Shown one piece after another: positions 1 through 64,000 of a DNA stretch of 64,000 nucleotides (position 1 is the stretch's first letter; each line of letters starts with the position of its first letter). The notes beneath the pieces were generated by a model. The model was not told where the DNA came from. It saw only the letters and a list, made by a program, of their open reading frames with translations, and ran no database searches. The position numbers and the translations under genes are program-made. This DNA is from Streptomyces sp. CG 926 (GTDB taxonomy: Bacteria > Actinomycetota > Actinomycetes > Streptomycetales > Streptomycetaceae). The DNA is taken from assembly GCF_003148825.1 (NCBI RefSeq), contig NZ_QGGZ01000001.1, forward strand, positions 186,001 through 250,000, read 5' to 3'.

Positions 1-438
1 GCGGACCCGGACGCGCTGATCCGGATCGCCCTCGGGCCGGCCGAACTGTGCCTGGCCGAAGGGCTGGCCGCCCGCGGGGGCACCGACCTGGCCGTCGCGC
101 TCACCGCCCTGTGGTGCGCCAAGGAGGCCGCGGCCAAGGCGGCCGGGGTCGGGCTGGGCGGGCGGCCCCGGGACTGGCGGGTGGCCGGGGACCCGGATTC
201 CGGCGCGCTGCTCGTGACCTCCCCCGACGGGGACCCGTACCCGATCCGCACCACACCGCTCACCACACCACTCACGGCACCACTCACCGCGCCGCTCAGC
301 GCATCCCTCGCCGCACCGCTCGCCGCATCGCCCGCCGACACCGTGCCCGACCACGTCGTCGCCTGGACCGACCACCTCGCGGCGCCCTCCCCCGTACCCG
401 TCCCCCTTCCCCTCACGGAGGCCCGTCATGGCAACTGA
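1..438 (+). CDS. 4'-phosphopantetheinyl transferase, C-terminal part (5' end outside window)
   Basis: The last 145 residues of a phosphopantetheinyl transferase of the Sfp/AcpS superfamily, which loads the phosphopantetheine arm onto carrier proteins. The family motif W-x2-KE-x3-K-x2-G is seen at residues 38-49 of the fragment (WCAKEAAAKAAG) and carries the Mg/CoA-binding Glu. It is followed by a typical GRPRDWRV segment and the terminal VAWTDHL. Between them, residues about 84-112 are a low-complexity TPL/APL repeat that looks like an expansion in a surface loop. The stop overlaps the start of the acyl carrier protein gene, its likely substrate. The start lies left of the window. Family assignment is good; the specific partner is inferred from position. 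Confidence 0.8.
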   Translation, partial: ADPDALIRIALGPAELCLAEGLAARGGTDLAVALTALWCAKEAAAKAAGVGLGGRPRDWRVAGDPDSGALLVTSPDGDPYPIRTTPLTTPLTAPLTAPLSASLAAPLAASPADTVPDHVVAWTDHLAAPSPVPVPLPLTEARHGN

Positions 439-751
439 CATCCTCGCCGAGATCACCGGCATGCTCGTGGAGATCGTCGGCGACGAGTACCTGCTCGCGG
501 AGGAGGTCACGATGAAGACGACCTTCAACGAGGATCTCGCTCTGGAGAGCATCGAGTTCGTCGCCCTCGCCGAACTGCTCCACCATCGCTACGGCGCCGA
601 CGTGGACCTGATGGGCTTCCTCGCCGAGAAGGACATGGACGCCATCCTGGCCATGTCCGTCGGTGAGCTCGTCGGCCACATCGGCCGGATCACCCACACC
701 TCCCTGGCCCGGGCCGCGGCGGGGTCCTCCTCACCCGCGTCGGCCGGCTGA
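428..751 (+). CDS. Stand-alone acyl carrier protein
   Basis: A 107-residue acidic carrier protein. The phosphopantetheine attachment Ser is Ser41 in the motif DLALESIEFVAL, a variant of the canonical DSL. The N-terminal helix, the loop and helices II-III fit the ACP fold, and there is an Ala/Ser-rich tail of about 15 residues. It overlaps the end of the phosphopantetheinyl transferase gene by 11 bp, so the two are probably translationally coupled. It precedes hydrolase, glycosyltransferase and methyltransferase genes, so it likely carries an acyl or polyketide intermediate of the pathway to the left. The substrate cannot be deduced from this window. Confidence 0.88.
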   Translation: MATDILAEITGMLVEIVGDEYLLAEEVTMKTTFNEDLALESIEFVALAELLHHRYGADVDLMGFLAEKDMDAILAMSVGELVGHIGRITHTSLARAAAGSSSPASAG

Positions 752-758
752 GCCGGCC

Positions 759-1619
759 ATGGCCTTCGTCCAGGCGGGCTCCCTACGCTTCCACGTCCAG
801 CGGCTCCCGGCCACCGCCGACGCCGCCGCCCCCGACCGGCCCGTCGTGGTGTTCCTGCACGGGCTGGTCGTCGACAACCTGTCCTCCTTCTACTGCCCCT
901 TGGCCGTGCCGGTGGCCCGGTCCGGCCACGAGGTGGTCCTGTACGACCTGCGCGGCCACGGCCGCACCGAGCGTCCGGGGTCCGGCTACGACAGCCGCAG
1001 CGCCGTACGGGACCTCTTCGCCCTGCTCGGCGCGCTGGACCTCGGGAGCCGACCGGTCCACCTGGTCGGCAACAGCTACGGCGGGACCCTCGCCCTGCAC
1101 GCCGCCCTGGCCCGGCCCGACCTGGTCACCGGGCTCACCCTCCTCGAACCGCCGCTCGGCGGCGCCTGGGTGGAGAACATGGTGGACACCCTGTCGGCGG
1201 CCGCGCTGAGCCTGGAGGACAGCACGGTGCCGACCGAGCTGCTCACCCTGCGGCTGCGCAAGGCCGCCAACCTGACGGCCATCGCCGACGCCCTCCTCAA
1301 CCGCACCACGCTCATCGACGACATCGCGGCCAGCCGTGTCTTCACCGCGGCGGACTTCGCCCGGCTGCGCTGCCCGGTCCTGGTCGTCTGCGGCGAGCAC
1401 TCCGAACTCCTTTCGGGCGGGCGGGAGCTGGCACACCACGCCCCGCACGGTGTGCTGCGGATCCTGCCGGATCTGGGGCACGACGTCCTGAAGGAGAGCA
1501 GCGGTGTCCTGAGGGAGACCGTGCTCGCCCATCTCGACGCGACGGCCGACGCGACGGCCGGTACGCGGGCGGGCGCGGCGACGGCGGCGTCGCCGCGGGT
1601 GGGAGCGCTGGTCCCGTGA
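759..1619 (+). CDS. Alpha/beta hydrolase
   Basis: A 286-residue alpha/beta-hydrolase-fold protein. Visible features are the oxyanion motif FLHG (residues 32-35), the nucleophile elbow GNSYG with Ser106, a late acid region (VVCGEHSELL) and the catalytic His in LPDLGHDVLKE. The start is the ATG 7 bp after the ACP stop. A longer reading from 663 would lie inside the ACP gene and has no hydrolase-like sequence. In this setting it could be a thioesterase-like enzyme releasing or editing an ACP-bound product, but that is inference. Its stop overlaps the GTG of the glycosyltransferase. Confidence 0.85.
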   Translation: MAFVQAGSLRFHVQRLPATADAAAPDRPVVVFLHGLVVDNLSSFYCPLAVPVARSGHEVVLYDLRGHGRTERPGSGYDSRSAVRDLFALLGALDLGSRPVHLVGNSYGGTLALHAALARPDLVTGLTLLEPPLGGAWVENMVDTLSAAALSLEDSTVPTELLTLRLRKAANLTAIADALLNRTTLIDDIAASRVFTAADFARLRCPVLVVCGEHSELLSGGRELAHHAPHGVLRILPDLGHDVLKESSGVLRETVLAHLDATADATAGTRAGAATAASPRVGALVP

Positions 1620-2809
1620 GGGTGCTGTTCACCGTGCCGCCGCTGGCGGGGCACGTCAATCCGACCGTGGCCGTCGGCGCCGAACTGGTCGCCCGGGGAC
1701 ATGAGATCGCCTGGACGGGGCCGCCCTCGGCGCTGGCCCGGCTGCTGCCCGCGCAGGCCCGGATCCTGCCCGCCGGGGAGGAGCTTGGCGCCGGCGGGTA
1801 CGCGGCGCTGCACGAGAGCTGGCGCGACCTGCGCGGGGTGGGCGCGCTGAGGTTCCTGTGGGAGGAGGCGTTGGTGCCGCTGGCCCGGGCGATGGTTCCC
1901 GGGGTCGCCCGGGCCGTCCGTGCCTTCGGGCCGGACGTACTGGTCGCCGACCAGCAGGCACTGGCCGGGCCACTGGTGGCCCGGCGGCTCGGTGTCCCGT
2001 GGGCGACCTCGGCGAGTACCTCGGCCGAGCTGACCCGGCCCTTCGCGGACTTCCCGAAGGTCGGGGAGTGGGTGGCCGGCCAGATCTCCGGGCTGCTCGC
2101 GGAGTTCGGCGCCGGGCGGGACCAGGTGCGGGATCCGGGCAAGGGGCCGGGCTGGGACCCCCGCTTCTCCGAGCGGCTGGTTCTCGTCTTCTCCACTCCC
2201 GAACTCGTGGGCTCGGTGGCCGACTTCCCGCCCCACTACGCCTTCGTGGGACCGGCCTTCGGGGCCCGTCCGGCGGCGCCCGGATTCCCCTGGCAGCGGC
2301 TGGACCCGGCGCGGCGGCGGGTGCTGGTGTCCTTGGGCACCCTCAACCAGGCGGCCGGGGCCCGCTTCTACGGAGCGGTGCTGGGCGCCGCCGAACGGCT
2401 GGCCGAAGACGTCCAGTTCGTCCTGGCCGCGCCCCCTGCCCTGGTGGGGGCCGTACCGGACCATGTCCTGCTCCAGGAGAGCGTCCCGCAACTGGAGCTG
2501 CTGCCCCACCTGGACGCGGTGGTCTGTCACGCGGGCCACAACACCGTCTGCGAGGCCCTCGCACACGGCCTGCCGCTGGTCGTCGCCCCGATCCGCGACG
2601 ACCAGCCGATCGTGGCCCGGCAGGTGACCCTGGCCGGGGCCGGCGTCCGGGTGCGGTTCGGCCGGACCCGGGCCGAGGAACTACGTGACGCGCTCACCGC
2701 CGTGCTGGACGACCCCGGCCCCCGCCGGGCCGCACGGCGGATCCAGGCCTCATTCGCCGCGGCGGGCGGTGCCGCCGCCGCGGCCGACCGGTTGGAGAAA
2801 CTGCTATGA
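1616..2809 (+). CDS. GT1-family glycosyltransferase (macrolide/UGT-like)
   Basis: A 397-residue GT-B glycosyltransferase similar in architecture to macrolide and antibiotic glycosyltransferases. The N-terminal acceptor domain starts with VLFTVPPLAGHVNP. The C-terminal nucleotide-sugar domain contains SLGTL and the donor signature DAVVCHAGHNTVCEALAHG followed by PLVVAPIRDDQ. The GTG start overlaps the previous stop (GTGA) and the stop overlaps the next ATG (ATGA), giving tight translational coupling. It probably decorates the ACP-derived product with a sugar. Donor and acceptor are unknown; no sugar-biosynthesis genes are inside the window. Confidence 0.88.
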   Translation: MRVLFTVPPLAGHVNPTVAVGAELVARGHEIAWTGPPSALARLLPAQARILPAGEELGAGGYAALHESWRDLRGVGALRFLWEEALVPLARAMVPGVARAVRAFGPDVLVADQQALAGPLVARRLGVPWATSASTSAELTRPFADFPKVGEWVAGQISGLLAEFGAGRDQVRDPGKGPGWDPRFSERLVLVFSTPELVGSVADFPPHYAFVGPAFGARPAAPGFPWQRLDPARRRVLVSLGTLNQAAGARFYGAVLGAAERLAEDVQFVLAAPPALVGAVPDHVLLQESVPQLELLPHLDAVVCHAGHNTVCEALAHGLPLVVAPIRDDQPIVARQVTLAGAGVRVRFGRTRAEELRDALTAVLDDPGPRRAARRIQASFAAAGGAAAAADRLEKLL

Positions 2810-4671
2810 CGCCTCCCCCGCTCTCGCGGGTCCCCTGGACCTCCGTCCTGTTACTGGTCGCCCTCGGCGCGGGCACCGTGCGCGCCAGGCGCCGACTGCG
2901 GGCGATCCCGGTGCTGCCGCCGACCCCGCCCGCCGCGGCCGGGGTGTCGCGCGCCGCCGGGTGGCGGCTGCTCACCGCCCGGGGGGTCGAGCCGGATGCG
3001 GCCACCTTCCTGGCCGCCTGCGCGTACGCCGAGGCGGAGGGCCTACGGGTGCTGGACCTGCTGCCCGCGGACCTGCCCGCCGAGCGGGCGCTGGGGCTGC
3101 TGCGCCTGGTAGACCCGGCCCGGTACCGGCAGGACCGGCTCGCCGCGGGCCGCGGGGCCGGATTCGCCGTCCTCGTCACCGAGGAGGTGTTGGCCCGGGC
3201 CGGGGAGGATCCGGCCGGCCCGCGCCCGGAGCCGGCGGAACTGCTGGCGCTGACCCGCCGGTTGAAGGAGTACGCCGCCGACGCCACGGGACTGGCCATC
3301 GCCCCCGGCCTCAGCTGTGGTGGGGTCGGGGAGCCCGGGGGGCCGGCGCGGGCCGCCGAGCTGCGGGCCCAGGGGCTGCCGCCGGGGGCGCTGGCCGCCG
3401 CGCAGCTCGGTGGGCTGGCGCTTCTGGCGGGGGTCGCCGTGCGCCAGGGCCGGTGGGGCGCCGCCGCGGCCGGGCTGTACTGGCTCCAGCCGTCCCTGGT
3501 CCTCGGCGGTCCGCGTTCTCCGCTGCGCCCGGCCGGTCTGGGCCGGGCCACGGCGGCCCGGCCGGTGCGCTCCCTCGGCGCCGGCCTGCGTACGGCCGCG
3601 GCCGCCGGCCGGGACTCCCCCTCGGGCGGTGCGCAGGAGGTCGCACGGGCCGCCGCGTACCGGGCGGACCTGGCCGCGGGCGTCGACCGGTTCCTCGAAC
3701 CGCGCCGCGCGGACTGCCCGTGGTGCGGGTCCGACCGGCTCACCGTCCAGGTCCGGGTACCGGACCTGCTCCAGGGCAAGCCGGGCCGGTTCACGCTGGA
3801 GCGGTGCGGGGAGTGCCGGCACGTCTTCCAGAATCCCCGCCTGAGCCTGGAGGGGCTGGAGTTCTACTACCGGGACTTCTACGACGGGCGCGGCGGCGAG
3901 GGCACCGGCGTCGTCTTCGGCACGCAGGGCGCCGCCTACCGGGGGCGCGCCGAGATGCTCCTCCCGCACGCCGACCCGGCGTCCTGGCTCGACGTCGGCA
4001 CCGGGCACGGCCACTTCTGCAACGCGGCGCGGAGCGTCTGGCCGCGGACCCGGTTCGACGGGCTCGACATGGGCGACGGGGTGCGCGAGGCGGAGCGGCG
4101 CGGCTGGGTGGAGACCGGATACCTGGGCCAGTTCCCGGAGTTCGCCCCGAAGTTGGCGGGCCAGTACGAGGTGGTCAGCATGTACCACTACCTGGAGCAC
4201 ACCCGGGAGCCGCTCGCCGAGCTGGACGCGGCGGCCACCGTCCTCGCCCCCGGTGGATTCCTCGCCATCGAGCTGCCCGACCCCGAGTCGCGGATGGCCC
4301 GGCTCATCGGGCCGTTCTGGCTGCCCTGGTTCCAGCCCCAGCACCAGCATCTGATGCCAGCGGCCAATCTGCGCGAGGCGCTGGCCGACCGGGGGTTCAC
4401 CGTGGTCGCCGAGGAGCACGGCCCGGCCCACCAGGGCAACGACTTCTTCGGCGCGGTCGCCCTCGCGGCGACGCGGCTGTCCCCGGATCCGGACCGGCCG
4501 TGGGGCCCGGGGCCGACGCCGCGCGCCCGGCTGCTCGCCCACGCCGTACGGGTGGTCGCGCTGCCGTGCTTCGCCGCCGCGGTGGCCCTCGACACGGTGC
4601 GCGCGGCGGCGGCCCGGCGTACGGACGGCGGGAACGCGTACCGGATGTTGGCCCGCAAGGACGCCCCGTGA
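2806..4671 (+). CDS. Membrane-anchored zinc-motif / class I SAM methyltransferase
   Basis: A 621-residue protein in three parts. There is an N-terminal hydrophobic segment (about residues 10-22). A poorly recognised region of about 270 residues follows. The C-terminal methyltransferase unit opens with a CPWC...CGEC zinc-ribbon-like pair (first Cys at residue 304), then SAM motif I LDVGTGHGHFC (about 395-405) and the YHYLEHTREPL and LAPGGFLAIELPDP motifs of the Methyltransf_23 type. Codon 16 is TTA, rare in Streptomyces and dependent on the bldA tRNA. The long N-terminal region fused to the methyltransferase is unusual. It is coupled to both neighbours by 4-bp overlaps. Substrate unknown. Confidence 0.75.
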   Translation: MTPPPLSRVPWTSVLLLVALGAGTVRARRRLRAIPVLPPTPPAAAGVSRAAGWRLLTARGVEPDAATFLAACAYAEAEGLRVLDLLPADLPAERALGLLRLVDPARYRQDRLAAGRGAGFAVLVTEEVLARAGEDPAGPRPEPAELLALTRRLKEYAADATGLAIAPGLSCGGVGEPGGPARAAELRAQGLPPGALAAAQLGGLALLAGVAVRQGRWGAAAAGLYWLQPSLVLGGPRSPLRPAGLGRATAARPVRSLGAGLRTAAAAGRDSPSGGAQEVARAAAYRADLAAGVDRFLEPRRADCPWCGSDRLTVQVRVPDLLQGKPGRFTLERCGECRHVFQNPRLSLEGLEFYYRDFYDGRGGEGTGVVFGTQGAAYRGRAEMLLPHADPASWLDVGTGHGHFCNAARSVWPRTRFDGLDMGDGVREAERRGWVETGYLGQFPEFAPKLAGQYEVVSMYHYLEHTREPLAELDAAATVLAPGGFLAIELPDPESRMARLIGPFWLPWFQPQHQHLMPAANLREALADRGFTVVAEEHGPAHQGNDFFGAVALAATRLSPDPDRPWGPGPTPRARLLAHAVRVVALPCFAAAVALDTVRAAAARRTDGGNAYRMLARKDAP

Positions 4672-5663
4672 CGGGCGCGGAACCCGCCGCCCTCGTGGTG
4701 AGGTCCGGGGCCGGCGGTACCACCGGGGCCGGGTCCCCGCCCGCCCCCGGCACCGGGGACCGCGCCGGCGGGGACCTGGCCCGGCGGGCGACGGCCGACC
4801 CGCTGTACCGCCTGGTCGCCTATGCCCTGGAGGCCGCACACGGGCGGCCACCGGCCGCCGTGTGGAGCGCCCCCTACGCCTTCCACCTGGGCTCCCCCGG
4901 GCTGGTCGCGGCGGCCGGTTGGCCCACGGCGGCCGCCGCGGCCCCGCGCACGGACGGGCTGGTGCGGCTCAGCTCCCTCGGTCATCCCGCGGACAGCTGC
5001 GATCTGCCGCTGACCCTGTCGGGGCCGCCGCCCGCCGCCCCCGCCTGGGCGGTCCGGCCGTACGCGGTACTGCGGGCGCTGGCCCGGGCCGGGTACGGCC
5101 TGGGCGGGACCGACCTGCACGTGCAGGGCTCGCTGACGGCGGCGGCCGGGCTGGCCACGGCCGAGCCCGCGGACTGCGCGGTGGCGCTGGCGGTGGCCGA
5201 CGTGCACACGGCGGCGGGTGAGTCGCCGGACCGCGAGCGGCTGGCCCGGCTGTTGGCCGGAGCGCTCCCGGACGGGGACGACGGCCTGCGCCGGGCGGTG
5301 CTCTTCGCCCGGTCCGGCCGGGCCCTGCTGCTGAGCGCGCGGCCCGGGCGGCGCCGGCGCCACGTCGCCTTCGACCCGGCGGCCTCGGGAGCGCGGCTGG
5401 TGCTGGTCGCCGTACGCGGGGAGGCCGCGGACCGACCTCGGGAGCTGGCGCGGGCCGTCGCCTGCGCCCGCCGGGCCGGGGCACTGAGCGCCTGGCCGCC
5501 GGGGCCGGGGCCCGAGCCGGGGCGGAGCGCGCTGGTGCTGCTCCCCGCGTCCCGGACGGCGGCGGTGCGGGCCGCGGTGGCGGAGGACTTCCGCGACCGG
5601 GGGCGGCCCGTACCGCGGTTCCTGAACATCGCCGTGGCCGGTGCGGCCCGGCGCGAGGAATGA
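4668..5663 (+). CDS. Degenerate GHMP-kinase-like (galactokinase-like) protein
   Basis: A 331-residue protein beginning at a GTG that overlaps the methyltransferase stop. Resemblance to the GHMP kinase fold is weak. The segment LHVQGSLTAAAGLATAEPADCAVALAV sits where the P-loop-like glycine/serine motif of galactokinases should be, and the C-terminus RPVPRFLNIAVAGAARRE resembles the end of galactokinases. The canonical GLSSSAA motif and the N-terminal GEHTDY signature are not present, so catalytic activity is doubtful. It could bind a sugar or act as a regulatory or scaffold protein. The operon position is clear; the function is not. Confidence 0.5.
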   Translation: MTGAEPAALVVRSGAGGTTGAGSPPAPGTGDRAGGDLARRATADPLYRLVAYALEAAHGRPPAAVWSAPYAFHLGSPGLVAAAGWPTAAAAAPRTDGLVRLSSLGHPADSCDLPLTLSGPPPAAPAWAVRPYAVLRALARAGYGLGGTDLHVQGSLTAAAGLATAEPADCAVALAVADVHTAAGESPDRERLARLLAGALPDGDDGLRRAVLFARSGRALLLSARPGRRRRHVAFDPAASGARLVLVAVRGEAADRPRELARAVACARRAGALSAWPPGPGPEPGRSALVLLPASRTAAVRAAVAEDFRDRGRPVPRFLNIAVAGAARREE

Positions 5664-5669
5664 CCACGC

Positions 5670-5687
5670 CCCGGGGCCTGCCCCGGG
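5670..5687 (+). terminator. GC hairpin after the biosynthetic operon
   Basis: Perfect 8-bp arms CCCGGGGC and GCCCCGGG with only CT between them (in practice 7 bp with a 4-nt loop). It sits 6 bp after the stop of the GHMP-like gene and 23 bp before the phosphoesterase start. There is no T-tract, as is common for Streptomyces terminators. It could also be a stabilising hairpin in the phosphoesterase leader. Confidence 0.4.
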
Positions 5688-5710
5688 CGACACCGAGGAG
5701 GACGACACCC

Positions 5711-6976
5711 ATGCCCACCCTTCGACCCTCACCGACGGCGCGCGCGAGACGCGGGGCCCGATGGCCGGCGCTCGTGGCCGGGATCGGCGCGCTCGGTCTG
5801 CTGGGCGCCTTCACGGTGGCCAACTCCCAGGCCGCCGTGCCTGGTTCGGCTGCCGCGCCGGCGGCGGCCGCGCTGCCGACGTACGACCACGTGGTGGTCG
5901 TCGTGTACGAGAACAAGCAGTACGGGGAGATCATCGGCAGCGCGAACGCCCCGTACATCAACCAGTTGGCGAACGGCGGCGCGAGCCTGACCGGTATGAA
6001 GGCGCTGACCCACCCCAGCCAGCCGAACTACTTCAACCTCTTCTCCGGCGCCACCCAGGGCATCACCGGCGACGGCTGCTACACCCCGCAGTCGATGACG
6101 GCGCCGAACCTCGGCCAGGAGCTGATCGCGGCCGGCAAGACCTTCGCGACGTACAACGAGGACCTGCCGAGCGAGGGGTCCACGGCCTGCACGAACGGCC
6201 AGTACGCGCAGAAGCACAACCCGTGGTTCGCCTTCAAGAACGTACCGCTGAACACGGGCAAGACCTGGACGCAGTTCCCCCAGAACAACTTCGCGGCGCT
6301 GCCGAACCTCTCCTTCGTGGTCCCCAACCAGTGCAACGACATGCACTCGTGCTCGGTGGGCACGGGTGACACCTGGACCCGGAACAACCTGGACGCCTAC
6401 GCGCAGTGGGCGAAGGCCAACAACAGCCTGCTGGTGCTGACCTGGGACGAGGACAACTACCTGGGCTCGAACCAGATCGCCACCGTCTTCCACGGCGCGA
6501 AGGTCAAGACGGGCAGGTACGCGACGGCTTTCAACCACCACCATCTGCTGCGGACCTTCGAGGACCTCTTCGGGACGGCGACGCACGCGGGCAACGCGGC
6601 GAACGTCGCGCCGATCACCGAGGTCTTCGACACCTCGACGAACCCGACCCCCACTCCCACCCCGACGCCCACGCCGACCCCGACGCCCACGCCCACGCCC
6701 ACGCCGACCGCAGGCGGTCTGCAGCTGGCCAGTCCCGGCCCGCAGACCTGCAAGTTCAACCAGTCCTGCACCATCCAGCTCAGCGCCACCGGCGGCAGAC
6801 CTCCGGTCCGGTACGCGGCCACCGGCCTGCCCTGGGGCCTGACCGTCGACGCCGGCTCCGGCCGGATCAGCGGGAAACCGTGGGGCAGCGGCACGGTCCA
6901 GATCACCGCGACCGCCACCGACTCCACGGGCACCACCGTCACGGCCGCGTTCCCGCTCACCGTCAACTGGTTCTGA
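5711..6976 (+). CDS. Secreted phosphoesterase (acid phosphatase family) with PT linker and Ig-like domain
   Basis: A 421-residue exported protein. The N-terminus is basic followed by a hydrophobic segment (ALVAGIGALGLLGAFTV) with a probable cleavage near the AAVPGSAAA region. The catalytic part starts at YDHVVVVVYENKQYGEII, typical of the PF04185 phosphoesterase/acid phosphatase family, and contains HPSQPNYFNLFSG and TWDEDN metal-site motifs. A Thr-Pro repeat linker (bases about 6643-6711) leads to a C-terminal putative Ig domain with GLPWGLTVDAGSGRISG. The ATG at 5711 is preceded by GAGGAG 8 bp upstream; an earlier ATG at 5660 lacks a site. Likely scavenges phosphate from organic phosphates outside the cell. 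Confidence 0.85.
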   Translation: MPTLRPSPTARARRGARWPALVAGIGALGLLGAFTVANSQAAVPGSAAAPAAAALPTYDHVVVVVYENKQYGEIIGSANAPYINQLANGGASLTGMKALTHPSQPNYFNLFSGATQGITGDGCYTPQSMTAPNLGQELIAAGKTFATYNEDLPSEGSTACTNGQYAQKHNPWFAFKNVPLNTGKTWTQFPQNNFAALPNLSFVVPNQCNDMHSCSVGTGDTWTRNNLDAYAQWAKANNSLLVLTWDEDNYLGSNQIATVFHGAKVKTGRYATAFNHHHLLRTFEDLFGTATHAGNAANVAPITEVFDTSTNPTPTPTPTPTPTPTPTPTPTPTAGGLQLASPGPQTCKFNQSCTIQLSATGGRPPVRYAATGLPWGLTVDAGSGRISGKPWGSGTVQITATATDSTGTTVTAAFPLTVNWF

Positions 6977-6998
6977 CCGGCCGACCCCGGAGGCATCC

Positions 6999-8270
6999 GT
7001 GTACCTGTCGACCAGCCGGGCCTCGGACATCGCCGGGGCCACCCCGGCCCCGAAGGGCCCCCTGCGGGCCGTCCCCGGCACGGTGTTCGCCCTCGGGCTG
7101 GTCAGCCTGGTCACGGACGTCTCCGCGGAGATGGTCACCGCCGTCCTGCCCTTGTACCTGATGGCCGGACTCGGTATGTCCCCGCTCGCGTTCGGCGCCC
7201 TGGACGGTCTGCACCAGGGCGCCACCGCGGTGCTGCGCCTCGCGGGCGGGCGGATCGCCGACCGCACCCGGCGCCACAAGCTCGTCGCGGGCACCGGCTA
7301 CGCGCTGTCCGCCGCCTGCAAGGCGGCCCTGCTCCTCGTCGCCACCCCCTGGTCGGTGGCGGCGGTGCTCGCCGCCGACCGGACCGGCAAGGGCCTGCGC
7401 ACCGCCCCGCGCGATGCGCTGATCTCGTTGTCCGTGCCACCCGGCGAGCAGGGCCGGGCCTTCGGTGTGCACCGCGCGCTGGACACGGCGGGGGCCCTGC
7501 TGGGGCCACTGGCCGCGTTCGGTGTGCTGTGGGTGGCGGTGGACGGGTACGCGGCCGTGTTCACCGTGAGCTGCTGCGTCGCCGTGCTGGGCGTGGTGCT
7601 GCTCGCCCTCTTCGTCCGGGAGGCCCCGGCGCCCGCCCCGACGGCGGGCCCGGCGCCGGTCGGGGCGGCCCGTCCCGCGCCGCCTCCGGTACGGACCCTG
7701 CTGCGCCTGCCCGTCCTGCGCGGGCTCTGTCCGACCGCGGCCGTGCTCGGCCTGTTCACGGTCGGCGACGGCTTCCTCTACCTGCTGCTCCAGCGCCGGC
7801 TGGACCTCTCCGACGCGTACTTCCCGTTGCTGCCCGTCGGTACGGCGGCCGTGTTCCTGGCGGCCGCACTGCCGGTGGGCCGGCTCGCCGACCGGCTGGG
7901 CCGGCGCCGGGTCTTCCTCGGCGGGCACGTACTGCTGCTCGGCGCCTACCTGTTGCTCCTGGTCCCGGTACCGGCCGGGGCGCCGCTGGTCGTCGGTGTG
8001 CTCGCGGCGCTCGGCCTGTTCTACGCGGCCACCGACGGGGTGCTGATGGCCGCCGCGGGGCCGCTGCTGCCCGCCGGGCTGCGCACGACCGGGCTCGCGG
8101 TGCTCCAGACCACCCAGGCATCGGCCCGGTTCGCGGGGTCCCTGCTGTTCGGTTCGGCCTGGACCCTGTGGGGGCCGGGCGCGGCGCTGGGGCCGGCGGC
8201 GACCGGGCTGCTGCTGTCGCTGGTGGCGGTCGCCGTGTTCGGCGGGACCCGGGCGGACCGGCCGTCGTAG
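6999..8270 (+). CDS. MFS transporter
   Basis: A 423-residue major facilitator with about 12 hydrophobic segments. MFS motif A appears twice, as GRIADRTRRHK in the first half and GRLADRLGRRR in the second, consistent with the duplicated six-helix fold. The sequence type resembles drug-efflux MFS proteins. The GTG start is supported by CGGAGG 5 bp upstream. It follows the phosphoesterase by 22 bp. The substrate cannot be read from the sequence; export of a small molecule is the usual role. Its TAG stop codon forms part of the predicted -10 box of the next gene. Confidence 0.85.
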   Translation: MYLSTSRASDIAGATPAPKGPLRAVPGTVFALGLVSLVTDVSAEMVTAVLPLYLMAGLGMSPLAFGALDGLHQGATAVLRLAGGRIADRTRRHKLVAGTGYALSAACKAALLLVATPWSVAAVLAADRTGKGLRTAPRDALISLSVPPGEQGRAFGVHRALDTAGALLGPLAAFGVLWVAVDGYAAVFTVSCCVAVLGVVLLALFVREAPAPAPTAGPAPVGAARPAPPPVRTLLRLPVLRGLCPTAAVLGLFTVGDGFLYLLLQRRLDLSDAYFPLLPVGTAAVFLAAALPVGRLADRLGRRRVFLGGHVLLLGAYLLLLVPVPAGAPLVVGVLAALGLFYAATDGVLMAAAGPLLPAGLRTTGLAVLQTTQASARFAGSLLFGSAWTLWGPGAALGPAATGLLLSLVAVAVFGGTRADRPS

Positions 8271-8273
8271 GGT
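8268..8273 (+). promoter_or_regulatory. Leaderless -10 box (TAGGGT) for the SDR gene
   Basis: TAGGGT fits TANNNT and ends 6 bp before the ATG at 8280, so transcription would start at or next to the start codon. The first three bases are the stop codon of the MFS gene, so the promoter is embedded in the end of its neighbour. Confidence 0.45.
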
Positions 8274-8279
8274 CGGGCC

Positions 8280-9203
8280 ATGCCGGAAACACAGCGAACT
8301 CTCGAAGGCAAGGTGGCCCTGGTGGCCGGGGCGACGCGCGGCGCGGGCCGGGGCATCGCGGTCCAGTTGGGCGCACAGGGCGCGACGGTGTACGTGTCGG
8401 GGCGCAGCACCCGGGGCCGGCGCTCCGAGTACGACCGGCCCGAGACGATCGAGGAAACGGCCGAGCTGGTCACGGCGGCGGGCGGCCAGGGCATCCCGGT
8501 GGTCGCCGACCATCTGGTGGCGGCGGAGGTCGAGGCCCTGGTCGGGCGGATCGACGCGGAACAGGGCCGCCTGGACGTCCTGGTCAACGACATCTGGGGC
8601 GGGGAGCTGCTCTTCGAGTGGGAGAGCACGGTCTGGGAGCACGACCTGGACAAGGGGCTGCGGCTGCTGCGGCTGGCTGTGGAGACCCATGCCGTCACCA
8701 GCCATTTCGCGGTGCCGTTGCTGCTGCGCGAGCCGGGCGGGCTGGTGGTGGAGATGACGGACGGCACCGCCGAGTACAACGCGGCCAACTACCGGGTGTC
8801 GTTCTTCTACGACATCGCCAAGTCCTCGGTCCTGCGGATGGCGTTCGCGCTGGGGCACGAGCTGGGGCCGCGCGGGGCGACGGCGGTGGCGCTGACCCCG
8901 GGCTGGCTGCGGTCGGAGATGATGCTGGACAACTTCGGTGTGACGGAGGCGAACTGGCGGGACGCCCTCACGAAGGTCCCGCACTTCGCCATCTCCGAGA
9001 CCCCGTCGTACGTGGGCCGGGCGGTCGCGGCGCTGGCCGCGGACCCGGAGGTGGCCCGCTGGAACGGCGCGTCCCTCTCCAGCGGGCAGCTCGCGCAGGT
9101 CTACGGATTCACGGACCTGGACGGCAGCCGGCCGGACTGCTGGCGCTACATGGTCGAGGTCCAGGACCCGGACCGCCCGGCGGACACCACCGGCTACCGC
9201 TGA
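8280..9203 (+). CDS. SDR-family oxidoreductase
   Basis: A 307-residue short-chain dehydrogenase/reductase. The cofactor motif is a TGxxxGxG variant (GATRGAGRGIA, residues about 16-26) followed by GRSTRG, suggesting NADP(H). The usual NNAG is VNDIWGG. The catalytic Tyr-Lys pair is YDIAK. It is longer than a minimal SDR because of a C-terminal extension of about 50 residues. No ribosome binding site precedes the ATG. A TAGGGT hexamer ends 6 bp upstream, consistent with a leaderless transcript. Its 3' end overlaps the convergent ATP-grasp gene by 10 bp. Confidence 0.85.
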   Translation: MPETQRTLEGKVALVAGATRGAGRGIAVQLGAQGATVYVSGRSTRGRRSEYDRPETIEETAELVTAAGGQGIPVVADHLVAAEVEALVGRIDAEQGRLDVLVNDIWGGELLFEWESTVWEHDLDKGLRLLRLAVETHAVTSHFAVPLLLREPGGLVVEMTDGTAEYNAANYRVSFFYDIAKSSVLRMAFALGHELGPRGATAVALTPGWLRSEMMLDNFGVTEANWRDALTKVPHFAISETPSYVGRAVAALAADPEVARWNGASLSSGQLAQVYGFTDLDGSRPDCWRYMVEVQDPDRPADTTGYR

Positions 9204-9994
9204 AGGGTCCGGGCGAACGGCAGGTCCGCCGGGGCGGTTTCGGCCGTGGGTCCGGCGGCCCGTAGGACGACGTCCAGCACCCGCTCGGGATCGCAGGCGT
9301 ACCCTCCGCTGGACCAGGCAGGGTTGGCCTCGACGGCCGCCCATCCGCCCTCGGCCGACAGCCCGACGTCCACCACCGCGGCCGAGGGCAGCGAGCCGTC
9401 GCAGGCCGCCAGCAGTTCGACGGCGAAGGCGTGGACCTCCGCCGCGTACGGGTCCACGGCGAGCGGCGCCGGGTCGAGCCGGGGCCCCACCGCGTAGCGG
9501 CTGCCGTCGTGCACGGCTCCGTCCAGGACGAACAGCCGGTATTCGCGGTCGAACCGGACGATGTCGCTGACCAGCACCGGCAGGTCGTCGTCGAAGGCGT
9601 CCGGGCCGGGCAGTCGCGAGCCGTCCGGATAGATCCGGGCCGGGAAGAACTTGTCGGTCGGCGGTTTGACGAAGGCCGGCCGGCGCAGTCGCCGCGCCTC
9701 GGCCAGGGTGACGGCCTCGACCCGGCGCCCGGTCAGCGCGAGCGGCAGTTCCGCGAGCCAGTCGGCGGGCGGTTCCAACGCGGTGACGTCCAGTGCGCGG
9801 GCCACCCGGTCGGCCAGCAGCGGCCCCCCGTAGAGGTGGGTGCGCCCGGCGTCCCGAGCTCCGTCGGGCACCCGCCAGTCCTCCGCGGTCACCGCGCGCA
9901 GCCCGCGCCCCGTGGCCGCCTCGGTGAGGCGTTGGCGCGTATCGGAGGCGCGGGGGGCGAGGAGCAGGACGCGGTCGTCGTTCATGCGGCCCAT
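9194..9994 (-). CDS. ATP-grasp domain protein
   Basis: A 266-residue protein with an ATP-grasp-like layout: a central PAFVKPPTDKFFPARIY segment for the nucleotide-binding Lys, an RLFVLDGAVHDGSRY strand, and a C-terminal metal site DVGLSAEGGWAAVEANPAWSSG, where Glu and Asn would coordinate magnesium. It resembles small actinobacterial ATP-grasp (DUF4343-like) proteins that form amide bonds, but no peptide precursor lies nearby. ATG 9994 has AGGG 5 bp upstream; a second ATG at 9985 is possible. It is convergent with the SDR gene. Confidence 0.7.
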   Translation of the reverse strand: MGRMNDDRVLLLAPRASDTRQRLTEAATGRGLRAVTAEDWRVPDGARDAGRTHLYGGPLLADRVARALDVTALEPPADWLAELPLALTGRRVEAVTLAEARRLRRPAFVKPPTDKFFPARIYPDGSRLPGPDAFDDDLPVLVSDIVRFDREYRLFVLDGAVHDGSRYAVGPRLDPAPLAVDPYAAEVHAFAVELLAACDGSLPSAAVVDVGLSAEGGWAAVEANPAWSSGGYACDPERVLDVVLRAAGPTAETAPADLPFARTLQR

Positions 9995-10169
9995 GGTGCC
10001 CTGCCCCGGGTCGGGCGGGACAGCGGATATCCGGGCCGGGCGGCGGCGAGAGGGTCCCCCCGACCACCCGTCACCTGCGGCAATGCCCGCTTCTCGGGAC
10101 GGAGTCGGACGCCGTGCACACCCCGTGGCCGAGCGGGTGCGGGCTGCGTACGGTGTTCGCGGGGTCGGT

Positions 10170-10175
10170 TAGGGT
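10170..10175 (+). promoter_or_regulatory. Leaderless -10 box for the TetR gene
   Basis: TAGGGT followed by exactly 6 bp and then the ATG of the TetR gene at 10182. No Shine-Dalgarno sequence is visible, so a leaderless mRNA is likely. Confidence 0.45.
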
Positions 10176-10181
10176 GGCGGT

Positions 10182-10925
10182 ATGTCAGCAGCCGAGCCGC
10201 AGACCCGTCCCTCCTCCCCGGCCGCGCCCGCCGACGGCTCCGTCCGGACGCCCCCGCGTCGCAAGGAGCGGCAGCCCGCGCTCAGCCGGACCCAGATCGT
10301 CGCGGCGGCCGTCCGGCTCCTCGACGCGGAGGGCATCGAGGAGCTCAGCATGCGCAAGCTCGGCGCCGGGATGGGCGCCGCGGCCACCTCTCTGTACCGG
10401 CATGTGACCGGCAAGGACGAGCTGATCGAGCTGGTCCTGGACGAGGTGTACGGCGAGCTGGAGGTGCCCGGGGCGACGAGCCCGGCCGAGTGGCGCGAGG
10501 CCGTCTCGCGCAGTGGCCACGACCTGCGCGCGCTGACCTTGCGTCACCCCTGGGTGGCCTCGGTGATCGGCCGGGCGGGGCCGGCGCACCTCGGTCCGAA
10601 CCTGACGCGCGTGTCGGAGCGGATGCTGGCCCTCCTGCGGGCGGGCGGCTTCCCGGCGGACGAGGCGGACCTCGCGCTGCGGGCGGTCATCTCCTACGTG
10701 GTCGGCGCCACGACCGGCGAGGCCGCCCACCTCTCGCGGCTCGCCCGCGGCGGGCGGAGCGAGCGGGACTGGCCGGCGGTCCCGCGCCCGGCCGCCGCCC
10801 GGCCGGCAGGCGTCGACCAGGCGGCGAAGCAGGGCCGGGACCCGCGAAGGCTGCGCGAGGAGAACTTCGACTACGGACTCCAGCGGGTCCTGGACGGCCT
10901 GCAGACGCGGCTCGTGCGCATCTGA
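10182..10925 (+). CDS. TetR-family regulator (TetR_C type)
   Basis: A 247-residue regulator. After a Pro-rich lead of about 30 residues the DNA-binding domain runs from LSRTQIVAAAVRLLD to SLYRHVTGKDELIELVLDEVYGEL, with the recognition helix around MGAAATSLYRHV. The C-terminal ligand domain is of the tetracycline-repressor type. It is convergent with the acyl-CoA hydrolase-like gene and divergent from the ATP-grasp gene. No clear palindrome was found at its promoter, so its targets are unknown. Confidence 0.85.
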   Translation: MSAAEPQTRPSSPAAPADGSVRTPPRRKERQPALSRTQIVAAAVRLLDAEGIEELSMRKLGAGMGAAATSLYRHVTGKDELIELVLDEVYGELEVPGATSPAEWREAVSRSGHDLRALTLRHPWVASVIGRAGPAHLGPNLTRVSERMLALLRAGGFPADEADLALRAVISYVVGATTGEAAHLSRLARGGRSERDWPAVPRPAAARPAGVDQAAKQGRDPRRLREENFDYGLQRVLDGLQTRLVRI

Positions 10926-10927
10926 GT

Positions 10928-10960
10928 CGTCGGAGGGGCGTCGGAGGGTCGTCGGAGGGG
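10928..10960. repeat. Three 11-bp tandem repeats
   Basis: CGTCGGAGGGG, CGTCGGAGGGT and CGTCGGAGGGG in direct succession, between the convergent TetR and acyl-CoA hydrolase genes. Probably a slippage product without function. Confidence 0.7.
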
Positions 10961-10963
10961 GCC

Positions 10964-12013
10964 CTACAGCGGACGCAGTTCGCGGTCCTCGCCGAGCGGG
11001 GCGAAGAAGGCCTCCACGTCCGCGCCGCTCACCTCGGCCAGGGTCGCCGGGGACCAACGCGGAGTGCGGTCCTTGTCGACGACCTGGGCCCGGATGCCCT
11101 CGACCAGGTCGGGCGCGGTCAGCGCGTTGCAGGAGACCCGGAACTCCTGGACCAGCACCCGCTCCAGCGGGCCGAGCGCCACGGCCCGGCGCAGCGCGGC
11201 GAGGGTGACCTTGAGGGCGGTCGGGGACTTGGCCAGGATGGTCTCGGCTGCCTCCTTGGCGGCGGGCTCCCCCTGGCCGAGCAGCCGCTCCACGATCTCC
11301 TCGACGGTGGCGGCCGCATAACAGTGGTCGATCCAGCCGCGCCGGTCGGCGAGTTCGCCGGGCCCGGGGGTGGCGGCGTACCGCGGGAGCACCTCGTGCG
11401 CGGGCGCTCCGGCCAGGTCGGCGGTCAGTTCCGGGAGCCGGTCGGCCGGTACGAAGTGGTCGGCGAGCCCGCACAGCAGCGCGTCGGCGGCGCCGACGGC
11501 GGTACCGGTGAGGGCGAGGTGCGTGCCGAGTTCGCCGGGGGCGCGGCCGAGCAGGTAGGTACCGCCGACGTCGGGGACGAAGCCGATGCCGGTCTCGGGC
11601 ATGGCGACGCGGGAGCGTTCGGTGACGATCCGGACCGAGCCGTGGGCGGAGACGCCGACGCCGCCGCCCATGGTGATGCCGTCCATGAGGGCGACGTAGG
11701 GCTTGGGATAGCGGGCGATGCGGGCGTTGAGCCGGTACTCGTCGCGCCAGAAGTCGGCGGAGGCGGTGTTCCCGGCCTTGGCGTCGTCATGGATGGCGCG
11801 GATGTCCCCGCCGGCGCACAGCCCGCGCTCACCGGCGCCGCGGATCAGGACCTGCTGGACGGCGGGATCGTCCGCCCACGCGGCGAGGGCCTCGTCGATG
11901 CGGATCACCATGGGGTGGGTGAGGGCGTTGAGGGCCTTGGGGCGGTTGAGGGTGACCACCCCGGTCCGGCCGTCGGTGTGGAACAGCACGGTGTGCGCGT
12001 CTTCGGTCTTCAC
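10964..12013 (-). CDS. 3-hydroxyisobutyryl-CoA hydrolase-like (enoyl-CoA hydratase superfamily)
   Basis: A 349-residue crotonase-fold enzyme. VVTLNRPKALNALTHPM opens the fold. GERGLCAGGDIRAI forms the oxyanion hole, and MDGITMGGGVGVS and MPETGIGFVPDVGGTYLL are characteristic of the ECH_2/HIBCH branch, whose Glu and Asp hydrolyse 3-hydroxyisobutyryl-CoA in valine breakdown. Length also fits HIBCH rather than a 260-residue hydratase. The chosen GTG at 12013 lies 7 bp after a GATACT box on the minus strand (leaderless). The alternative ATG at 12085 would overlap the divergent reductase gene. Confidence 0.8.
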   Translation of the reverse strand: MKTEDAHTVLFHTDGRTGVVTLNRPKALNALTHPMVIRIDEALAAWADDPAVQQVLIRGAGERGLCAGGDIRAIHDDAKAGNTASADFWRDEYRLNARIARYPKPYVALMDGITMGGGVGVSAHGSVRIVTERSRVAMPETGIGFVPDVGGTYLLGRAPGELGTHLALTGTAVGAADALLCGLADHFVPADRLPELTADLAGAPAHEVLPRYAATPGPGELADRRGWIDHCYAAATVEEIVERLLGQGEPAAKEAAETILAKSPTALKVTLAALRRAVALGPLERVLVQEFRVSCNALTAPDLVEGIRAQVVDKDRTPRWSPATLAEVSGADVEAFFAPLGEDRELRPL

Positions 12014-12083
12014 ACCGGCCAGTATCGCCGCGACCCGCGCCGCTCCCACCGCGGGGCGCTCCCGGGGCGTACCGTGGTCGGCC

Positions 12084-12647
12084 ATGCGGAAGATCGTGCT
12101 GATGGCGGGGATGTCGCTCGACGGGTTCATCGAGGGACCGGACCGGGACATCGGCTGGCACCAGGTCGACGAAGAGCTGCACCAGCACATGAACGACGTG
12201 CTCCGCCCGATGGGCGGTTTCATCAGCGGCCGTGTGACGCACGAGTTGATGGCGGACTACTGGCCGACCGCGGACGCCGATCCCGCGAACGCCGGTTCGG
12301 TGGCGGAGTTCGCGGAGATCTGGCGGTCCAAGCCCAAGTACGTGTATTCGCGCACCCTGCGGTCGGCCGAGTGGAACACCACCGTCGTGCGGGACGTCGT
12401 GCCCGAGGAGGTCGCCGCGCTCAAGGCGGCCCCGGGCGGCGACCTGACGCTGAGCGGGTCCGATCTCGCCACCTCGTTCCTGCGCCAGGACCTCGTGGAC
12501 GCGTACCGGATCTATGTGCACCCGGTGCGGATCGGGCGGGGCAAGCCGCTCTTCCCGACCCTCGACTACAGTCCGACGGCCCTGCGGCACACCGACACCC
12601 ACACTTTCGGCAACGGCGTCGTGCTGCTGCGCTACGAGCGCATGTAG
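12084..12647 (+). CDS. RibD C-terminal / dihydrofolate-reductase-like protein
   Basis: A 187-residue protein of the dihydrofolate reductase-like (RibD_C, YyaP-type) family. It starts MRKIVLMAGMSLDGFIEG, has the central GGFISGRVTHELM strand and the nucleotide-binding GGDLTLSGSDLATSFLR segment, and ends with RIGRGKPLF. Such proteins bind NADPH, but their substrates are mostly unknown. It is divergent from the acyl-CoA hydrolase-like gene with about 70 bp between starts. TACCGT ends 8 bp upstream of the ATG, which is compatible with a leaderless or very short leader. Confidence 0.82.
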   Translation: MRKIVLMAGMSLDGFIEGPDRDIGWHQVDEELHQHMNDVLRPMGGFISGRVTHELMADYWPTADADPANAGSVAEFAEIWRSKPKYVYSRTLRSAEWNTTVVRDVVPEEVAALKAAPGGDLTLSGSDLATSFLRQDLVDAYRIYVHPVRIGRGKPLFPTLDYSPTALRHTDTHTFGNGVVLLRYERM

Positions 12648-12765
12648 CTCCCCGGCGGCTGCCCGAAGGGCCGCCGAAACCGGTGATCGGCGCTGTCGTG
12701 GGCGCCGGCCCCGCGGTTGCCGGAGCCGACGGTCAGTCCCGGAGCGCGGGGGATCGGTGGGGCGG

Positions 12766-12789
12766 CCTTATAGGTTTGCGCCCTATAGG
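12766..12789 (+). promoter_or_regulatory. Repeated TATAGG palindromes upstream of the isochorismatase-like gene
   Basis: CCTTATAGG (12766-12774) and the perfect palindrome CCTATAGG (12782-12789) share TATAGG at a 15-bp period. A further partial CCCTAT follows at once. They lie 31-54 bp upstream of the ATG at 12820 and stand out as A/T-rich in this DNA. Likely a promoter overlapping an operator; the regulator is not identifiable. Confidence 0.45.
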
Positions 12790-12819
12790 CCCTATGCACC
12801 CATTGCCGGAGGAGACCTC

Positions 12820-13401
12820 ATGACCGCCGAACCCCACCGCCTCACCCTCGGCGGGGACACCGCCCTGGTTCTCATCGACCTCCAGACGGGCATCCTCGAC
12901 CGGCCCGCCGCGAAGCCCACTCCGGAGATCCTGGGGAAGGGGATCGCGCTCGCCGAGGCGTTCCGCGCCCACCGGCTGCCCGTGGTGCTGGTCAAGGTGG
13001 CGTGGTCCCCGGACGGCGGTGACCTGCCCACCGCGAACGTGGACCGCCCCGGCCCGGCCGCCGCCCCGCCCGCGGCCTTCTCCGAGATCCCCGCCGAACT
13101 GGCCGCCCTCGGAGACGTGGTCGTCACCAAGCGCCACTGGGGCGCCTTCACCGGTACCGAGTTGGACCTCCAGCTGCGCCGCCGCGGCATCCACCGCATC
13201 GTGCTGGCCGGCATCTCCACCAGCGTCGGCGTCGAGTCCACCGCCCGTACGGCGTGGGAGCTCAGCTACGACCTGGTCTTCGCGGAGGACGCCACCGCCG
13301 ACACCGACGCCGACTCCCACGCCCACACCTTCGGCAAGATCTTCCCGCGCATCGGCAAGATCAGCACCACGGACGAGATCATCGCGGCCCTGGACTCCTG
13401 A
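12820..13401 (+). CDS. Isochorismatase-family hydrolase lacking the catalytic Cys
   Basis: A 193-residue protein of the isochorismatase/cysteine hydrolase fold. The Asp motif TALVLIDLQTGIL and the Lys motif VVTKRHWGAF are present. At the nucleophile position the sequence reads GISTSVGVESTA, with Gly where nicotinamidase-type members have Cys. Amidase chemistry is therefore unlikely; isochorismatase-type (PhzD-like) hydrolysis or a non-catalytic role is possible. The ATG is preceded by a strong GGAGGAG site. Palindromic TATAGG elements lie just upstream. Member of the fold with good confidence, substrate unknown. Confidence 0.8.
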   Translation: MTAEPHRLTLGGDTALVLIDLQTGILDRPAAKPTPEILGKGIALAEAFRAHRLPVVLVKVAWSPDGGDLPTANVDRPGPAAAPPAAFSEIPAELAALGDVVVTKRHWGAFTGTELDLQLRRRGIHRIVLAGISTSVGVESTARTAWELSYDLVFAEDATADTDADSHAHTFGKIFPRIGKISTTDEIIAALDS

Positions 13402-13481
13402 CCCGCGCCCGGGCGTGGGCGGTTCACCCGTAACCGTGCGGGCGCCCGTGGGTTAGCAGCGCGGAAGACGAGGGAGTTCTC

Positions 13482-15467
13482 ATGGCGCAGCGGCACACGA
13501 CGACCTTGAGGCTGCGCCTGCGGTACCGGTTCGACAATCTGGTGGCCGGGGGAACCGCCGCGCTCATCGGCTGGTTCGCCCTGGCCTGCCTCGCCGTCGT
13601 GGTCCCGGCGAGCACGGTGCTGGTCTGGGCCGACCGGGCCGCGCCGGCGACCCTCTCCGGCCGGCTCGCCGCCGTATGGGTCAGCGTCGGACAGACCCTC
13701 AAGATCGGGGGCGCGGTCGGATCTCCCCTCTACGTACTGGCCTCGGTGGCACTCGCGCTGGTCGCCCTGCTGTTCGTGTCCACGCTGGTCGGTCTGATCA
13801 CCACCGGGATCAACGGGCGCATCATGCTGCTTCGGCGCGGCCACTCCACCGTGATGGAATCCGGGCACACGGTCCTGCTGGGCTGGTCGGACCAGATCTT
13901 CCCGGTGGTCGGGGAACTGGTGGCCGCGAACGCCGATCAGCGCAGGTCGGCCATCGCCGTCCTCGCGCCGAAGGACAAGGTGGAGATGGAGGACGAGATC
14001 GCCACCTCCACCTCCGTCGCCGGCACGGCCACGGGCGGCACCGGCACCGGCACCGGCAGGACGCGGATCATCTGCCGCAACGGCCGTACCACCGACCCCG
14101 CGGAGCTGGCCCGGGTGAGCCCGCGCACCGCGAAGGCGGTACTCGTCCTGCCCCCCGAGGGGGACACCGGTGACGCTCAGGTGGTGAAGACCCTGCTCGC
14201 CCTCGACGCGGCGGTCCCCGAGCCCGACGGGGCGGTGGTCGTCGCCGCCGTGCGCGATACCCGCAACCATCTCACCGCCCGGCTGGCCGCCGGGCCCGGC
14301 GGGCACGTCCTGTGCGTCGACGACATCATCGCGCGGCTCCTCGTCCAGACCGCCCGCGAGCCCGGTCTGTCCCTCGTCTACCAGGAACTGCTCGACTTCG
14401 CGGGCGACGAGTTCTACGCCACCGCCGCCCAAGGCCTCGCCGGACGCACCTTCGGCGAGGCCCTCTCGGCGTTCACCACGTCCTCGGTGGTCGGTCTGCT
14501 GCGCGCCGACGGCACTGTCGCGCTCAATCCGGACCCCGGTACGGCGATCCGCGCGGACGACCGGATCATCCTCATCTCCCAGGACGACGACACGGCCGTC
14601 CCGGCGGACGCGTCCGCGTACGTCGACGAGGCCGCGATCGTCACGGCCCGCCCCCGGACGCCCGAGGCCGAACGGCTGCTGCTGCTCGGCTGGAACCGCC
14701 GCGCGCCGCTCGTCGTGGAGCAGCTCGACCAGTTCGTCGCCCCGGGGAGCACGCTGGACATCGTCTCGCTGGCCGACGTCGTGCGGATGCGCGGCGCATT
14801 CGGCCTCGCGAAGCCGCGCAGTCGCCTCGAAGTGGCCTTCCACGGCGGGGACATCACCGATCCCGAGGTGCTGACCAAGCTGGACGTGCCCTCCTACGAC
14901 AGGGTGATCGTCATCGGCGAGACGGGCCACGAGCCCGTCCCCCACCCGGCGTCGCCGCCGGCCCACGCGATCGACCTCCGCCTCGCTCCGGAGACCGGGA
15001 CACAGACGGACGACCGGACGCTGGTCACCCTGCTGCACCTGCGGGCGATCGGGGAGGCGGCGGGGCGGGAGCTGTCGCTCACCACCGAGATGTCCGACGA
15101 CGGGAACCGGCTGCTGGCGCCCGCCCGGGCGGGCGCCGACTTCATCGTCAGCGGCCGGCTGATCAGTCTCCTCATGACCCAGATCTCGGAGAGCCCCTAT
15201 CTGGCCGCCGTCTTCGAGGAGTTGTTCCAGGCGGAGGGCCACGAGCTGCACCTGAAGCCGGTCGCGGACTACGTGCGCACCGATCGCGAGGTGGCGTACG
15301 CGACCCTCGTCGAGTCGGCGCGCCGGCGCCGCGAATGCGCGGTCGGCTACCGGCTGCGCGCCGAGGTCGCCGTAGGCCCGGCGTACGGGGTGCGGCTCAA
15401 TCCGGACAAGGGGCAGCGGGTCCGCTTCGGCGCGCACGACTGGCTGATCGTGCTCGCCGAGAGCTGA
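13482..15467 (+). CDS. CASTOR/POLLUX-like ion channel protein
   Basis: A 661-residue membrane protein with two hydrophobic N-terminal segments (about residues 22-50 and 82-108) joined by a short loop that could form a pore. The segment GHTVLLGWSDQIFPVVGEL, typical of CASTOR/POLLUX-type channels, follows. The cytosolic part contains two RCK-like Rossmann units, the second beginning RLLLLGWNRRAPLVVEQL. A Thr/Gly run (TATGGTGTGTG) interrupts the first. The bacterial proteins are related to plant nuclear-envelope cation channels and are presumed potassium or calcium gating systems. RBS GAGGGAG precedes the ATG. Confidence 0.82.
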   Translation: MAQRHTTTLRLRLRYRFDNLVAGGTAALIGWFALACLAVVVPASTVLVWADRAAPATLSGRLAAVWVSVGQTLKIGGAVGSPLYVLASVALALVALLFVSTLVGLITTGINGRIMLLRRGHSTVMESGHTVLLGWSDQIFPVVGELVAANADQRRSAIAVLAPKDKVEMEDEIATSTSVAGTATGGTGTGTGRTRIICRNGRTTDPAELARVSPRTAKAVLVLPPEGDTGDAQVVKTLLALDAAVPEPDGAVVVAAVRDTRNHLTARLAAGPGGHVLCVDDIIARLLVQTAREPGLSLVYQELLDFAGDEFYATAAQGLAGRTFGEALSAFTTSSVVGLLRADGTVALNPDPGTAIRADDRIILISQDDDTAVPADASAYVDEAAIVTARPRTPEAERLLLLGWNRRAPLVVEQLDQFVAPGSTLDIVSLADVVRMRGAFGLAKPRSRLEVAFHGGDITDPEVLTKLDVPSYDRVIVIGETGHEPVPHPASPPAHAIDLRLAPETGTQTDDRTLVTLLHLRAIGEAAGRELSLTTEMSDDGNRLLAPARAGADFIVSGRLISLLMTQISESPYLAAVFEELFQAEGHELHLKPVADYVRTDREVAYATLVESARRRRECAVGYRLRAEVAVGPAYGVRLNPDKGQRVRFGAHDWLIVLAES

Positions 15468-15495
15468 GAGCCCGCGCCCGGTGGCCGCCCGCAGG

Positions 15496-17457
15496 TCAGA
15501 GCGTCGAGTGGACCTCCAGGGCGGTGCGTACCGCGGACTCCAGGGCTCCCTCGATCCACGCCGGCTTGATGGAGGTGTGGCAGCCGGCGAAGTGCAGCTT
15601 CCCTTCGGCCTTGCGGACGTGGGGGAAGAGTTCGGTGTGCTGGCCGGGCAGCAGCACGGAGGCCTCGCCGTAGGCGTAGGGGTCGCGCATCCAGGACTGG
15701 GTGCGCCCGACGCCCGTGTAGAACACCTCGATCCGCTGCCCGAACACCTCCTGCACCCCGGCGAGCGCGCGCGGGTAGCGCTCCTCGTCGTCCAAGGAGT
15801 CCCACTTCAGGGCGTCGTCCGACCAGCTGTAGGAGGCGAGCACGACCCCGCCCGCGCTGCCCTCCACCGGGTAGGAGGGCTGGAACATGAAGCGGTTGGG
15901 GTTGTCGGTGGCCGAGCCGCCGCCGATGACGTGGGCCGCCTCGGGCTGGTCCCGGGTGACCGCACGGCAGGCGGCGTAGTGCGCCCGCTGGCCGCCGGAG
16001 ATGCCGCGGTCGGACACGGAGGAGTGCGCGCCCAGCAGCGTGCCGTCCGTCGGGGTCTGCCCGAGCTGGTAGGCCCGGTACAGGCCGGGCTTGATCGCCT
16101 CCAGCTCGCGCTTCCAGTCGGCCTCCTCGAACTCCCACCAGCGGCGGCTGAATTCCAGCAGCACCTTGGTCGCCGCGTCGTAGTGCAGCTCGGTGACGGC
16201 GCGCCGCTTGCCGTACGAGAGCGCGGGTGAAACCGGGATGTGGCGCAGCCCGGAGAAGGGCACGGTGATGATCGCCGTGTCGCCGGTGAAGGTCTCGCGC
16301 CGCACGGGGCTGCCGCCGCGGCCCTCGGAGACGGTCTCGATGCTCACCCCGTCCTCGCCGTGGGCGATCCGGGTGGCGCGGCGGTCGAGCCGGACGAGGT
16401 CGTCGACGCGGGCGTAGAGGGCGTCGGCCAGGGTGGCGGTGCCGCCGGGCAGTTCGAAGAAGGCGGTGTCCGGGCTGATCAGCGAGGCCCCGATGAAGCT
16501 GTGCACGAAGGCGAGGTGCAGGCGGGAGGTGAGGTTCTCGACGGTGCCGATCAGGTCGATCGTCCGCTCGTCGAGCTTGGCCTCCTCGGTCAGGTAGCGG
16601 TACATCGACATGTGGCCGTAGCGCTGGATGACGCGCGCCCAGCCCTCGACGAGCTGCTTGTCCTGCTTGCCCTCGATCTCCTTGCGGACGGGGGCGAAGG
16701 CGTTGCGGACGATCTGCGCGGCGGGCACGCCTTCGTAGGCCGCCGGGACCCCGAAGGACTTGTTGAGGGCCTGCGGGCCGCGCGCGTAGTCGGCCCGGCG
16801 GACGCGGATGCCGTTGACGTAGATCCACGTACGGTAGGCGGGGCGGCCGGAGCCGTCGACATCGACGAGGTGGAAGCGCCTGCGCTTCAGGCCGAGGCTG
16901 TCGATCAGGCCGGTGACCAGCGGGTGGCTGTCGGGGATGCGCATCGCGCCGGCCTCGGCGTACTGCTTGGGGTCGGCGAAGGGGGCCGCGGCCCTCTCGT
17001 GGCCACCGGTACGGAAGGTCTTGATCCGCCCTCCCACCCGGTTGCCGTTGGCCTCGATGACGGTGACCTGGTGCCCGGCCTCGCGCAGCAGGTGGGCGGC
17101 GGTGAGCCCGGCGGGACCGGCGCCGACGATCAGTACCTTCTTGCGGGTACGGGAGCGGGGCAGGCCGTTCTTCAGCAGGATGTCGGAGTAACGGGGCACC
17201 AAGGGCTCGTCGTCCTCGTCGCGTACGAGGACGGCCCGGGCGATCGTCAGGCAGGTCTCCCAGTCGGGGCGGGCGGAACCGGAGGGCGCCTGCGGGGTCC
17301 CGGCGGACGCGGCGGCGACCGACAGGGCGCCGACTCCCGCGACGGCGGCCGCGCCGGCGATGACGGTACGGCGGGAGGGGCGGCGGGAGGACTCCGGGGC
17401 GGGCTCGCCGGAGGGGCCGGGCGTGGGGTCGGGCGCGGGCACGGGTTCGATGATCAT
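15496..17457 (-). CDS. Tat-exported flavin L-amino acid/amine oxidase (L-glutamate-oxidase-like)
   Basis: A 653-residue FAD enzyme with a Tat signal ([21 protein letters not shown], read within residues 25-46). The dinucleotide motif [22 protein letters not shown] and the following [15 protein letters not shown] define the amine-oxidase family. [14 protein letters not shown] is typical of bacterial L-amino acid and L-glutamate oxidases. The C-terminal [22 protein letters not shown] is the second FAD motif. It would oxidatively deaminate an amino acid outside the cell, yielding a keto acid, ammonia and hydrogen peroxide. The ATG has GGGAGAG 8 bp upstream. The specific substrate is inferred, not shown. 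Confidence 0.82.
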
Positions 17458-17589
17458 GTATCAACTCTCCCGGCCCGCCGGTGCCTTGAGCGCCCGAAGC
17501 AGCCCGGGTGGGGAACTATCACCCGGACGTGCGGTTCGGGCCTCACGGTACTGACGAACGGGGATGCGGGCCGCACCGGAAGGGGCAGG

Positions 17590-18327
17590 TCAGCCGATCC
17601 GGCGCACCCGCTGGCTGGTGAGTTCGTAGCGGGCTCCGACGACGGCCAGGTCCCCGGCGGCGATCTTGGCGGCGAGCTCCGGTTCCGCGGCGAGCCGCGC
17701 CCGCACCAGCGTCACGTTCGCGGTGATCGCCGCGTCGATCCGCGCGGCCCCGCGCAGGGTGTGGTCGATCGCCGGGTGGATCTGGTCGACCAGGTACTGC
17801 ATGTGGCCCGGCAGCGCGGGCCCGCCCTCGTCGGCCCGCACGGCCGCCGCGACCGCCCCGCACGACTGATGGCCGAGGACGACGATCAGCGGGATGCCGA
17901 GTTCGAGCACCCCGTACGCGATGCTGCCGAGCACCGCCTCGTCCAGGACCTCGCCGGCCGACCGGACCGTGAGCAGGTCGCCCAGGCCTTGGTCGAAGAC
18001 CAGCTCCGGGGGGACTCGGGAGTCGACGCAGCCGAGCACGACGGCGAAGGGGTGCTGGCCGCCGACCAGCGTCTGCCGCACGGTCCGCGTCTCGTCGGGG
18101 TGCCGCTCGTGCAGGCCGCGCCAGCGCGCGTTCCCCGTCTCCAGTTCCCGCAGCGCGGACGCGGGGGTGGCGGGCCGGACCCTTCCTGGGCCCCCGGCGA
18201 CGGGGTCCTGCGGGGGGTGGGGGGAACCGGCCACCAGGCCGGCTGCCAGGGCGACCGTGCCGGTCAGTACCACCCGGAGCAGCCGGCGCCGCCCGGGGCC
18301 GCTGCTCCCGTCCGTATGGATGCTCAT
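17590..18327 (-). CDS. Beta-carbonic anhydrase with N-terminal export or anchor signal
   Basis: A 245-residue protein. The zinc-site motifs of beta-carbonic anhydrases are complete: CVDSR (Cys, Asp, Arg) and GHQSCG (His, Cys), with the intervening VRSAGEVLD segment. The N-terminus has GRRRLLRVVLTGTVALAAGL, a Tat-like or membrane-anchoring signal, so it probably converts CO2 and bicarbonate in the envelope. ATG 18327 is preferred; another ATG lies at 18348. It follows the oxidase promoter region on the same strand, but the two genes are separated by 132 bp and need not be co-transcribed. Confidence 0.85.
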   Translation of the reverse strand: MSIHTDGSSGPGRRRLLRVVLTGTVALAAGLVAGSPHPPQDPVAGGPGRVRPATPASALRELETGNARWRGLHERHPDETRTVRQTLVGGQHPFAVVLGCVDSRVPPELVFDQGLGDLLTVRSAGEVLDEAVLGSIAYGVLELGIPLIVVLGHQSCGAVAAAVRADEGGPALPGHMQYLVDQIHPAIDHTLRGAARIDAAITANVTLVRARLAAEPELAAKIAAGDLAVVGARYELTSQRVRRIG

Positions 18328-18388
18328 ATCAGAACAAACTATGCACATTCACTGCGGAAGCCTGGGTGCCGCTCTCGGACGGCACCCT

Positions 18389-18925
18389 TCAGCGAGGTGC
18401 CAGCAGCCGTCCGAGCACCGCGCCGAGCTGCTCGCGCACCCCTTCGTCGGTGATGATCCCGTCCGCCCCGACCGTGCCCCGGTCCACCGGGACGCTCACG
18501 CAGGCCGACTCCACGATGTCCGCGCCGGTGTAGCCCATTACCGTCCGCAGCGTGGCCTCCGCGCCCCGGCCCCGGCCGGCGGCGGCCGCGTTGACCCAGG
18601 CCACGGGCTTGTCGCAGATCTCGGTACCGCCGACCGTCCAGTCGAGCAGGTTCTTGAAGGAGCCGGGCAGGGTGCCCGCGTACTCCGGGGCGCAGATCAG
18701 GATCGCCGTCGCGGCGTCGATCGCCGCGCGCAGCTCCGCCACCGGGGCCGGCAACGGGTCGATGTCGTCGTCGGGGTTGAAGTGCGGCAGGGCGGCCAGG
18801 CCCGCGTAGAGCACGGTGCGCACGTGCGCGGGGGCCACGGCCTGGGCGGTGCGCAGGACGGACTCGTTGGAGGAACCGGTCCGCAGGCTTCCGGACAGCA
18901 GGAGGATCGAGGGGGACGTGGACAT
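18389..18925 (-). CDS. NADPH-dependent FMN reductase
   Basis: A 178-residue flavodoxin-fold reductase. The phosphate-binding loop SGSLRTGSSNE lies at the N-terminus, and APEYAGTLPGSFKNLLDW is the family signature for flavin binding. It would supply reduced FMN or reduce quinones and azo compounds. Its ATG overlaps the stop of the upstream MmyB-type regulator by one base (TGATG), and AGGAG lies 5-6 bp upstream, so the two genes form an operon. Confidence 0.88.
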   Translation of the reverse strand: MSTSPSILLLSGSLRTGSSNESVLRTAQAVAPAHVRTVLYAGLAALPHFNPDDDIDPLPAPVAELRAAIDAATAILICAPEYAGTLPGSFKNLLDWTVGGTEICDKPVAWVNAAAAGRGRGAEATLRTVMGYTGADIVESACVSVPVDRGTVGADGIITDEGVREQLGAVLGRLLAPR

Positions 18926-19782
18926 CAGACTCCTGCTTCCGCGTGGGATCGTCGGGTGCCGACGGGCCGGAGCAGGGCGAGGCGGTCGGCCGTGTCCGAA
19001 CCGGGCGGTGGGGTGAAGAGGACGAGGCGCTGGTCCTCCTCCTGGGCGAGGAGCACCTGGCAGTCGAGGTCGACGGGGCCGACGACCGGGTGGACGACCC
19101 GCATCCGGCTGCGGCGGCGGACGGCGACCTCGTGCAGGTCCCACAGGGCGGCGAACTCCTCGACCTCCCGCAGGCGGTCCACGAGACGGGCGGCCACCGG
19201 GTCGGCAGCGCCCCGGCGGGCGACGGCCGCCCGCAGGTCCGCGACGTGCAACCGGCTGTAGTGGTCGTGTTCTTCGGGCGGATACGCCTCGCGCGCGGCC
19301 GGGTCGGCGAACCAGCGCCAGATCACGTTGCGGCCGTGCTCGGAGACCGTGCACACGCCGCCCAGCAGGGACCGTGCCAGGTCGTTCTGGGCCAGGACGT
19401 CACCCAGGTCTCCGAGCACCTGGGCCGCGGTGCCGGGCAGTTGGTCCAGCAGGTGCAGCAGGCCCGCGCCGACCTGGTCGCCACCGACCCGGCCGGCGGG
19501 CGGCCGGTGCCCGGCGAGCAGGTGGAGGTGGTCGCGTTCGTCGTCGCTGAGCCGCAGGGCGCGGGCCAGTGAGGAGAGGATCTGCGGTGACGGCTGCGGA
19601 CCGCGGGCCTGCTCCATCCGCATGTAGTAGTCGGCCGACATCCCGGCGAGCTGGGCGACCTCCTCGCGCCGCAGCCCCGCCGTCCGCCGCCGCGGCCCGG
19701 CGGCCAGTCCCACGTCCGACGGGCGCACGCGGTCACGCGAACGGCGGAGGAAGTCGGCCAGTTCCCGGCGATCGATCGTCAT
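18925..19782 (-). CDS. XRE-family regulator with MmyB-like ligand-binding domain
   Basis: A 285-residue regulator. The N-terminal helix-turn-helix includes RRTAGLRREEVAQLAGMSADYYMRMEQAR, the hallmark of the MmyB group. The remaining 200 residues form the MmyB-like ligand pocket, with NVIWRWFADP and the terminal LVLFTPPPGS motif. These proteins commonly control a neighbouring oxidoreductase. Here it lies divergent from an alpha/beta hydrolase and leads an operon with an FMN reductase. ATG 19782 is preferred; 19791 is possible. An inverted repeat in the divergent spacer is its likely operator. Confidence 0.88.
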   Translation of the reverse strand: MTIDRRELADFLRRSRDRVRPSDVGLAAGPRRRTAGLRREEVAQLAGMSADYYMRMEQARGPQPSPQILSSLARALRLSDDERDHLHLLAGHRPPAGRVGGDQVGAGLLHLLDQLPGTAAQVLGDLGDVLAQNDLARSLLGGVCTVSEHGRNVIWRWFADPAAREAYPPEEHDHYSRLHVADLRAAVARRGAADPVAARLVDRLREVEEFAALWDLHEVAVRRRSRMRVVHPVVGPVDLDCQVLLAQEEDQRLVLFTPPPGSDTADRLALLRPVGTRRSHAEAGV

Positions 19783-19816
19783 GGAGATCATTCTGCCGGA
19801 CCCGCCCGAGACCACC

Positions 19817-19836
19817 AGGACTCGCGGTCCTAGGTT
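19817..19836 (+). promoter_or_regulatory. AGGAC-N5-GTCCT operator with overlapping -10 box
   Basis: AGGAC (19817-19821), spacer TCGCG, GTCCT (19827-19831), followed by TAGGTT (19831-19836), a TANNNT -10 box reading toward the hydrolase at 19932. The location between the divergent MmyB regulator and hydrolase suggests the regulator binds here. Confidence 0.5.
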
Positions 19837-19931
19837 CGAGCGGGCTCTCCCGCGCACGGAGCGGCGGCGGCAGTGTGGGCGGAGCCGGGGCGAGGGACCC
19901 GGCGCCCACCGCACCAGAGGGAGCGACCGCC

Positions 19932-20774
19932 ATGACCGCCACCATCACCGAGGCCACCACCGCCACCGCCACCGCTGCCACCCGTACCGCGACCGTCCGG
20001 GTCGCCGGGGCCCGGGTCCACTACGACCGCACCGGCTCGGGCCCCGCGCTCGTGCTCGTCCACGGCACCGGATCGGGCGGCTCCGCCGTGAACTGGCGCC
20101 AGGTGCTGCCTCGTTTCACCGGCGACCACACCGTCATCACCCCCGACCTCTCCGGCACCGAGCGCACCGTCGACGACGGGGGCCCGCTGACCGTGGAGGG
20201 CCTGGCCGCCCAGGTCATCGCCGTCATCGAGGACGCGGACACGGGCCCCGTGGACCTGCTGGGGTTCTCCATGGGCGCCCCGGTGTCCGCCGCCGTGGCC
20301 GCCCTGCGCCCCGACCTCGTCCGCCGGTTGATCCTGGTCGCCGGGTGGGCCCACACCGACGGCGACGAGTACCTGCGCAACCTCTTCACCCTGTGGAAGC
20401 GGATCGGCATCTCCGACCCGGCCGCCTTCGGTCGCGCCGTCGCCATGACCGGCTTCAGCCGCGGATTCCTCAACGCGATCGGCCGCGAACAGGTGGAGCT
20501 GCTGATCCCCAACATGCCGCCCACCCCCGGCACCCTGCGCCACGTCGACCTCGACACCCGCATCGACATCCGCGACCTGCTGCCGCGCATCCAGGCCGAG
20601 ACGCTCGTGATCGGCTGCGCCCAGGACATCACCGTCCCGGTGGAGAACAGCCGCGCCCTGCACGCGGCGATCACCGGCAGCCGCTACGCCGAGATCGACG
20701 CCGGACACGTCGCCTTCTTCGAGAAGGAGGACGAATTCGTGCGGCTGGTGCACGAATTCGTCCCCGCCGTGTGA
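19932..20774 (+). CDS. Alpha/beta hydrolase, probable target of the MmyB regulator
   Basis: A 280-residue alpha/beta hydrolase. It begins with an Ala/Thr-rich stretch of about 22 residues, then VHYDRTGSGPALVLVHGTGSGG for the oxyanion hole, LLGFSMGAPVSA for the nucleophile Ser, an acid near IGCAQDITVP and the catalytic His in IDAGHVAFFEK. All triad positions look intact. RBS AGAGGGAG precedes the ATG. It is divergent from the MmyB-type regulator across a spacer containing an AGGAC/GTCCT repeat. Substrate unknown. Confidence 0.87.
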   Translation: MTATITEATTATATAATRTATVRVAGARVHYDRTGSGPALVLVHGTGSGGSAVNWRQVLPRFTGDHTVITPDLSGTERTVDDGGPLTVEGLAAQVIAVIEDADTGPVDLLGFSMGAPVSAAVAALRPDLVRRLILVAGWAHTDGDEYLRNLFTLWKRIGISDPAAFGRAVAMTGFSRGFLNAIGREQVELLIPNMPPTPGTLRHVDLDTRIDIRDLLPRIQAETLVIGCAQDITVPVENSRALHAAITGSRYAEIDAGHVAFFEKEDEFVRLVHEFVPAV

Positions 20775-20959
20775 TGGACACCTCGGGCCGGGAGACCGAC
20801 CGTTCGTGGGCCGCCCGGATCGCCGCCTCCGGCGCGGTGGTGATCTCGGTGGACGGCGGGGGCCGCCGAGCACCGCTCCCCGCCGTCGTGCCCGGCACCT
20901 TCCACGGGTCCCGGGCGATCACCTCCGCCGAGGTGGCCCGGCCCCGGCCGGGCCCGCGG

Positions 20960-22777
20960 TCAGTGGAGGTCGGAGCGCACGGCGGAGGTGTCGTCGAGGA
21001 AGCCTCCCGACTGGTGCTGCCACAGCTTGGCGTAGGCGCCCTCCGAGGCGAGCAACTCCTGGTGCGTGCCGCGCTCGACGATGCGTCCGCGGTCGAGGAC
21101 GACGAGCTGGTCCATGTTCGCGACCGTGCTCAGCCTGTGCGCCACGACGAGGGCGGTCCGGCCCTCCATGAGCCGCCACAGCGCCTCCTGGACGAGGATC
21201 TCGCTCTCCGAGTCCAGCGCGCTGGTCGCCTCGTCGAGCAGCAGGATCGGGGCGTCGCGCAGGATCGCCCGGGCGAGCGCGACGCGCTGGCGCTGTCCGC
21301 CGGAAAGCTTGACGCCTCGCTCGCCCACCATGGTGTCGAAACCGTCGGGCAGGGCGTCGGTGAACTCCGTGACGTGCGCCGCCTCGGCCGCGCGGCGGAT
21401 CTCGGCCTCGGTGGCGTCCGGTCGGGCGAAGGCGATGTTCTCCCGCAGGGTGCGGTGGAACATCGCCGGGTCCTGCGGGACGTAGGCGATCAGGCTGCGC
21501 AGGTCGGCCTGGCGCAGTCGGGTGATGTCCTGGCCGCCGATCAGGATCCGGCCGGCCTCGATGTCCGTCATCCGCATCAGCAGCCGGGTGAGCGTGGTCT
21601 TGCCGCCGCCGGACCGGCCGACGAGGCCGATCTTCGTGCCGCCGGGCACGTTCAGGTCGAGGCTGTCGAAGAGCGGCTTGCCGCCGCCGTGGGCGAAGGT
21701 GACCCGCTCGAAGCGGACCTCGGAGGACCCGGGCCGTAGCGGCTCGGGCGACGCGGGGTCGACCACGGTCGGCGGGGTGAGCAGCAGTTCGGTGAACTGG
21801 GCGGCCTCCGTCATCGAGCTCTCCAGCCGTCGGTAGATCTGGTTGAACTCGAACATGATCCGCGTCGCACTGGCGTAGTAGGTGAAGGCGACGATGACCG
21901 CCTCCACGCCGTGCTCTCCCCCGCCGAGCGTGACGGCGAGCAGCAGGCCCAGCGCGTTGGTCAGTACGGACATCGGCGCGACCAGCGTGTCGATGCGCAG
22001 GTTGCCGTAGTCCCAGGAGCGCAGGGTGAGTCGGCGCGACTCGGCGACGCGCGAGCGGTGTTCGGCCGCCTCGCGTTCCTCGGCGGCGAAGGCCCGGACG
22101 GTGTCCATGTTCATCAGGCTGTCGGCGACGTGCCCTGAGACCCGCGCGATGGCCTCCTCGCGCTGGGCGACGAGTCCTTGGCGGCGTCGGATCAGCGGCG
22201 CCACGCCCAGCGCGGTCACGGCGATCAGGACCAGGAGTCCGGCCACGAGCAGCGGGTCGTACTGCCACAGCACCACGGAGGCGAACACCAGCGGTACGAA
22301 GCTGCCCATGACCGAGAAGGTCAGGGTGTCGACGAACTCCTCGAAGCGGGAGGCGAAGCTCAGCACCCGCTTGGTCAGCGAGCCCGCGAAGTTGTCGTGG
22401 AAGAACGCGGCGTCCTTGGCGAAGAGTTCGTCCATGCCGACGACGTAGAGGTGCTCGATGCCGCGGGCGTCGAGGCGGTTGAGGCAGTGCAGGCCGAGGC
22501 GCCACAGCGTCTCGGCGAGGAGCAGGACGCCGGCGAAGGCGAGGACGTACGGCAGCATCGCGTCGACGGTGCTGCTGCCGCCCCCGGCGATGCGGCCGAC
22601 GAGCTTGGCGACGATGAGGGGAGCGATGTAGTTGATGCCGATGTTGCCCAGCGCCGGGAGCAGCATCGCGGGTGCGGTCAGCCATCGGAGGCGGACCAAC
22701 TCCCGTCCGTAGTAGCGAAGTGCGAGGAGTACCGGGCCCTTGCCCGGTCGTTTTTCGGGCGGTTCAGGCGTTCCCAT
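20960..22777 (-). CDS. ABC transporter, fused permease and ATPase (exporter type)
   Basis: A 605-residue half-transporter of the exporter class. Six hydrophobic segments fill the first 330 residues and the nucleotide-binding domain the rest. Walker A is GRSGGGKTT, the ABC signature LSGGQRQR, Walker B ILLLDEATS and the H-loop VVAHRLSTV. It would act as a homodimer since no partner gene is adjacent. The start ATG is 200 bp downstream of the first deiminase gene on the same strand, but a strong hairpin lies between, so it is likely expressed separately. Substrate unknown. Confidence 0.88.
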   Translation of the reverse strand: MGTPEPPEKRPGKGPVLLALRYYGRELVRLRWLTAPAMLLPALGNIGINYIAPLIVAKLVGRIAGGGSSTVDAMLPYVLAFAGVLLLAETLWRLGLHCLNRLDARGIEHLYVVGMDELFAKDAAFFHDNFAGSLTKRVLSFASRFEEFVDTLTFSVMGSFVPLVFASVVLWQYDPLLVAGLLVLIAVTALGVAPLIRRRQGLVAQREEAIARVSGHVADSLMNMDTVRAFAAEEREAAEHRSRVAESRRLTLRSWDYGNLRIDTLVAPMSVLTNALGLLLAVTLGGGEHGVEAVIVAFTYYASATRIMFEFNQIYRRLESSMTEAAQFTELLLTPPTVVDPASPEPLRPGSSEVRFERVTFAHGGGKPLFDSLDLNVPGGTKIGLVGRSGGGKTTLTRLLMRMTDIEAGRILIGGQDITRLRQADLRSLIAYVPQDPAMFHRTLRENIAFARPDATEAEIRRAAEAAHVTEFTDALPDGFDTMVGERGVKLSGGQRQRVALARAILRDAPILLLDEATSALDSESEILVQEALWRLMEGRTALVVAHRLSTVANMDQLVVLDRGRIVERGTHQELLASEGAYAKLWQHQSGGFLDDTSAVRSDLH

Positions 22778-22905
22778 GACAACCCTGTGCGTTCGTGTGC
22801 GGACGGCTTGCAGGAACCGAAGTGTCCCGTGGCGGCCTCCGCTCGGTCCAAGGCTTTTCCCGAATGGCGGTATCTCGTACCCGTTCGCACCCGGAGACGG
22901 TGGAG

Positions 22906-22933
22906 GGTCGTTCCGGAACGCTCCGGAACGACC
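22906..22933 (-). terminator. Perfect 12-bp hairpin between deiminase 1 and the ABC exporter
   Basis: Arms GGTCGTTCCGGA (22906-22917) and TCCGGAACGACC (22922-22933) with a 4-nt loop, 45 bp beyond the stop of the deiminase gene. A likely factor-independent terminator without a T-tract; the arms could also be a protein-binding palindrome. Confidence 0.65.
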
Positions 22934-22977
22934 CCTTGGCCTCGGCCCTGGTCCCTGCCTCGTCGGGCGGGGGTCGG

Positions 22978-24147
22978 TTACGGGACGGGCTGCTGCTGGG
23001 TGACGCAGTGGATCCCGCCGCCGCCGGTGCCGAGCCGGTCGATGTTGAGCTGCTCGACGGTGCGGCCGGGGTAGAGCCGGGCCAGGGTGGCCTTCGCCGC
23101 GGTGTCGGCCCGGGTGTCGCCGAAGTGGGCGGTGATGACGGCGCCGTTGCACAGGTAGTAGTTGGCGTAGGAGGCGAGGAAGTCCGGGTTGGAGGAGCGG
23201 ATCTTGTCGTAGTCGGGGCCCTGGATCTGGTCGACCGTCATGCGCGTGCCGTTGGCGGCGGTGGCGGCGGAGAGGATCTGGTACTGCTGGCGCGCATCCT
23301 TGGCGTAGACGTCGTTGTCCGAGGCCAGGGGCATCTGGACGGCGGCGCGGCCGGGGGCGAGGAAGCGCGAGGTCGCGTCGACGTGGTCGTCGGTGATGTC
23401 CTGGCCCTTGACGCCGTCGAACCAGATGACCTTGGAGGCGCCGTAGGCGGCGAGCATGGCGGACTCGATCTGCGCCTGCGACTTGTTGGGGTTGCGGTTC
23501 TTGTTGATCAGGCTGCTGCGGGTGGCCATCAGGGTGCCGGCGCCGTCCTGTTCGATCGCGCCGCCCTCGCCGACCAGGGCGGCGGCGGTGAAGGGGACCC
23601 CGACGTAGGAGGCGATCCGGCCGGCGACGAGGTTGTCCCGGGAGTGGGTCTGCTTCTTGCCCCAGCCGTTGAAGTTGAGGCCGACGGCGTCGAGACCGCC
23701 GGATCCGTTCGTGCGGAAGACGGGTCCTGTGTCGCGCATCCAGCAGTCGTCGACGGGGATGGTGCTGATGACGGTGACGGTGGAGCCGCACATCGAGCGG
23801 GCCTTGGCGGCGCTGCCGGAGTTGGCGCAGAGGTAGACCGGCTCGTACTTGGCGATGGTGCGTGCGATGAGTGCGATGTCCTGCTGGACGCCGCCGAGCG
23901 TGTTGCCCCAGATGGAGGTGGAGTCGGGCCAGGCCATCCAGGTACGGGTGTGTCGGACGTCCTCGATCGGCACGCGGAAGGCGCCCGCCGCCGTCGGTCG
24001 GAGTGCGGACGCGGCCCCGGCCCGCCCTTCGGTCGCCGCGAGCGCGGCCGCGGCGGCGGTGAGTCCCGCCGCCGCCAGGAACCTGCGTCGGCCCATGCCC
24101 ATGCCCATGCCCTCGCCCGCGGGCCGGTTCACTGCGTGATCGTTCAT
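22978..24147 (-). CDS. Deiminase 1: Tat-exported agmatine-deiminase-family protein
   Basis: A 389-residue PAD_porph-family enzyme, whose members hydrolyse guanidino groups to ureido groups plus ammonia. The catalytic set is complete: Asp in DDCWMRDTGP, the EGG motif in VGEGGAIEQD, His and Asp in TDDHVDATSRF, and nucleophile Cys381 in GGGGIHCVTQQ. The N-terminus carries a Tat signal (GRRRFLAAAG, residues 19-28, then an Ala-rich core), so the enzyme acts outside the cell. Start ATG 24147 has GGAGGAA 9 bp upstream. It is divergent from a TetR gene with an operator in between. Substrate could be agmatine, peptidyl-arginine or another guanidine. Confidence 0.85.
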   Translation of the reverse strand: MNDHAVNRPAGEGMGMGMGRRRFLAAAGLTAAAAALAATEGRAGAASALRPTAAGAFRVPIEDVRHTRTWMAWPDSTSIWGNTLGGVQQDIALIARTIAKYEPVYLCANSGSAAKARSMCGSTVTVISTIPVDDCWMRDTGPVFRTNGSGGLDAVGLNFNGWGKKQTHSRDNLVAGRIASYVGVPFTAAALVGEGGAIEQDGAGTLMATRSSLINKNRNPNKSQAQIESAMLAAYGASKVIWFDGVKGQDITDDHVDATSRFLAPGRAAVQMPLASDNDVYAKDARQQYQILSAATAANGTRMTVDQIQGPDYDKIRSSNPDFLASYANYYLCNGAVITAHFGDTRADTAAKATLARLYPGRTVEQLNIDRLGTGGGGIHCVTQQQPVP

Positions 24148-24201
24148 GTGGGGGTTCCTCCGATGTCTCAACTCCCCGCGGGGACAGCGGGGTTGACCGG
24201 A

Positions 24202-24230
24202 AAGCTAAAACTGGCCAAGCGCTCGGTCAA
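24202..24230 (-). promoter_or_regulatory. Promoter of deiminase 1 with overlapping TetR-type operator
   Basis: On the minus strand TTGACC (24225-24230), a 17-bp spacer and TAGCTT (24202-24207) form a near-consensus promoter. The imperfect palindrome TGGCCAAGCGCTCGGTCA (24212-24229, centre AGCGCT) covers the -35 box and spacer, and has the form seen for many TetR operators. The adjacent divergent TetR is the obvious ligand. It differs from the TTGACTGAA sites further right. Confidence 0.6.
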
Positions 24231-24293
24231 TAGTTTGGACGAGGTCGTTCCGGTGGATCGTGGAAAGCCCCAGGTCGCGGACCGAAGGCCGGC

Positions 24294-24299
24294 TAGAGT
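24294..24299 (+). promoter_or_regulatory. Leaderless -10 box for the TetR gene at 24306
   Basis: TAGAGT followed by 6 bp and the ATG at 24306, with no Shine-Dalgarno sequence. Typical arrangement of a leaderless Streptomyces transcript. Confidence 0.5.
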
Positions 24300-24305
24300 G
24301 ACGCC

Positions 24306-24956
24306 ATGGCAGCTGTCGCGAAGGACTCCGGGGGCCGGCCGGCCACTCCCCCTGCAAGGGCCGGCCGGCCACGGTCCTCGACGAAAGGCGAACAGACCCG
24401 GGCACGACTGATCGCCGCCGCACGGACCCTGCTCGCGGGTGAGGCGAGCGAGGGCTTCACCACGCGCAACGTCGCGGCACTGTCGGGCGTTTCGCACGGA
24501 ATGTGCCACTACCATTTCCAGGACCGGACCGATCTCGTCCTCGCGGTCATCGAGGACATCCGCCCGGAGTGGATCACGCCGCTGGAGACGGCGGTCCGCG
24601 CACCCGGACCCTTCGCCGAGCGTGCCGAACGGGTCGTCCAGCTACTCGGTCGGCCCGAGGGCCCCGAGCTCTCCCACCTCCATTCCGCCCTGCACTGGCA
24701 GGCATTGAACGACACCCGGGTCCGGGCGAGCCTGGAAACCGAGTACCGGCGCTGGCGTGCCTGCTTCGTCGCCCTCTTCCAGGTCCTGGCCGACGAGCGC
24801 GGCGAGGGCCTCGATCCGCGCCCGCTGGGACTGGCCGTGGCCGCCGCCGTCGACGGCCTGGCGGCCATGGACTCCCTCGGCGCCGACGGCGGTACGGAAC
24901 CGATCCTGCGGACCCTGATCCGTACCCTCGCGGCGGGAGCCCGGTCCGAGCCGTGA
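24306..24956 (+). CDS. TetR-family regulator next to deiminase 1
   Basis: A 216-residue regulator with a basic Pro-rich lead. The HTH region is TRARLIAAARTLLAGE through TTRNVAALSGVSHGMCHYHFQDRTDLVLAVIEDI, and the C-terminal domain is of the general TetR_C type. It is divergently transcribed from deiminase 1, and the AGCGCT-centred palindrome in the spacer is its probable operator. It is not closely similar to the two TetR paralogues at 32050 and 35954, which fits its different operator. The ligand may be the deiminase substrate or product; this is inference. Confidence 0.85.
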   Translation: MAAVAKDSGGRPATPPARAGRPRSSTKGEQTRARLIAAARTLLAGEASEGFTTRNVAALSGVSHGMCHYHFQDRTDLVLAVIEDIRPEWITPLETAVRAPGPFAERAERVVQLLGRPEGPELSHLHSALHWQALNDTRVRASLETEYRRWRACFVALFQVLADERGEGLDPRPLGLAVAAAVDGLAAMDSLGADGGTEPILRTLIRTLAAGARSEP

Positions 24957-25130
24957 CCGGTGGCCGCCAGGCCGTCTCTTTCGGATCGTGGCGGCCGAGC
25001 CCGCGGCGTCCGGTGCCGTGCCCGGCAAGGCGGAGGGGCGCCCGTGTACCGGACGTACTCGGTCGCCCCGACAACGCGGCCGGGTGCGGTGCCGGGCGTC
25101 GCGGGCCCGGCAAGATCCGGAAGAGACGGC

Positions 25131-25955
25131 CTAGAGCGCCCGGCGGGCCGCGGCGATCGCCTCCGGGTCCCACCCCGGGCGGGGCACCGACTCCAGCAGG
25201 AGCCGGGTGTAGGGGTGCCGGGGTGCGGCGAGCACCTCGGCCGTGGCGCCCGCCTCGACGATCCGGCCGTGCCGCATCACGACGATCTCGTCGGTCACGC
25301 ACCGTACGACGCCCAGGTCGTGGGTGATGAAGAGGTACCCGATGCCGGTCTGCTCCCTGATGTCCGCGAGCAGGTTGAGGATCTGCGCCTGTACGGAGAC
25401 GTCGAGCGCGGCGACCGCCTCGTCCAGGACGAGCACGGACGGCTCGACGGCCAGCGCGCGGGCGATGGCGACGCGCTGACGCTGGCCGCCGGACAGCTCT
25501 CGCGGCAGGGCGTCGGCGGCTCGGGTGCCCAGACCCACCTGGTCGAGCAACTCCCTTATCCGCTTGCCGTGGTCACGGCCCGGGAAGTGCAGGCGCAGGG
25601 TCTCGCGCAGGGCCGCCTCGACCCCGGTGCGCGGATCGAGGGAGAGGTACGGGTCCTGGAAGACCATCTGGACCTCCCGGGCGCGGGCCAGGCGCCGCGC
25701 ACGGCCGCGGCCCTCGCCCCGCGCGGTCCGGTTCCGGCCGCCGACCAGGACCTCGCCCTCGTCGGCACGCTCCAGGCCCACGATGATCCGCGCGGTGGTG
25801 GTCTTGCCGGAACCGGACTCCCCCACGATCCCCAGCGAGCCTCCTTCGGGCAGGACGAAGGACACGTCGTCCACGGCGCGTACCGCTCCGTAGGACCGGC
25901 GTAGGCCCGTGACCTCCAGCACGTTGCCGGGAAGACCCGGTCCGTTATCGGGCAT
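25131..25955 (-). CDS. Dpp/Opp-type ABC importer ATPase 2 (DppF-like)
   Basis: A 274-residue ATPase, the last gene of a five-gene importer operon. It contains Walker A GESGSGKTT, ABC signature LSGGQRQR, Walker B VLVLDEAVAALD and the C-terminal oligopeptide-ABC extension with HPYTRLLLESVP. It would pair with the DppD-like ATPase to power uptake through the DppB/DppC-like permeases. Its start overlaps the end of the preceding ATPase gene by 11 bp. Substrate is set by the lipoprotein encoded first in the operon. Confidence 0.9.
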   Translation of the reverse strand: MPDNGPGLPGNVLEVTGLRRSYGAVRAVDDVSFVLPEGGSLGIVGESGSGKTTTARIIVGLERADEGEVLVGGRNRTARGEGRGRARRLARAREVQMVFQDPYLSLDPRTGVEAALRETLRLHFPGRDHGKRIRELLDQVGLGTRAADALPRELSGGQRQRVAIARALAVEPSVLVLDEAVAALDVSVQAQILNLLADIREQTGIGYLFITHDLGVVRCVTDEIVVMRHGRIVEAGATAEVLAAPRHPYTRLLLESVPRPGWDPEAIAAARRAL

Positions 25956-26976
25956 CGACGGTGCTCCCTTCGAGCCGGTCGCTGTGGTGGCAGGCGGCCA
26001 GGTGTCCCGGCCGGCCCGGGGCGGCCACCGGCAGGGGGACCTGCCGGTCGCAGACCTCGGTGGCGAGCGGGCAGCGGGCGGCGAAGGCGCAGCCGTGCAG
26101 GGCCTGGCGCAGGTCCGGCGGCTGCCCCTCGATGGCGGCGAGCCGGCCGCGCGGGCCGTCCATCCGCGGGGTGGAGGCCAGCAGGGCGGCCGTGTACGGG
26201 TGTCGGGGGCGCGCGAAGAGGGCCTCGGCGGGCCCGCTCTCGGCGATCCGGCCCGCGTACATGACGTAGACGCGGTCGCTGATGGCCGCCGCCAGGTCGA
26301 GGTCGTGCGTGACGAACAGCAGGCCGGTGCCGAAGCGGGCGCGGAGCCCGGCCAGCAGGGCGATGACCTCGGCCTGCGAGGTGACGTCCAGCGCGGTGGT
26401 GGGCTCGTCGGCCAGCAGGAGCACCGGGTCCCCCATGAGGGCCGCCGCGATCACCACGCGCTGGAGCATGCCACCGGAGACCTGGCCGGGATACTTGCGC
26501 ATCACCGCCGGCTCCAGGCCGACCGCCCGCAGGAGTTCGGCGGCGCGCGCGGTCGCCTCGGCCCGACTCATGGCCCGGGTCAGCGTGGCGCTCTCGGTGA
26601 GGAAGTCCCCGATGCGGCGCAGTGGGTTGACGGCGGCGCGCGGGTCCTGGAAGACCATGGCCACGGCGGAGGCCCGTACCGTACGCAGCCGGTCGGCGCT
26701 CATGGTGAGGACGTCCTCGCCGGCCACCCGTACGGCTCCTTCCACGACGGCTCCGGACGGCAGCAGGTTCAGGGCGCTCCGCGAGGTGAGGCTCTTGCCG
26801 GAGCCGGACTCGCCGACGAGGGCGACGGTCTCACCTTCGCGAACCGTGAGGTCGACGCCGTCGAGGACGGGTCGGGCGGTACCGGGCAGGGTGATCCGCA
26901 GCCCTTGGACGTCGAGGGTGTGCACCGGTTCCGTGGGGTGCGGCGTGGGGTGCGGCGTGGGGTGCGGCGTACTCAT
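25945..26976 (-). CDS. Dpp/Opp-type ABC importer ATPase 1 (DppD-like)
   Basis: A 343-residue ATPase with Walker A GESGSGKS, signature VSGGMLQRV, Walker B LLLADEPTTALD and the peptide-ABC C-terminus containing a Cys-rich FAARCPLATEVC segment that binds an iron-sulfur cluster in some relatives. The N-terminus is an unusual PHPT repeat (three copies) encoded by a 12-bp tandem repeat at about 26937-26972, probably a recent expansion. The start overlaps the permease stop (ATGA). Confidence 0.9.
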   Translation of the reverse strand: MSTPHPTPHPTPHPTEPVHTLDVQGLRITLPGTARPVLDGVDLTVREGETVALVGESGSGKSLTSRSALNLLPSGAVVEGAVRVAGEDVLTMSADRLRTVRASAVAMVFQDPRAAVNPLRRIGDFLTESATLTRAMSRAEATARAAELLRAVGLEPAVMRKYPGQVSGGMLQRVVIAAALMGDPVLLLADEPTTALDVTSQAEVIALLAGLRARFGTGLLFVTHDLDLAAAISDRVYVMYAGRIAESGPAEALFARPRHPYTAALLASTPRMDGPRGRLAAIEGQPPDLRQALHGCAFAARCPLATEVCDRQVPLPVAAPGRPGHLAACHHSDRLEGSTVDAR

Positions 26977-27827
26977 CGGGACCTCCTGGCGACACGGTCG
27001 GCCCAGCGTTCGCCGACCACGTTGAAGGCGACCACGGTCAGCACGATGAAGGCGCAGGGCAGGATCGCGGACAGCGGGTAGCCGTGCTGGATGGCGGTCT
27101 GGCCGTCGAAGACCATGCGGCCCCAGTCGGGGGTGAGGGCGGGTACGCCGAGCCCGAGGAAGGACAGTCCGGCCAGGTCCATCAGGGCGTAGCCGAAGTT
27201 GATGGTGGACTGGGCGAGGACGACGGGGGCGATGTTGGGCAGGATGTGGCGCAGGCAGATCTGCAGCGCGGAGTGGCCCTGGACCTGGTAGGCGCTGACG
27301 TACGGGCGGGCTCGTTCGGCCAGGACCAGGGAGCGGGTGAGCCGGCTGACGTAGGGCAGGTAGGCCACGGCGAGCGCGATGACCGGGGCGAGCAGCCCCT
27401 CCCCGTAGACCGAGATGATCAGGATGGCGAGCAGCATGCCGGGGAAGGCGAAGACGAGCTCGGTGCTACGGGAGAGCACGGAGTCGATCCAGCCGCCCCG
27501 CCAGGCCGCGGCCGTGCCGATGGCGATGCCGGCGACGGTGGAGAAGGCGACGACGCCGAGCGGTCCCAGCAGTGAGGTACGGGCGCCGAGCAGCAGCCGG
27601 GAGAGGGTGTCGCGGCCGGCCGCGTCCACGCCGAGCGGATGCGCGGCGTCGGGTGCGGCCAACGCGTTGCCGAGGTCGACCGCGTTGGGGTCGTGGGGTA
27701 CGAGCCAGGGGGCGAGCAGGGCGGCGAGGACGACGACGGCGACGAGCACCAGGCAGATCAGGTGGAGCGGGGAGCCTGCGGCGCGGATCCGGGAGAGGCC
27801 GGGCCGGCGGGTCAGGACGGCGGTCAT
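26973..27827 (-). CDS. Dpp/Opp-type ABC importer permease (DppC-like)
   Basis: A 284-residue permease. An N-terminal membrane segment (LICLVLVAVVVLAALLAPW) is followed by the periplasm-side NALAAPDAAHPLGVDAAGRD motif typical of DppC proteins and five further segments. The coupling loop near ARPYVSAYQVQGHSALQICLRHILPN is the EAA region that contacts the ATPases. Start ATG 27827 overlaps the DppB-like stop by 4 bp. Confidence 0.9.
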   Translation of the reverse strand: MTAVLTRRPGLSRIRAAGSPLHLICLVLVAVVVLAALLAPWLVPHDPNAVDLGNALAAPDAAHPLGVDAAGRDTLSRLLLGARTSLLGPLGVVAFSTVAGIAIGTAAAWRGGWIDSVLSRSTELVFAFPGMLLAILIISVYGEGLLAPVIALAVAYLPYVSRLTRSLVLAERARPYVSAYQVQGHSALQICLRHILPNIAPVVLAQSTINFGYALMDLAGLSFLGLGVPALTPDWGRMVFDGQTAIQHGYPLSAILPCAFIVLTVVAFNVVGERWADRVARRSR

Positions 27828-28786
27828 ACGGCGGCGCTCCTCGTTCCGAGGGTGACCCTGGGGTCGACCAGGGGCAGCAGGAGGTCCACGATCAGGTTCA
27901 CGATCATGAAGAGGGCGACGATGATCAGGGAGATCGCCTGGACGGTCGGGAAGTCCTTGGTGGTGGTGGACAGTTCGAGGAGCTGGCCGATCCCGCCGAT
28001 GCTGAAGGCCGTCTCCACCAGGATGGTGCACACGAGCAGCGTGGAGACGACGAGGCCGCCGGTGGTCAGGACGGTGCCGAGCGCGTTGCGGAAGACGTGG
28101 CGCTTGATGACCTGGCGTTCGGGGACGCCCCGGCTGCGGGCGACGGTGACGTGGTCGCTGTCGAGGGCTTCGAGCATGGCGGAGCGGGTGACCCGGGCGA
28201 GCATGCCGATCAGGTAGAGCGCGAGGGCGACGGAGGGGAGCGTGAGGTGCCACAGCATGTCGCCGAGACCGCCGTCGCCCGCCCCGCTGCTGGGGAACCA
28301 GCCGAGGTTGACGGCGAAGAGGCCCTGGAGCAGGACCGCCGCCACGAAGGACGGGGTGCCGACGGCGAAGGTCGTGGTGACGAGGACGGCGGAGTCGGTG
28401 GCCCCGCCGCGGACGGCGGCGATCCGACCGAGGAGGAGGCCGACGGCGACGACCACGGCGAGCGACATCGTGATGAGCATCAGGGTGATGGGCAGCCGGT
28501 CCGCCAACAGCCGCGAGACGTCGGTGCGGTAGGTGATCGACCGCCCGAAGTCGCCCTGCAGGATGTCGCCCAGCCACCGGAGGTAGCGCAGCAGGAAGGG
28601 GTCGTCCAGGTGGTACTGGGCGTTGATCGAGGCGAGGGCCTCCGGGGAGGCCGAGCGGCCGGCGAGCAGGAAGCTCGCCGGGTTGCCGGGTGCCAGGTAC
28701 ATGGCTCCGAAGACCACGAACGAGGCGGTCAGCAGGGTGGCGGCCATCTCCGCCACCCTGCGTAGCGCGAATCTGACGAAACTCAC
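27824..28786 (-). CDS. Dpp/Opp-type ABC importer permease (DppB-like)
   Basis: A 320-residue permease with six predicted membrane segments, an N-terminal FGAMYLAPGNPASFLL motif typical of DppB, and the EAA coupling loop ARSRGVPERQVIKRHVFRNAL. The GTG start overlaps the stop of the binding-protein gene (GTGA), showing tight coupling. It forms the translocation pore with the DppC-like protein. Confidence 0.9.
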   Translation of the reverse strand: MSFVRFALRRVAEMAATLLTASFVVFGAMYLAPGNPASFLLAGRSASPEALASINAQYHLDDPFLLRYLRWLGDILQGDFGRSITYRTDVSRLLADRLPITLMLITMSLAVVVAVGLLLGRIAAVRGGATDSAVLVTTTFAVGTPSFVAAVLLQGLFAVNLGWFPSSGAGDGGLGDMLWHLTLPSVALALYLIGMLARVTRSAMLEALDSDHVTVARSRGVPERQVIKRHVFRNALGTVLTTGGLVVSTLLVCTILVETAFSIGGIGQLLELSTTTKDFPTVQAISLIIVALFMIVNLIVDLLLPLVDPRVTLGTRSAAV

Positions 28787-30456
28787 TGCGCGGCCCCCAC
28801 GTCGGCGGCCCACGGGTAGTACATGTACGAGATGGTGGTGGGGGCGCCGGTGATGCGGTTGTTCATGAACAGCGCGGTGGGCCACTCGGCGACGGGGATC
28901 CACAGGAGCTGTTCCGAGGCGTGGTGCTGCAGCTTCGCCTCGATGTCCATCCGCTGCTCGACCGGGTAGACGGCGCTCGCCTGGTCGACGAGCTTGTCGT
29001 ACTCGGGGTCGCTGTAGCCGGCGAAGTTCATGTACGCGCCGGTCCTGAAGTTCTGCAGCAGGTCGAGCGGGTCGGTGATCGAGTCGTAGTAGGTGAGCGG
29101 GAACATGTCGATGCCCTCGCGCGCCTGGGGGTCGGTGAACAGCGCGGTGAAGGCGTTCGGGGCGATCGTCTTCAGCTGGATGTCCAGGCCGATCTGCGTG
29201 CCGGCCGCCTGGACGGCGGTGGCGAGGAGGGAGACGTCCTGGCCGATGGAGCTGGTGGCCACGGTGAGCGTCTTGCCGGTGGCGCCGGCCTCCTTGACCA
29301 AGGCCTTGGCCTTCTCGATGTCCTGGCCGGTGGGCGGCAGGCTGTCGAAGGCGGTCTTCAGGGTGCGCTCGGGGGCGGCGGCCCAGGCGGCGCGGGTGGT
29401 GAGGGAGTTGGTGACGGTGCCCGCCCCGCCGAGGCCGGCCTTGACGAAGCCGGAGCGGTCCAGGGCCAGGGACAGGGCGCGGCGGACGCGGATGTCGCCG
29501 AGCGGGCCCTGCATGTCGGTGACGTTGACGTTGACCGTGCTGAGGCCCTCGCCGAAGTAGAGGGTGCCGGTGCCGCTGTTCTTGAGGCGGGCGTAGCTCT
29601 CGGTGGGGATCAGGTATCCGCCGTCGGCCTCCCCGCTGAGCATGGCGTTCGTCCGGGCGGAGGGGTCGGTCAGGACGCGGAAGACGGCCTTCTTCGACTT
29701 GGCCTTGGTGCCCCGGTAGCCGTCGAAGCGCTCCAACTCGATCGACTGGCCCTTGTTCCACGTACCGAGCTTGAAGGGACCGGTGCAGCCGAGGCCGCCC
29801 GTGGTGCCGTAGTCCTTGCCGGCCGCCTCTACGGTCGACTTGGAGGCGACCACGCCGGCGGCGGTGGCCATGTACTGGGGGAACTGCGAGTCGGGCTTGT
29901 CGAGCTTGACGGTGACCTGCAGCGGGCCGCTCTTGGTGATCGAGGCGACGTTCTGGAACACCTGGGCCCAGGCGGCCGCGTTGTCGGGGTCCTTCTGGCG
30001 GCCGAGGCTGAAGACCACGTCGTCGGCGGTCATCTCCTTGCCGTCGTGGAAACGCACGCCGGGGCGCAGGTCGTAGACCCAGGTGGTGGGGTCCGGGTTG
30101 GACGCCTTCTGGGCGAGACCGGGTTCCATGGTGAGGCCCGGGGTCCAGCGCATCAGGCTTTCGCACACGTTGGACAGGACGGTGTTCTGCGGGTAGTCGA
30201 AGGCCACCGTGTAGTCGAGGGTGGGCGGTTCGGCGTAGACGGCCCAGGTGAAGGAGTCGATCTCGCCGTGGGCCTCGGGCGTGGAGGCCGACAGCCTGAC
30301 GTCGGTGACACCGCCGGCCTTCTCCTTGGGCGGTCCGGAGCAGGCCGCGAGCAGACAGACGACGGTCAGGGCGGCGGTAGCGGCCACGGCAACGGGGCCG
30401 AGCCGGTCGCGCCGGCCGCGGAAGCGTCTGCCGGTGCGGGGCGGGGTGGTGGTCAT
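28783..30456 (-). CDS. Extracellular solute-binding lipoprotein (SBP_bac_5, peptide/opine/nickel type)
   Basis: A 557-residue lipoprotein. After a basic N-terminus and hydrophobic core comes the lipobox LLAAC with Cys39 as the lipid-modified residue. The mature part has the SBP_bac_5 order: DYTVAFDYPQNTVLSNVCESLMRW, then PGVRFHDGKEMTADDVVFSL, RRALSLALDRSGFV and a C-terminal FRTGAYMNFAGYSDPEYDKLV. This family binds oligopeptides and also other cations and amino compounds. It follows deiminase 2 by 88 bp on the same strand, suggesting that imported substrate is related to that enzyme. A hairpin in the gap may modulate read-through. Confidence 0.88.
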   Translation of the reverse strand: MTTTPPRTGRRFRGRRDRLGPVAVAATAALTVVCLLAACSGPPKEKAGGVTDVRLSASTPEAHGEIDSFTWAVYAEPPTLDYTVAFDYPQNTVLSNVCESLMRWTPGLTMEPGLAQKASNPDPTTWVYDLRPGVRFHDGKEMTADDVVFSLGRQKDPDNAAAWAQVFQNVASITKSGPLQVTVKLDKPDSQFPQYMATAAGVVASKSTVEAAGKDYGTTGGLGCTGPFKLGTWNKGQSIELERFDGYRGTKAKSKKAVFRVLTDPSARTNAMLSGEADGGYLIPTESYARLKNSGTGTLYFGEGLSTVNVNVTDMQGPLGDIRVRRALSLALDRSGFVKAGLGGAGTVTNSLTTRAAWAAAPERTLKTAFDSLPPTGQDIEKAKALVKEAGATGKTLTVATSSIGQDVSLLATAVQAAGTQIGLDIQLKTIAPNAFTALFTDPQAREGIDMFPLTYYDSITDPLDLLQNFRTGAYMNFAGYSDPEYDKLVDQASAVYPVEQRMDIEAKLQHHASEQLLWIPVAEWPTALFMNNRITGAPTTISYMYYPWAADVGAAQ

Positions 30457-30499
30457 CGTCGCGCTCTCTATTCCGTGAGGGATGCGGGAGGGAGGAGCG

Positions 30500-30523
30500 G
30501 GCGGACCGCCGGAGCGGTCCGCC
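30500..30523 (-). terminator. Hairpin between deiminase 2 and the importer operon
   Basis: Arms GGCGGACCG (30500-30508) and CGGTCCGCC (30515-30523) with a 6-nt loop. No T-tract. It could partly terminate transcription or stabilise the deiminase mRNA, so expression of the importer from the deiminase 2 promoter may be reduced. Confidence 0.5.
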
Positions 30524-30544
30524 GGGAGCGGCCGGTTTCCCGGG

Positions 30545-31570
30545 TCAGACGGTGGTCCGCACTGCGGGGATCTGCTGGGTGATGCAGTGGACGCCGCCGC
30601 CGCCGAAGGCGATGGCGAGGGCCCGTACCCCGACGACCTTGCGGCCCGGGTAGGCCGTGGCGATCACTGCGAGGGCTTCCTCGTCCTGGGGCACGCCGGC
30701 CACCGGGACGACGACGCCGCCGTTGGCGACGTAGTAGTTGAGGTACGACACCTCGATCTCACCGTCGGCCAGGTCCGCGAAGGCGGTCTGCGGCACCTCG
30801 ATGATCTCCAGGCGACGGCCGAGGGCGTCGGTACTGGCTTCCAGTACGGCGCGGTTGGCGCGCATCCGGACGTGGTCGGGGTGGTCCGGGTCGGCGGGCA
30901 GCGAGATCACGACCGTGCCGGGGGCGGCGAACGCGCAGACACCGTCGACGTGACCGTCGGTCTCGGTGTCGAGCAGGCCGCCGTACGGGAGCCAGATGAC
31001 CTTGGTGACGCCGAGCCGGGACTTCAGCTCGGCCTCGATCTGGTCGCGGTTCATGCCGGGATTGCGGTTGGGGTGCAGGAGGCACTGCTCGGTGGTGATC
31101 AGCGTGCCCTCGCCGTCGACGGTGACGGCCCCGCCTTCGAGGATCATGCCGGAGGGGATGCGCTCGATGCCGAGGTGCTCCAGCAGCAGGCCGCTGATCC
31201 GGTCGTCCGAGTCGAACGGGTGGTGCTTGCGGCCCCAAGCGTTGAAGCGGAAGTCCACCCCGGCGCGGTTGCCGTCGCCGTCGAGGACGAAGAGCGGGGC
31301 GGAGTCACGGAACCAGGAGTCGTCGAGCGGCAGCTCGATGACGGTGACGCCGTCACCGCACAGCGCGCGGGCGTCGTCGCCGAAGCCGGGCGGGGCGACC
31401 ATCGTCACGGGCTCGAACGCCGCGATGGCGCGGGCGACGCTCGCGTACTCCTCCCTCACCTCGGTGAGCACGCTGCCCCACAGATCCTCGCGGGTGGGCC
31501 AGGCCATCAGACAGCCGTCGTGCGGGGACCACTCGGCGGGCATACGGAAATCGGTCATCAGATGTCTCAT
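30545..31570 (-). CDS. Deiminase 2: cytosolic agmatine-deiminase-family protein
   Basis: A 341-residue PAD_porph enzyme without an export signal, closest of the four to classical agmatine deiminases. It starts RMPAEWSPHDGCLMAWP and has DDSWFRDSAP, ILEGGAVTVDGEGT, ETDGHVDGVCAF (catalytic His and Asp) and Cys329 in GGGGVHCITQQIP. It would convert an imported guanidino compound (agmatine gives N-carbamoylputrescine) with release of ammonia. ATG 31570 gives a near-leaderless mRNA from the operator-promoter at 31586-31615; ATG 31558 is an alternative start. An ABC importer follows. No carbamoylputrescine amidase gene is nearby. Confidence 0.87.
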   Translation of the reverse strand: MRHLMTDFRMPAEWSPHDGCLMAWPTREDLWGSVLTEVREEYASVARAIAAFEPVTMVAPPGFGDDARALCGDGVTVIELPLDDSWFRDSAPLFVLDGDGNRAGVDFRFNAWGRKHHPFDSDDRISGLLLEHLGIERIPSGMILEGGAVTVDGEGTLITTEQCLLHPNRNPGMNRDQIEAELKSRLGVTKVIWLPYGGLLDTETDGHVDGVCAFAAPGTVVISLPADPDHPDHVRMRANRAVLEASTDALGRRLEIIEVPQTAFADLADGEIEVSYLNYYVANGGVVVPVAGVPQDEEALAVIATAYPGRKVVGVRALAIAFGGGGVHCITQQIPAVRTTV

Positions 31571-31585
31571 TTCTTGCGTGGGTGG

Positions 31586-31615
31586 AGTCTTCCATTCGAC
31601 TGAAAATTCAGTCAA
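31586..31615 (-). promoter_or_regulatory. Operator-promoter A (deiminase 2)
   Basis: Palindrome TCGACTGAAAATTCAGTCAA at 31596-31615 (arms GACTGAA and TTCAGTC, 2-bp centre). Read on the minus strand its TTGACT (31610-31615) is followed after 18 bp by AAGACT (31586-31591), a plausible -10. Transcription would begin about 9 bp before ATG 31570. Repressor binding would block the -35 box. Confidence 0.65.
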
Positions 31616-31889
31616 GAGGAAGGGCGGGGCAAGGGAGGAAGCGGGGGGCGATGGAGGACGCGGCCGGAGGAAGTGGAGGCGGTTCAGCTGGGCCGGCTCG
31701 GAGTGTGAAGGTTCGCCGTCGAGCGTCACGAGCCCGGTTCCGGCGTTCGCGCCGCCCCGGCGGAGGGTGGCGTCGCCGACCTTGCCGTATGCGTCGAGGA
31801 GTACGGGCCGGGCGCGGCCCGTGAGGTGGCACGGGCCGGCCGGCGGTCCGAGGGGGCGGAAGGATCGGCCCTCCCTGCTCGGAATCTTC

Positions 31890-31918
31890 ACTCTGGCATT
31901 GACTGAAAATTCAGTCAA
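31890..31918 (-). promoter_or_regulatory. Operator-promoter B, upstream of deiminase 2
   Basis: The best palindrome of the set, TTGACTGAAAATTCAGTCAA (31899-31918). On the minus strand TTGACT is followed after 17 bp by CAGAGT (31890-31895). A transcript from here would have a leader of about 310 nt before deiminase 2. It might serve as a second promoter, or as an auxiliary operator 303 bp from site A. Confidence 0.6.
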
Positions 31919-32049
31919 GAGTTTGAACAGACCTGGGTCTGCAGGGAAACACCGGAGTCCGGCGGAAGACGAGTTGGGGACGGGTGGGAGACGGGAAGGA
32001 GGCGCGCGCGGGGCGGGCCGGGGCGCGAAGCGGCCCCGGCCGGCGTACG

Positions 32050-32631
32050 TCAGGCCCGCTCGAGCCCGGCCAGCTCGGCGTCGACGGCGCCCCGCATCAG
32101 CTCACGGGCGTGGTCGATCTTGATGCCGCCGCTCAGCCAGCGCATGCTCAGCCCCTCCAACAGGGCGGTGAGCCGCTCGGCGGCCGCGGCGAGGGCGGAG
32201 GCGGGCACCATCGGCCGGACCTGGCCCAGCAGGGCGGCCACCTCCTGGACCCACACCAGGGTCGCCCGTGCCAGGTCCTCGCGCAGGACCTCGTCGAAGA
32301 CGGCGCTGGCCCGCAGTTCGCCCCAGGCCGAGCTGTTCTCCCTCACCTCCACGGTGTCCTGGAGTTCCAGCAGGAGGGTCTCCTCCAGCTCTTCGAGCGG
32401 GGTGAGCGGCGGGTCGTCCGGGTCGCGGTCGGTGGTGTAGCGCTCGGCGCGGTCGTTGATGAACTCCAGCGTCTGACGCAGCACGCCCGTGCGGTCCTTG
32501 AAGTGGTAGTAGATCAGGGCGGTGGAGACGCCGGCCTCGGCCGCGAGCTCCTCCACGCGCAGCCCGCGTACACCGCGCCGGGCGATCACCCGGGCGGCGG
32601 CTTCGAGGATCTGAGTACTACGAGACGACAT
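32050..32631 (-). CDS. TetR-family regulator, paralogue 1 of the deiminase regulon
   Basis: A 193-residue regulator. The DNA-binding domain spans ILEAAARVIARRGVRGLRVEEL and AGVSTALIYYHFKDRTGVLR, with a recognition helix almost identical to that of the TetR at 35954. The C-terminal end (AAAERLTALLEGLSMRWLSG) is also shared, so the two are clear paralogues and may bind the same palindrome. It lies 122 bp after deiminase 3 on the same strand, probably co-transcribed from site C. A 12-bp palindrome GCGTACGTACGC lies upstream. The ligand is unknown; a deiminase substrate or product is an attractive guess. Confidence 0.87.
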   Translation of the reverse strand: MSSRSTQILEAAARVIARRGVRGLRVEELAAEAGVSTALIYYHFKDRTGVLRQTLEFINDRAERYTTDRDPDDPPLTPLEELEETLLLELQDTVEVRENSSAWGELRASAVFDEVLREDLARATLVWVQEVAALLGQVRPMVPASALAAAAERLTALLEGLSMRWLSGGIKIDHARELMRGAVDAELAGLERA

Positions 32632-32659
32632 GCTCCGCACCCTACCGGGATGATCGGGT

Positions 32660-32671
32660 GCGTACGTACGC
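32660..32671. promoter_or_regulatory. 12-bp palindrome GCGTACGTACGC upstream of TetR paralogue 1
   Basis: Perfect self-complementary 12-mer 29 bp upstream of the TetR start, in the gap after deiminase 3. It is unrelated to the TTGACTGAA sites. Chance occurrence is possible in GC-rich DNA; it could also be an autoregulatory site. Confidence 0.3.
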
Positions 32672-32753
32672 GGCCCGTCACCAGGAGTGCCGGCCGGCGC
32701 GCGGGCCGCCCCGGCGGGCGGGACCGGCCGCGCCGGCCGGGGCGGCCCGGCCA

Positions 32754-33923
32754 TCAGAGCGCGGGCGGTACGGCCGGGTGCGACTGGGTGGCGCAGTGGA
32801 TTCCGCCGCCGCCGGAGGCGATGCCGTCGATCGGGAGCTGCTCGACGCGGTAGGACGGGTAGGCGTCCCGGAGGATGGCGTAGGCGACGCCGTCGGCGTA
32901 GGCGTCGCCGAACTGCGGTGCGATCACGGCCCCGTTGGCTGTGTAGTAGTTGGTGTAGCTGGACAGGAACTCCTCGCCCCGGCCGCGGATCTCCCGACGG
33001 TCCGGTCCGGGCAGTTCGGTGACGGCCAGGCGGCGACCCCGGGCGTCGGTGGCGCTCTGCAGGGCCCGCTTGGTCTCCTCGTAGACGGCCACCCATTTCT
33101 TGTCCGCGACGGGGCCGGGCCTGTCGAGGATCACGCGGCCGGGGGCGACGAAGCGGGCCAGGCAATCGATGTGGCAGTCGGTGATGTCCTGGCCAGCGAG
33201 GCCCGGTACCCAGATCACCTTGTCGATGCCGAGCGCCGCCTTCATGGCCTGCTCGACCTGGGCCTGGCTCATGCCCGGGTTCCGGTTGGCGTTGACCATC
33301 GAGCTGACCGTGGCCAGCAGGGTGCCCTCGCCGTCGGTCTCCAGCGAGCCGCCCTCGCCGACGAAGCCCGCGCGGATCCGGTTCACCTCGTACTCGGCGA
33401 GGAGCGTGCGGGCCGCAGCCGCGTCGTTGGTGAAAGGCTGCGCGTACTTCGTACCCGCCTTGCCCCAGCCGTTGAAGTTGGTGTCCACGCCGGCGATGGC
33501 ACCCGGGGCGACGACGAAGGTGGGGCCGAAATCGCGGATCCAGAGGTCGTCGTTGGGGATGTCGAGGACCTGGATGCCGTGGTACGCGCCCGCTCCGCAC
33601 CGGTAGCGGGCCTCGGCGGCCTGGCCGGGGCGGGCCAGCACCACCACCGGCTCGTAGCGCGATATCGCGTGGGCCACCTCGGCGATGTCGCTGCGCACCG
33701 CTGCGAGGCCGTCGCCCCACACCGACGAGAGGGCCGGCCAGGCCATGTACGTACGGATGTGCCGGTCGGTCTCGGCGGGCATGCGCAGGGTGCCGGAGCC
33801 GCTCTGCGCGGCCGAGGCCGGCTGCGCCTGCCAGGGCAGGGCGGAGCCGAGAGCCGCCAGCGGCAGGGCCGCCGCGCCGAACTGGAGCATGCGGCGTCGT
33901 GAGGTGCGGGGGTTCATATCCAT
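32754..33923 (-). CDS. Deiminase 3: Tat-exported agmatine-deiminase-family protein
   Basis: A 389-residue PAD_porph enzyme. The N-terminus shows a Tat motif SRRRMLQFGAAALPLAALG (residues about 8-26) and an ASA cleavage region. Catalytic elements are intact: DDLWIRDFGP, GEGGSLETDGEGT, TDCHIDCLARF and Cys377 in GGGGIHCATQSHP. Start ATG 33923 has GGGAG 5-6 bp upstream. A TTGACTGAA palindrome with a matching -10 box lies 36-65 bp upstream. It probably forms an operon with the TetR gene behind it. The substrate is likely extracellular and guanidine-containing. Confidence 0.87.
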   Translation of the reverse strand: MDMNPRTSRRRMLQFGAAALPLAALGSALPWQAQPASAAQSGSGTLRMPAETDRHIRTYMAWPALSSVWGDGLAAVRSDIAEVAHAISRYEPVVVLARPGQAAEARYRCGAGAYHGIQVLDIPNDDLWIRDFGPTFVVAPGAIAGVDTNFNGWGKAGTKYAQPFTNDAAAARTLLAEYEVNRIRAGFVGEGGSLETDGEGTLLATVSSMVNANRNPGMSQAQVEQAMKAALGIDKVIWVPGLAGQDITDCHIDCLARFVAPGRVILDRPGPVADKKWVAVYEETKRALQSATDARGRRLAVTELPGPDRREIRGRGEEFLSSYTNYYTANGAVIAPQFGDAYADGVAYAILRDAYPSYRVEQLPIDGIASGGGGIHCATQSHPAVPPAL

Positions 33924-33959
33924 GGTGACTCCCTGATGAGGAGGGGCGGGATGAACGGC

Positions 33960-33988
33960 ATCCTGGCCCTAACTGAAAATTCAGTCAA
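33960..33988 (-). promoter_or_regulatory. Operator-promoter C (deiminase 3 and TetR paralogue 1)
   Basis: Palindrome CTAACTGAAAATTCAGTCAA (33969-33988). On the minus strand TTGACT (33983-33988), 17 bp, then CAGGAT (33960-33965). The predicted start near 33953 leaves a leader of about 30 nt with a GGGAG ribosome site before deiminase 3. Confidence 0.68.
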
Positions 33989-34049
33989 CTATTCGCCCGA
34001 TCTTTCCCGTGTGTCGCGCCAGCGCGCGGACGTGATTCCGCTTCGGGGA

Positions 34050-35813
34050 TCACTTCGCGCGGAAGTGGTCGACGGCGATCGTCACGGAACCGGCGGAGGT
34101 CGCCTCGACGAGCCGCACGATCGCGAGTTCGCGCTGGTCAGGGCTGCGTACGCAGAAGGGACGCTCCTTCGCGAGCGACGTGAACGGCAAGGTCGTCACG
34201 GGCCGGGTCTCGATGCCGCGTGCGCAGTCGTCCGGGGTCAGCTTTCCGCTTCCGTCGGCCACGTACGCGTCGGACTCCTCGGACAGCAGGAAGGCGTCGG
34301 AGCCACGTGCGAGGTACCAGGCGGCGCTCTCGACGGGGACCACCTTCCCGGCGCGTAGGTCGAACTCGTAGCCGGAATCCGGGGTGGTGAGCTCGGTCCG
34401 CGGATATCCGGGGACGTACGCGGACACCGCCGGCCGGGACGCGCCGGTGGCGGGTCCGGCGGTGGGGGCGTCGCCCTCCTCCGCGGGGAGGCCGAACCAG
34501 TAGGCGCCGCCGCCGCAGGCCAGCAGCGCCGCTGCGGCCAGGGCGACCACGGGGAGCCGGCTCCGGCCGCGCCGCCGGTCGCGCCGCGCCGGGGGAACCG
34601 GGGCCGCCGGGTTCGGAACCGGACCGGTGGGCGGGGTCGGGGTCGAGGCCGAGCCCGGGGCCGGGGCCTGCTGCGGGCCAGGGCCGGGGCTCGGCGTCGG
34701 GCTCGGCAGCGGCGTCGCCCTCGGGCTCGGGGCGTACGGCATGGTCCCGCCCGGCCCGGAGGCGGGGTACGCGGCCGCCGCCCTGGTCGCCTGGAGGTGC
34801 TCCGGTACGGGCGTGCCCGGCCGAGCGACTCCCGCGGCCCCCGCGGCCGAGCCGGCCGCCGCGTGGCCCGCACCCGAACCGGACCCCCCGGCCGGGCCGG
34901 CGTCCACCCGGCCCCCGACCTCCTCCAGCACCGGCCGGGGAAGCCAGCCCTCGGTGAACTCCGGCCGCGGGCCCACGAGCGGGTGCGCGTGGACGGCCGC
35001 GATCAGGTCGGCGGTGGTGGGACGGTCCTGCGGGTGCTTGGCCAGGCACCATGCCAGCAGCTCGTGCAGCTCGTGCGGGATCCGACCGAGGTCCGGCTGC
35101 TCGTGGACCACCCGGTACAGGGCTCCGGACTCCGGCCCGTTGCCGAAGGGCGGGACCCCGCCGGCCACGAACCCGGTGAGTGCCCCGAGCGCGAAGACAT
35201 CGGTCGCCGAGGTCACCGGGTGGCCCAGCGCCTGCTCCGGCGCCATGAAGGCGGCGGTACCGATCCGCAGACCCACACCGGTCAGGGCGGCGGCGTCGGC
35301 GGCGCGCGCGATACCGAAGTCGATCACTCGCGGCCCGTCCCCGGCGATCAGCACGTTCGCCGGCTTGAGGTCCCGGTGGACGACGCCCACCCGGTGGATC
35401 TCCTGGAGGGCCTCGGCGACGCCGGCGACGAGCAGCAGCACCGTCCGTACCGGCAGCGGCCCGTGCCGCTGCACGACCTGGTGCAGCGAGGGGCCCGGGA
35501 CGTAGGCCGTGGCCAGCCACGGGGTGTGGTCGTCCTCGCCCGAGTCGACCACCTGTGCCGTGAAGAGCCCGTGGATCCGCCGGGCGCTCGCCACCTCCTG
35601 GGCGAACCGCTCACGGAACTCGGGGTCCGCGGCGAACTCGCGCCGGACGGCCTTCAGCGCGATGGGCCGGCCTCCTGGCGTGTACGCCAGGTAGACCACG
35701 CCCATGCCGCCGGAACCGAGCCGGGCGTGGAGGCGGTAGCCACCGATCTCGTGGGGGTCGTCGGCGGACAGGGCCGTGAGGGCGGACTGTACGCCGGGAA
35801 GCTGAGCGAACAT
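34050..35813 (-). CDS. Transmembrane Ser/Thr protein kinase with extracellular domain
   Basis: A 587-residue Hanks-type kinase. Kinase domain residues about 25-280: glycine loop LGSGGMG, Lys54, HRDLKPAN with Asp148, DFG at 165-167, and APEQALG. A Pro/Ala/Gly-rich linker (about 300-412) leads to a basic stretch and one membrane helix (about 420-442). The last 145 residues would be outside the cell and are not a PASTA repeat. They contain YEFDLRAGKVVPVES and a pair of Cys (CARG, PFCVR), possibly a ligand sensor. It is divergent from a TetR gene and shares an operator palindrome with it, which links signalling to the deiminase regulon. Confidence 0.9.
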   Translation of the reverse strand: MFAQLPGVQSALTALSADDPHEIGGYRLHARLGSGGMGVVYLAYTPGGRPIALKAVRREFAADPEFRERFAQEVASARRIHGLFTAQVVDSGEDDHTPWLATAYVPGPSLHQVVQRHGPLPVRTVLLLVAGVAEALQEIHRVGVVHRDLKPANVLIAGDGPRVIDFGIARAADAAALTGVGLRIGTAAFMAPEQALGHPVTSATDVFALGALTGFVAGGVPPFGNGPESGALYRVVHEQPDLGRIPHELHELLAWCLAKHPQDRPTTADLIAAVHAHPLVGPRPEFTEGWLPRPVLEEVGGRVDAGPAGGSGSGAGHAAAGSAAGAAGVARPGTPVPEHLQATRAAAAYPASGPGGTMPYAPSPRATPLPSPTPSPGPGPQQAPAPGSASTPTPPTGPVPNPAAPVPPARRDRRRGRSRLPVVALAAAALLACGGGAYWFGLPAEEGDAPTAGPATGASRPAVSAYVPGYPRTELTTPDSGYEFDLRAGKVVPVESAAWYLARGSDAFLLSEESDAYVADGSGKLTPDDCARGIETRPVTTLPFTSLAKERPFCVRSPDQRELAIVRLVEATSAGSVTIAVDHFRAK

Positions 35814-35847
35814 GCGGTGGCTCTTTCAACGATGCGATGCGCTGAGG

Positions 35848-35877
35848 CAATGACCTGGGGCGCAATGACCTGGGGCG
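35848..35877. repeat. 15-bp tandem duplication in the kinase leader
   Basis: CAATGACCTGGGGCG occurs twice without a gap (35848-35862 and 35863-35877), between the kinase start and its predicted promoter. Likely a simple duplication, though it changes the 5' leader of the kinase mRNA. Confidence 0.8.
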
Positions 35878-35878
35878 C

Positions 35879-35918
35879 ATCGTGCCGCTAACTAAAGTTT
35901 CAGTCAATGTGTGACAAT
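35879..35918. promoter_or_regulatory. Operator-promoter D, shared by the kinase and TetR paralogue 2
   Basis: Palindrome variant CTAACTAAAGTTTCAGTCAA (35888-35907). Minus strand: TTGACT (35902-35907), 17 bp, CACGAT (35879-35884) toward the kinase. Plus strand: TAACTA, 18 bp, GACAAT (35913-35918) toward the TetR at 35954. One repressor site would thus control both divergent genes. Confidence 0.6.
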
Positions 35919-35953
35919 GCGAGACGCACATCGCCAGAAAGGGGGATCGACCG

Positions 35954-36604
35954 GTGTCGGATCGAAGAAGAGCCATCCTGGAGGGCGCCGCCCGGGTCAT
36001 CGCACGACGCGGGGTCCGCGGGCTGCGGGTGAGCGATCTGGCGGTCGAGGCCGACGTGTCGACCGCCCTGATCTACTACCACTTCAAGGACCGCACCGGC
36101 ATCCTGCGGCACGCCCTGGCCTTCATCAGCGACCGGGCCGACCGCTACACGGGCGCCACCGGCGAACCGGGCGGCGCCGACGAACCGGGCGCCGCCACCG
36201 GGTCGGGTACCGCCGCCGGGGTGGGCGCCGCGCCCCCGACCATGGAGCCGCACCGACGCCTGGAGCGGATCCTGCTGCTCGAATTCCAGGATCTGCCCGA
36301 GGTGCGCGAGAACAGCACGGCCTGGGGGGAACTGCGGGCGCACACGATCTTCGACCCGGAACTGCGCGACGAGCTCACCACGGCCGGAGCGGCCTGGGTC
36401 GAGGAGGTCGCCGACCTGCTGGCCGCGGTGTGCCCGGCCGCGCCCGGCGCCGCCGTCACCGCCGCCGCCGAGCGGCTGACCGCCCTCCTGGAAGGCCTGA
36501 GCAGCCGCTGGCTGAGCGGCCTGGTGCCCGTGGAACACGCCCGCGACCTGATGCGTGGAGCCATCGGGGTCGAGATCGGGCGACTCGGTTCCCGCGCTGC
36601 GTAA
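35954..36604 (+). CDS. TetR-family regulator, paralogue 2 of the deiminase regulon
   Basis: A 216-residue regulator starting at GTG with AAAGGGGG upstream. The DNA-binding domain (ILEGAARVIARRGVRGLRVSDL, then DVSTALIYYHFKDRTGILRH) matches paralogue 1 almost residue for residue. A Gly/Ala insert of about 30 residues (around TGEPGGADEPGAATGSG) after the DNA-binding domain is absent from paralogue 1. It carries a palindrome at its own promoter and another immediately after its stop, before deiminase 4, so autoregulation and control of the neighbour are expected. Confidence 0.88.
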   Translation: MSDRRRAILEGAARVIARRGVRGLRVSDLAVEADVSTALIYYHFKDRTGILRHALAFISDRADRYTGATGEPGGADEPGAATGSGTAAGVGAAPPTMEPHRRLERILLLEFQDLPEVRENSTAWGELRAHTIFDPELRDELTTAGAAWVEEVADLLAAVCPAAPGAAVTAAAERLTALLEGLSSRWLSGLVPVEHARDLMRGAIGVEIGRLGSRAA

Positions 36605-36605
36605 A

Positions 36606-36634
36606 TTGACTGAAATTCCAGTCAGTGCAACAGT
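36606..36634 (+). promoter_or_regulatory. Operator-promoter E (deiminase 4)
   Basis: Palindrome TTGACTGAAATTCCAGTCAG (36606-36625), beginning one base after the TetR stop. TTGACT, 17 bp, AACAGT (36629-36634). The predicted transcript would have a leader of about 155 nt before the GTG of deiminase 4. That leader contains a GGTGCA-N5-TGCACC inverted repeat at 36682-36698. Confidence 0.58.
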
Positions 36635-36796
36635 GGGCGACATCCGGCCGCACTACTTACCCGTGCGTACCGGACGTTCTCGGTGCAAAGCGTGCACCCT
36701 TTGGATAGGGCCCGGCCCGCCGGCGTCTGCCACGCCTCCCGTGCCCGCTCTGGCCGGATGCCCCTCGCTCCGCCAGCACACGATCGGAGTCCCCTC

Positions 36797-37954
36797 GTGT
36801 CGTTCACTCCCCCCACCCGCCGGTCCGTCCTCCGCACCTTCGCCGGGATCGGCGCCGCCGTCTTCGGTGCGGCCGCCTGCGGTCCCGCCGAGTCCGGTGA
36901 GCAGCCCGGCCCCGGCGGCTCGCCCCTGCCCGCCGCGGACGGAAAGCGCCGGTTCGGCGCCGAGTGGGAGAGCCACACCCGCACCTTCATGTCCTGGCCG
37001 GCCCTCGCCTCGGTCTGGGAGCAGGACCTGCCCTACGTCCGCGAGGACATCGCGCGGATCGCTCGGGCCGTCGGCGGCTACGAAGAAGTGATCATGATGG
37101 CCCGCCCCGACCAGGTGAACGCGGCCCAGAAGGCCGTCGGCTCGCAGGTCGAGGTGATCCCGCTGGCCGTCGACGACCTGTGGGCCCGCGACACCGTCCC
37201 CGTCTTCGTCGAGGAGGGTTCCAAGGTCGTCGGCGTCGACTTCAACTTCAACGGCTGGGGCAACAAGCAGGAGCACCCGAACGACGCCCAGGTGGGGCGC
37301 CTGCTGCTGCAGAAGTACGGGATCCCCCGGGTCCAGGCCCCGCTGGTCGCCGAGGGCGGCTCCTTCGAGACCGACGGCGAGGGCACGCTGATGGTCACCG
37401 AGAGCTCGATCGTCAACGACAACCGCAACAAGGGGAAGTCCCGGGACACCATCGAGGCCGAGCTCAAGCAGACCCTGGGCGTCCAGAAGGTCATCTGGCT
37501 GGCCGGCGTACGCGGTGAGGACATCACCGACGCGCACGTGGACAGCCTCGTACGCTTCACCGCCCCCGGGGTGGTCCTGCTGGACCGCGCCCACCCCAGC
37601 ACCCCGCCGGACTCCTGGTCCCGCTCCGCCGACCAGGCGAAGTCCGTCCTGTCGAAGTCGACGGACGCCCGCGGCCGCCGTTTCGAGGTCATCGATCTGC
37701 CGCAGCCCGACCTGAACCGGATCACCGGTGAGGGCGACGACTTCGTCTCCACCTATGCCAATTTCTACGTCGCCAACGACTCGGTGTTCATGCCGCAGTT
37801 CGGGGACCGCAAGGCGGACGACCGCGCCCGCGGCATCCTGCGCGAGCACTTCCCCAAGCGGGACGTCGTCATGGTGAAGATCGACACCATCGCCTCGGGC
37901 GGCGGCGGCATCCACTGCTCGACGCACGACCAGCCCGGCAAGCCCGCCGCCTGA
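36797..37954 (+). CDS. Deiminase 4: exported, probably lipid-anchored agmatine-deiminase-family protein
   Basis: A 385-residue PAD_porph enzyme starting at GTG with GGAG 7 bp upstream. The signal combines a twin-arginine motif (TRRSVLRTF, residues 7-15) with a lipobox-like GAAAC at Cys28, so it is probably a Tat-exported lipoprotein held on the outer face of the membrane. Catalytic elements: DDLWARDTVP, AEGGSFETDGEGT, TDAHVDSLVRF and Cys374 in GGGGIHCSTHDQP. It follows TetR paralogue 2 and a palindrome. A reading from 36683 is possible but adds non-coding-like sequence. Confidence 0.86.
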   Translation: MSFTPPTRRSVLRTFAGIGAAVFGAAACGPAESGEQPGPGGSPLPAADGKRRFGAEWESHTRTFMSWPALASVWEQDLPYVREDIARIARAVGGYEEVIMMARPDQVNAAQKAVGSQVEVIPLAVDDLWARDTVPVFVEEGSKVVGVDFNFNGWGNKQEHPNDAQVGRLLLQKYGIPRVQAPLVAEGGSFETDGEGTLMVTESSIVNDNRNKGKSRDTIEAELKQTLGVQKVIWLAGVRGEDITDAHVDSLVRFTAPGVVLLDRAHPSTPPDSWSRSADQAKSVLSKSTDARGRRFEVIDLPQPDLNRITGEGDDFVSTYANFYVANDSVFMPQFGDRKADDRARGILREHFPKRDVVMVKIDTIASGGGGIHCSTHDQPGKPAA

Positions 37955-38040
37955 TCCGTCCGCGGGCGGTCACGCCCCGGCGCCGCCCCGCACGACCCCG
38001 TAACCCCGCACCCCCGCACCCCCGCACCACCGGAGCCACC

Positions 38041-38925
38041 TTGTCGAACTCCCACCGCCCCGCACGGCCCGCGCGCCGCGTCCCGCTGTTGCCGGGCCTG
38101 GTCCTGATCGCCATCGTGGCGGCGGTCACCGTGGGAGCGTGGCTCCAGTTCGGGGAGCGCCAGGCCCTGGACACGGTGTACACGGCGGGGCGTGCCGACC
38201 GGGACCGCGTCGACGTCAGCGCCACGATCCAGCGCGTCGACGCCGCGGGCCGCGAGATGACCTTGCGCGTCCTGGTCACTCCTCGGGGCGCCCTGGCCGA
38301 GGCCGACGGGGTCTCCCCCACCGAGGACCTCACCATCCAGACGTCCACGGCCACCCGGGGCGATCTCACCTTCAAGGCCCACCAGCGCATCGCCACGACG
38401 GACGTACCGGTGGCCCTGACGGGCGGCTCGATCACGGACTACCCGTTCGACTCCTACGCGGCGGACGTCGAATTCGGTGCGGTGCTCGGCGGGGAGAAGG
38501 TCCCGGTCCGCGTCACGCTCTCCAACAACGACGTCCTCTTCTCGGCGACGGTCGACGCCTCGACGACGCAGGGCATCGCGGTCCTCGACATCGGCCTGGC
38601 GCGGTCCACCAGCGTGTTCATCTTCGCGATCTTCATGATGCTCGCCATGTGGGCGCTCGCCGTCTCGGTCCTGATCGGCGGCTGGTACCTGGTCACCCGC
38701 CGTAAGGGCCTGACCTGGCCCGCCCTCGGCTGGATGGCCGCGACCCTCTTCGCGCTGGCCGCCTTCCGCAACACGGCCCCGGGCGCTCCGCCCATCGGCT
38801 GCCTGCTCGACTACATCGCCTTCCTCTGGGCGGAAACGGTCATCGCGTTCTGCCTCATCACGGTCGTCATCACGGGCATCCGCGCCGAACCCCCGGCCAC
38901 GACGCCGTCGGACACCCCCTCGTAG
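38041..38925 (+). CDS. DUF4436-type membrane protein
   Basis: A 294-residue protein starting at TTG with CGGAG upstream. One N-terminal membrane segment (LLPGLVLIAIVAAVTVGAWL) is followed by an extracellular domain of about 150 residues. Three C-terminal segments follow (FIFAIFMMLAMWALAVSVLI, a second around LGWMAATLFALAAF, a third near AETVIAFCLITVVITGI). The ITDYPFDSYAADVEF motif is typical of DUF4436. Function unknown. It lies 86 bp after deiminase 4 on the same strand and might be co-transcribed with it. Confidence 0.78.
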   Translation: MSNSHRPARPARRVPLLPGLVLIAIVAAVTVGAWLQFGERQALDTVYTAGRADRDRVDVSATIQRVDAAGREMTLRVLVTPRGALAEADGVSPTEDLTIQTSTATRGDLTFKAHQRIATTDVPVALTGGSITDYPFDSYAADVEFGAVLGGEKVPVRVTLSNNDVLFSATVDASTTQGIAVLDIGLARSTSVFIFAIFMMLAMWALAVSVLIGGWYLVTRRKGLTWPALGWMAATLFALAAFRNTAPGAPPIGCLLDYIAFLWAETVIAFCLITVVITGIRAEPPATTPSDTPS

Positions 38926-39073
38926 GGTTCCGTCGGTCGGCAGAGATCCCCGCGCCGGGGAACACTCCCCGCCCCACGGCCTCGAGACCCGCACGCGCGC
39001 ATCGTCCTCGCGGGCGAGCCCGTCGCCACCGGCCTGCCCAGGGCGGTCCGAGGCGCAATCGCCGCCATGCTCG

Positions 39074-39091
39074 CCACACCGGCCGGTGTGG
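39074..39091. promoter_or_regulatory. 18-bp perfect palindrome in the gap 38926-39186
   Basis: CCACACCGGCCGGTGTGG is fully self-complementary. It lies between the convergent DUF4436 and LuxR-type genes, in 261 bp that hold no convincing gene. Without a loop it is a poor terminator; a protein-binding site is possible. Confidence 0.4.
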
Positions 39092-39186
39092 GCGCTCCGA
39101 CCCGGCGTCGACGGCGGAACACCGACGGCAGCCGGACCGCGACGGCCTGACCCACTCCCGCGGCGGCCCCGGTGGGTGAGCTCCGC

Positions 39187-40344
39187 TCAGCTGCGCCGTG
39201 CCGGGTCCACCGTCTCGCCCCCGCACAGCTCACGGAACGGGCCCGGCTCGGGGTGGAGCGGGCGCAGCAGGAGATCGTGGGGTGCGGCCCGACCCGCTGA
39301 CCGACCCGCTGCCCGACCCGTGGCCGGCCCCTCGGCCGGACCGGAGGCATCGAACCCCGTGAAGTGACCTCCCGGCTCCCTCTCCTCGCCGTCCGGGTCG
39401 GGGTGCGGCTGCAGCCAGCCACGGATGGCGGCCTGGACGCCGGCCTGGAATCGGGTGTCGGCGCCGAGTTCCTCCAGCATGCGGGTGATCCGTCGGCGGG
39501 CGGTGTGCACGTGTACACCGAGCCGGCGGGCGATGGTCTCGTCCTTCAGACCGGAGGCGAGCAGCCCGAGCAGTTCCCGCTGGTCCGCGACGAGCGGGCT
39601 ACCAGGGCTACCCACGGGGGTGGCGCGCGCCCACAGGGACTCGAACAAAGGCAGCGCGGCCCGGTGCACCAGGGAGTCGCCGAACACCAGCGCCGCCCCG
39701 TCGGCTCCACCGACTCCGTCCACCCCGTCTACGCCGTCGTCGCTGCCCGGCTGCGGGGGCAGTAGGCACGTACGCCGGTCCACGAGGACCAGGCTCGTCG
39801 GCAGGCGCCGGCCGATCCGGGCCTGGAGGCCGAGTCCGGTGAGGGCGATCAGTTCCTTCGCCCGGTCCGGGAAGTCCGTGCCCCGCCGGTCGGTGACGGT
39901 GCGTACGACGACGCCGTGCGCCAGCAGACGACGTATGCGGTCCCGGCCGACCGCCCCGGCGGCCCCTACCTCCCGGGCCTCCCCGGCCTCCTCCCGGCCG
40001 GGAGCCGCCGGTGCTCCTTCCGTGCGGTCGAGGATCAACACCTCCGTCTGCGCGGCGTCGAGCAGGCTGTCGAGGCGGGCCCGGGCCGCTTCGGTGCCGG
40101 TGAGGATCTCGATGCCGGCCGCGGCGTCCGGGGGTGGCGCGGGCTGCGGCGGAAGCCGGTGGGCCAGCCGGTCGGCGTAGGAGCGCAGGGAATTGAGGTC
40201 GGCCGACTCCTGGTGCAGGAGGGCTTGCCTGCGCTGGATGAGTACGCGCAGCACGGAGGCCGGATCGGCGGTCGTGGGCGGCACCGGCCGGCTGTCTTCG
40301 TGCGTACGGGCCGGAGTCCTGTCGTGCGGGTCGGTTTCGATCAT
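39187..40344 (-). CDS. LuxR-type HTH regulator with TrmB/PLD-like sensor part
   Basis: A 385-residue regulator. The middle part (EILTGTEAARARLDSLLDAAQTEVLILDRTEG) resembles the phospholipase-D-like module found in TrmB-type regulators. The LuxR helix-turn-helix follows at LLGLLASGLKDETIARRLGVHVHTARRRITRML. A Gly/Ala-rich tail of about 70 residues ends the protein. It is divergent from the M4 protease, a common pairing that suggests control of protease expression. Start ATG 40344 is chosen for codon quality; 40389 is an alternative and no clear ribosome site separates them. Confidence 0.75.
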   Translation of the reverse strand: MIETDPHDRTPARTHEDSRPVPPTTADPASVLRVLIQRRQALLHQESADLNSLRSYADRLAHRLPPQPAPPPDAAAGIEILTGTEAARARLDSLLDAAQTEVLILDRTEGAPAAPGREEAGEAREVGAAGAVGRDRIRRLLAHGVVVRTVTDRRGTDFPDRAKELIALTGLGLQARIGRRLPTSLVLVDRRTCLLPPQPGSDDGVDGVDGVGGADGAALVFGDSLVHRAALPLFESLWARATPVGSPGSPLVADQRELLGLLASGLKDETIARRLGVHVHTARRRITRMLEELGADTRFQAGVQAAIRGWLQPHPDPDGEEREPGGHFTGFDASGPAEGPATGRAAGRSAGRAAPHDLLLRPLHPEPGPFRELCGGETVDPARRS

Positions 40345-40493
40345 GCCGGGGATTTTGACCGCCTTCACAGAGCCCCCACAAGTGTGCATGGCCACTTCTG
40401 AGGGGGTTCCGGCTCTGGTCGGGAGCCGTCCGCGCGGCTTGCATGGCGGCAACTCACGGCAACGCATCAGGCACTCATGGTTGAGGAGACCCC

Positions 40494-43343
40494 TTGCCCG
40501 AGCTCAGCGCACGTTCGACGGCATCCACCCCTGCCGCACGAAAGATATGGCGGAAAGACCTCCGATCCGCCGGAGCGATCGCGGTTCTGCTGGCGGCCGC
40601 AATGACCTTGCAGGCGTCGCCGGCGTGGGCCGCGGACCCCGGCCCCTCGAACGCCTTACCCGGCCAGGACACCGCGACCCCGGTGCTCGTCGAGGGCCTA
40701 CGGGAGCCCGTGGACGCCAAGGCCGCTCCGGCCGACGCGGCACGGCAGCACCTCGCCGCGAACAAGAGCCGCTACAAGATCCCGCGGGCGGGCAGCGACC
40801 TCGTCCCTCTGGCGGCGACGGCCACCGGGTCGAAGGACGAGACGGTCAGGCTGCAGCAGAAGCACCGCGGCGTCCCCGTCCTGGGCGGGCAGTACGTCGT
40901 GCGCATGCAGAAGCAGGACGGCAAGCGCGTGGTCACCGGCACGTCGGGGCACTACTTCACCGCACTCAGCACCGACGTCACCCCCCAGGTCACCGAGGAC
41001 GTCGCGGTCCGCCGCGCGGTGGCCGCAACGGCCCGCCGGCTGGGAGCGGCTCTCGACAAGGGCCAGGCACCGCGGTCCGAGTCCGGTGATCCGGCGGCCA
41101 CCGGCATGACCGGTGAGGCCAAGGGGCTCGTCGTCCTGCCCAAGGGAGCCGGTGTCCTCGCCTACCGCGTCACCGTGCGCGGTACGGCGCCCGGCACCGG
41201 GGCACCGGTCGTGGACGAGGTGTATGTGGATGCCCGCTCGGGCTACCCGGCGCTCCAGTACAGCGCACTGAAGACGATGGCTGCCCCCGCGGTCACGGCG
41301 GCCGGTGAGGTCGCCGAAAGCCCGACGGCGGACGGCCCGCCGGCCGCTCCCGCGAATCTGGTCCCGGAAACCGGGTCCGGTGCCCGGCTCAGCGGCGCCG
41401 CGGCCTCGCTGGACATCGCCTACGACCCGGCGGCCGGCAGCTACCTCCTCGCGGACGCGGGCCGTATGCGCGCCACGAGCAAGAGCCTGCTGTCCACGTG
41501 GGACGCCCGTGGCAAGTCGGTGTCGGAGACCTCCGGCAGGTGGCCCTCCGGCATCACGATGTTCTCCTCCCCGAACACCTCCTTCGGCGCCGCGGCGACG
41601 GAGTCGGGAGCCGTGGACGCCCACTGGAACGCGGGCCAGGTCTACGACTTCTACAAGAAGAACCTCGGGCGCGACAGCCTCGACGGGAACGGCGGGGCCG
41701 TCAACTCCCTGGTCGGTGTGACGTACTACGGCCAGCCCTACGCCAACGCGTTCTGGGACGGCACCAAGATGGTCTACGGCATCGGGGACAAGGAGTTCAA
41801 GCCGATGTCGGCCGACACGGACGTCGTCGGCCACGAGATGACCCACGGCGTCATCGAGCACACGGCGAACCTGGTCTACGCGGGCCAGTCCGGCGCCCTG
41901 AACGAGGCCCTGGCGGACTACTTCGGCAACGCGATCGACGTCACCGCGAGCGGGACGCCGATGGGCGATCCGACCGCCGGCCTGATCGGCGAGGACCTGT
42001 GCCGCACGAAGACGGCCGCCGACTGCGCCCTACGTGACCTCAACGACGGGGCCACCACCTCGAAGAGCTTCCTGGGCGTGTCGTTCGCCACCGACAACGG
42101 CGGCGTGCACCTGAACTCGACGATCTTCTCCGGCGCGCTGTGGGACATGCGCGAGGATCTGGGCGGCGCCCTGGCGGACAAGATCGTGTACAAGGCCGTC
42201 ACCGAGTACATGACGCCGATCGACGGATTCACCGAGGCCCGGGGCGCGGTGCTCGCGGCGGCCAAGGCACTGGGCGCGACCGCCGGCCAGCAGAACGTGG
42301 TCAAGCGGTCGTTCAACGCCCATGGCATCGTGCCTGGTTGGGAGCAGGCCCTCGGGGTCGACACCGACACCCTCTTCGGCAAGCTGAACACCACCGACTC
42401 CGGAGTGGGTGCGGGCGGCGGCTGGTGGACGGCCTCCAAGTCCAACGACGACGGCTCCGAGCCCTACTCGGTGTACGCCGGCCGCCTGGACGGCAAGGGC
42501 GCCCCGAAGGTGATCAGCCCCAACGACGGCCGCTACCACACGGCCCCGGCGACGGACGGCAAGACCGTGGTGTGGACGGCGTACGGCCCGACCTCGGTCG
42601 ATGTCCTCTCCCGCCCCGTGGCGGGAGGCCCGATCAAGACCCTGTACAGCTCCGTGACCGGCGTCGCGGGCCTGCGCGTGGAGAAGAACACGGTCGTGTT
42701 CGAGGAGTACGACATCATCGGTGGCCGGCACGTCGGCTACCTGCGCCCCACCGACAAGGCCCCGGTCTTCACCGACGGGAAGAAGTGGAACACCCTGACC
42801 GCTCTCCCCTCCATCAGCGACAACAAGATCGCCTACGCGAAGCTCTACCCGGAGGCCGGTTCCTACCGGCTGGGCGTGGAGGTCGTCGACCTCGCCACCG
42901 GCAAGGCGGTCATGACGGAGCAGCTCGACGAGCCGGTGAGCCTCGGCCAGACCGGTATCAACGGCAAGAACGTCTTCTGGCTGGCCGACACCGACGAGAG
43001 CGACGAAGGTCTGACGTCGGTCATCAGCTCCGGCCTGGACGGCCGCGGCGCCTTCATCGTCAGCAGCGAGCACAAGCCAGGCGCCTTCGTGGCCTCCGAC
43101 CTGACGGTCTCGCAGGACGCGCTGACCCTCGTCGCCCAGACGCCCGACACGCGCTACCGCAACGAGTCGCTGCCCAAGCTGTGGCAGCTGACCACCGACG
43201 GCTCCCGCCGCGAACGGGTCTCCTGCAACCGTGGTGAGCAGAGCTACCCGGCGGCCGGCGCGGGCCGCCAGGTCACCTGGCTGGACGCGACCACCGGCTC
43301 CACCGACCTGGTGGTCCGGGAGCGGCCGGCCGGCACCTGCTGA
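40494..43343 (+). CDS. Secreted M4 (thermolysin-family) metalloprotease with C-terminal beta-propeller-like domain
   Basis: A 949-residue exported protease. It has a signal peptide (residues about 25-46, ending SPAWA-A), an FTP/PepSY propeptide (about 50-280) and the M4 catalytic domain with HEMTH (His447, Glu448, His451) and third zinc ligand Glu471 in GALNEALADYFG. From about residue 625 a long C-terminal region with repeated strands (KVISPNDGRY, GKTVVWTAYGP, NKIAYAKLY) looks like a TolB-type propeller that may bind substrate or cell wall. TTG start with GAGGAG 5 bp upstream. Codon 55 is TTA, so expression likely needs bldA tRNA and is linked to development. Confidence 0.9.
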   Translation: MPELSARSTASTPAARKIWRKDLRSAGAIAVLLAAAMTLQASPAWAADPGPSNALPGQDTATPVLVEGLREPVDAKAAPADAARQHLAANKSRYKIPRAGSDLVPLAATATGSKDETVRLQQKHRGVPVLGGQYVVRMQKQDGKRVVTGTSGHYFTALSTDVTPQVTEDVAVRRAVAATARRLGAALDKGQAPRSESGDPAATGMTGEAKGLVVLPKGAGVLAYRVTVRGTAPGTGAPVVDEVYVDARSGYPALQYSALKTMAAPAVTAAGEVAESPTADGPPAAPANLVPETGSGARLSGAAASLDIAYDPAAGSYLLADAGRMRATSKSLLSTWDARGKSVSETSGRWPSGITMFSSPNTSFGAAATESGAVDAHWNAGQVYDFYKKNLGRDSLDGNGGAVNSLVGVTYYGQPYANAFWDGTKMVYGIGDKEFKPMSADTDVVGHEMTHGVIEHTANLVYAGQSGALNEALADYFGNAIDVTASGTPMGDPTAGLIGEDLCRTKTAADCALRDLNDGATTSKSFLGVSFATDNGGVHLNSTIFSGALWDMREDLGGALADKIVYKAVTEYMTPIDGFTEARGAVLAAAKALGATAGQQNVVKRSFNAHGIVPGWEQALGVDTDTLFGKLNTTDSGVGAGGGWWTASKSNDDGSEPYSVYAGRLDGKGAPKVISPNDGRYHTAPATDGKTVVWTAYGPTSVDVLSRPVAGGPIKTLYSSVTGVAGLRVEKNTVVFEEYDIIGGRHVGYLRPTDKAPVFTDGKKWNTLTALPSISDNKIAYAKLYPEAGSYRLGVEVVDLATGKAVMTEQLDEPVSLGQTGINGKNVFWLADTDESDEGLTSVISSGLDGRGAFIVSSEHKPGAFVASDLTVSQDALTLVAQTPDTRYRNESLPKLWQLTTDGSRRERVSCNRGEQSYPAAGAGRQVTWLDATTGSTDLVVRERPAGTC

Positions 43344-43358
43344 TCCCTCCCGCCGAGC

Positions 43359-43391
43359 GACGGGGCCGACGGCGCTGCCGTCGGCCCCGTC
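43359..43391 (+). terminator. Strong hairpin terminator after the M4 protease
   Basis: Arms GACGGGGCCGACGGC (43359-43373) and GCCGTCGGCCCCGTC (43377-43391), 15 perfect base pairs with a GCT loop, 15 bp after the stop codon. It separates the protease from the convergent acetyltransferase. Confidence 0.85.
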
Positions 43392-43499
43392 CGCGTGCCG
43401 CGATCGTGCCGGACCCGTACCGGGAACGCCCCGGGGCGGCGGGCGGGCCCGTCCGCCCGGCCCGTCCACCCCCGTGGCGCGGCCCTCACTCCCCGGCCC

Positions 43500-44114
43500 T
43501 CACTCCCCGGCGCGCGCGTCGGGACGGGCCGCCCGGCGTGCCTGAAGCGCGAGCTTCACCGCCGGCCATTCCGGCCGGGTGATGCTGTAGACCGCCGTAT
43601 CGCGGATCCAGCCGTCCCGCATGACCATGTGGTGGCGCAGCACGCCCTCGTGGGTCGCGCCCAGCCCGGCGATCGCCGCCCGTGACGTCGTGTTCCGTAC
43701 GTCGGTGAGCAGCTCGACGCGGTTCATGGCCATCGTCTCGAAGGCGTGCGTCAGCATCAGCAGCTTCGCCTCGGTGTTGACGCCGGTCCGCTGCCGGGAC
43801 CGCGCGAGGAAGGTCCAGCCGATCTCCAGCCGCCGTTGCGCGGTGTTGATCATCATCAGCCGGGTCGAGCCGACGACCCGGCCCGTCGCCTTGTCCACGG
43901 TCGCGTAGGGGATCTGCGTGCCCTCGGCGCGGGCCGCCATGGCGTCCTCGATGAAACCGCGGACGTCGTCCGGGTGCGGGACGAGCGTGACCGCGAGCTC
44001 CCACAGGCTGCCGTCGCGGACCGCCTCGCACAGCGCGTCGTGGTGCCGCGGCTCCAGCGGCTCCAGTCGGACCCGCTCCCCCACGAGTTCCCCCGAGGCC
44101 TTCGCCCGTTCCAT
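43500..44114 (-). CDS. GNAT-family N-acetyltransferase (RimJ/RimL-like)
   Basis: A 204-residue acetyltransferase. GERVRLEPLEPRHHDAL opens the RimJ/RimL-type fold and RLEIGWTFLARSRQRTGVNTEAKLLML contains the acetyl-CoA loop. RVELLTDVRNTTSRAAIAGLGATHEGVLRHH is the typical C-terminal motif. It acetylates an amine of a protein N-terminus or a small molecule; the target is not predictable. ATG 44114 preferred over GTG 44144. Confidence 0.85.
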   Translation of the reverse strand: MERAKASGELVGERVRLEPLEPRHHDALCEAVRDGSLWELAVTLVPHPDDVRGFIEDAMAARAEGTQIPYATVDKATGRVVGSTRLMMINTAQRRLEIGWTFLARSRQRTGVNTEAKLLMLTHAFETMAMNRVELLTDVRNTTSRAAIAGLGATHEGVLRHHMVMRDGWIRDTAVYSITRPEWPAVKLALQARRAARPDARAGE

Positions 44115-44267
44115 GCCCGACCCGCCCGTCCCCCGGTCCCTCACGACGGGCCGACCCTATCCGGCGGAGATCATCGGCCCCACCGGATTTCGCCCGGCGG
44201 GACGGCGGGACGGCGGGACCGCGGCACGATCGGGGTCGGGGTCGGGCGGTGTCGGCCCCGCGCGCGC

Positions 44268-45638
44268 TCAGACCAGTTCGGGCTGCGGTTCGCGTCGTGG
44301 TTGTGGCACCCGCGTTCCCGCCGCGGCCGCGTCCTGCCGTTCCCACTGCCTGGTGGTCCGTACGTAGCCGTAGATCACCGAGCCCATCGCCAGGAGGAGC
44401 AGCGGCCCGAACACCCACGGGTAGGCGGCCAGCTGCGTCGACAGATAGCGGTAGGAGACCAGGTACGCGACGAACACCGCGAAGCCGTAGCCGGTCAGCA
44501 GGGCGCCGGGCCGGTCCCAGCCGCGGGCGAGCGCGCGCAGCGCCGTCTCGATCGTGACCGTGAACACCACGCCGGCGATGATGTCCGCGCCGTAGTGGTA
44601 GCCGAAGCCCAGCGTGGCGCCGAGGGTGGCGATCAGCCAGAAGGTGCCGGCGTAGCGCAGCGCCCGCGGGGCCTTGCGGGAGTGGATGAAGATCGCGGTG
44701 GCCCAGGCGGTGTGCAGGCTGGGCATGCAGTTGCGCGGGGTGAACTCGTCGAAGGGCATCGGGCCGGGGGCCCCGAGCGGTGGCGGTGTGTTCGGCCAGA
44801 GGTCGGCCATCGCCCACTGTCCGCCGTCGGCGCCGTAGGCGAAGATCGGCCCGACCACCGGGAAGATCATGTAGATGCCCGGTCCGAGCAGGCCGATGAC
44901 CAGGAAGGTGCGCACCAGATGGTGGCTCGGGAAGCGGCGCAGGGTCGCCACGTGGCGCAGCTGGTACAGCGCGACGGCGACCGCGGCCACCGCGAGCTGG
45001 ATGTAGACGAACTCGAGGACGCGGAAACCGACCGTGCCGGTGGCCTCGACGATCCGGCCCGCGACCCATGACGGGTTGCCCAGGGCGTGATCGGCGGTCG
45101 CCACGTACTGGTCGAGCACCGTCGGGCGGGTCTTGGAGGTGATGAACAGCCAGGTGTAGCCGGTCTTGCGGCCGGTCACCAGCAGCAGGGCCAGCCCCAC
45201 ACCTTTGAGCAGCAGGAGGCGCTCGCGGCCGGTGCGGCGCGTGACGGCGATGACGGCCCAGGCCAGGGTCACCCACAGGGCGCCGGTGCCGAACATCATC
45301 TGGGCGCCGACCGCCCACCGTACGAGCCAGAGGACGAGGTCGATGCCGATCGCGGCGGCGAGCCCGATGAACCGCTGCCGCCAGGTGAGCACCACCATCA
45401 TCAACGCCATGCTGGCGTACAGGACGGTCCCCGACTTAGGGGCGAAGATCACCTCGCGGGCCTGGGCGGTGATCGGGCCCGGTACGTCGTACCAGCGCGC
45501 GGCCAGCTCCAGTGCGACGAGGAATCCGAGGGCGATCACGCTCACCACGGCCCACAGCAGGGCCCGCGGTCGAGGCCGCCCGGCGGGGCTGGTGCCGTCG
45601 CCTGTTCGAGAGAGAACCCGCGATATCGTTGATGTCAA
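44268..45638 (-). CDS. PAP2-superfamily membrane phosphatase
   Basis: A 456-residue integral membrane protein with about 10-12 hydrophobic segments. The PAP2 active-site motifs are visible in the second half: RNCMPSLHTAWATAIF (His of motif 2) and GYHYGADIIAGVVF (nucleophile His of motif 3). It resembles inositol phosphosphingolipid-synthase-type PAP2 proteins, with an extra membrane domain of about 200 residues in front. The start is a TTG, weakly supported by a GGAA upstream; no in-frame ATG fits better. It probably dephosphorylates or transfers lipid phosphates at the outer membrane face. Confidence 0.78.
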   Translation of the reverse strand: MTSTISRVLSRTGDGTSPAGRPRPRALLWAVVSVIALGFLVALELAARWYDVPGPITAQAREVIFAPKSGTVLYASMALMMVVLTWRQRFIGLAAAIGIDLVLWLVRWAVGAQMMFGTGALWVTLAWAVIAVTRRTGRERLLLLKGVGLALLLVTGRKTGYTWLFITSKTRPTVLDQYVATADHALGNPSWVAGRIVEATGTVGFRVLEFVYIQLAVAAVAVALYQLRHVATLRRFPSHHLVRTFLVIGLLGPGIYMIFPVVGPIFAYGADGGQWAMADLWPNTPPPLGAPGPMPFDEFTPRNCMPSLHTAWATAIFIHSRKAPRALRYAGTFWLIATLGATLGFGYHYGADIIAGVVFTVTIETALRALARGWDRPGALLTGYGFAVFVAYLVSYRYLSTQLAAYPWVFGPLLLLAMGSVIYGYVRTTRQWERQDAAAAGTRVPQPRREPQPELV

Positions 45639-45921
45639 TTTCCGGCCGCTTATCGTGGTCCAACGTGAATATTGTCAGGTCGAACATGTTAACGGAGTGG
45701 GCACGTTTGATTGAGCGTGGGTGCGCAGAACGGTCCGCCCGCGTACCTGTCGTGGTCGGCGTGACCTGAGCGGAGGATTCCGCACCGACCGCGGGGCCGG
45801 GCGTCGACGTCCCACGGGCACGGGACGGGCGCGAAACAGGCGCGGGGCGGGCGACCCGGGACCGCGCTGTACCTTGGGTCGTTCCCTCCCTCGTACGCCC
45901 CACCTGACAGGTCTGCTCCCC
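45639..45921. other. Divergent intergenic region between PAP2 and SulP genes
   Basis: 283 bp without a supported gene. The part next to the PAP2 gene (about 45640-45715) is unusually A/T-rich and includes GTTAAC and AATATT, so promoters are likely, but no single -10/-35 pair can be fixed with confidence. Confidence 0.4.
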
Positions 45922-47424
45922 TTGTCCCACTCAGCTGTGTCCATATCCGCGCGACTGCGCGGCTTCCGCCCGTCCTGGCTTTCGCCGAAGGTGCTGCGCA
46001 CCGAGGTGTTGGGCGGGCTGGTGGTCGCACTGGCGCTGATCCCGGAGGCGATCTCGTTCTCGATCATCGCCGGGGTGGATCCGGCGATCGGCCTGTTCGC
46101 CTCGTTCACCATGGCCGTCACCATCTCCGTCGTCGGCGGACGGCCCGCGATGATCTCCGCCGCCACGGGTGCGGTGGCCCTGGTCATCGCGCCGCTGAAC
46201 CGGGAGCACGGGTTCGGGTACCTGGTCGCGGCGGTCATCCTGGCCGGGGTGTTCCAGATCGCGCTCGGCGCGCTGGGGGTGGGCAAGCTGATGCGGTTCA
46301 TCCCGCGCTCGGTGATGGTCGGCTTCGTCAACTCGCTCGCCATCCTGGTCTTCATGGCCCAGGTGCCCGAGCTGCGGAACGTACCGTGGGCCGTCTACCC
46401 GCTGCTGGCGGCCGGACTGGCGCTCATGGTGCTGTTCCCGAGGATCACCACCGCCGTGCCGGCTCCGCTGGTGGCGATCGTCATCCTCACGGTGATCACC
46501 GTCGCCGCGGGCATCGCGGTACCGACCGTCGGGGACAAGGGCGCGCTGCCCTCCTCGCTCCCGAGGCCCGGGCTGCCCGACGTACCGTTCACGCTCGACA
46601 CGTTGACCACGGTCGCCCCGTACGCCTTCGCCATGGCGCTCGTCGGGCTGATGGAGTCCTTGATGACGGCGAAGCTGGTCGACGAGATCACCGACACCCG
46701 CTCCTCCAAGACCCGGGAGTCCATCGGGCAGGGCGTCGCGAACATCGTGACCGGCTTCCTCGGCGGTATGGGCGGCTGCGCGATGATCGGCCAGACCATG
46801 ATCAACGTGAAGGTCTCCGGCGCCCGGACCCGGCTGTCCACCTTCCTCGCGGGCGTGTTCCTGATGGTGTTGTGCATCGTCTTCGGCCCGGTCGTCTCCG
46901 ACATCCCGATGGCCGCCCTGGTCGCCGTCATGGTCATGGTCTGCTTCGCGACCTTCGACTGGCATTCCGTCGCGCCCGCGACGCTCAAGCGGATGCCGGC
47001 GGGCGAGATCACCGTCATGGTGCTGACCGTGGTCTGTGTGGTCGCGACCCACAACCTCGCCGTGGGCGTCGTGGCGGGATCCGTCACGGCGGTGGTCGTC
47101 TTCGCCAAGCGGGTCGCCACGCTCGCCGATGTCACGGCGGTCACCGACCCGGACGGCGGCCGGGTCGTCTACACCGTCACCGGAGAGCTGTTCTTCGCCT
47201 CCTCCAACGAGCTCGTGGGCCGCTTCGACTACGCCGGCGACCCCGCCGAGGTCGTCATCGACCTGTCCGCCACGCACATCTGGGACGCCTCCTCGGTCGC
47301 CGCGCTGGACGCGATCGAGCACCGGTACGCACAGCGCGGCAAGAGCGTCCGGATCACCGGGCTGAACGAGCCCAGCGCCCACCTGCACCGGACCCTGAGC
47401 GGCGAACTCGCCGCCGCCGGCTGA
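45922..47424 (+). CDS. SulP-family anion transporter with STAS domain
   Basis: A 500-residue transporter. Ten or more membrane segments follow LRTEVLGGLVVALALIPEAISFS, the conserved SulP entry motif. MGGCAMIGQTMINVKVSGARTRLS lies in the transport core, and the last 90 residues form a cytosolic STAS domain (EVVIDLSATHIWDASSVAALDAIE). It likely imports sulfate, bicarbonate or another anion. The start is uncertain: TTG 45922 gives a good N-terminus and has a weak AGG upstream; GTG 45937 is possible. Confidence 0.87.
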   Translation: MSHSAVSISARLRGFRPSWLSPKVLRTEVLGGLVVALALIPEAISFSIIAGVDPAIGLFASFTMAVTISVVGGRPAMISAATGAVALVIAPLNREHGFGYLVAAVILAGVFQIALGALGVGKLMRFIPRSVMVGFVNSLAILVFMAQVPELRNVPWAVYPLLAAGLALMVLFPRITTAVPAPLVAIVILTVITVAAGIAVPTVGDKGALPSSLPRPGLPDVPFTLDTLTTVAPYAFAMALVGLMESLMTAKLVDEITDTRSSKTRESIGQGVANIVTGFLGGMGGCAMIGQTMINVKVSGARTRLSTFLAGVFLMVLCIVFGPVVSDIPMAALVAVMVMVCFATFDWHSVAPATLKRMPAGEITVMVLTVVCVVATHNLAVGVVAGSVTAVVVFAKRVATLADVTAVTDPDGGRVVYTVTGELFFASSNELVGRFDYAGDPAEVVIDLSATHIWDASSVAALDAIEHRYAQRGKSVRITGLNEPSAHLHRTLSGELAAAG

Positions 47425-47427
47425 CCG

Positions 47428-47501
47428 CGAACCCTCGGGGGCCCCGGAGCCCCGAACCCTCGGGGGCCCCGGAGCCGCGGAGCCGCGGAGCCGCGGGAGC
47501 C
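47428..47501. repeat. Tandem GC repeats between SulP and flotillin genes
   Basis: A 25-bp unit beginning CGAACCCTCGGGGGCCCC occurs twice (47428-47452 and 47453-47476), followed by three copies of GGAGCCGC overlapping its end. Each 25-bp unit can fold into a short GC hairpin (CTCGGGG/CCCCGGAG), so the block may act as a terminator for the convergent genes. Confidence 0.65.
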
Positions 47502-47534
47502 GGACGACGTGCCCGGTGCGGACGACGGCCGACG

Positions 47535-49058
47535 TCAGTCGCTGATCGCGATCTTGCCGTCGACCGGGACGGGCTCGGGAACCGTCGCCGACCTGCTCGC
47601 CGTGAGGCCCTTGAGGAGCTGGGCCAGGTCGACGCCCGTGGTGGAGCCGAGCAGTTCCATACCTTGGGCGACGTTCTCGGCGACCGTGCGGGACAGCCGG
47701 TTCGCGCCGTCGGTGGAGATGACGGTCATCTTGTCGATGGCGGACAGCGGTTCGGCGGCCTTGGCGACGACCTGCGGGAGCACCTCGACGAGCATCTGGA
47801 CCATCGCCGCGTCGCCGTAGCTCTCGAAGGCGTCGGCCTTCTTCTGCATCGCCTCGGCCTCGGCCGCGCCCTTGGCGGCGATCGCCGCCGCTTCCGCGTC
47901 GCCCTCCAGGCGCACCGCGTCGGCGATGGCCGCACGGCGGGCGCGTTCGGCCTCACCGCGCTTGGCGCCCTCGATGGCCTCGGCCTCGGCCAGCGCGGAG
48001 CGGCGCTGCTTCTCGCCCTCACCCGTCAGACGGGCCCGCTCGGCCTCCGCCTGGGCCGCGGCGATGGCGGCGAGGCGCTCGGCCTCGGCCTGCTTCACGC
48101 GGGCCACCCGCAGCGCCTCGGCCTCCTGCTCCGCCTGGTATCGGCGGGCGTCGGCCGGCTTGCGGACCTCGGTGTCGAGCTGTCGGTCGGTCAGCGCGGC
48201 CTGCCGTTCGGCCACCTTTTCCTGTTCGGCCAGGATCTGCTGCTGCCGGTCGGCGTCGGCCAGCGGGCCGGCGGCGTTCGCCTGGGCGGCGGCGGCGTCG
48301 GTCTCGGCCTTGATCTCGGCCTGGCGGAGGTACAGGGTGCGCTGCGCGACCGCTATCTCCTCCTCGGCCTTCAGCCGGGCCTGTTCGGCTGCCCGGCGGG
48401 CGTTGGCCTCCGCGATGTCGGCCTCCTGCTTGGCCCGGGCGGCCTCGGGCCGGCCGAGGTCCTCCAGGTAGGAGCCCTCGGTGGTGATGTCCTGGATCTG
48501 GAAGGCGTCCAGGACCAGGCCCTGCCCGGAGAGACTGGCCTCGGCCTCCTCCGCCACCTGCCCGGCGAAGGCGGCCCGGTCGCGGATGATGTCCTCGACC
48601 GACATCCGGCCGACGATGGCCCGCAGCGCACCGGAGAGCACTTCCTGGGTGAAGCCGACGATGCCGTCCTGCTGCTGGAGGAAACGCTGGGCGGCGGCGC
48701 GGATGGCGTCCTCGTTGCCGCCGACCTTGACGATCGCCACGCCTTCGAGGTTCGCCTTGATGCCGCGCAGCGTGACCGCACCGCGCACGGCTATCGGGAT
48801 GTGCCGGCTGGACAGGTCGAGGGTGTATCGCTGCTGGAGGAAGGGCACGACGAACACGCCGCCGCCGACCACGACCTTCTGGCCGCTGGTGTCGGTGAAG
48901 ATCTGTCCGGTGGCCGGATCGGTGGACTTCTTGCCTCGCCGGCCGGTGATGAGGAAGGCCTCACTGGGCCCGGCGACCTTGTAGCGGGTGACGACGACCA
49001 GTGCGAGCAGCACGAGGAGTACGACCACTCCCACGACCGGAACGACGACTGAACTCAT
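47535..49058 (-). CDS. Flotillin-like SPFH-domain protein
   Basis: A 507-residue membrane scaffold protein. One N-terminal membrane helix (VVVPVVGVVVLLVLLALVVV) is followed by the SPFH/band-7 domain. A long Ala/Glu-rich coiled coil (about residues 190-400, AEAERL and EAEA repeats) and a C-terminal assembly region follow. Flotillins organise functional membrane microdomains. The gene lies 141 bp after an NfeD-like gene on the same strand, the usual FloA/FloT-NfeD pairing. Confidence 0.88.
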   Translation of the reverse strand: MSSVVVPVVGVVVLLVLLALVVVTRYKVAGPSEAFLITGRRGKKSTDPATGQIFTDTSGQKVVVGGGVFVVPFLQQRYTLDLSSRHIPIAVRGAVTLRGIKANLEGVAIVKVGGNEDAIRAAAQRFLQQQDGIVGFTQEVLSGALRAIVGRMSVEDIIRDRAAFAGQVAEEAEASLSGQGLVLDAFQIQDITTEGSYLEDLGRPEAARAKQEADIAEANARRAAEQARLKAEEEIAVAQRTLYLRQAEIKAETDAAAAQANAAGPLADADRQQQILAEQEKVAERQAALTDRQLDTEVRKPADARRYQAEQEAEALRVARVKQAEAERLAAIAAAQAEAERARLTGEGEKQRRSALAEAEAIEGAKRGEAERARRAAIADAVRLEGDAEAAAIAAKGAAEAEAMQKKADAFESYGDAAMVQMLVEVLPQVVAKAAEPLSAIDKMTVISTDGANRLSRTVAENVAQGMELLGSTTGVDLAQLLKGLTASRSATVPEPVPVDGKIAISD

Positions 49059-49199
49059 GGTGGATCCCCCCTGCCCGCGCTCACGAGGGCAGATCGGTGG
49101 TGGACATGAAGATGAGGCGCTCGGGACCGATGCTCGGGCGGGGCGTTCAGTGCGGCGTTCGGTCCGGCCTTCCGCCCGACGCTCGGTCCGACGCTCGGG

Positions 49200-49709
49200 T
49201 CAGCGTTCGACGGCGCGCACGCCGACCGACGTCGATGACGGCGTCGCCGTCACCCACACCTCGGCGCCGAGGGCGACCGGACCGTCGGCGGTCGCGGCGT
49301 ACTTGACCGGCTGACCGCCCAGCCGCAGCAGGACCTCGCCGTAACCGCCCGCGGGGATGGCGGTGACCACGGTCCCGGCCGACCCCACGAGCTCGCCGTG
49401 GCGCGGGGCTGCCCCGCTGCCGTCCCGGGCGAGGGCCAGGCTCAGCCGGTACGTCGACCAGCCGGCCCCCGCACCGGCCGCGGCCCCGGCGGCGGCTGCC
49501 GCTCCCGGCCCGAGACCCGTGGTCCCGAGCACGATCGCCCCCGTGAAACCGAGCATCGAGACGAAGCCCGCGATCACCGGGAGCGACAGCCACCCGTCGA
49601 ACAGTCCGCCCAGGGCCCCGTCGAAGACACCTTCGAGGACCCCGTCGAACACCAGCGAGGCGGCCAGCAGGACGATTCCCCCGATGCCGAGACCCAGAAA
49701 CAAGTCCAT
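49200..49709 (-). CDS. NfeD-like membrane protein, flotillin partner
   Basis: A 169-residue protein with three hydrophobic segments (LFLGLGIGGIVLLAASLVF, LPVIAGFVSMLGFTGAIVL, and an Ala/Gly-rich one) and a C-terminal OB-like beta domain starting ELVGSAGTVVTAIPAGGYGEVLLRLGG. This layout is that of YuaF/NfeD1b proteins that act with flotillins. ATG 49709 has GGGAGG 6 bp upstream. Upstream lies an inverted repeat ATTGCC-N7-GGCAAT (49781-49799) that may be an operator. Confidence 0.8.
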   Translation of the reverse strand: MDLFLGLGIGGIVLLAASLVFDGVLEGVFDGALGGLFDGWLSLPVIAGFVSMLGFTGAIVLGTTGLGPGAAAAAGAAAGAGAGWSTYRLSLALARDGSGAAPRHGELVGSAGTVVTAIPAGGYGEVLLRLGGQPVKYAATADGPVALGAEVWVTATPSSTSVGVRAVER

Positions 49710-49905
49710 GAGCACCTCCCCCGCTCAGCCGGTATCACCGCCGGACAAGAGCATCGTGCCGGAGCAGGGCGGTGTCGCACATTGCCTGCCTTCGGCAATC
49801 TTTACGCCTCTTTGACGCCGCGGTTCGGCAGTGTGCCCCAGCGATCGGGATCGGTGTCGCCGGGGCATCGAACATCGGGGGTACCCGTTACACGCCGACG
49901 CCGGG

Positions 49906-50955
49906 TCAGGCCGTGGCGTCGGGCCAGCCCAGCAGCCGTGAGCCGATCACCGCGGTCTGGAGGGTGTAGCGGTCCGCCGGGTCCGCCGGGTCCGCGCCGG
50001 TGAGGGTGTGGACGCGTCCGAGCCGGTACGTCAGGGCGCGCACGCTGAGCGAGAGCCGGCGGGCGGTCTCCGTGGCCACGCAGCCGCTGTCGAAGTAGGC
50101 GGTGAGGGTGTCCAGGAGGGGCTGGTGGCCGCCGCGTGCCTGCCGGAGCGGGCCCAGGACGCTCTCCACGAGGTCGGCCATGGCTTGCCGGTCGCGGCTG
50201 AGGACCGGGTAGACCAGGAGATCGGAGGCGTGCAGCACCGGCCCCTCCAGCCCCATCCGCTCACCGAGGTCGAGGGCGTTGAGGGCCTCCTCGTACGAGT
50301 GGACCACCCCGCCGGGGCCCGGGTGGGAGCGGCCGATGGCGACCCGCCCGCCGTCGGTGGCCGCGTGCGCCTGCTTGGCGAAGTAGGCCAGGACCTCGGG
50401 CTGGTCGCCGGGCGCCACGCAGATGAGGCTGCCGTCCTTGGTGGCCAACAGGATGTGCCGGTTTCCGAATCGGCCGAGGACCGCTTCCTCGATGCGGCGC
50501 GCCACGGGGTAGCCGTCACCGTACGACTCGGGACCGGCGGCCACGGCCACCGCGTGGGCCTGCGACAGGCGCAGCCCGAACCGTTCGGCCCGCTCCGCCA
50601 ACAGGCCCAGCCCGCTGCGCCCGTACAGCAGGTCGTCGATGAACTCGCGGCGGGCCGCCTCTTCCTGGCGGACCGCCTGACGCTGGGACCGTTCGTACCC
50701 CTCGACGAACGCGTCCACCGCCTGCTCCACCGCGGCCAGCAACGGCGTCTGCGATCGCGTCGGGACGCTCTGGGCGGCGGCCAGGTGGTCCCGTATCAGC
50801 CCGCGCAACGGCAGGCCCGCCTCCGCCGCCAGCTGCCCTTCGGCACGGCGGGACTCGAGCTCGGTACGGGTGAGGCGGCGCCCCGTGGCACACGCCTGGC
50901 GCAGTATGTCGACATACCCGCCGAGCCGAGCCTCCGACGCTTCCTGGTCCGCCAC
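49906..50955 (-). CDS. PucR/CdaR-family regulator
   Basis: A 349-residue regulator. The N-terminal half is helical, the middle (AHAVAVAAGPESYGD to VAIGRSHPGPGGVVHSYEEALNAL) is the GGDEF-like module of PucR proteins. The C-terminus LLDTLTAYFDSGCVATETARRLSLSVRALTYRLGRVHTLTG is the HTH_30 DNA-binding domain. Such proteins respond to small metabolites. No obvious target lies beside it; the NfeD/flotillin genes are downstream on the same strand. Confidence 0.87.
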   Translation of the reverse strand: MADQEASEARLGGYVDILRQACATGRRLTRTELESRRAEGQLAAEAGLPLRGLIRDHLAAAQSVPTRSQTPLLAAVEQAVDAFVEGYERSQRQAVRQEEAARREFIDDLLYGRSGLGLLAERAERFGLRLSQAHAVAVAAGPESYGDGYPVARRIEEAVLGRFGNRHILLATKDGSLICVAPGDQPEVLAYFAKQAHAATDGGRVAIGRSHPGPGGVVHSYEEALNALDLGERMGLEGPVLHASDLLVYPVLSRDRQAMADLVESVLGPLRQARGGHQPLLDTLTAYFDSGCVATETARRLSLSVRALTYRLGRVHTLTGADPADPADRYTLQTAVIGSRLLGWPDATA

Positions 50956-51148
50956 GTTCTTCCCCCTGTCCCGACGTGCGCTTTCACCCGTCAGCGCCTC
51001 GGAACCAGGGTGGCACGCGCGTCAGCTCACCTCGTCGACAATGCCTGGACGGCTGACGCCTCGCATCGGCCTGGTGCGTACGCGTCAGGCGGCTGCGTGG
51101 CCGCGCCTTGAGGTGGCGAGGCCACGCCCACCAGTCAGGGCCGTGGCC

Positions 51149-51313
51149 TCAACGGCGCCGCCGCATCGTTATCAGGATCTCGTTCAGTACGGCTGCGGCA
51201 GCTCGCCGGCGAGCCGGGCGCGAGGACCACACAGCCGGAAGAATCACGCCGGTGAACAGTGCCGTGAACATCAGGGCCAGTAGCAGCATCGCGTGTGAGG
51301 TCAGCCAGAGCAC
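51149..51313 (-). CDS. Possible small membrane protein
   Basis: A 54-residue reading frame starting at GTG with AAGGA 6 bp upstream. It has one strong membrane segment (MLLLALMFTALFTGVILPAVW) and a basic Arg/Ala-rich tail ending ITMRRRR. It is divergent from the NACHT gene. Small membrane effectors occur beside STAND proteins, but this could equally be a random frame. It resembles no family I recognise. Confidence 0.35.
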   Translation of the reverse strand: MLWLTSHAMLLLALMFTALFTGVILPAVWSSRPARRRAAAAVLNEILITMRRRR

Positions 51314-51484
51314 CCAGATTCCTTCCCCTCGGACGGCCACCGGGTGCGGCCGCAGACCAAGAGTGCGATCACCACGGTCCCGTAGAGCTGATCGCTGAAG
51401 AAAGCCGAAGGCGGTGGAATCGGCGCAGGTCACGACATACGCTGGCAACGGTTTGCCTGAAGCTGGCGGAATCGGGGGTGCCGG

Positions 51485-54400
51485 ATGGGGGATGCGACGG
51501 GCGCCGTGGCGGACTTCTGCGCCACTCTCCGCCGCACCGTGCGCGGCTGTGGTGTGTCGCAGGCAGAGCTCGCCCGGGTGCTGAATCGGAGCGAATCGGC
51601 CGTCTCCATGCTCCTGAACGGCCAGCGCACGAGAGCCCCGCAACTGGACGAAATTTTACCCATCGTGAACCACTGCCGTGGCCGCGCCGGCAGTCACACC
51701 CCGCCGGGCCTCTTCCTGGATCCGGCATGGTGGCGTTCACGCCTGGCTGAACTGCAGAACACGGCGGAGGGCGAGCGACAGCGACGGCCGAGGCATGCAC
51801 AGGAGCGGCTGCCCATCGCGCTGCCTGAGGATGTCCCGTTCGACTTCGAATCCGCCGTCGAGGTCCTGGTTGGTCGCCGGGGCGGTTTCGACGGCAAGGA
51901 CACCAAGATTCTAGGACCGCTCAGCCTGATCGGCGCTGCACCCGCCGAACTGAGCCAACTCTTCGCGGGCTTCGGAGCGCGGGTCCGCGCGAGCAGCGGC
52001 ATCGCGAGGACTGCACTGTTGTGCGCGGCGGACGTCGTCCTCCTCGTGGGCGCCTTCTGTGACGCCGTCGGCCGGCTGGGGGCCGTACGCGACGCTGAGG
52101 CGACAAGGCAGGATGACCTCCAGTCACAGGTGCTCGAAGAGCTCGGTCGGGTGGTGCTCGGATCCACCCGCGCCCGACCCCCGTCCGAACTCCGTGCCGA
52201 GATCGCGACCGCCTACGCAGCTTCCGCCGACCTGATGGCCTTCGGGGGCTTCAGCGGGGCGTCGCAGGAGGAACTCGCGCACCTGGCCCTGCGCCGGTAC
52301 GAGGCCCTGCACGCCGAGGTCACCTGGGGCTGTCCGGAGCTTCGCCTCACCTCCGAGACGTACGATCCCGATGAGCAGGAGCAGCAGGCCACCGCAGATC
52401 GGGTCGGTCTCATCGAACTTGCTTTTCTCCTTGGTGAGTTCGCGCACGGCGACTCGGCCACGGCGCGGCAACGTGGGCTGCTGCGGACACCGATCGCGGC
52501 CGCCGACGGGTCGGGGCCATCCATTCCCTCCCTGGCCTCCGGCTACGTGAACCCGGCCTTCCGTACAGCCGGACGCCCGGCCGACTGGCGGCTGTCCGCC
52601 GACACCTGGTGGGATGCCCGGCCCCTCCAGGAGGACATCGCGGGATTCATCGCCGCGCACCTTCTCACCCACCAGGCCACCCAAGCGCCCCTGCTGGTAC
52701 TCGGCCACCCGGGCTCGGGAAAGTCGCTGCTCATGAAGCTCATAGCGGCCCGATTACCGCAATCGGAGTTCTCCTGCCTACACGTCGAGCTCCGGCACGT
52801 TCCCGCCGAACTCGACCTTCAGGAACAACTCGAGTGGGCCCTGTTCAAGTCGACCGGTCATCGGGCTCCTTGGCCGGACGCCCTGCCCTCCGGCGAGACC
52901 GTCCGTGTGGTGCTGCTGGACGGGTTGGACGAGCTGATCCAAGCGGGCGCGGGCAGGCTCGACATGGGCAGACAGTTGCGGTATCTGGGAAGTATCGAGG
53001 AACTCCAACAGCGCGAATACGAGCTGGGCCGACCAGTCGTCTTCGTCGTGACGAGCCGAACCGTCGTTGCCGACCAGGTACTGACGCCTACGGCCGCCAC
53101 CGTCCTACGGCTCGAGCCCTTCGACGACGCGCGCATCGTCTGTTGGCTGGAAGTCTGGCAGGCAACGAACCGACGTTACTTCAACTCACATGACATCGAA
53201 CCACTGACATGGGACCTGGTGCGCCCGTACCGGGATCTGGCGCGCCATTCGCTGCTCCTGCTCATGCTCGCGCTGTACGAAGCGACCGGAAACCCACTAC
53301 GGCGCCTGGGCGACCGGGACATCCGCCGCGCCGATCTCTACGAGCGGCTTCTGGTGGAGTTCGTCCGGCGCCAAGTCGTCAAACACAGCGCCCCGCTGTC
53401 CCCTTCCGCCGAAGCCGAAGCCGTCGAAAGGGAGCTCGGGCGACTGGGCGCGATCGCCATCGGAATGTTCAACCGCCGCAGACAAAGCATTACGTCGGAC
53501 GAAGCGGATCTCGATCTCGACGGCCTTCTCGGCGAGACCGGCTCCGCGCTGCTGTTCGGCCGGTTCTTCTTCGTCCACGAAGCACACGCGGTGGTCGCGG
53601 AGGAACGCCTGCGCTCGTACGAGTTCCTGCATGCGACGTTCGGTGAATACCTGGTCGCCCGGTCGGTGTGTGACGAGCTGCGGCGGATGCTCACCGGACC
53701 GGAGGGGGCGGCGGCAGGCTGCGACGACGCCAAGTTCCGATCGTTGCTGTCGTTCGTCCCCCTCAGCGACCGTGCCCACGTCCTCGACACCCTCAGGGAA
53801 CTGGCCGGACCCGCAGGACCGCTCCGTCACCCCGGTTTGCCGGCGCTTCTGCGGATCCTGTTCCACGCGGCCGACCGGGCCGGTGACGGACAGTCCGATG
53901 CCGAATACCACCCGGCCGCCCGCCGGCGCACTGAGCGAGATGCGGTCTACCAGGCGAACCTCCTCCTGCTTGCCCTTGTCGTCGAGGACGGCGTCCGGGT
54001 CTCGGAATTCCTGGAAGTCGCGGACCCGGTCGACCGGTGGTGGCGATACGCACAATTCTGGCGTTCCCAGTTCGGGGAGGCGTCCTGGGAATCCTTCGCT
54101 CGCTTTGTGTCTGTGGAGAAGGCCACCACGGTGAGCGTAGGTGTCCACACGGGCGGCAATCCCGAGCCCGCGAGCGACCTGCAGCTGTTCTTTCGGGGGA
54201 CCACCGAACTCTCGGACGACGTGTCCTGGATCCTGCCCGGTACTGTGCTGGGGCCGACCGCGTACTACGACACGCGAGGCGTGAATGCCGCCGATCTGAC
54301 CGAGCGGCTGTCCTTCATGTGCGACACGGACGTGCAGCACGTACTGCACGCGCTGGCACCGCTGTTGCGAAATTTGCCCAACACCCTGCGCACATACCGC

Positions 54401-55168
54401 GTCGACGAGGAGCAGCGAGCCGTGTCGGGGGCGCACGCCCTCATGGGTCTGCTGTGCCGGGACATGGGCCGGCCACTTGCCGCCCACTACGCCGATGTCT
54501 TGGACGTGCTGCGACATCTGCCCGAGCCTGAGCGCCCACCCGTCACGGATTTCCTCGTTCGCCACCTCGTCCATGACGCCGCCGAACTGCCGGAAGAGCT
54601 CGTGCGATCCCTTCTCGTCGAGGTGATCCGGCCAGGTGCCGCGGGCGATGGCGCGCTGTGGGGTGGGCTGTGGCCCGTGGTGGAGGAGTACGTGATCAGC
54701 GGGTTGGCTCGGGTGGACCCGAAGGAGGGGAATGCAGAGTTCAAGGCATTGGTCGGACACCTTCGCCGGTACGCGGCGCTGTTCCACGAACCTCGGGAAC
54801 GGCTGCTACAGATACTGCGGGAGGCGGGGAGCACCCAGGTCTGGGCGGAGCGAGACCGGGGCCCGCGAAGCTCGGCTCTGGAGCGGGGGCACGCACTCCT
54901 CGATGCGATGCCCGCGGACGATCGCGAGCCCGGAATGGTCATCGGGCTGCTGCGGCTGGCCCACGAACTAGGAGAGCGGGAGTGGCTGGACACGCATGCG
55001 GAGCCACTCCTCCTGACTCTACGGCCGACGGACGTGCTCAGGATGCGCGCGAGCGATGTCGACGTTCTGCGGCCCGTGGTGCGGGACGCTGGGCTGCTGG
55101 CCTCGTTCAGGACGATCCAAGATGTCTGGCGCGGCCCCACTGAGGGCAGCGAGATGGACCCGTTCTAG
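51485..55168 (+). CDS. HTH-NACHT STAND NTPase (NLR-like)
   Basis: A 1227-residue protein. An XRE-like helix-turn-helix (VSQAELARVLNRSESAVSML, about residues 24-44) is followed by a helical region of about 300 residues without a recognised effector. The NACHT NTPase comes next, with Walker A GHPGSGKS (407-414) and Walker B VVLLDGLDEL with the NACHT-type DGLDE, followed by FVVTSRTVV. The NACHT-associated YEFLHATFGEYLVARSV lies further on, and a 450-residue helical C-terminus may be the sensor. Related bacterial NLR-like proteins defend against phage. Codons 58 and 424 are TTA, and codon use is less biased than in neighbouring genes, suggesting acquired DNA. Confidence 0.85.
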   Translation: MGDATGAVADFCATLRRTVRGCGVSQAELARVLNRSESAVSMLLNGQRTRAPQLDEILPIVNHCRGRAGSHTPPGLFLDPAWWRSRLAELQNTAEGERQRRPRHAQERLPIALPEDVPFDFESAVEVLVGRRGGFDGKDTKILGPLSLIGAAPAELSQLFAGFGARVRASSGIARTALLCAADVVLLVGAFCDAVGRLGAVRDAEATRQDDLQSQVLEELGRVVLGSTRARPPSELRAEIATAYAASADLMAFGGFSGASQEELAHLALRRYEALHAEVTWGCPELRLTSETYDPDEQEQQATADRVGLIELAFLLGEFAHGDSATARQRGLLRTPIAAADGSGPSIPSLASGYVNPAFRTAGRPADWRLSADTWWDARPLQEDIAGFIAAHLLTHQATQAPLLVLGHPGSGKSLLMKLIAARLPQSEFSCLHVELRHVPAELDLQEQLEWALFKSTGHRAPWPDALPSGETVRVVLLDGLDELIQAGAGRLDMGRQLRYLGSIEELQQREYELGRPVVFVVTSRTVVADQVLTPTAATVLRLEPFDDARIVCWLEVWQATNRRYFNSHDIEPLTWDLVRPYRDLARHSLLLLMLALYEATGNPLRRLGDRDIRRADLYERLLVEFVRRQVVKHSAPLSPSAEAEAVERELGRLGAIAIGMFNRRRQSITSDEADLDLDGLLGETGSALLFGRFFFVHEAHAVVAEERLRSYEFLHATFGEYLVARSVCDELRRMLTGPEGAAAGCDDAKFRSLLSFVPLSDRAHVLDTLRELAGPAGPLRHPGLPALLRILFHAADRAGDGQSDAEYHPAARRRTERDAVYQANLLLLALVVEDGVRVSEFLEVADPVDRWWRYAQFWRSQFGEASWESFARFVSVEKATTVSVGVHTGGNPEPASDLQLFFRGTTELSDDVSWILPGTVLGPTAYYDTRGVNAADLTERLSFMCDTDVQHVLHALAPLLRNLPNTLRTYRVDEEQRAVSGAHALMGLLCRDMGRPLAAHYADVLDVLRHLPEPERPPVTDFLVRHLVHDAAELPEELVRSLLVEVIRPGAAGDGALWGGLWPVVEEYVISGLARVDPKEGNAEFKALVGHLRRYAALFHEPRERLLQILREAGSTQVWAERDRGPRSSALERGHALLDAMPADDREPGMVIGLLRLAHELGEREWLDTHAEPLLLTLRPTDVLRMRASDVDVLRPVVRDAGLLASFRTIQDVWRGPTEGSEMDPF

Positions 55169-55292
55169 GTGCGAGCCGGCGCATCGAGGCCGGAACTGTC
55201 CCCCGAGGCGAGCTGCTCATCAGCGAGGTTTCATCGAGGCAGCCACCGATCGGCTTCTCTTGCAAAACCGACGAGCGAGCTCGGAAAAGACG

Positions 55293-55330
55293 AAGGGCCT
55301 TGTCTCATCTGAGTGAAACAAGGCCCTTCT
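55293..55330 (-). terminator. Terminator of the tRNA-Pro gene
   Basis: Arms GAAGGGCCTTGT (55293-55304) and ACAAGGCCCTTC (55319-55330), 12 perfect pairs. On the minus strand the hairpin is followed by GTCTTTTCC, a short T-tract. A classical intrinsic terminator directly behind the tRNA. Confidence 0.85.
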
Positions 55331-55355
55331 CTACGACTACGGAGCGAGCTCCGAG

Positions 55356-55429
<74 letters not shown>

Positions 55430-55537
55430 TTGTGCCTGCGACCTGGGGTTTCCCCCTGCTCGGCGGCACATGCAGAACATTACCCCACGCCGAGGGGTGT
55501 GCATGCACGGGTAATCGGCGCGGGGCAGGATGGGGTG

Positions 55538-56011
55538 GTGAACGCACGGGATCGGGATGTCGACGGGCGGGCGCGCAGTGCGCGGCCCAGGGATGGGCTG
55601 GGGCGGCCGCTCGCCTACGGGGAGGCCGGGGTGGAGCGGCAGCCCGAGGGGGTGGTGCGCTCCCCCGGGGAGACGGTGCGGGAGGCGCAGCGGCTGCTGG
55701 ACGCCGGGATGCCGTTCCACGCGCACGAGGTGTTCGAGGACGCCTGGAAGTCCGGGCCCGAGGCCGCGGCCCCGCTCTGGCGGGGGCTCGCGCAGCTCGC
55801 CGTCGGGTTGACGCACGCCGCACGCGGCAACACGGTCGGCGGGGCGCGGCTGCTGCGGCGCGGGGCCGCCGGGATCGAGGGGCTGGACGGGGTCCCCTAC
55901 GGGGTCGACGTGCCGGGCCTGGTCCGGTGGGCCGGTGAGCTGGCCGGTCGGGTGGCGGACGGGGGCCCGGCGGTCGACGCCGCGCGGGAGGCGCCGAGGC
56001 TGGGGGGTTAG
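55538..56011 (+). CDS. DUF309 protein
   Basis: A 157-residue protein with the DUF309 signature FHAHEVFEDAWKSG, where His, Glu and Trp are the conserved residues, followed by WRGLAQLAVGLTHAARGN. Function of the family is unknown. The GTG at 55538 lies 6 bp after CAGGAT, consistent with a leaderless transcript; a GTG 3 bp earlier is possible. It overlaps the stop of the convergent VOC gene by 4 bp. Confidence 0.82.
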   Translation: MNARDRDVDGRARSARPRDGLGRPLAYGEAGVERQPEGVVRSPGETVREAQRLLDAGMPFHAHEVFEDAWKSGPEAAAPLWRGLAQLAVGLTHAARGNTVGGARLLRRGAAGIEGLDGVPYGVDVPGLVRWAGELAGRVADGGPAVDAAREAPRLGG

Positions 56012-56400
56012 CCCGCCGGCTGGAGGAGGTCCCAGCGGTTGCCGTACAGGTCTTCGAAGACGGCGACCGAGCCGTACGCCTCGTGGCGCGGCTCCTCCAG
56101 GAAGCGGACTCCCTCCGCGGTCATGCGCGCGTGGTCGCCGGCGAAGTCGTCGGTGTAGAGGAAGTGGCCGACGCGGCCGCCGGTCTGGTCGCCGACGCGG
56201 GAGCGCTGGGCGTCGTCCTTCGCCCGGGCCAGGAGGAGCGCGGATTCGGTGGCGCCGGGCGGGCGGACCACGACCCAGCGGGAGCCGTCCGGGCGTGCGG
56301 TGTCCTCGGCGAGGTCGAAGCCGAGGGCGCGGGTGTAGAAGTCGATGGCCTCGTCGTAGTCGTGGACGAGGAGGGCCGTGAGGGCGATGTGCGATGCCAT
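56008..56400 (-). CDS. VOC-family (glyoxalase/bleomycin-resistance-like) protein
   Basis: A 130-residue single vicinal-oxygen-chelate domain pair. Strands IALTALLVHDYDEAIDFYTRALGFDL and the C-terminal VAVFEDLYGNRWDLLQP are typical, with metal ligands expected at His and Glu/Asp positions. It could be a glyoxalase, dioxygenase or drug-binding protein. On the minus strand CACAAT lies 6 bp before the ATG, suggesting a leaderless mRNA. Confidence 0.85.
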   Translation of the reverse strand: MASHIALTALLVHDYDEAIDFYTRALGFDLAEDTARPDGSRWVVVRPPGATESALLLARAKDDAQRSRVGDQTGGRVGHFLYTDDFAGDHARMTAEGVRFLEEPRHEAYGSVAVFEDLYGNRWDLLQPAG

Positions 56401-56404
56401 GCCC

Positions 56405-57046
56405 TCATTGTGTCCCGGGCGTCCCCGCCAGCAGGACTACGTCGAGTCGGCGGGGGCCGTGGACGCCCTCCATCCGGTCGAGTTCGATGTCGCTGGTGGC
56501 GGAGGGGCCGGAGATCCAGGTCAAGGGACGGGTCGGGTCCAGGAGCGGCAGGGCCTGCGGGACGGAGTCCACCACCTGGTCCGGTACCCGGATCACACAG
56601 ATGTGGTGGTCCGGGATCAGGGTGATGCGGCGCCGGCCCTGGTCGGGGCCGCCGTCGAGGACGATCGTGCCGGTCTCGGCGACGGCCAGGGCGCAGCCGG
56701 TGACCACGCTGTCGACCCGGTCCAGTTCGTACGGGGTGGAGGCCGCCCGGTCGGGTACACGGGTGGGCCCCTCGGGCGCGAGCCAGTGCGGGGGCAGGCC
56801 GGGCGGGACGAGCACCGACCGGGCACCCCGCTCGGCGAGCAGCCGCGTCAGCAGCGCGGGGAGTTCCGCGCCGTCGGTGCGGTGGACGACGGCCCGGTAC
56901 TCGGCGAGGTGGGCGGCGAGCAGGTCCACCCGCTGCGCCGGGGTGCGGACGCCGTGGACGGGGAGGTAGTCGCGCGGGATCTCCACGGACGGGCCGTCGG
57001 GCAGCGCCCGGCGGATCCGGCCCAGGATGCGGTCCTTGCTGCTCAT
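56405..57046 (-). CDS. lutC: LutC/YkgG-type LUD-domain protein of lactate utilisation
   Basis: A 213-residue LUD-domain protein. It begins SSKDRILGRIRRAL and contains AVAETGTIVLDGG and the HHICVIRVPDQVVDSVPQAL segment typical of LutC. Its ATG overlaps the stop of the LutB gene by 4 bp. Together with LutA and LutB it would form the iron-sulfur L-lactate oxidising complex. Last gene of the operon. Confidence 0.9.
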   Translation of the reverse strand: MSSKDRILGRIRRALPDGPSVEIPRDYLPVHGVRTPAQRVDLLAAHLAEYRAVVHRTDGAELPALLTRLLAERGARSVLVPPGLPPHWLAPEGPTRVPDRAASTPYELDRVDSVVTGCALAVAETGTIVLDGGPDQGRRRITLIPDHHICVIRVPDQVVDSVPQALPLLDPTRPLTWISGPSATSDIELDRMEGVHGPRRLDVVLLAGTPGTQ

Positions 57047-58575
57047 CGTGGGGTGCTCCGTTCCCGGGCCCACCAGTCGCGGAAGGACTCCGCCCGCACG
57101 GCGGGCAGTTCGCGGCTGTCGGTCCAGGCCCGCCCGGCCCCGGGGAGCCGGCGTGGGGCCAGCCGCCGGGCCCTGGCCAGCAGGCGCTCCCCCGCGCGCA
57201 GGGCCCCCGGACGGTCCAGGAGCAGCCGGGCGGCCCGCATGGCGGCCCGTTCGGCGGTGTGGCCGTCGGCCGGGCGCAGGGTGACGCGGATGCCGGCGTG
57301 GGTCACCGGGCCGCCCTGGGCGACGCGTTCGCGGAGGTGGACGAGGACCTCGGGGATGTCGATGGCGACCGGGCAGACCTCGTAGCAGGCTCCGCACAGG
57401 GTGGAGGCGTAGGGCAGGGAGGCGTCGATCTCGCTGCCGGTGCCGCGCAGTTGGGGGCTGAGGATGGCCCCGATGGGGCCCGGGTAGACGGAGCCGTAGG
57501 CGTGGCCGCCGGCGCGTTCGTAGACCGGGCAGACGTTGAGGCAGGCGGAGCAGCGGATGCAGCGCAGGGCCTGGCGGCCGGTCTCGTCGGCGAGGGTGTC
57601 GGTGCGGCCGTTGTCGAGGAGGACGAGGTGGAAGGCGGTGGGCCCGTCGCCCTCCGTGGTGCCGGTCCACATCGTCGTGTACGGGTTCATCCGCTCGGCC
57701 GTCGAGGAGCGCGGCAGCGTCTGGAGGAAGACCTCCAGGTCGCGGAAGGTGGGCACGACCTTCTCGATGCCGACGACGGAGATCAGGGTCTCGGGCAGTG
57801 TCAGGCACATCCGGCCGTTGCCCTCGGACTCCAGGACGACCATCGTGCCGGTCTCGGCGATCATGAAGTTGGCCCCGGACACGGCGACCTTGGCGCGCAG
57901 GAACTTCTCGCGCAGGTGCAGGCGTGCCGCCTCGGCGAGTTCCCGCGGGTCGTCGCCGAGGGATGCGGGGGCGGGCCGGCCCCAGTCGCCCATCTCGGCG
58001 CGGAAGATGTCGCGGATCTCGGCCCGGTTGCGGTGGATGGCCGGGACCAGGATGTGGGAGGGGCGGTCGTGGCCGAGCTGCACGATGAGTTCGGCGAGGT
58101 CGGTCTCGTACGCGGCGATTCCCGCGGCCTCCAGGGCCTCGTTGAGCCCGATCTCCTGGGTGGCCATGGACTTGACCTTGACGACCTCCCGTTCGCCGGT
58201 GGCGCGGACCAGCTCCGTGACGATCCGGTTGGCCTCGTCGGCGTCGGCGGCCCAGTGGACGGTGCCGCCGGCCGCCGTGACCGCCTCCTCCAACTGCAGC
58301 AGGTAGCGGTCGAGATGGCGCAGCGTGTGGTCCTTGACGGCCTTACCGGCGGCGCGCAGCAGGTCCCAGTCGGCGAGTTCGGCGACGGCCCGCGCGCGTT
58401 TGTCGCGGATGGTGTGCGTGGCGTGCCGGAGGTTGGCGCGCAGCACCTCGTCGTGTACGCCCTCGCGCGCCGCCTCAGGGAACGGGGGCGCGGCCGCCAT
58501 GGCGGGGGGCGTGGCCGACTCGGCGACCGGCATGGCGCGCGGCATGGCCGGCATGCCCAGGTAGGTGCCCGTCAC
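57043..58575 (-). CDS. lutB: LutB-type iron-sulfur protein of lactate utilisation
   Basis: A 510-residue protein. The LUD domain includes VKVKSMATQEIGLNEALE and AVSGANFMIAETGTMVVLESEGN. Two 4Fe-4S motifs follow, CIRCSACLNVCPVYE and CGACYEVCPVAIDIP. It ends with an Arg-rich tail and DWWARE. GTG 58575 overlaps the LutA stop (GTGA); an ATG 21 bp later is an alternative start. The N-terminus has a Met/Ala/Pro-rich stretch of about 30 residues not usual for the family. Confidence 0.9.
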   Translation of the reverse strand: MTGTYLGMPAMPRAMPVAESATPPAMAAAPPFPEAAREGVHDEVLRANLRHATHTIRDKRARAVAELADWDLLRAAGKAVKDHTLRHLDRYLLQLEEAVTAAGGTVHWAADADEANRIVTELVRATGEREVVKVKSMATQEIGLNEALEAAGIAAYETDLAELIVQLGHDRPSHILVPAIHRNRAEIRDIFRAEMGDWGRPAPASLGDDPRELAEAARLHLREKFLRAKVAVSGANFMIAETGTMVVLESEGNGRMCLTLPETLISVVGIEKVVPTFRDLEVFLQTLPRSSTAERMNPYTTMWTGTTEGDGPTAFHLVLLDNGRTDTLADETGRQALRCIRCSACLNVCPVYERAGGHAYGSVYPGPIGAILSPQLRGTGSEIDASLPYASTLCGACYEVCPVAIDIPEVLVHLRERVAQGGPVTHAGIRVTLRPADGHTAERAAMRAARLLLDRPGALRAGERLLARARRLAPRRLPGAGRAWTDSRELPAVRAESFRDWWARERSTPR

Positions 58576-59327
58576 GGCAGCGGTTCCTCCTCGGTGGCAG
58601 CCAGGATCTCGGCGAGGTGCAGGGCCCGCATCGGGCTGTCCGCGCGGCGCAGCAGGCCGTCCAGGTGGGCCAGGCAGGAGTTGTCGGCGCCGCACAGCAC
58701 CTGGGCGCCGGTGCCGACCGCTGCCGTGATCTTGTCGCTGCCCATGGCGGTCGAGACGTCGGGATTCTTGACGGCGAAGGTACCGCCGAAGCCGCAGCAC
58801 TCCTCGGCGCCCGGCAGCTCGAGAAGGTCCAGGCCCTTGACCGCGGCCAGCAGCCGGCGCGGCCGGTCTCCGAGCCCCAGGCCGCGCAGGCCGTGACAGG
58901 AGGGGTGGTAGGTGACGGTGTGCGGGAAGTACGCGCCGACGTCGGTCACCCCGAGCACGTCGACCAGGAACTCGGTCAGCTCGTACACGCGCGGCGCGAG
59001 GGCGGCGGCCGCCTCGGCGAGCTCGCCGCCGCGCCCCTCCGCCGCCGCCTTCCGGCCGATGCGCGGATAGTGCTCGCGAATCATCGCGGCGCAGGATCCG
59101 GAGGGGGTGACCACGTACTCGTGTCCGGCGAAGGCCCGCGCGGTGCGCCGCATCAGCGGTTCCGTCTCGTACCGGTAGCCGGTGTTGTACTGCGGCTGGC
59201 CGCAGCAGCTCTGGGCCGCCGGGAAGTCCACGCCGACCCCGAGCCGCTCCAGGAGGCGTACGACGGCGATGCCGGTCCGCGGGTAGAACGCGTCGTTGAC
59301 GCAGGTGACGAACAGGGCGGCTCGCAT
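58572..59327 (-). CDS. lutA: LutA-type Cys-rich protein of lactate utilisation
   Basis: A 251-residue protein with two CCG domains. The first contains AQSCCGQPQYNTGY and the second EECCGFGGTFAVKNPDVS, which ligate iron-sulfur or heterodisulfide-type clusters. First gene of lutABC. No ribosome site precedes ATG 59327. TATTGT ends 7 bp upstream on the minus strand, so the mRNA is probably leaderless. The promoter overlaps that of the divergent cobF. Confidence 0.9.
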   Translation of the reverse strand: MRAALFVTCVNDAFYPRTGIAVVRLLERLGVGVDFPAAQSCCGQPQYNTGYRYETEPLMRRTARAFAGHEYVVTPSGSCAAMIREHYPRIGRKAAAEGRGGELAEAAAALAPRVYELTEFLVDVLGVTDVGAYFPHTVTYHPSCHGLRGLGLGDRPRRLLAAVKGLDLLELPGAEECCGFGGTFAVKNPDVSTAMGSDKITAAVGTGAQVLCGADNSCLAHLDGLLRRADSPMRALHLAEILAATEEEPLP

Positions 59328-59345
59328 GATGGGCACAATAGCCCG
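59328..59345. promoter_or_regulatory. Overlapping divergent leaderless promoters of lutA and cobF
   Basis: Only 18 bp separate the two starts. Minus strand: TATTGT, 7 bp, ATG (lutA). Plus strand: CACAAT, 6 bp, GTG (cobF). The -10 boxes overlap within GGGCACAATAGCCC, so the two promoters should compete. Confidence 0.5.
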
Positions 59346-60098
59346 GTGAAGAAGTTCTCAGTGATCGGCATAGGCGCGGGCGACCCGGACCATCTGACCC
59401 TCCAGGCGGTCAGGGCGATCGGCGCGGCGGACGCATTCCTCATCCTGGAGAAGGGCGAGGAGAAGGCGGATCTGACCGGGCTGCGGCGGGCGATGCTCGA
59501 CGCGCACGCCCGTCCCGGCCACCGGCTGGTGGAGGGCCGCGACCCGGATCGCGACCGGACGCCCGCCGACTACACCCCGACGGTGGACGGCTGGCGCAGC
59601 GCGCGGGCGGAGCTCTTCGAGCGCTTCATCGCGGAGGATCTGGCGGACGGCGAGACCGGGGCGTTCCTGGTCTGGGGCGACCCTTCCCTCTACGACTCCA
59701 CGCTCGCGATCCTCGACGAGGTGCTGGAGCACGGCCGGGTGGCCTTCGAACATGAGGTCGTGCCCGGCATCAGCAGCGTCTCGGCGCTGTTGGCCCGGCA
59801 CCGGACCAACTTGAACCGGGTCGGGCGTCCGGTCCAGATCACCACCGGGCGCAGGCTGGCCGAGGGCTGGCCAGAGGACGTCGACGACGTGGTGGTGATG
59901 CTGGACGCGCGGCACGCCTTCACCGCCCACCTGGACCAGGACCTCTACATCTACTGGGGGGCCTACGTCGGCACCCCGGACGAGATCCTGGTGCAGGGCA
60001 AGCTCGCGGAGGTCGCCGGGCGGATCGAGGAACTGCGCACCGAGGCCCGCGCCCGCAAGGGCTGGATCATGGACACGTACCTGCTCAGGCGCGGCTGA
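59346..60098 (+). CDS. cobF: Precorrin-6A synthase (deacetylating), CobF
   Basis: A 250-residue SAM-dependent tetrapyrrole methylase. FSVIGIGAGDPDHLTLQAV is the first SAM/tetrapyrrole motif, LVWGDPSLYDSTL the second, and VVPGISSVSALLARH the third. QITTGRRLAEGWP and a GWIMDTYLL end are characteristic of CobF, which methylates C1 of precorrin-5 and removes acetate in the aerobic cobalamin pathway. No other cobalamin gene is in the window. The 3' end overlaps the convergent aminotransferase gene by 14 bp. Confidence 0.9.
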   Translation: MKKFSVIGIGAGDPDHLTLQAVRAIGAADAFLILEKGEEKADLTGLRRAMLDAHARPGHRLVEGRDPDRDRTPADYTPTVDGWRSARAELFERFIAEDLADGETGAFLVWGDPSLYDSTLAILDEVLEHGRVAFEHEVVPGISSVSALLARHRTNLNRVGRPVQITTGRRLAEGWPEDVDDVVVMLDARHAFTAHLDQDLYIYWGAYVGTPDEILVQGKLAEVAGRIEELRTEARARKGWIMDTYLLRRG

Positions 60099-61245
60099 GG
60101 TAGGACGGGAGGAGCGCGGCGAGGCGTTCGTACTCCTCGGGGCGGTTGTAGATCTGGCCGCAGACGCGGATGCCGCCGCCGCCCGGCCAGGGCCAGATCA
60201 GCACCCGGACGCCCTGCTCGGCCGCGATCCGCTCACGCAGCTCGCGGGCCCGGTCCGGGGTCTCGGCGACCCCGGACGGCAGGCGCAGGGTGCGCATGGC
60301 GAGGGCCTCGCCGTGCGGGAGCGGGGTGAGCCCGGGGAGTTCGGCGAGCAGGGCCGCGCCGTGGGCGGCCAGCGCGCTGTTGTGGGCCCGGACCTTGGCC
60401 GCGTCGAGGCGTTCGAGGAGGTCGAGCCCGTCGGGGGCGGCGAGCCAGCCGGTGTAGTCGGCGGTGGCGCGGTTCTCGACGGAGCGCGGGAAGCCGTGCT
60501 GGTCCTCCCAGGACGGTACGAGGGCCCGGATCCGGCTCCGGTGCTGCGGGGCGACGGCCAGGACGGCGCTGCCGGAGGGCGCGTAGCCCCATTTGTGGAG
60601 GTTGCCGAACCAGAAGTCGGCTCCGCCCGCGAGGGGGTCGGCGAGCATGCCCAGGGCGTGGGCCCCGTCGACGACGGTGGTCACCCCGCGTGCGCGCAGG
60701 TCCGCGAGGAGCCGGGGGGAGGCGATGATCCGGGCGGTGGGCGAACTGACGTGGTCGAGTACGGCCACCCTCGTACGGGGTGTCAGCGCGGCCAGCACCG
60801 TCTCCCGTACGGCGTCCTCGTCGGGCAGGTGGGGGTCCAGGGCCACGGTGGTGACGGGGGCGCGGCGGGCGGCGGCCACGACGACGGTGCCGTAGCCGTG
60901 GTCGGTGACCAGGATCTCGTCGCCGTCGGCGAACGGGATCGCGTCCAGGGCGAGGTTGGCGCCCTCGGTGGCGTTGGCGATGAAGGCGATCCCGTCCGGG
61001 TCGGCGCCCAGGTGCGCGGCGATCCGGCCACGGGCCTCGGCGAGGCGTTCCGGGACGGCGATGAAGAAGGCGTCGGGGTCGGCGTGGACCTCGGCGCGGA
61101 GCGCGGCCTGGGCCTCCTGGACGGGGACGGGCACCGCCCCGAAGGAGCCGTGGTTGAGATGGGCGACGCGGGGGTCCAGGCGGAACAGGGCGGGTCCGCC
61201 GGGGAACTCCTGGGCGGACCCGGTGGGACGTATCGGCTCGGTCAC
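60085..61245 (-). CDS. Class V aminotransferase-fold PLP enzyme (isopenicillin-N-epimerase-like)
   Basis: A 386-residue PLP enzyme. HLNHGSFGAVPVPVQEAQ is the N-terminal signature of the isopenicillin N epimerase branch, VDGAHALGMLADPL holds the pyridine-binding Asp and FGNLHKWGYAPSG the PLP Lys. Could act as an epimerase, desulfurase or lyase. GTG start with GGAGGAG upstream, overlapping the LysR stop (GTGA), so it is co-transcribed with the LysR gene. Confidence 0.86.
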   Translation of the reverse strand: MTEPIRPTGSAQEFPGGPALFRLDPRVAHLNHGSFGAVPVPVQEAQAALRAEVHADPDAFFIAVPERLAEARGRIAAHLGADPDGIAFIANATEGANLALDAIPFADGDEILVTDHGYGTVVVAAARRAPVTTVALDPHLPDEDAVRETVLAALTPRTRVAVLDHVSSPTARIIASPRLLADLRARGVTTVVDGAHALGMLADPLAGGADFWFGNLHKWGYAPSGSAVLAVAPQHRSRIRALVPSWEDQHGFPRSVENRATADYTGWLAAPDGLDLLERLDAAKVRAHNSALAAHGAALLAELPGLTPLPHGEALAMRTLRLPSGVAETPDRARELRERIAAEQGVRVLIWPWPGGGGIRVCGQIYNRPEEYERLAALLPSYLSRA

Positions 61246-62192
61246 TGCTCCTCCGGGGATACGGCGCGGCTGTCCTTCGGATCATCTCCCGCCGCCGCGG
61301 GCTTCGGTAGAGCGCCGCCGCCGAAGGCCCGGCGCCCGTACCCGAGCAGCTCGCGCACGGCGGGGCCGTGCGCGGCGCGCCAGACCAGGCAGAGCAGGGC
61401 GGGGATGTCGATGTCGTCGATGACGCGGGCGCTGAGGCGGTCGCGGTAGCTCTCGGCCATGGACTCGCTGAGGACGGCGACGCCCAGGCCGCGCGCGGCG
61501 AGGTCGGCCATGGCGTCCGCGGCCCCCGCCTGCAGGGCGATCACCGGCTGGAGCCGCTGCGCGGCGCAGGCCTGGTCGAAGACCGTGCGCAGGCCGGTGC
61601 CGGCCGGCATGCAGATGACCGGGTGGTCGACGAGGTCGCGCAGGGTGACCCGGCGCCGGTGGGCCAGCGGATGATCGGGCGGGACCGCGACGACGAGCCG
61701 TTCGCTGACGAGGGTGAGGGCTTCGAGTCCGGCCGGGGCGGCGGTCGCGGCCCCGATGAGGGCCACGTCGACCGTGCCGGCGCGGACACCTTGGACGAGC
61801 CGGTCGGAGTTGTCCTCCAGCAGGGCGATCTCCAACCCGGGGTGGGCCCGGTGGAAGGCGGCGAGGGCGTCGAAGAGCGGGGTGACGGTGCAGCCGACGA
61901 CCATGCCGACCGTGATCCGGCCCCGGATCACGCCGGCCACGTCCCCCACCGCCTGGCTCACCGCCGCGGCCGCGGCGAGCGCGGCCCGGGCGGGTGCGAG
62001 CGCGGCGGCTCCGGCGGCGGTGAGGTTGGCGGTGCGGGCCGAGCGGTCGAACAGCTCGGCTCCGAGCTCCCGTTCCAGTTGGCGGATCTGGGCGCTGACC
62101 CCGGACTGGCTGATGTGCACCCGCTCGGCCGCCCGGGTGAAGTTCTGTTCCTCGGCGACGGCGACGAAGTAGGCGAGCTGCCTCAGTTCCAT
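61242..62192 (-). CDS. LysR-family regulator
   Basis: A 316-residue regulator. The N-terminal winged HTH MELRQLAYFVAVAEEQNFTRAAERVHISQSGVSAQIRQLERELG is followed by the type-2 periplasmic-binding-like effector domain. It is coupled to the PLP enzyme gene and divergent from a SnoaL-like gene across 109 bp that contain an inverted repeat suitable for LysR binding. Confidence 0.92.
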   Translation of the reverse strand: MELRQLAYFVAVAEEQNFTRAAERVHISQSGVSAQIRQLERELGAELFDRSARTANLTAAGAAALAPARAALAAAAAVSQAVGDVAGVIRGRITVGMVVGCTVTPLFDALAAFHRAHPGLEIALLEDNSDRLVQGVRAGTVDVALIGAATAAPAGLEALTLVSERLVVAVPPDHPLAHRRRVTLRDLVDHPVICMPAGTGLRTVFDQACAAQRLQPVIALQAGAADAMADLAARGLGVAVLSESMAESYRDRLSARVIDDIDIPALLCLVWRAAHGPAVRELLGYGRRAFGGGALPKPAAAGDDPKDSRAVSPEEQ

Positions 62193-62207
62193 GACTGTGG
62201 ATTCTAG

Positions 62208-62241
62208 TGGTCAGAAGATCCATCTGTTGGACTTCTGGCCA
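62208..62241. promoter_or_regulatory. Candidate LysR operator
   Basis: TGGTCAGAAG (62208-62217), 14-bp spacer, CTTCTGGCCA (62232-62241); nine of ten positions pair. It lies 16 bp upstream of the LysR start and 60 bp upstream of the SnoaL-like gene, as expected for a site controlling both. Confidence 0.5.
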
Positions 62242-62301
62242 CCGGAAGATCAGGCTGGAGGTACGAAGCGCAGCGGACGCACCCACCCCATGGAGGTAGT
62301 C

Positions 62302-62661
62302 GTGTACGAGAAGGCGATGCGGCCCGAGGACATCACCCGCCTGTTCGTCGAGCGTTCCAACGCCGGCGACGCGGCGGGGGTCGCCGCGCTCTACGAACAG
62401 GACGCGGTCATGGCGTACCCGCCCGGGGAGCTGACGGTGGGCCGCGAGGCGATCTTGGCCCTGTGGGAGAAGGTGCTGGCCCACCGCCCCGTCTTCGAGC
62501 CGGAGGCGCCGCTGCCGACGCTGGTCAGCGGGGACATCGCGCTCACCTCGACCCCGCCGAAGGACGGTTCCGGCGCCCGTGCGCAGGTCGTCCGGCGCCA
62601 GCCGGACGGCAGCTGGCTGCGCCTGCTCGACCAGCCCGAATTCGCCCCGCCGACCGGCTGA
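62302..62661 (+). CDS. SnoaL/NTF2-like protein
   Basis: A 119-residue NTF2-fold protein. RPEDITRLFVERSNAGDAAGVAALYEQDAVMAYPPGE and VGREAILALWEKVL are typical of the SnoaL-like/DUF4440 group, which includes small isomerases and proteins of unknown role. GTG 62302 with GGAGG 5 bp upstream is the best start; ATG 62290 lacks a site. It is divergent from the LysR gene and probably controlled by it. The stop lies inside a repeat CCGGCTGA. Confidence 0.82.
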   Translation: MYEKAMRPEDITRLFVERSNAGDAAGVAALYEQDAVMAYPPGELTVGREAILALWEKVLAHRPVFEPEAPLPTLVSGDIALTSTPPKDGSGARAQVVRRQPDGSWLRLLDQPEFAPPTG

Positions 62662-62700
62662 GCGCCGACCGGCTGACCGGCTGACCGGCTGACCGGCTGA
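62654..62700. repeat. CCGGCTGA repeats after the SnoaL-like gene
   Basis: One copy covers the stop codon (62654-62661). Four perfect tandem copies follow at 62669-62700. Likely slippage products; too short for a CRISPR or regulatory array. Confidence 0.85.
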
Positions 62701-62717
62701 CCGCCGAGTGGCCGGGC

Positions 62718-64000
62718 CTACGAGTCCCGGCCGCTGGTCGCCGCGTAGTACTGGAGGTCCTGCACCTCCACCTTGTGGTCCACCCGGTACGGCAGGTCGA
62801 CCTTCACCCCGCCCTTCCCGTCCCGGACGACCTGCGCCGAGCTGGTGCCCGGCTTCAGCGGCAGCAGCTGCGAGTGGATCCCGGCGGGGGCCTCGTAGTC
62901 GCCGTTCGTGGTACCGACGGTCGTGCGGACGGATCCGGCGCCGGTGAGGAAACTGAGCACCTCCACCTTGTCCCGGGGCGGGGCGCTCCCCTTGCGGAGC
63001 GACATCACCAGCGACTGGTCGCCCGTCGGGTCGGCGTCCGCGAACTGCGTGCGCGCGGAGAGGTAGAGGGTGTCCCGGACGATCCTCGGCCAGCTGTCCG
63101 TCTTGAACTTGGTCAGGTAGTACGAGGTCAGGTCCAGGTACGCGTGACCGTTGTGCAGGGAGGGCGCGAACTGGCTGCCCTCCGAGTAGTCGTTCCAGGT
63201 GGTCAGCTGCACCCAGTCCGCGCCGTCCTCGATGGCGCGTGTCCAGGTGGCGCGCAGGGTCGCGGTGTTGCCCGCCTCGTCGTAGATGCCCTGGTTGGGG
63301 CGCGCGTCCTGCACCGACACCGGCTGCATCCAGATCTTGCCCATGTCGTGGGCCCGCCGGACGTCGCGCGTGGAGCTCTCCTGGCCGACGTAGCTGCGGC
63401 TGCCCCACTCGGAGAAGCCGTGGCTGATCGGGGCGAACTCGCCGCTGTGGGCGCCGAAGTCGAGGAAGAGCGGGACGAAGGCGGTACGGATGCCGTGCTC
63501 GGACTTCAGGAGCGCGATGACCTGGGTCCACCAGGCGACGCTCTTCTCTTCCGCCTTGAACGGGGAGACCACGAGGCGGCCGTCGGGGAGCCGGTGCGCG
63601 GCCGAGGCGTCGGCGAGGGTGGCGATCGCCTCGGCGAGCACGGCGGGGTCGTCGGTCTTGAGGGAGGTCATGTCCGGCATCAGCATGATCTTGAAGGCCG
63701 GGTCCACCGAACGGGCGGCCGCCATCAGCAGGTTGCTGCGGTCCCAGTTCTTGCCGGAGAGGGAGAGCAGGTCGAGGGTGAAGCCGTCGATACCCGCCGC
63801 GCGGGCCGTGCGCACCTCCTGCTGGAGGTTGGCGTACTCCCAGTCGCCGCTCTTGGGGGTCACGGGCAGGGGCCGGTCGCGCAGCAGGCCGCCGTAGCGG
63901 CCGTGCTTGCCGCTCTCGCCGTCGGGGTTCAGGTAGTTGCGGGTGTAGTAGTCCCGGTCCGCGGCCGCGTTGTCGAGGGAGAGCGGGTAGGGCGTGAAGT
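62718..64000 (-). CDS. Glycoside hydrolase family 71-type protein, C-terminal part (5' end outside window)
   Basis: The last 427 residues of a secreted-type glycosidase. The frame is open to the right edge (YYTRNYLNPDGESGKHG, then GLLRDRPLPV). NLQQEVRTARAAGIDGFTLDLLS, FKIMLMPDMTSL, EGSQFAPSLHNGHAYLDLTSYYL and WVQLTTWNDYSEGSQ are characteristic of GH71-like alpha-1,3-glucanases with catalytic acids in the Asp-rich motifs. A C-terminal beta domain of about 120 residues follows. The start and any signal peptide are outside the window. Substrate (alpha-1,3-glucan or a related polymer) is inferred. Confidence 0.8.
   Translation of the reverse strand, partial: FTPYPLSLDNAAADRDYYTRNYLNPDGESGKHGRYGGLLRDRPLPVTPKSGDWEYANLQQEVRTARAAGIDGFTLDLLSLSGKNWDRSNLLMAAARSVDPAFKIMLMPDMTSLKTDDPAVLAEAIATLADASAAHRLPDGRLVVSPFKAEEKSVAWWTQVIALLKSEHGIRTAFVPLFLDFGAHSGEFAPISHGFSEWGSRSYVGQESSTRDVRRAHDMGKIWMQPVSVQDARPNQGIYDEAGNTATLRATWTRAIEDGADWVQLTTWNDYSEGSQFAPSLHNGHAYLDLTSYYLTKFKTDSWPRIVRDTLYLSARTQFADADPTGDQSLVMSLRKGSAPPRDKVEVLSFLTGAGSVRTTVGTTNGDYEAPAGIHSQLLPLKPGTSSAQVVRDGKGGVKVDLPYRVDHKVEVQDLQYYAATSGRDS

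Follow-up and report, generated by a model that had tools for sequence, protein, structure and literature searches.

Which regulator, if any, links the deiminase, kinase and transporter genes that lie together in Streptomyces sp. CG 926? We examined a 64,000-nucleotide stretch of its DNA (the window), in which a sequence-only reading had proposed five palindromes as the sites of one regulator family. All five 20-bp palindromes are present at the positions it gave (Table 1), with 16, 18, 14, 12 and 16 of 20 letters self-complementary at sites 1 to 5. Searching the window with that reading's consensus at up to three mismatches recovered four of the five sites (seven strand hits), versus no match in 100 dinucleotide shuffles of the window. 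The remaining site, at 35888, is too degenerate for this cut-off. It ranks fifth in the window by a five-site matrix, with 34.2 bits versus 4.4 bits for the top non-site position, a circular score in that the matrix derives from the same five sites. The genome-wide scan (8,513,506 bp) that the earlier reading had proposed, using TNANTGAANNTTCANTNA with up to one mismatch, returned the five window sites and one more (C8:310926). With up to two mismatches it returned 11 places, versus 5 for a reversed control; we therefore regard the matches beyond the five as background, and rejected further operators elsewhere in this genome.

Table 1. Features of the deiminase locus, in window positions; operator assignments are predictions.
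Feature	Position	Strand	Observations
ABC transporter, oligopeptide/nickel-type	25131..30456	-	Solute-binding protein, two permeases, two ATPases; PF00496 (SBP_bac_5 class), BPD_transp_1, ABC_tran, oligo_HPY
Deiminase 2 (PAD_porph)	30545..31558	-	PF04371 382.2 bits; signal peptide not seen by eye
Operator 1	31596..31615	-	-35 TTGACT 31615-31610, 18-bp spacer, -10-like AAGACT 31591-31586; predicted to serve deiminase 2
ureC 3'-end remnant	31667..31738	-	Reads TGLVTLDGEPSHSEPAQLNRLHFL
Deletion junction	31747..31790		About 2.5 kb (ureAB-ureC) present at the same point in L108
Operator 2	31899..31918	-	-35 31918-31913, -10-like CAGAGT 31895-31890; original ureAB-ureC operator-promoter, operon deleted
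TetR2	32050..32631	-	PF00440 52.1 bits, PF13977 37.5 bits; BetI-type C-terminal domain
Deiminase 3 (PAD_porph)	32754..33923	-	PF04371 336.8 bits; twin-arginine-like N-terminal signal SRRRMLQFGAAALPLAAL, read by eye
Operator 3	33969..33988	-	-35 33988-33983, -10-like CAGGAT 33965-33960; predicted to serve deiminase 3, probably TetR2
Ser/Thr protein kinase	34050..35813	-	PF00069 131.4 bits; hydrophobic stretch seen by eye
Operator 4	35888..35907		Between divergent kinase (-) and TetR3 (+); kinase -10-like CACGAT 35884-35879, TetR3 -10-like GACAAT 35913-35918
TetR3	35954..36604	+	Paralogue of TetR2
Operator 5	36606..36625	+	-35 36606-36611, -10-like AACAGT 36629-36634; predicted to serve deiminase 4, perhaps DUF4436
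Deiminase 4 (PAD_porph)	36797..37954	+	PF04371 361.8 bits; twin-arginine-like signal, lipobox-like GAAAC, read by eye
DUF4436 membrane protein	38041..38925	+	PF14494 256.3 bits; adjoins deiminase 4 in some relatives

The matrix scan of the window found no site of this type at deiminase 1/TetR1 (22978-24956), where the intergenic region carries a different conserved palindrome instead. We rejected this pair as a regulon member, and it is probably a separate switch.

The operator consensus, TTGACTGAANNTTCAGTCAA, follows one TetR subfamily across genomes. A scan of 295 genomes of the genus gave 61 copies of the strict pattern in 33 genomes, with none among the rows listed for its reversed control. 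For 60 of the 61, a gene for a deiminase, TetR, kinase, urease-like protein or N-carbamoylputrescine-amidase-like protein starts no more than 600 bp downstream. In a set of 150 genomes the pattern is present in 18 of 28 with this TetR subfamily and in 0 of 122 without it (Fisher p 1.6e-16, phylogeny not corrected for). Nine of the ten TetR genomes lacking the strict pattern show sites with more mismatches in the fetched loci (a poor one only in L078); L101, one of the ten, has no site in its fetched locus, and part of its TetR match has an internal stop. Loci chosen by TetR alone carry a site in 74 of 79 cases, and the other five, without a site at the cut used, have weaker look-alikes. Of the 164 sites in these loci, 158 have a family gene downstream, versus 4 sites in 1.14 Mb for the reversed control. 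In all of these counts a gene qualified if its tblastn match started between 120 bp inside and 600 bp beyond the site. A separate assignment of target genes in relatives, which includes the AguB-like genes below, used this rule and allowed sites up to two core and four total mismatches. Of 60 fetched regions 59 were counted, leaving out L130, a filler without hits. Because the 79 loci overlap the genome scan (NZ_BMVL01000004.1, for example, matches G039:C4 in length), the two sets are not independent. Six operators past TetR2 have no family gene behind them.

The palindrome could instead be read by another DNA-binding protein, with TetR2 and TetR3 as mere passengers, given that neighbors in a gene cluster co-occur anyway. 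We consider this very unlikely: the strict pattern is missing from all 34 genomes that have a deiminase-4-like gene without the TetR, the TetR start adjoins the site in deiminase-site-TetR units (L085, L093, L095, L097, L098 and L099), and off-cluster sites at AguB-like genes occur in TetR-bearing genomes (G012, G039, G042 and G199, the TetR cluster of the last being L108). The five palindromes are very probably binding sites of the sister repressors TetR2 and TetR3. Comparative evidence supports the earlier claim that deiminases 2, 3 and 4, the kinase and the regulator itself are all under a single regulator family: the sites track the subfamily and occur at its own promoter as well as at the promoters of those genes. 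The switch recurs in dozens of related species. The deiminase regulon is present in many Streptomyces and Kitasatospora and reaches the Mycobacteriales, where the operator precedes a deiminase-TetR pair in Tsukamurella (L240); a further genus of the same class (L243) has this arrangement too. An Embleya TetR of 66% identity has no site within 16.6 kb (L241), and no site was found with a 40% TetR relative (L244).

Both repressors score well above the cut-off of 24 bits for the TetR_N DNA-binding domain (52.1 bits for TetR2, 44.5 bits for TetR3). They are 84% identical in this domain and 54% identical in the ligand domain, and the recognition helix is almost invariant among 62 homologues (the frames longer than 185 amino acids; 4 of 75 TetR frames were left out of the alignment). 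On comparative evidence, this subfamily has a palindromic operator at both its own and its target promoters. TetR2 is probably transcribed together with deiminase 3 from site 3, without a site of its own.

We next consider where the operators lie relative to promoters. The sequence-only reading held that TTGACT is followed at every site, after 17-18 bp, by an xANNNT box pointing at a deiminase or the kinase. This stands, with a spacing of 18 bp for site 1 and 17 bp for sites 2 to 5 and boxes directed at deiminase 2, deiminase 2, deiminase 3, the kinase and deiminase 4, respectively. From site 2 it is some 340 bp to the start of the next gene, with site 1 in between. In relatives, 181 of 225 unique deiminase, urease-like and kinase promoters have xANNNT at a spacer of 17 bp, versus 0 at 15, 3 at 16, 15 at 18, 14 at 19 and 15 at 20 bp, where a single promoter may count at two spacers. 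This set comprises sites with at most one core and three total mismatches and 80 nt of complete context, after removal of duplicates in the 50-nt sequence. The 17-bp spacer is found in 28/28 UreAB2, 23/27 deiminase 3, 59/70 deiminase 4 and 25/39 deiminase 2 promoters (10/39 of the latter at 18 bp), and in only 20/34 kinase (STPK) promoters. It is absent toward the TetR genes (2/63 for TetR2, with 13/63 at 19 bp; 0/17 for TetR3, with 13/17 at 19 bp counted from CTAACT) and AguB-like genes (0/4), and their control must therefore use other box positions. Most of the -10-like boxes start with C or A rather than T, leaving promoter strength uncertain.

Because TTGACT, the 17-bp spacer and the -10-like box are conserved toward the enzyme and kinase genes, coverage of the -35 element is the best mechanism for repression, in agreement with the earlier proposal of -35 blocking. 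Some TetR-family proteins act as activators, and TetR2 and TetR3 might do so here. We judge this highly improbable, since at enzyme promoters the palindrome overlaps a near-consensus -35 whose 17-bp spacing is conserved, and at AguB-like promoters it seems by eye to share bases with the -10 region; neither position suits an activator. A reading of the palindromes as RNA hairpins or terminators would account for their being inverted repeats, two of which (sites 2 and 5) lie directly past TetR 3' ends. We rejected it as scarcely credible: the gene-facing side of the sites carries conserved promoter boxes, a palindrome lodged between divergent genes (35888, and many of those in relatives) can terminate neither gene, and the arms in relatives are conserved in sequence, beyond mere pairing.

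Site 2 has a different origin. A blastn comparison aligned 31540-31747 with the ureC 3' end plus deiminase 2 promoter of two relatives (76.9% in L108, 79.7% in L109). Given the ureAB-ureC operator of relatives and the 3' remnant here, we rejected the idea that site 2 originated as a deiminase operator. As judged from these alignments, operator 2 belonged to a ureAB-ureC operon that has been deleted except for its 3' remnant, and it now lies in tandem upstream of deiminase 2. The UreC2 protein of relatives scores 649.9 bits against the 680 required for the urease equivalog TIGR01792, and 751 versus 354 for subfamily PRK13207. Aligned with this genome's other urease alpha subunit, it retains the His, Lys and Asp positions, which we take to be metal ligands, and lacks the full urease set owing to a Val in place of Cys, presumably the flap residue. 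No operator was found at this genome's second urease-like/deiminase locus on contig 9, which we rejected as a further target.

All four deiminases of the window match PAD_porph (PF04371) with 318-382 bits versus a cut-off of 25. They carry the Cys-His-Asp motifs GGxxHC, D.HxD and WxRD (deiminase 4 by alignment to a plant enzyme, the others by eye), whose residues we assume to be catalytic. The solved structures nearest to deiminase 4 are agmatine iminohydrolases (3h7c/1vkp, E 1.1e-64), entries called just peptidylarginine deiminase (4yt9 among them) match much less well (best E 6.5e-11), and in four relatives the operator precedes an AguB-like amidase gene. These points favor agmatine over a reading in which operator and TetR repression are real, but signal and substrate are other guanidino compounds or peptidyl-arginine, with products imported by the ABC transporter. 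We hold that reading to be possible, at rather less than even odds: deiminases 1-4 score 231.3, 335.1, 267.2 and 260.8 bits against the 381.8 of the agmatine deiminase equivalog TIGR03380, the four remaining family members in the genome share only 39-48% identity with deiminase 4, the next best structure (6nib, E 1e-60) is named a Porphyromonas-type peptidyl-arginine deiminase, the transporter is of the SBP_bac_5 class, and no AguB-like gene was detected in this genome at E<=1e-60.

Deiminases 3 and 4 are probably exported by the Tat route, and the kinase is probably membrane-anchored; it scores 265 bits against an AfsK model with a cut-off of 1300. The ABC transporter genes keep their order behind deiminase 2 in many relatives and are probably co-transcribed with it from operator 1, and the DUF4436 protein is a possible operon member behind deiminase 4.

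Overall, we assign a probability of about 0.87 to a TetR2/TetR3 operator regulon with -35 occlusion, release by a guanidino compound or product, joint induction, and operator 2 as the ureAB-ureC leftover. A TetR dimer on the operator would lie over TTGACT, the -35 element of every target promoter, and exclude RNA polymerase. A guanidino compound or deiminase product, most likely agmatine or N-carbamoylputrescine, would occupy the ligand domain and release the repressor. Exported deiminases 3 and 4, cytosolic deiminase 2 with the ABC importer, the Ser/Thr kinase and the repressors would then be induced jointly. The comparisons support the sites, the TetR-subfamily link, the set of targets, the geometry of the promoters and the deletion, and we infer binding, repression as the direction of control, export, the inducer and the enzyme substrates.

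A more elaborate joint reading, which we consider unlikely as a whole, is that exported deiminases convert extracellular guanidino to ureido compounds that the ABC system imports; that UreAB2-UreC2, with Val for the flap Cys, acts as a ureido hydrolase rather than a urease and is able to replace AguB; that the two repressors, sharing one DNA code but differing in ligand domain, turn each promoter into an AND gate responding to two signals; and that the co-induced membrane kinase signals this state to development or antibiotic production.

The nearest known system, by description, appears to be AguR-aguBA of Pseudomonas, likewise a TetR repressor at agmatine-deiminase-type promoters. P. aeruginosa AguR represses the aguBA promoter, is released by agmatine and binds between -35 and -10, with one operon and one repressor (PMC4287709). 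Of the two promoter types in an AguR-type regulon, those of deiminases carry the operator in the window and that of an AguB-like gene does so in four relatives; a search of this genome at E<=1e-60 gave no AguB-like gene. Unlike AguR, the switch here would be a multi-promoter, two-repressor one, with five operators over -35 and two paralogous repressors, and would include probably Tat-exported deiminases, an ABC transporter, the kinase and, in relatives, urease-like genes. A second P. aeruginosa locus (L239), agu2ABCA' by our own reading of gene order, lines up two deiminase genes with genes for an amidase and a solute-binding protein; the neighboring regulator gene there is LysR-type. TetR2 and TetR3 pass the Pfam cut-off for the BetI-type domain PF13977; against the choline-BetI equivalog TIGR03384 they score 56.0 and 38.0 bits versus 201.3. 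The solved structure closest to the subfamily profile is PDB 2g3b (E 3.7e-62), a TetR presumably from Rhodococcus, whose molecule name gives neither operator nor ligand. SbtR of Thermus thermophilus, which we take to be a TetR-family protein, shares the half-site TGACTG and differs in its target genes. Its half-sites, in consensus TGACTGGCCAGTCA, are 2 bp apart (PMC4948773) versus 6 bp here.

Apart from SbtR, a literature search on the operator letters gave mostly unrelated papers, and no paper on this deiminase regulon was among the matches listed (including the best 20 of 633 and the best 15 of 24). The available portion of a polyamine metabolism review with much Streptomyces content (PMC9397018) has nothing on it. 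For the deiminase regulon of many Streptomyces and Kitasatospora, the analysis supplies an exact operator, repressors and a target list, making the roles of the multiple, probably exported deiminases, the co-regulated kinase and the urease-like paralogue testable. The operator/TetR set is a ready sensor part, and site 2 illustrates an operator outlasting its operon. Mean mismatches per site are 2.4 for TetR3, 2.7 for the kinase and 2.95 for TetR2, versus 1.7-2.2 in the deiminase and urease-like classes; these values give only slight support to the idea of weaker sites at self-regulated promoters.

The window (GC content 72.5%) holds, in its 22.9-39 kb interval, four PAD_porph deiminases, three TetR genes, a Ser/Thr kinase, an oligopeptide-type ABC transporter and a DUF4436 gene. 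Re-reading the sequence returned exactly the coordinates at which a sequence-only reading had placed five 20-bp palindromes. These are not products of chance, since 100 shuffles gave 0 matches at a cut-off that recovers four of the five. The genome-wide scan for the 20-mer proposed by that reading revealed no clear copy beyond the five sites in the whole genome. Among named records, TetR2 is matched most closely in Streptomyces sp. NBC_01214 (97%), S. avidinii (96%), and S. amritsarensis and S. virginiae (both 94%).

Features of the window and, by gene class, unique promoters of relatives that have xANNNT at spacer 17
Feature	Position	Strand	Promoters
Deiminase 1-TetR1 pair	22978-24956		
Palindrome of a different type	~24212-24229		
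Solute-binding protein	28783-30456		
Deiminase 2	30545..31558	-	25/39 (spacer 18: 10/39)
Site 1	31596		
Site 2	31899		
TetR2	32050..32631	-	
Deiminase 3	32754..33923	-	23/27
Site 3	33969		
Ser/Thr kinase	34050..35813	-	20/34
Site 4	35888		
TetR3	35954..36604	+	
Site 5	36606		
Deiminase 4	36797..37954	+	59/70
Urease-like genes			28/28
Deiminase-1-like genes			26/27

Comparison across genomes supports both a link of the five palindromes to a TetR regulator and their predicted target genes. A strict search pattern, TNACTGAANNTTCAGTNA, matched 61 sites in 33 of 295 genomes of the genus; the reversed control gave 0 among the matches listed. In the regions fetched from these genomes, 60 of the 61 sites are followed downstream, on one side or both and at no more than 600 bp, by a regulon-family gene (deiminase, TetR2/3 type, kinase, urease-like or AguB-like amidase). 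The sole exception, L115:7530, lies just beyond a TetR2 gene, as does site 2 of the window. At a looser cut-off, 138 of 140 sites (60 loci) have a family gene downstream.

We searched 150 genomes with TetR3 as query and found a close homologue in 28, separated from the next genome by a wide E-value gap (1.4e-24 versus 7.7e-12). The strict pattern occurs in 18 of these 28 genomes versus 0 of the other 122 (Fisher 1.6e-16, kinship not accounted for). A deiminase-4-like gene (E<=1e-60) is present in 62 of the 150, 34 of them without the TetR; because the strict pattern is found in 0 of these 34, the enzymes themselves do not bring the site. Of 79 loci chosen by the TetR alone (named genomes), 74 contain a site, with weaker versions below the cut-off in the remaining five (L168, L222, L227, L229, L231). 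These TetR-chosen loci contain 164 sites in total, 158 of them upstream of a family gene; the control gave 4 sites in 1.14 Mb. S. lavendulae and S. avidinii are among the species that carry the cluster. Across the phylum, an E<=1e-25 homologue is encoded in 6 of 296 sampled genomes, our own included. Outside the family, a deiminase-TetR pair whose deiminase has the operator upstream occurs in Tsukamurella (L240) as well as in a different genus of the same class (L243). No operator was found at an Embleya homologue locus (L241) or at one distant homologue locus (L244), and three more distant homologues (L245-L247) have imperfect TTGACTGA-type palindromes directly before their own gene.

Identity between the putative repressors TetR2 and TetR3 is 84% over the DNA-binding domain and drops to 54% over the ligand domain. 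Among 62 homologues these values average 84% and 60%, with a near-invariant recognition helix, VSTxLxYYHF. By this comparison, both paralogues should read the same operators.

The sequence-only reading had also described TTGACT followed by an xANNNT box, a geometry that relatives bear out: oriented toward the gene, with TTGACT opening the operator, xANNNT follows exactly 17 bp later in 181 of 225 unique promoters of the deiminase, urease-like and kinase classes. Other spacers gave 0 (15 bp), 3 (16 bp) and 14-15 each (18, 19 and 20 bp) in the same set. The deiminase 4 promoter consensus, TTGACTGAAtTTtCAGTCAG-TG.CA.AGTG, looks like an extended -10 promoter with its -35 within the operator. In TetR genes the 17-bp geometry occurs in 2 of 63 TetR2-side and 0 of 17 TetR3-side sequences; on the TetR2 side 13 of 63 carry xANNNT at spacer 19, and on the TetR3 side 13 of 17 carry GACAAT two bases further out. 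AguB-like genes show the 17-bp geometry in 0 of 4, and, read by eye, their operator seems to cover the promoter's -10, with TTGACY further up. Overall, the palindromic site and promoter geometry are supported by comparison, and the predicted operator placement relative to the promoter boxes fits a repressor.

In the mechanism that we infer, including binding, sign of control, export, inducer and substrates, the repressor would cover the -35 of target promoters and block transcription. A guanidino or ureido ligand would lift repression, jointly inducing exported and cytosolic deiminases, importer, kinase and repressors. In P. aeruginosa, the TetR repressor AguR acts on agmatine deiminase genes (PMC4287709). 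Unlike the AguR system, the regulon here has multiple promoters, two putative repressors, predicted exported enzymes and a kinase; this layout is a variant and no new kind. Since the deiminases score below the curated agmatine-deiminase cut-off, agmatine stays hypothetical. No paper on this regulon was among the matches listed in a literature search with poor coverage of subscription journals.

Site 2 is accounted for as the predicted operator of a ureAB-ureC (urease-like) operon deleted in the window. L074, L106 and L108 are among the relatives in which this operon lies between a site-2-type operator and deiminase 2; in L074 it matches Pfam urease gamma, beta and alpha. L108 is matched on its TetR2 side by window positions 31790-32011, and at its ureC 3' end plus deiminase 2 promoter by 31540-31747; ~2.5 kb of L108 is missing between the two matches, and the final ~24 ureC residues are still readable. 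In the near relatives L107 and L109 the intervals are just ~1.3 and ~1.2 kb, with UreAB-like traces. Losses of genes behind the TetR2-side operator may be recurrent, because in six TetR loci of other species no family gene follows an operator located beyond TetR2.

Contig 9 of our own genome carries a ureC, 93% identical, beside a fifth deiminase. This locus (L151/L132, 197779-200571) reads ureAB2-ureC2-deiminase, the order of the relatives' regulon copy, without the operator; downstream of the deiminase, and sharing its strand, lies a gene that by eye reads like another kind of TetR. In an alignment, the urease-alpha-like protein at L074:11993-13738 has its flap Cys replaced by Val and retains the metal-ligand positions; its substrate may be ureido compounds and not urea. 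Among NCBIfam models, the window's solute-binding protein best fits one for a nickel-binding protein, at 123.8 bits far below the cut-off of 600; it may conceivably be connected with the urease-like genes that were lost.

The different palindrome between deiminase 1 and TetR1 reads TGGCCAAGCGCTCGGTCA, or TGACCAAGCGCTCGGTCA in some relatives. A clear TTGACCG...GGTCAAT form is present in 6 of 8 aligned intergenic regions (Streptomyces and one Kitasatospora), and it is probably TetR1's own operator. Away from the deiminase cluster, the regulon's operator precedes an N-carbamoylputrescine-amidase-like gene in L072, L122, L124 and L125 (Pfam CN_hydrolase in L122). At L120:4950 and L087:12605 it precedes an NCS1-type permease gene, a family named by reading the sequence and a possible further regulon member.
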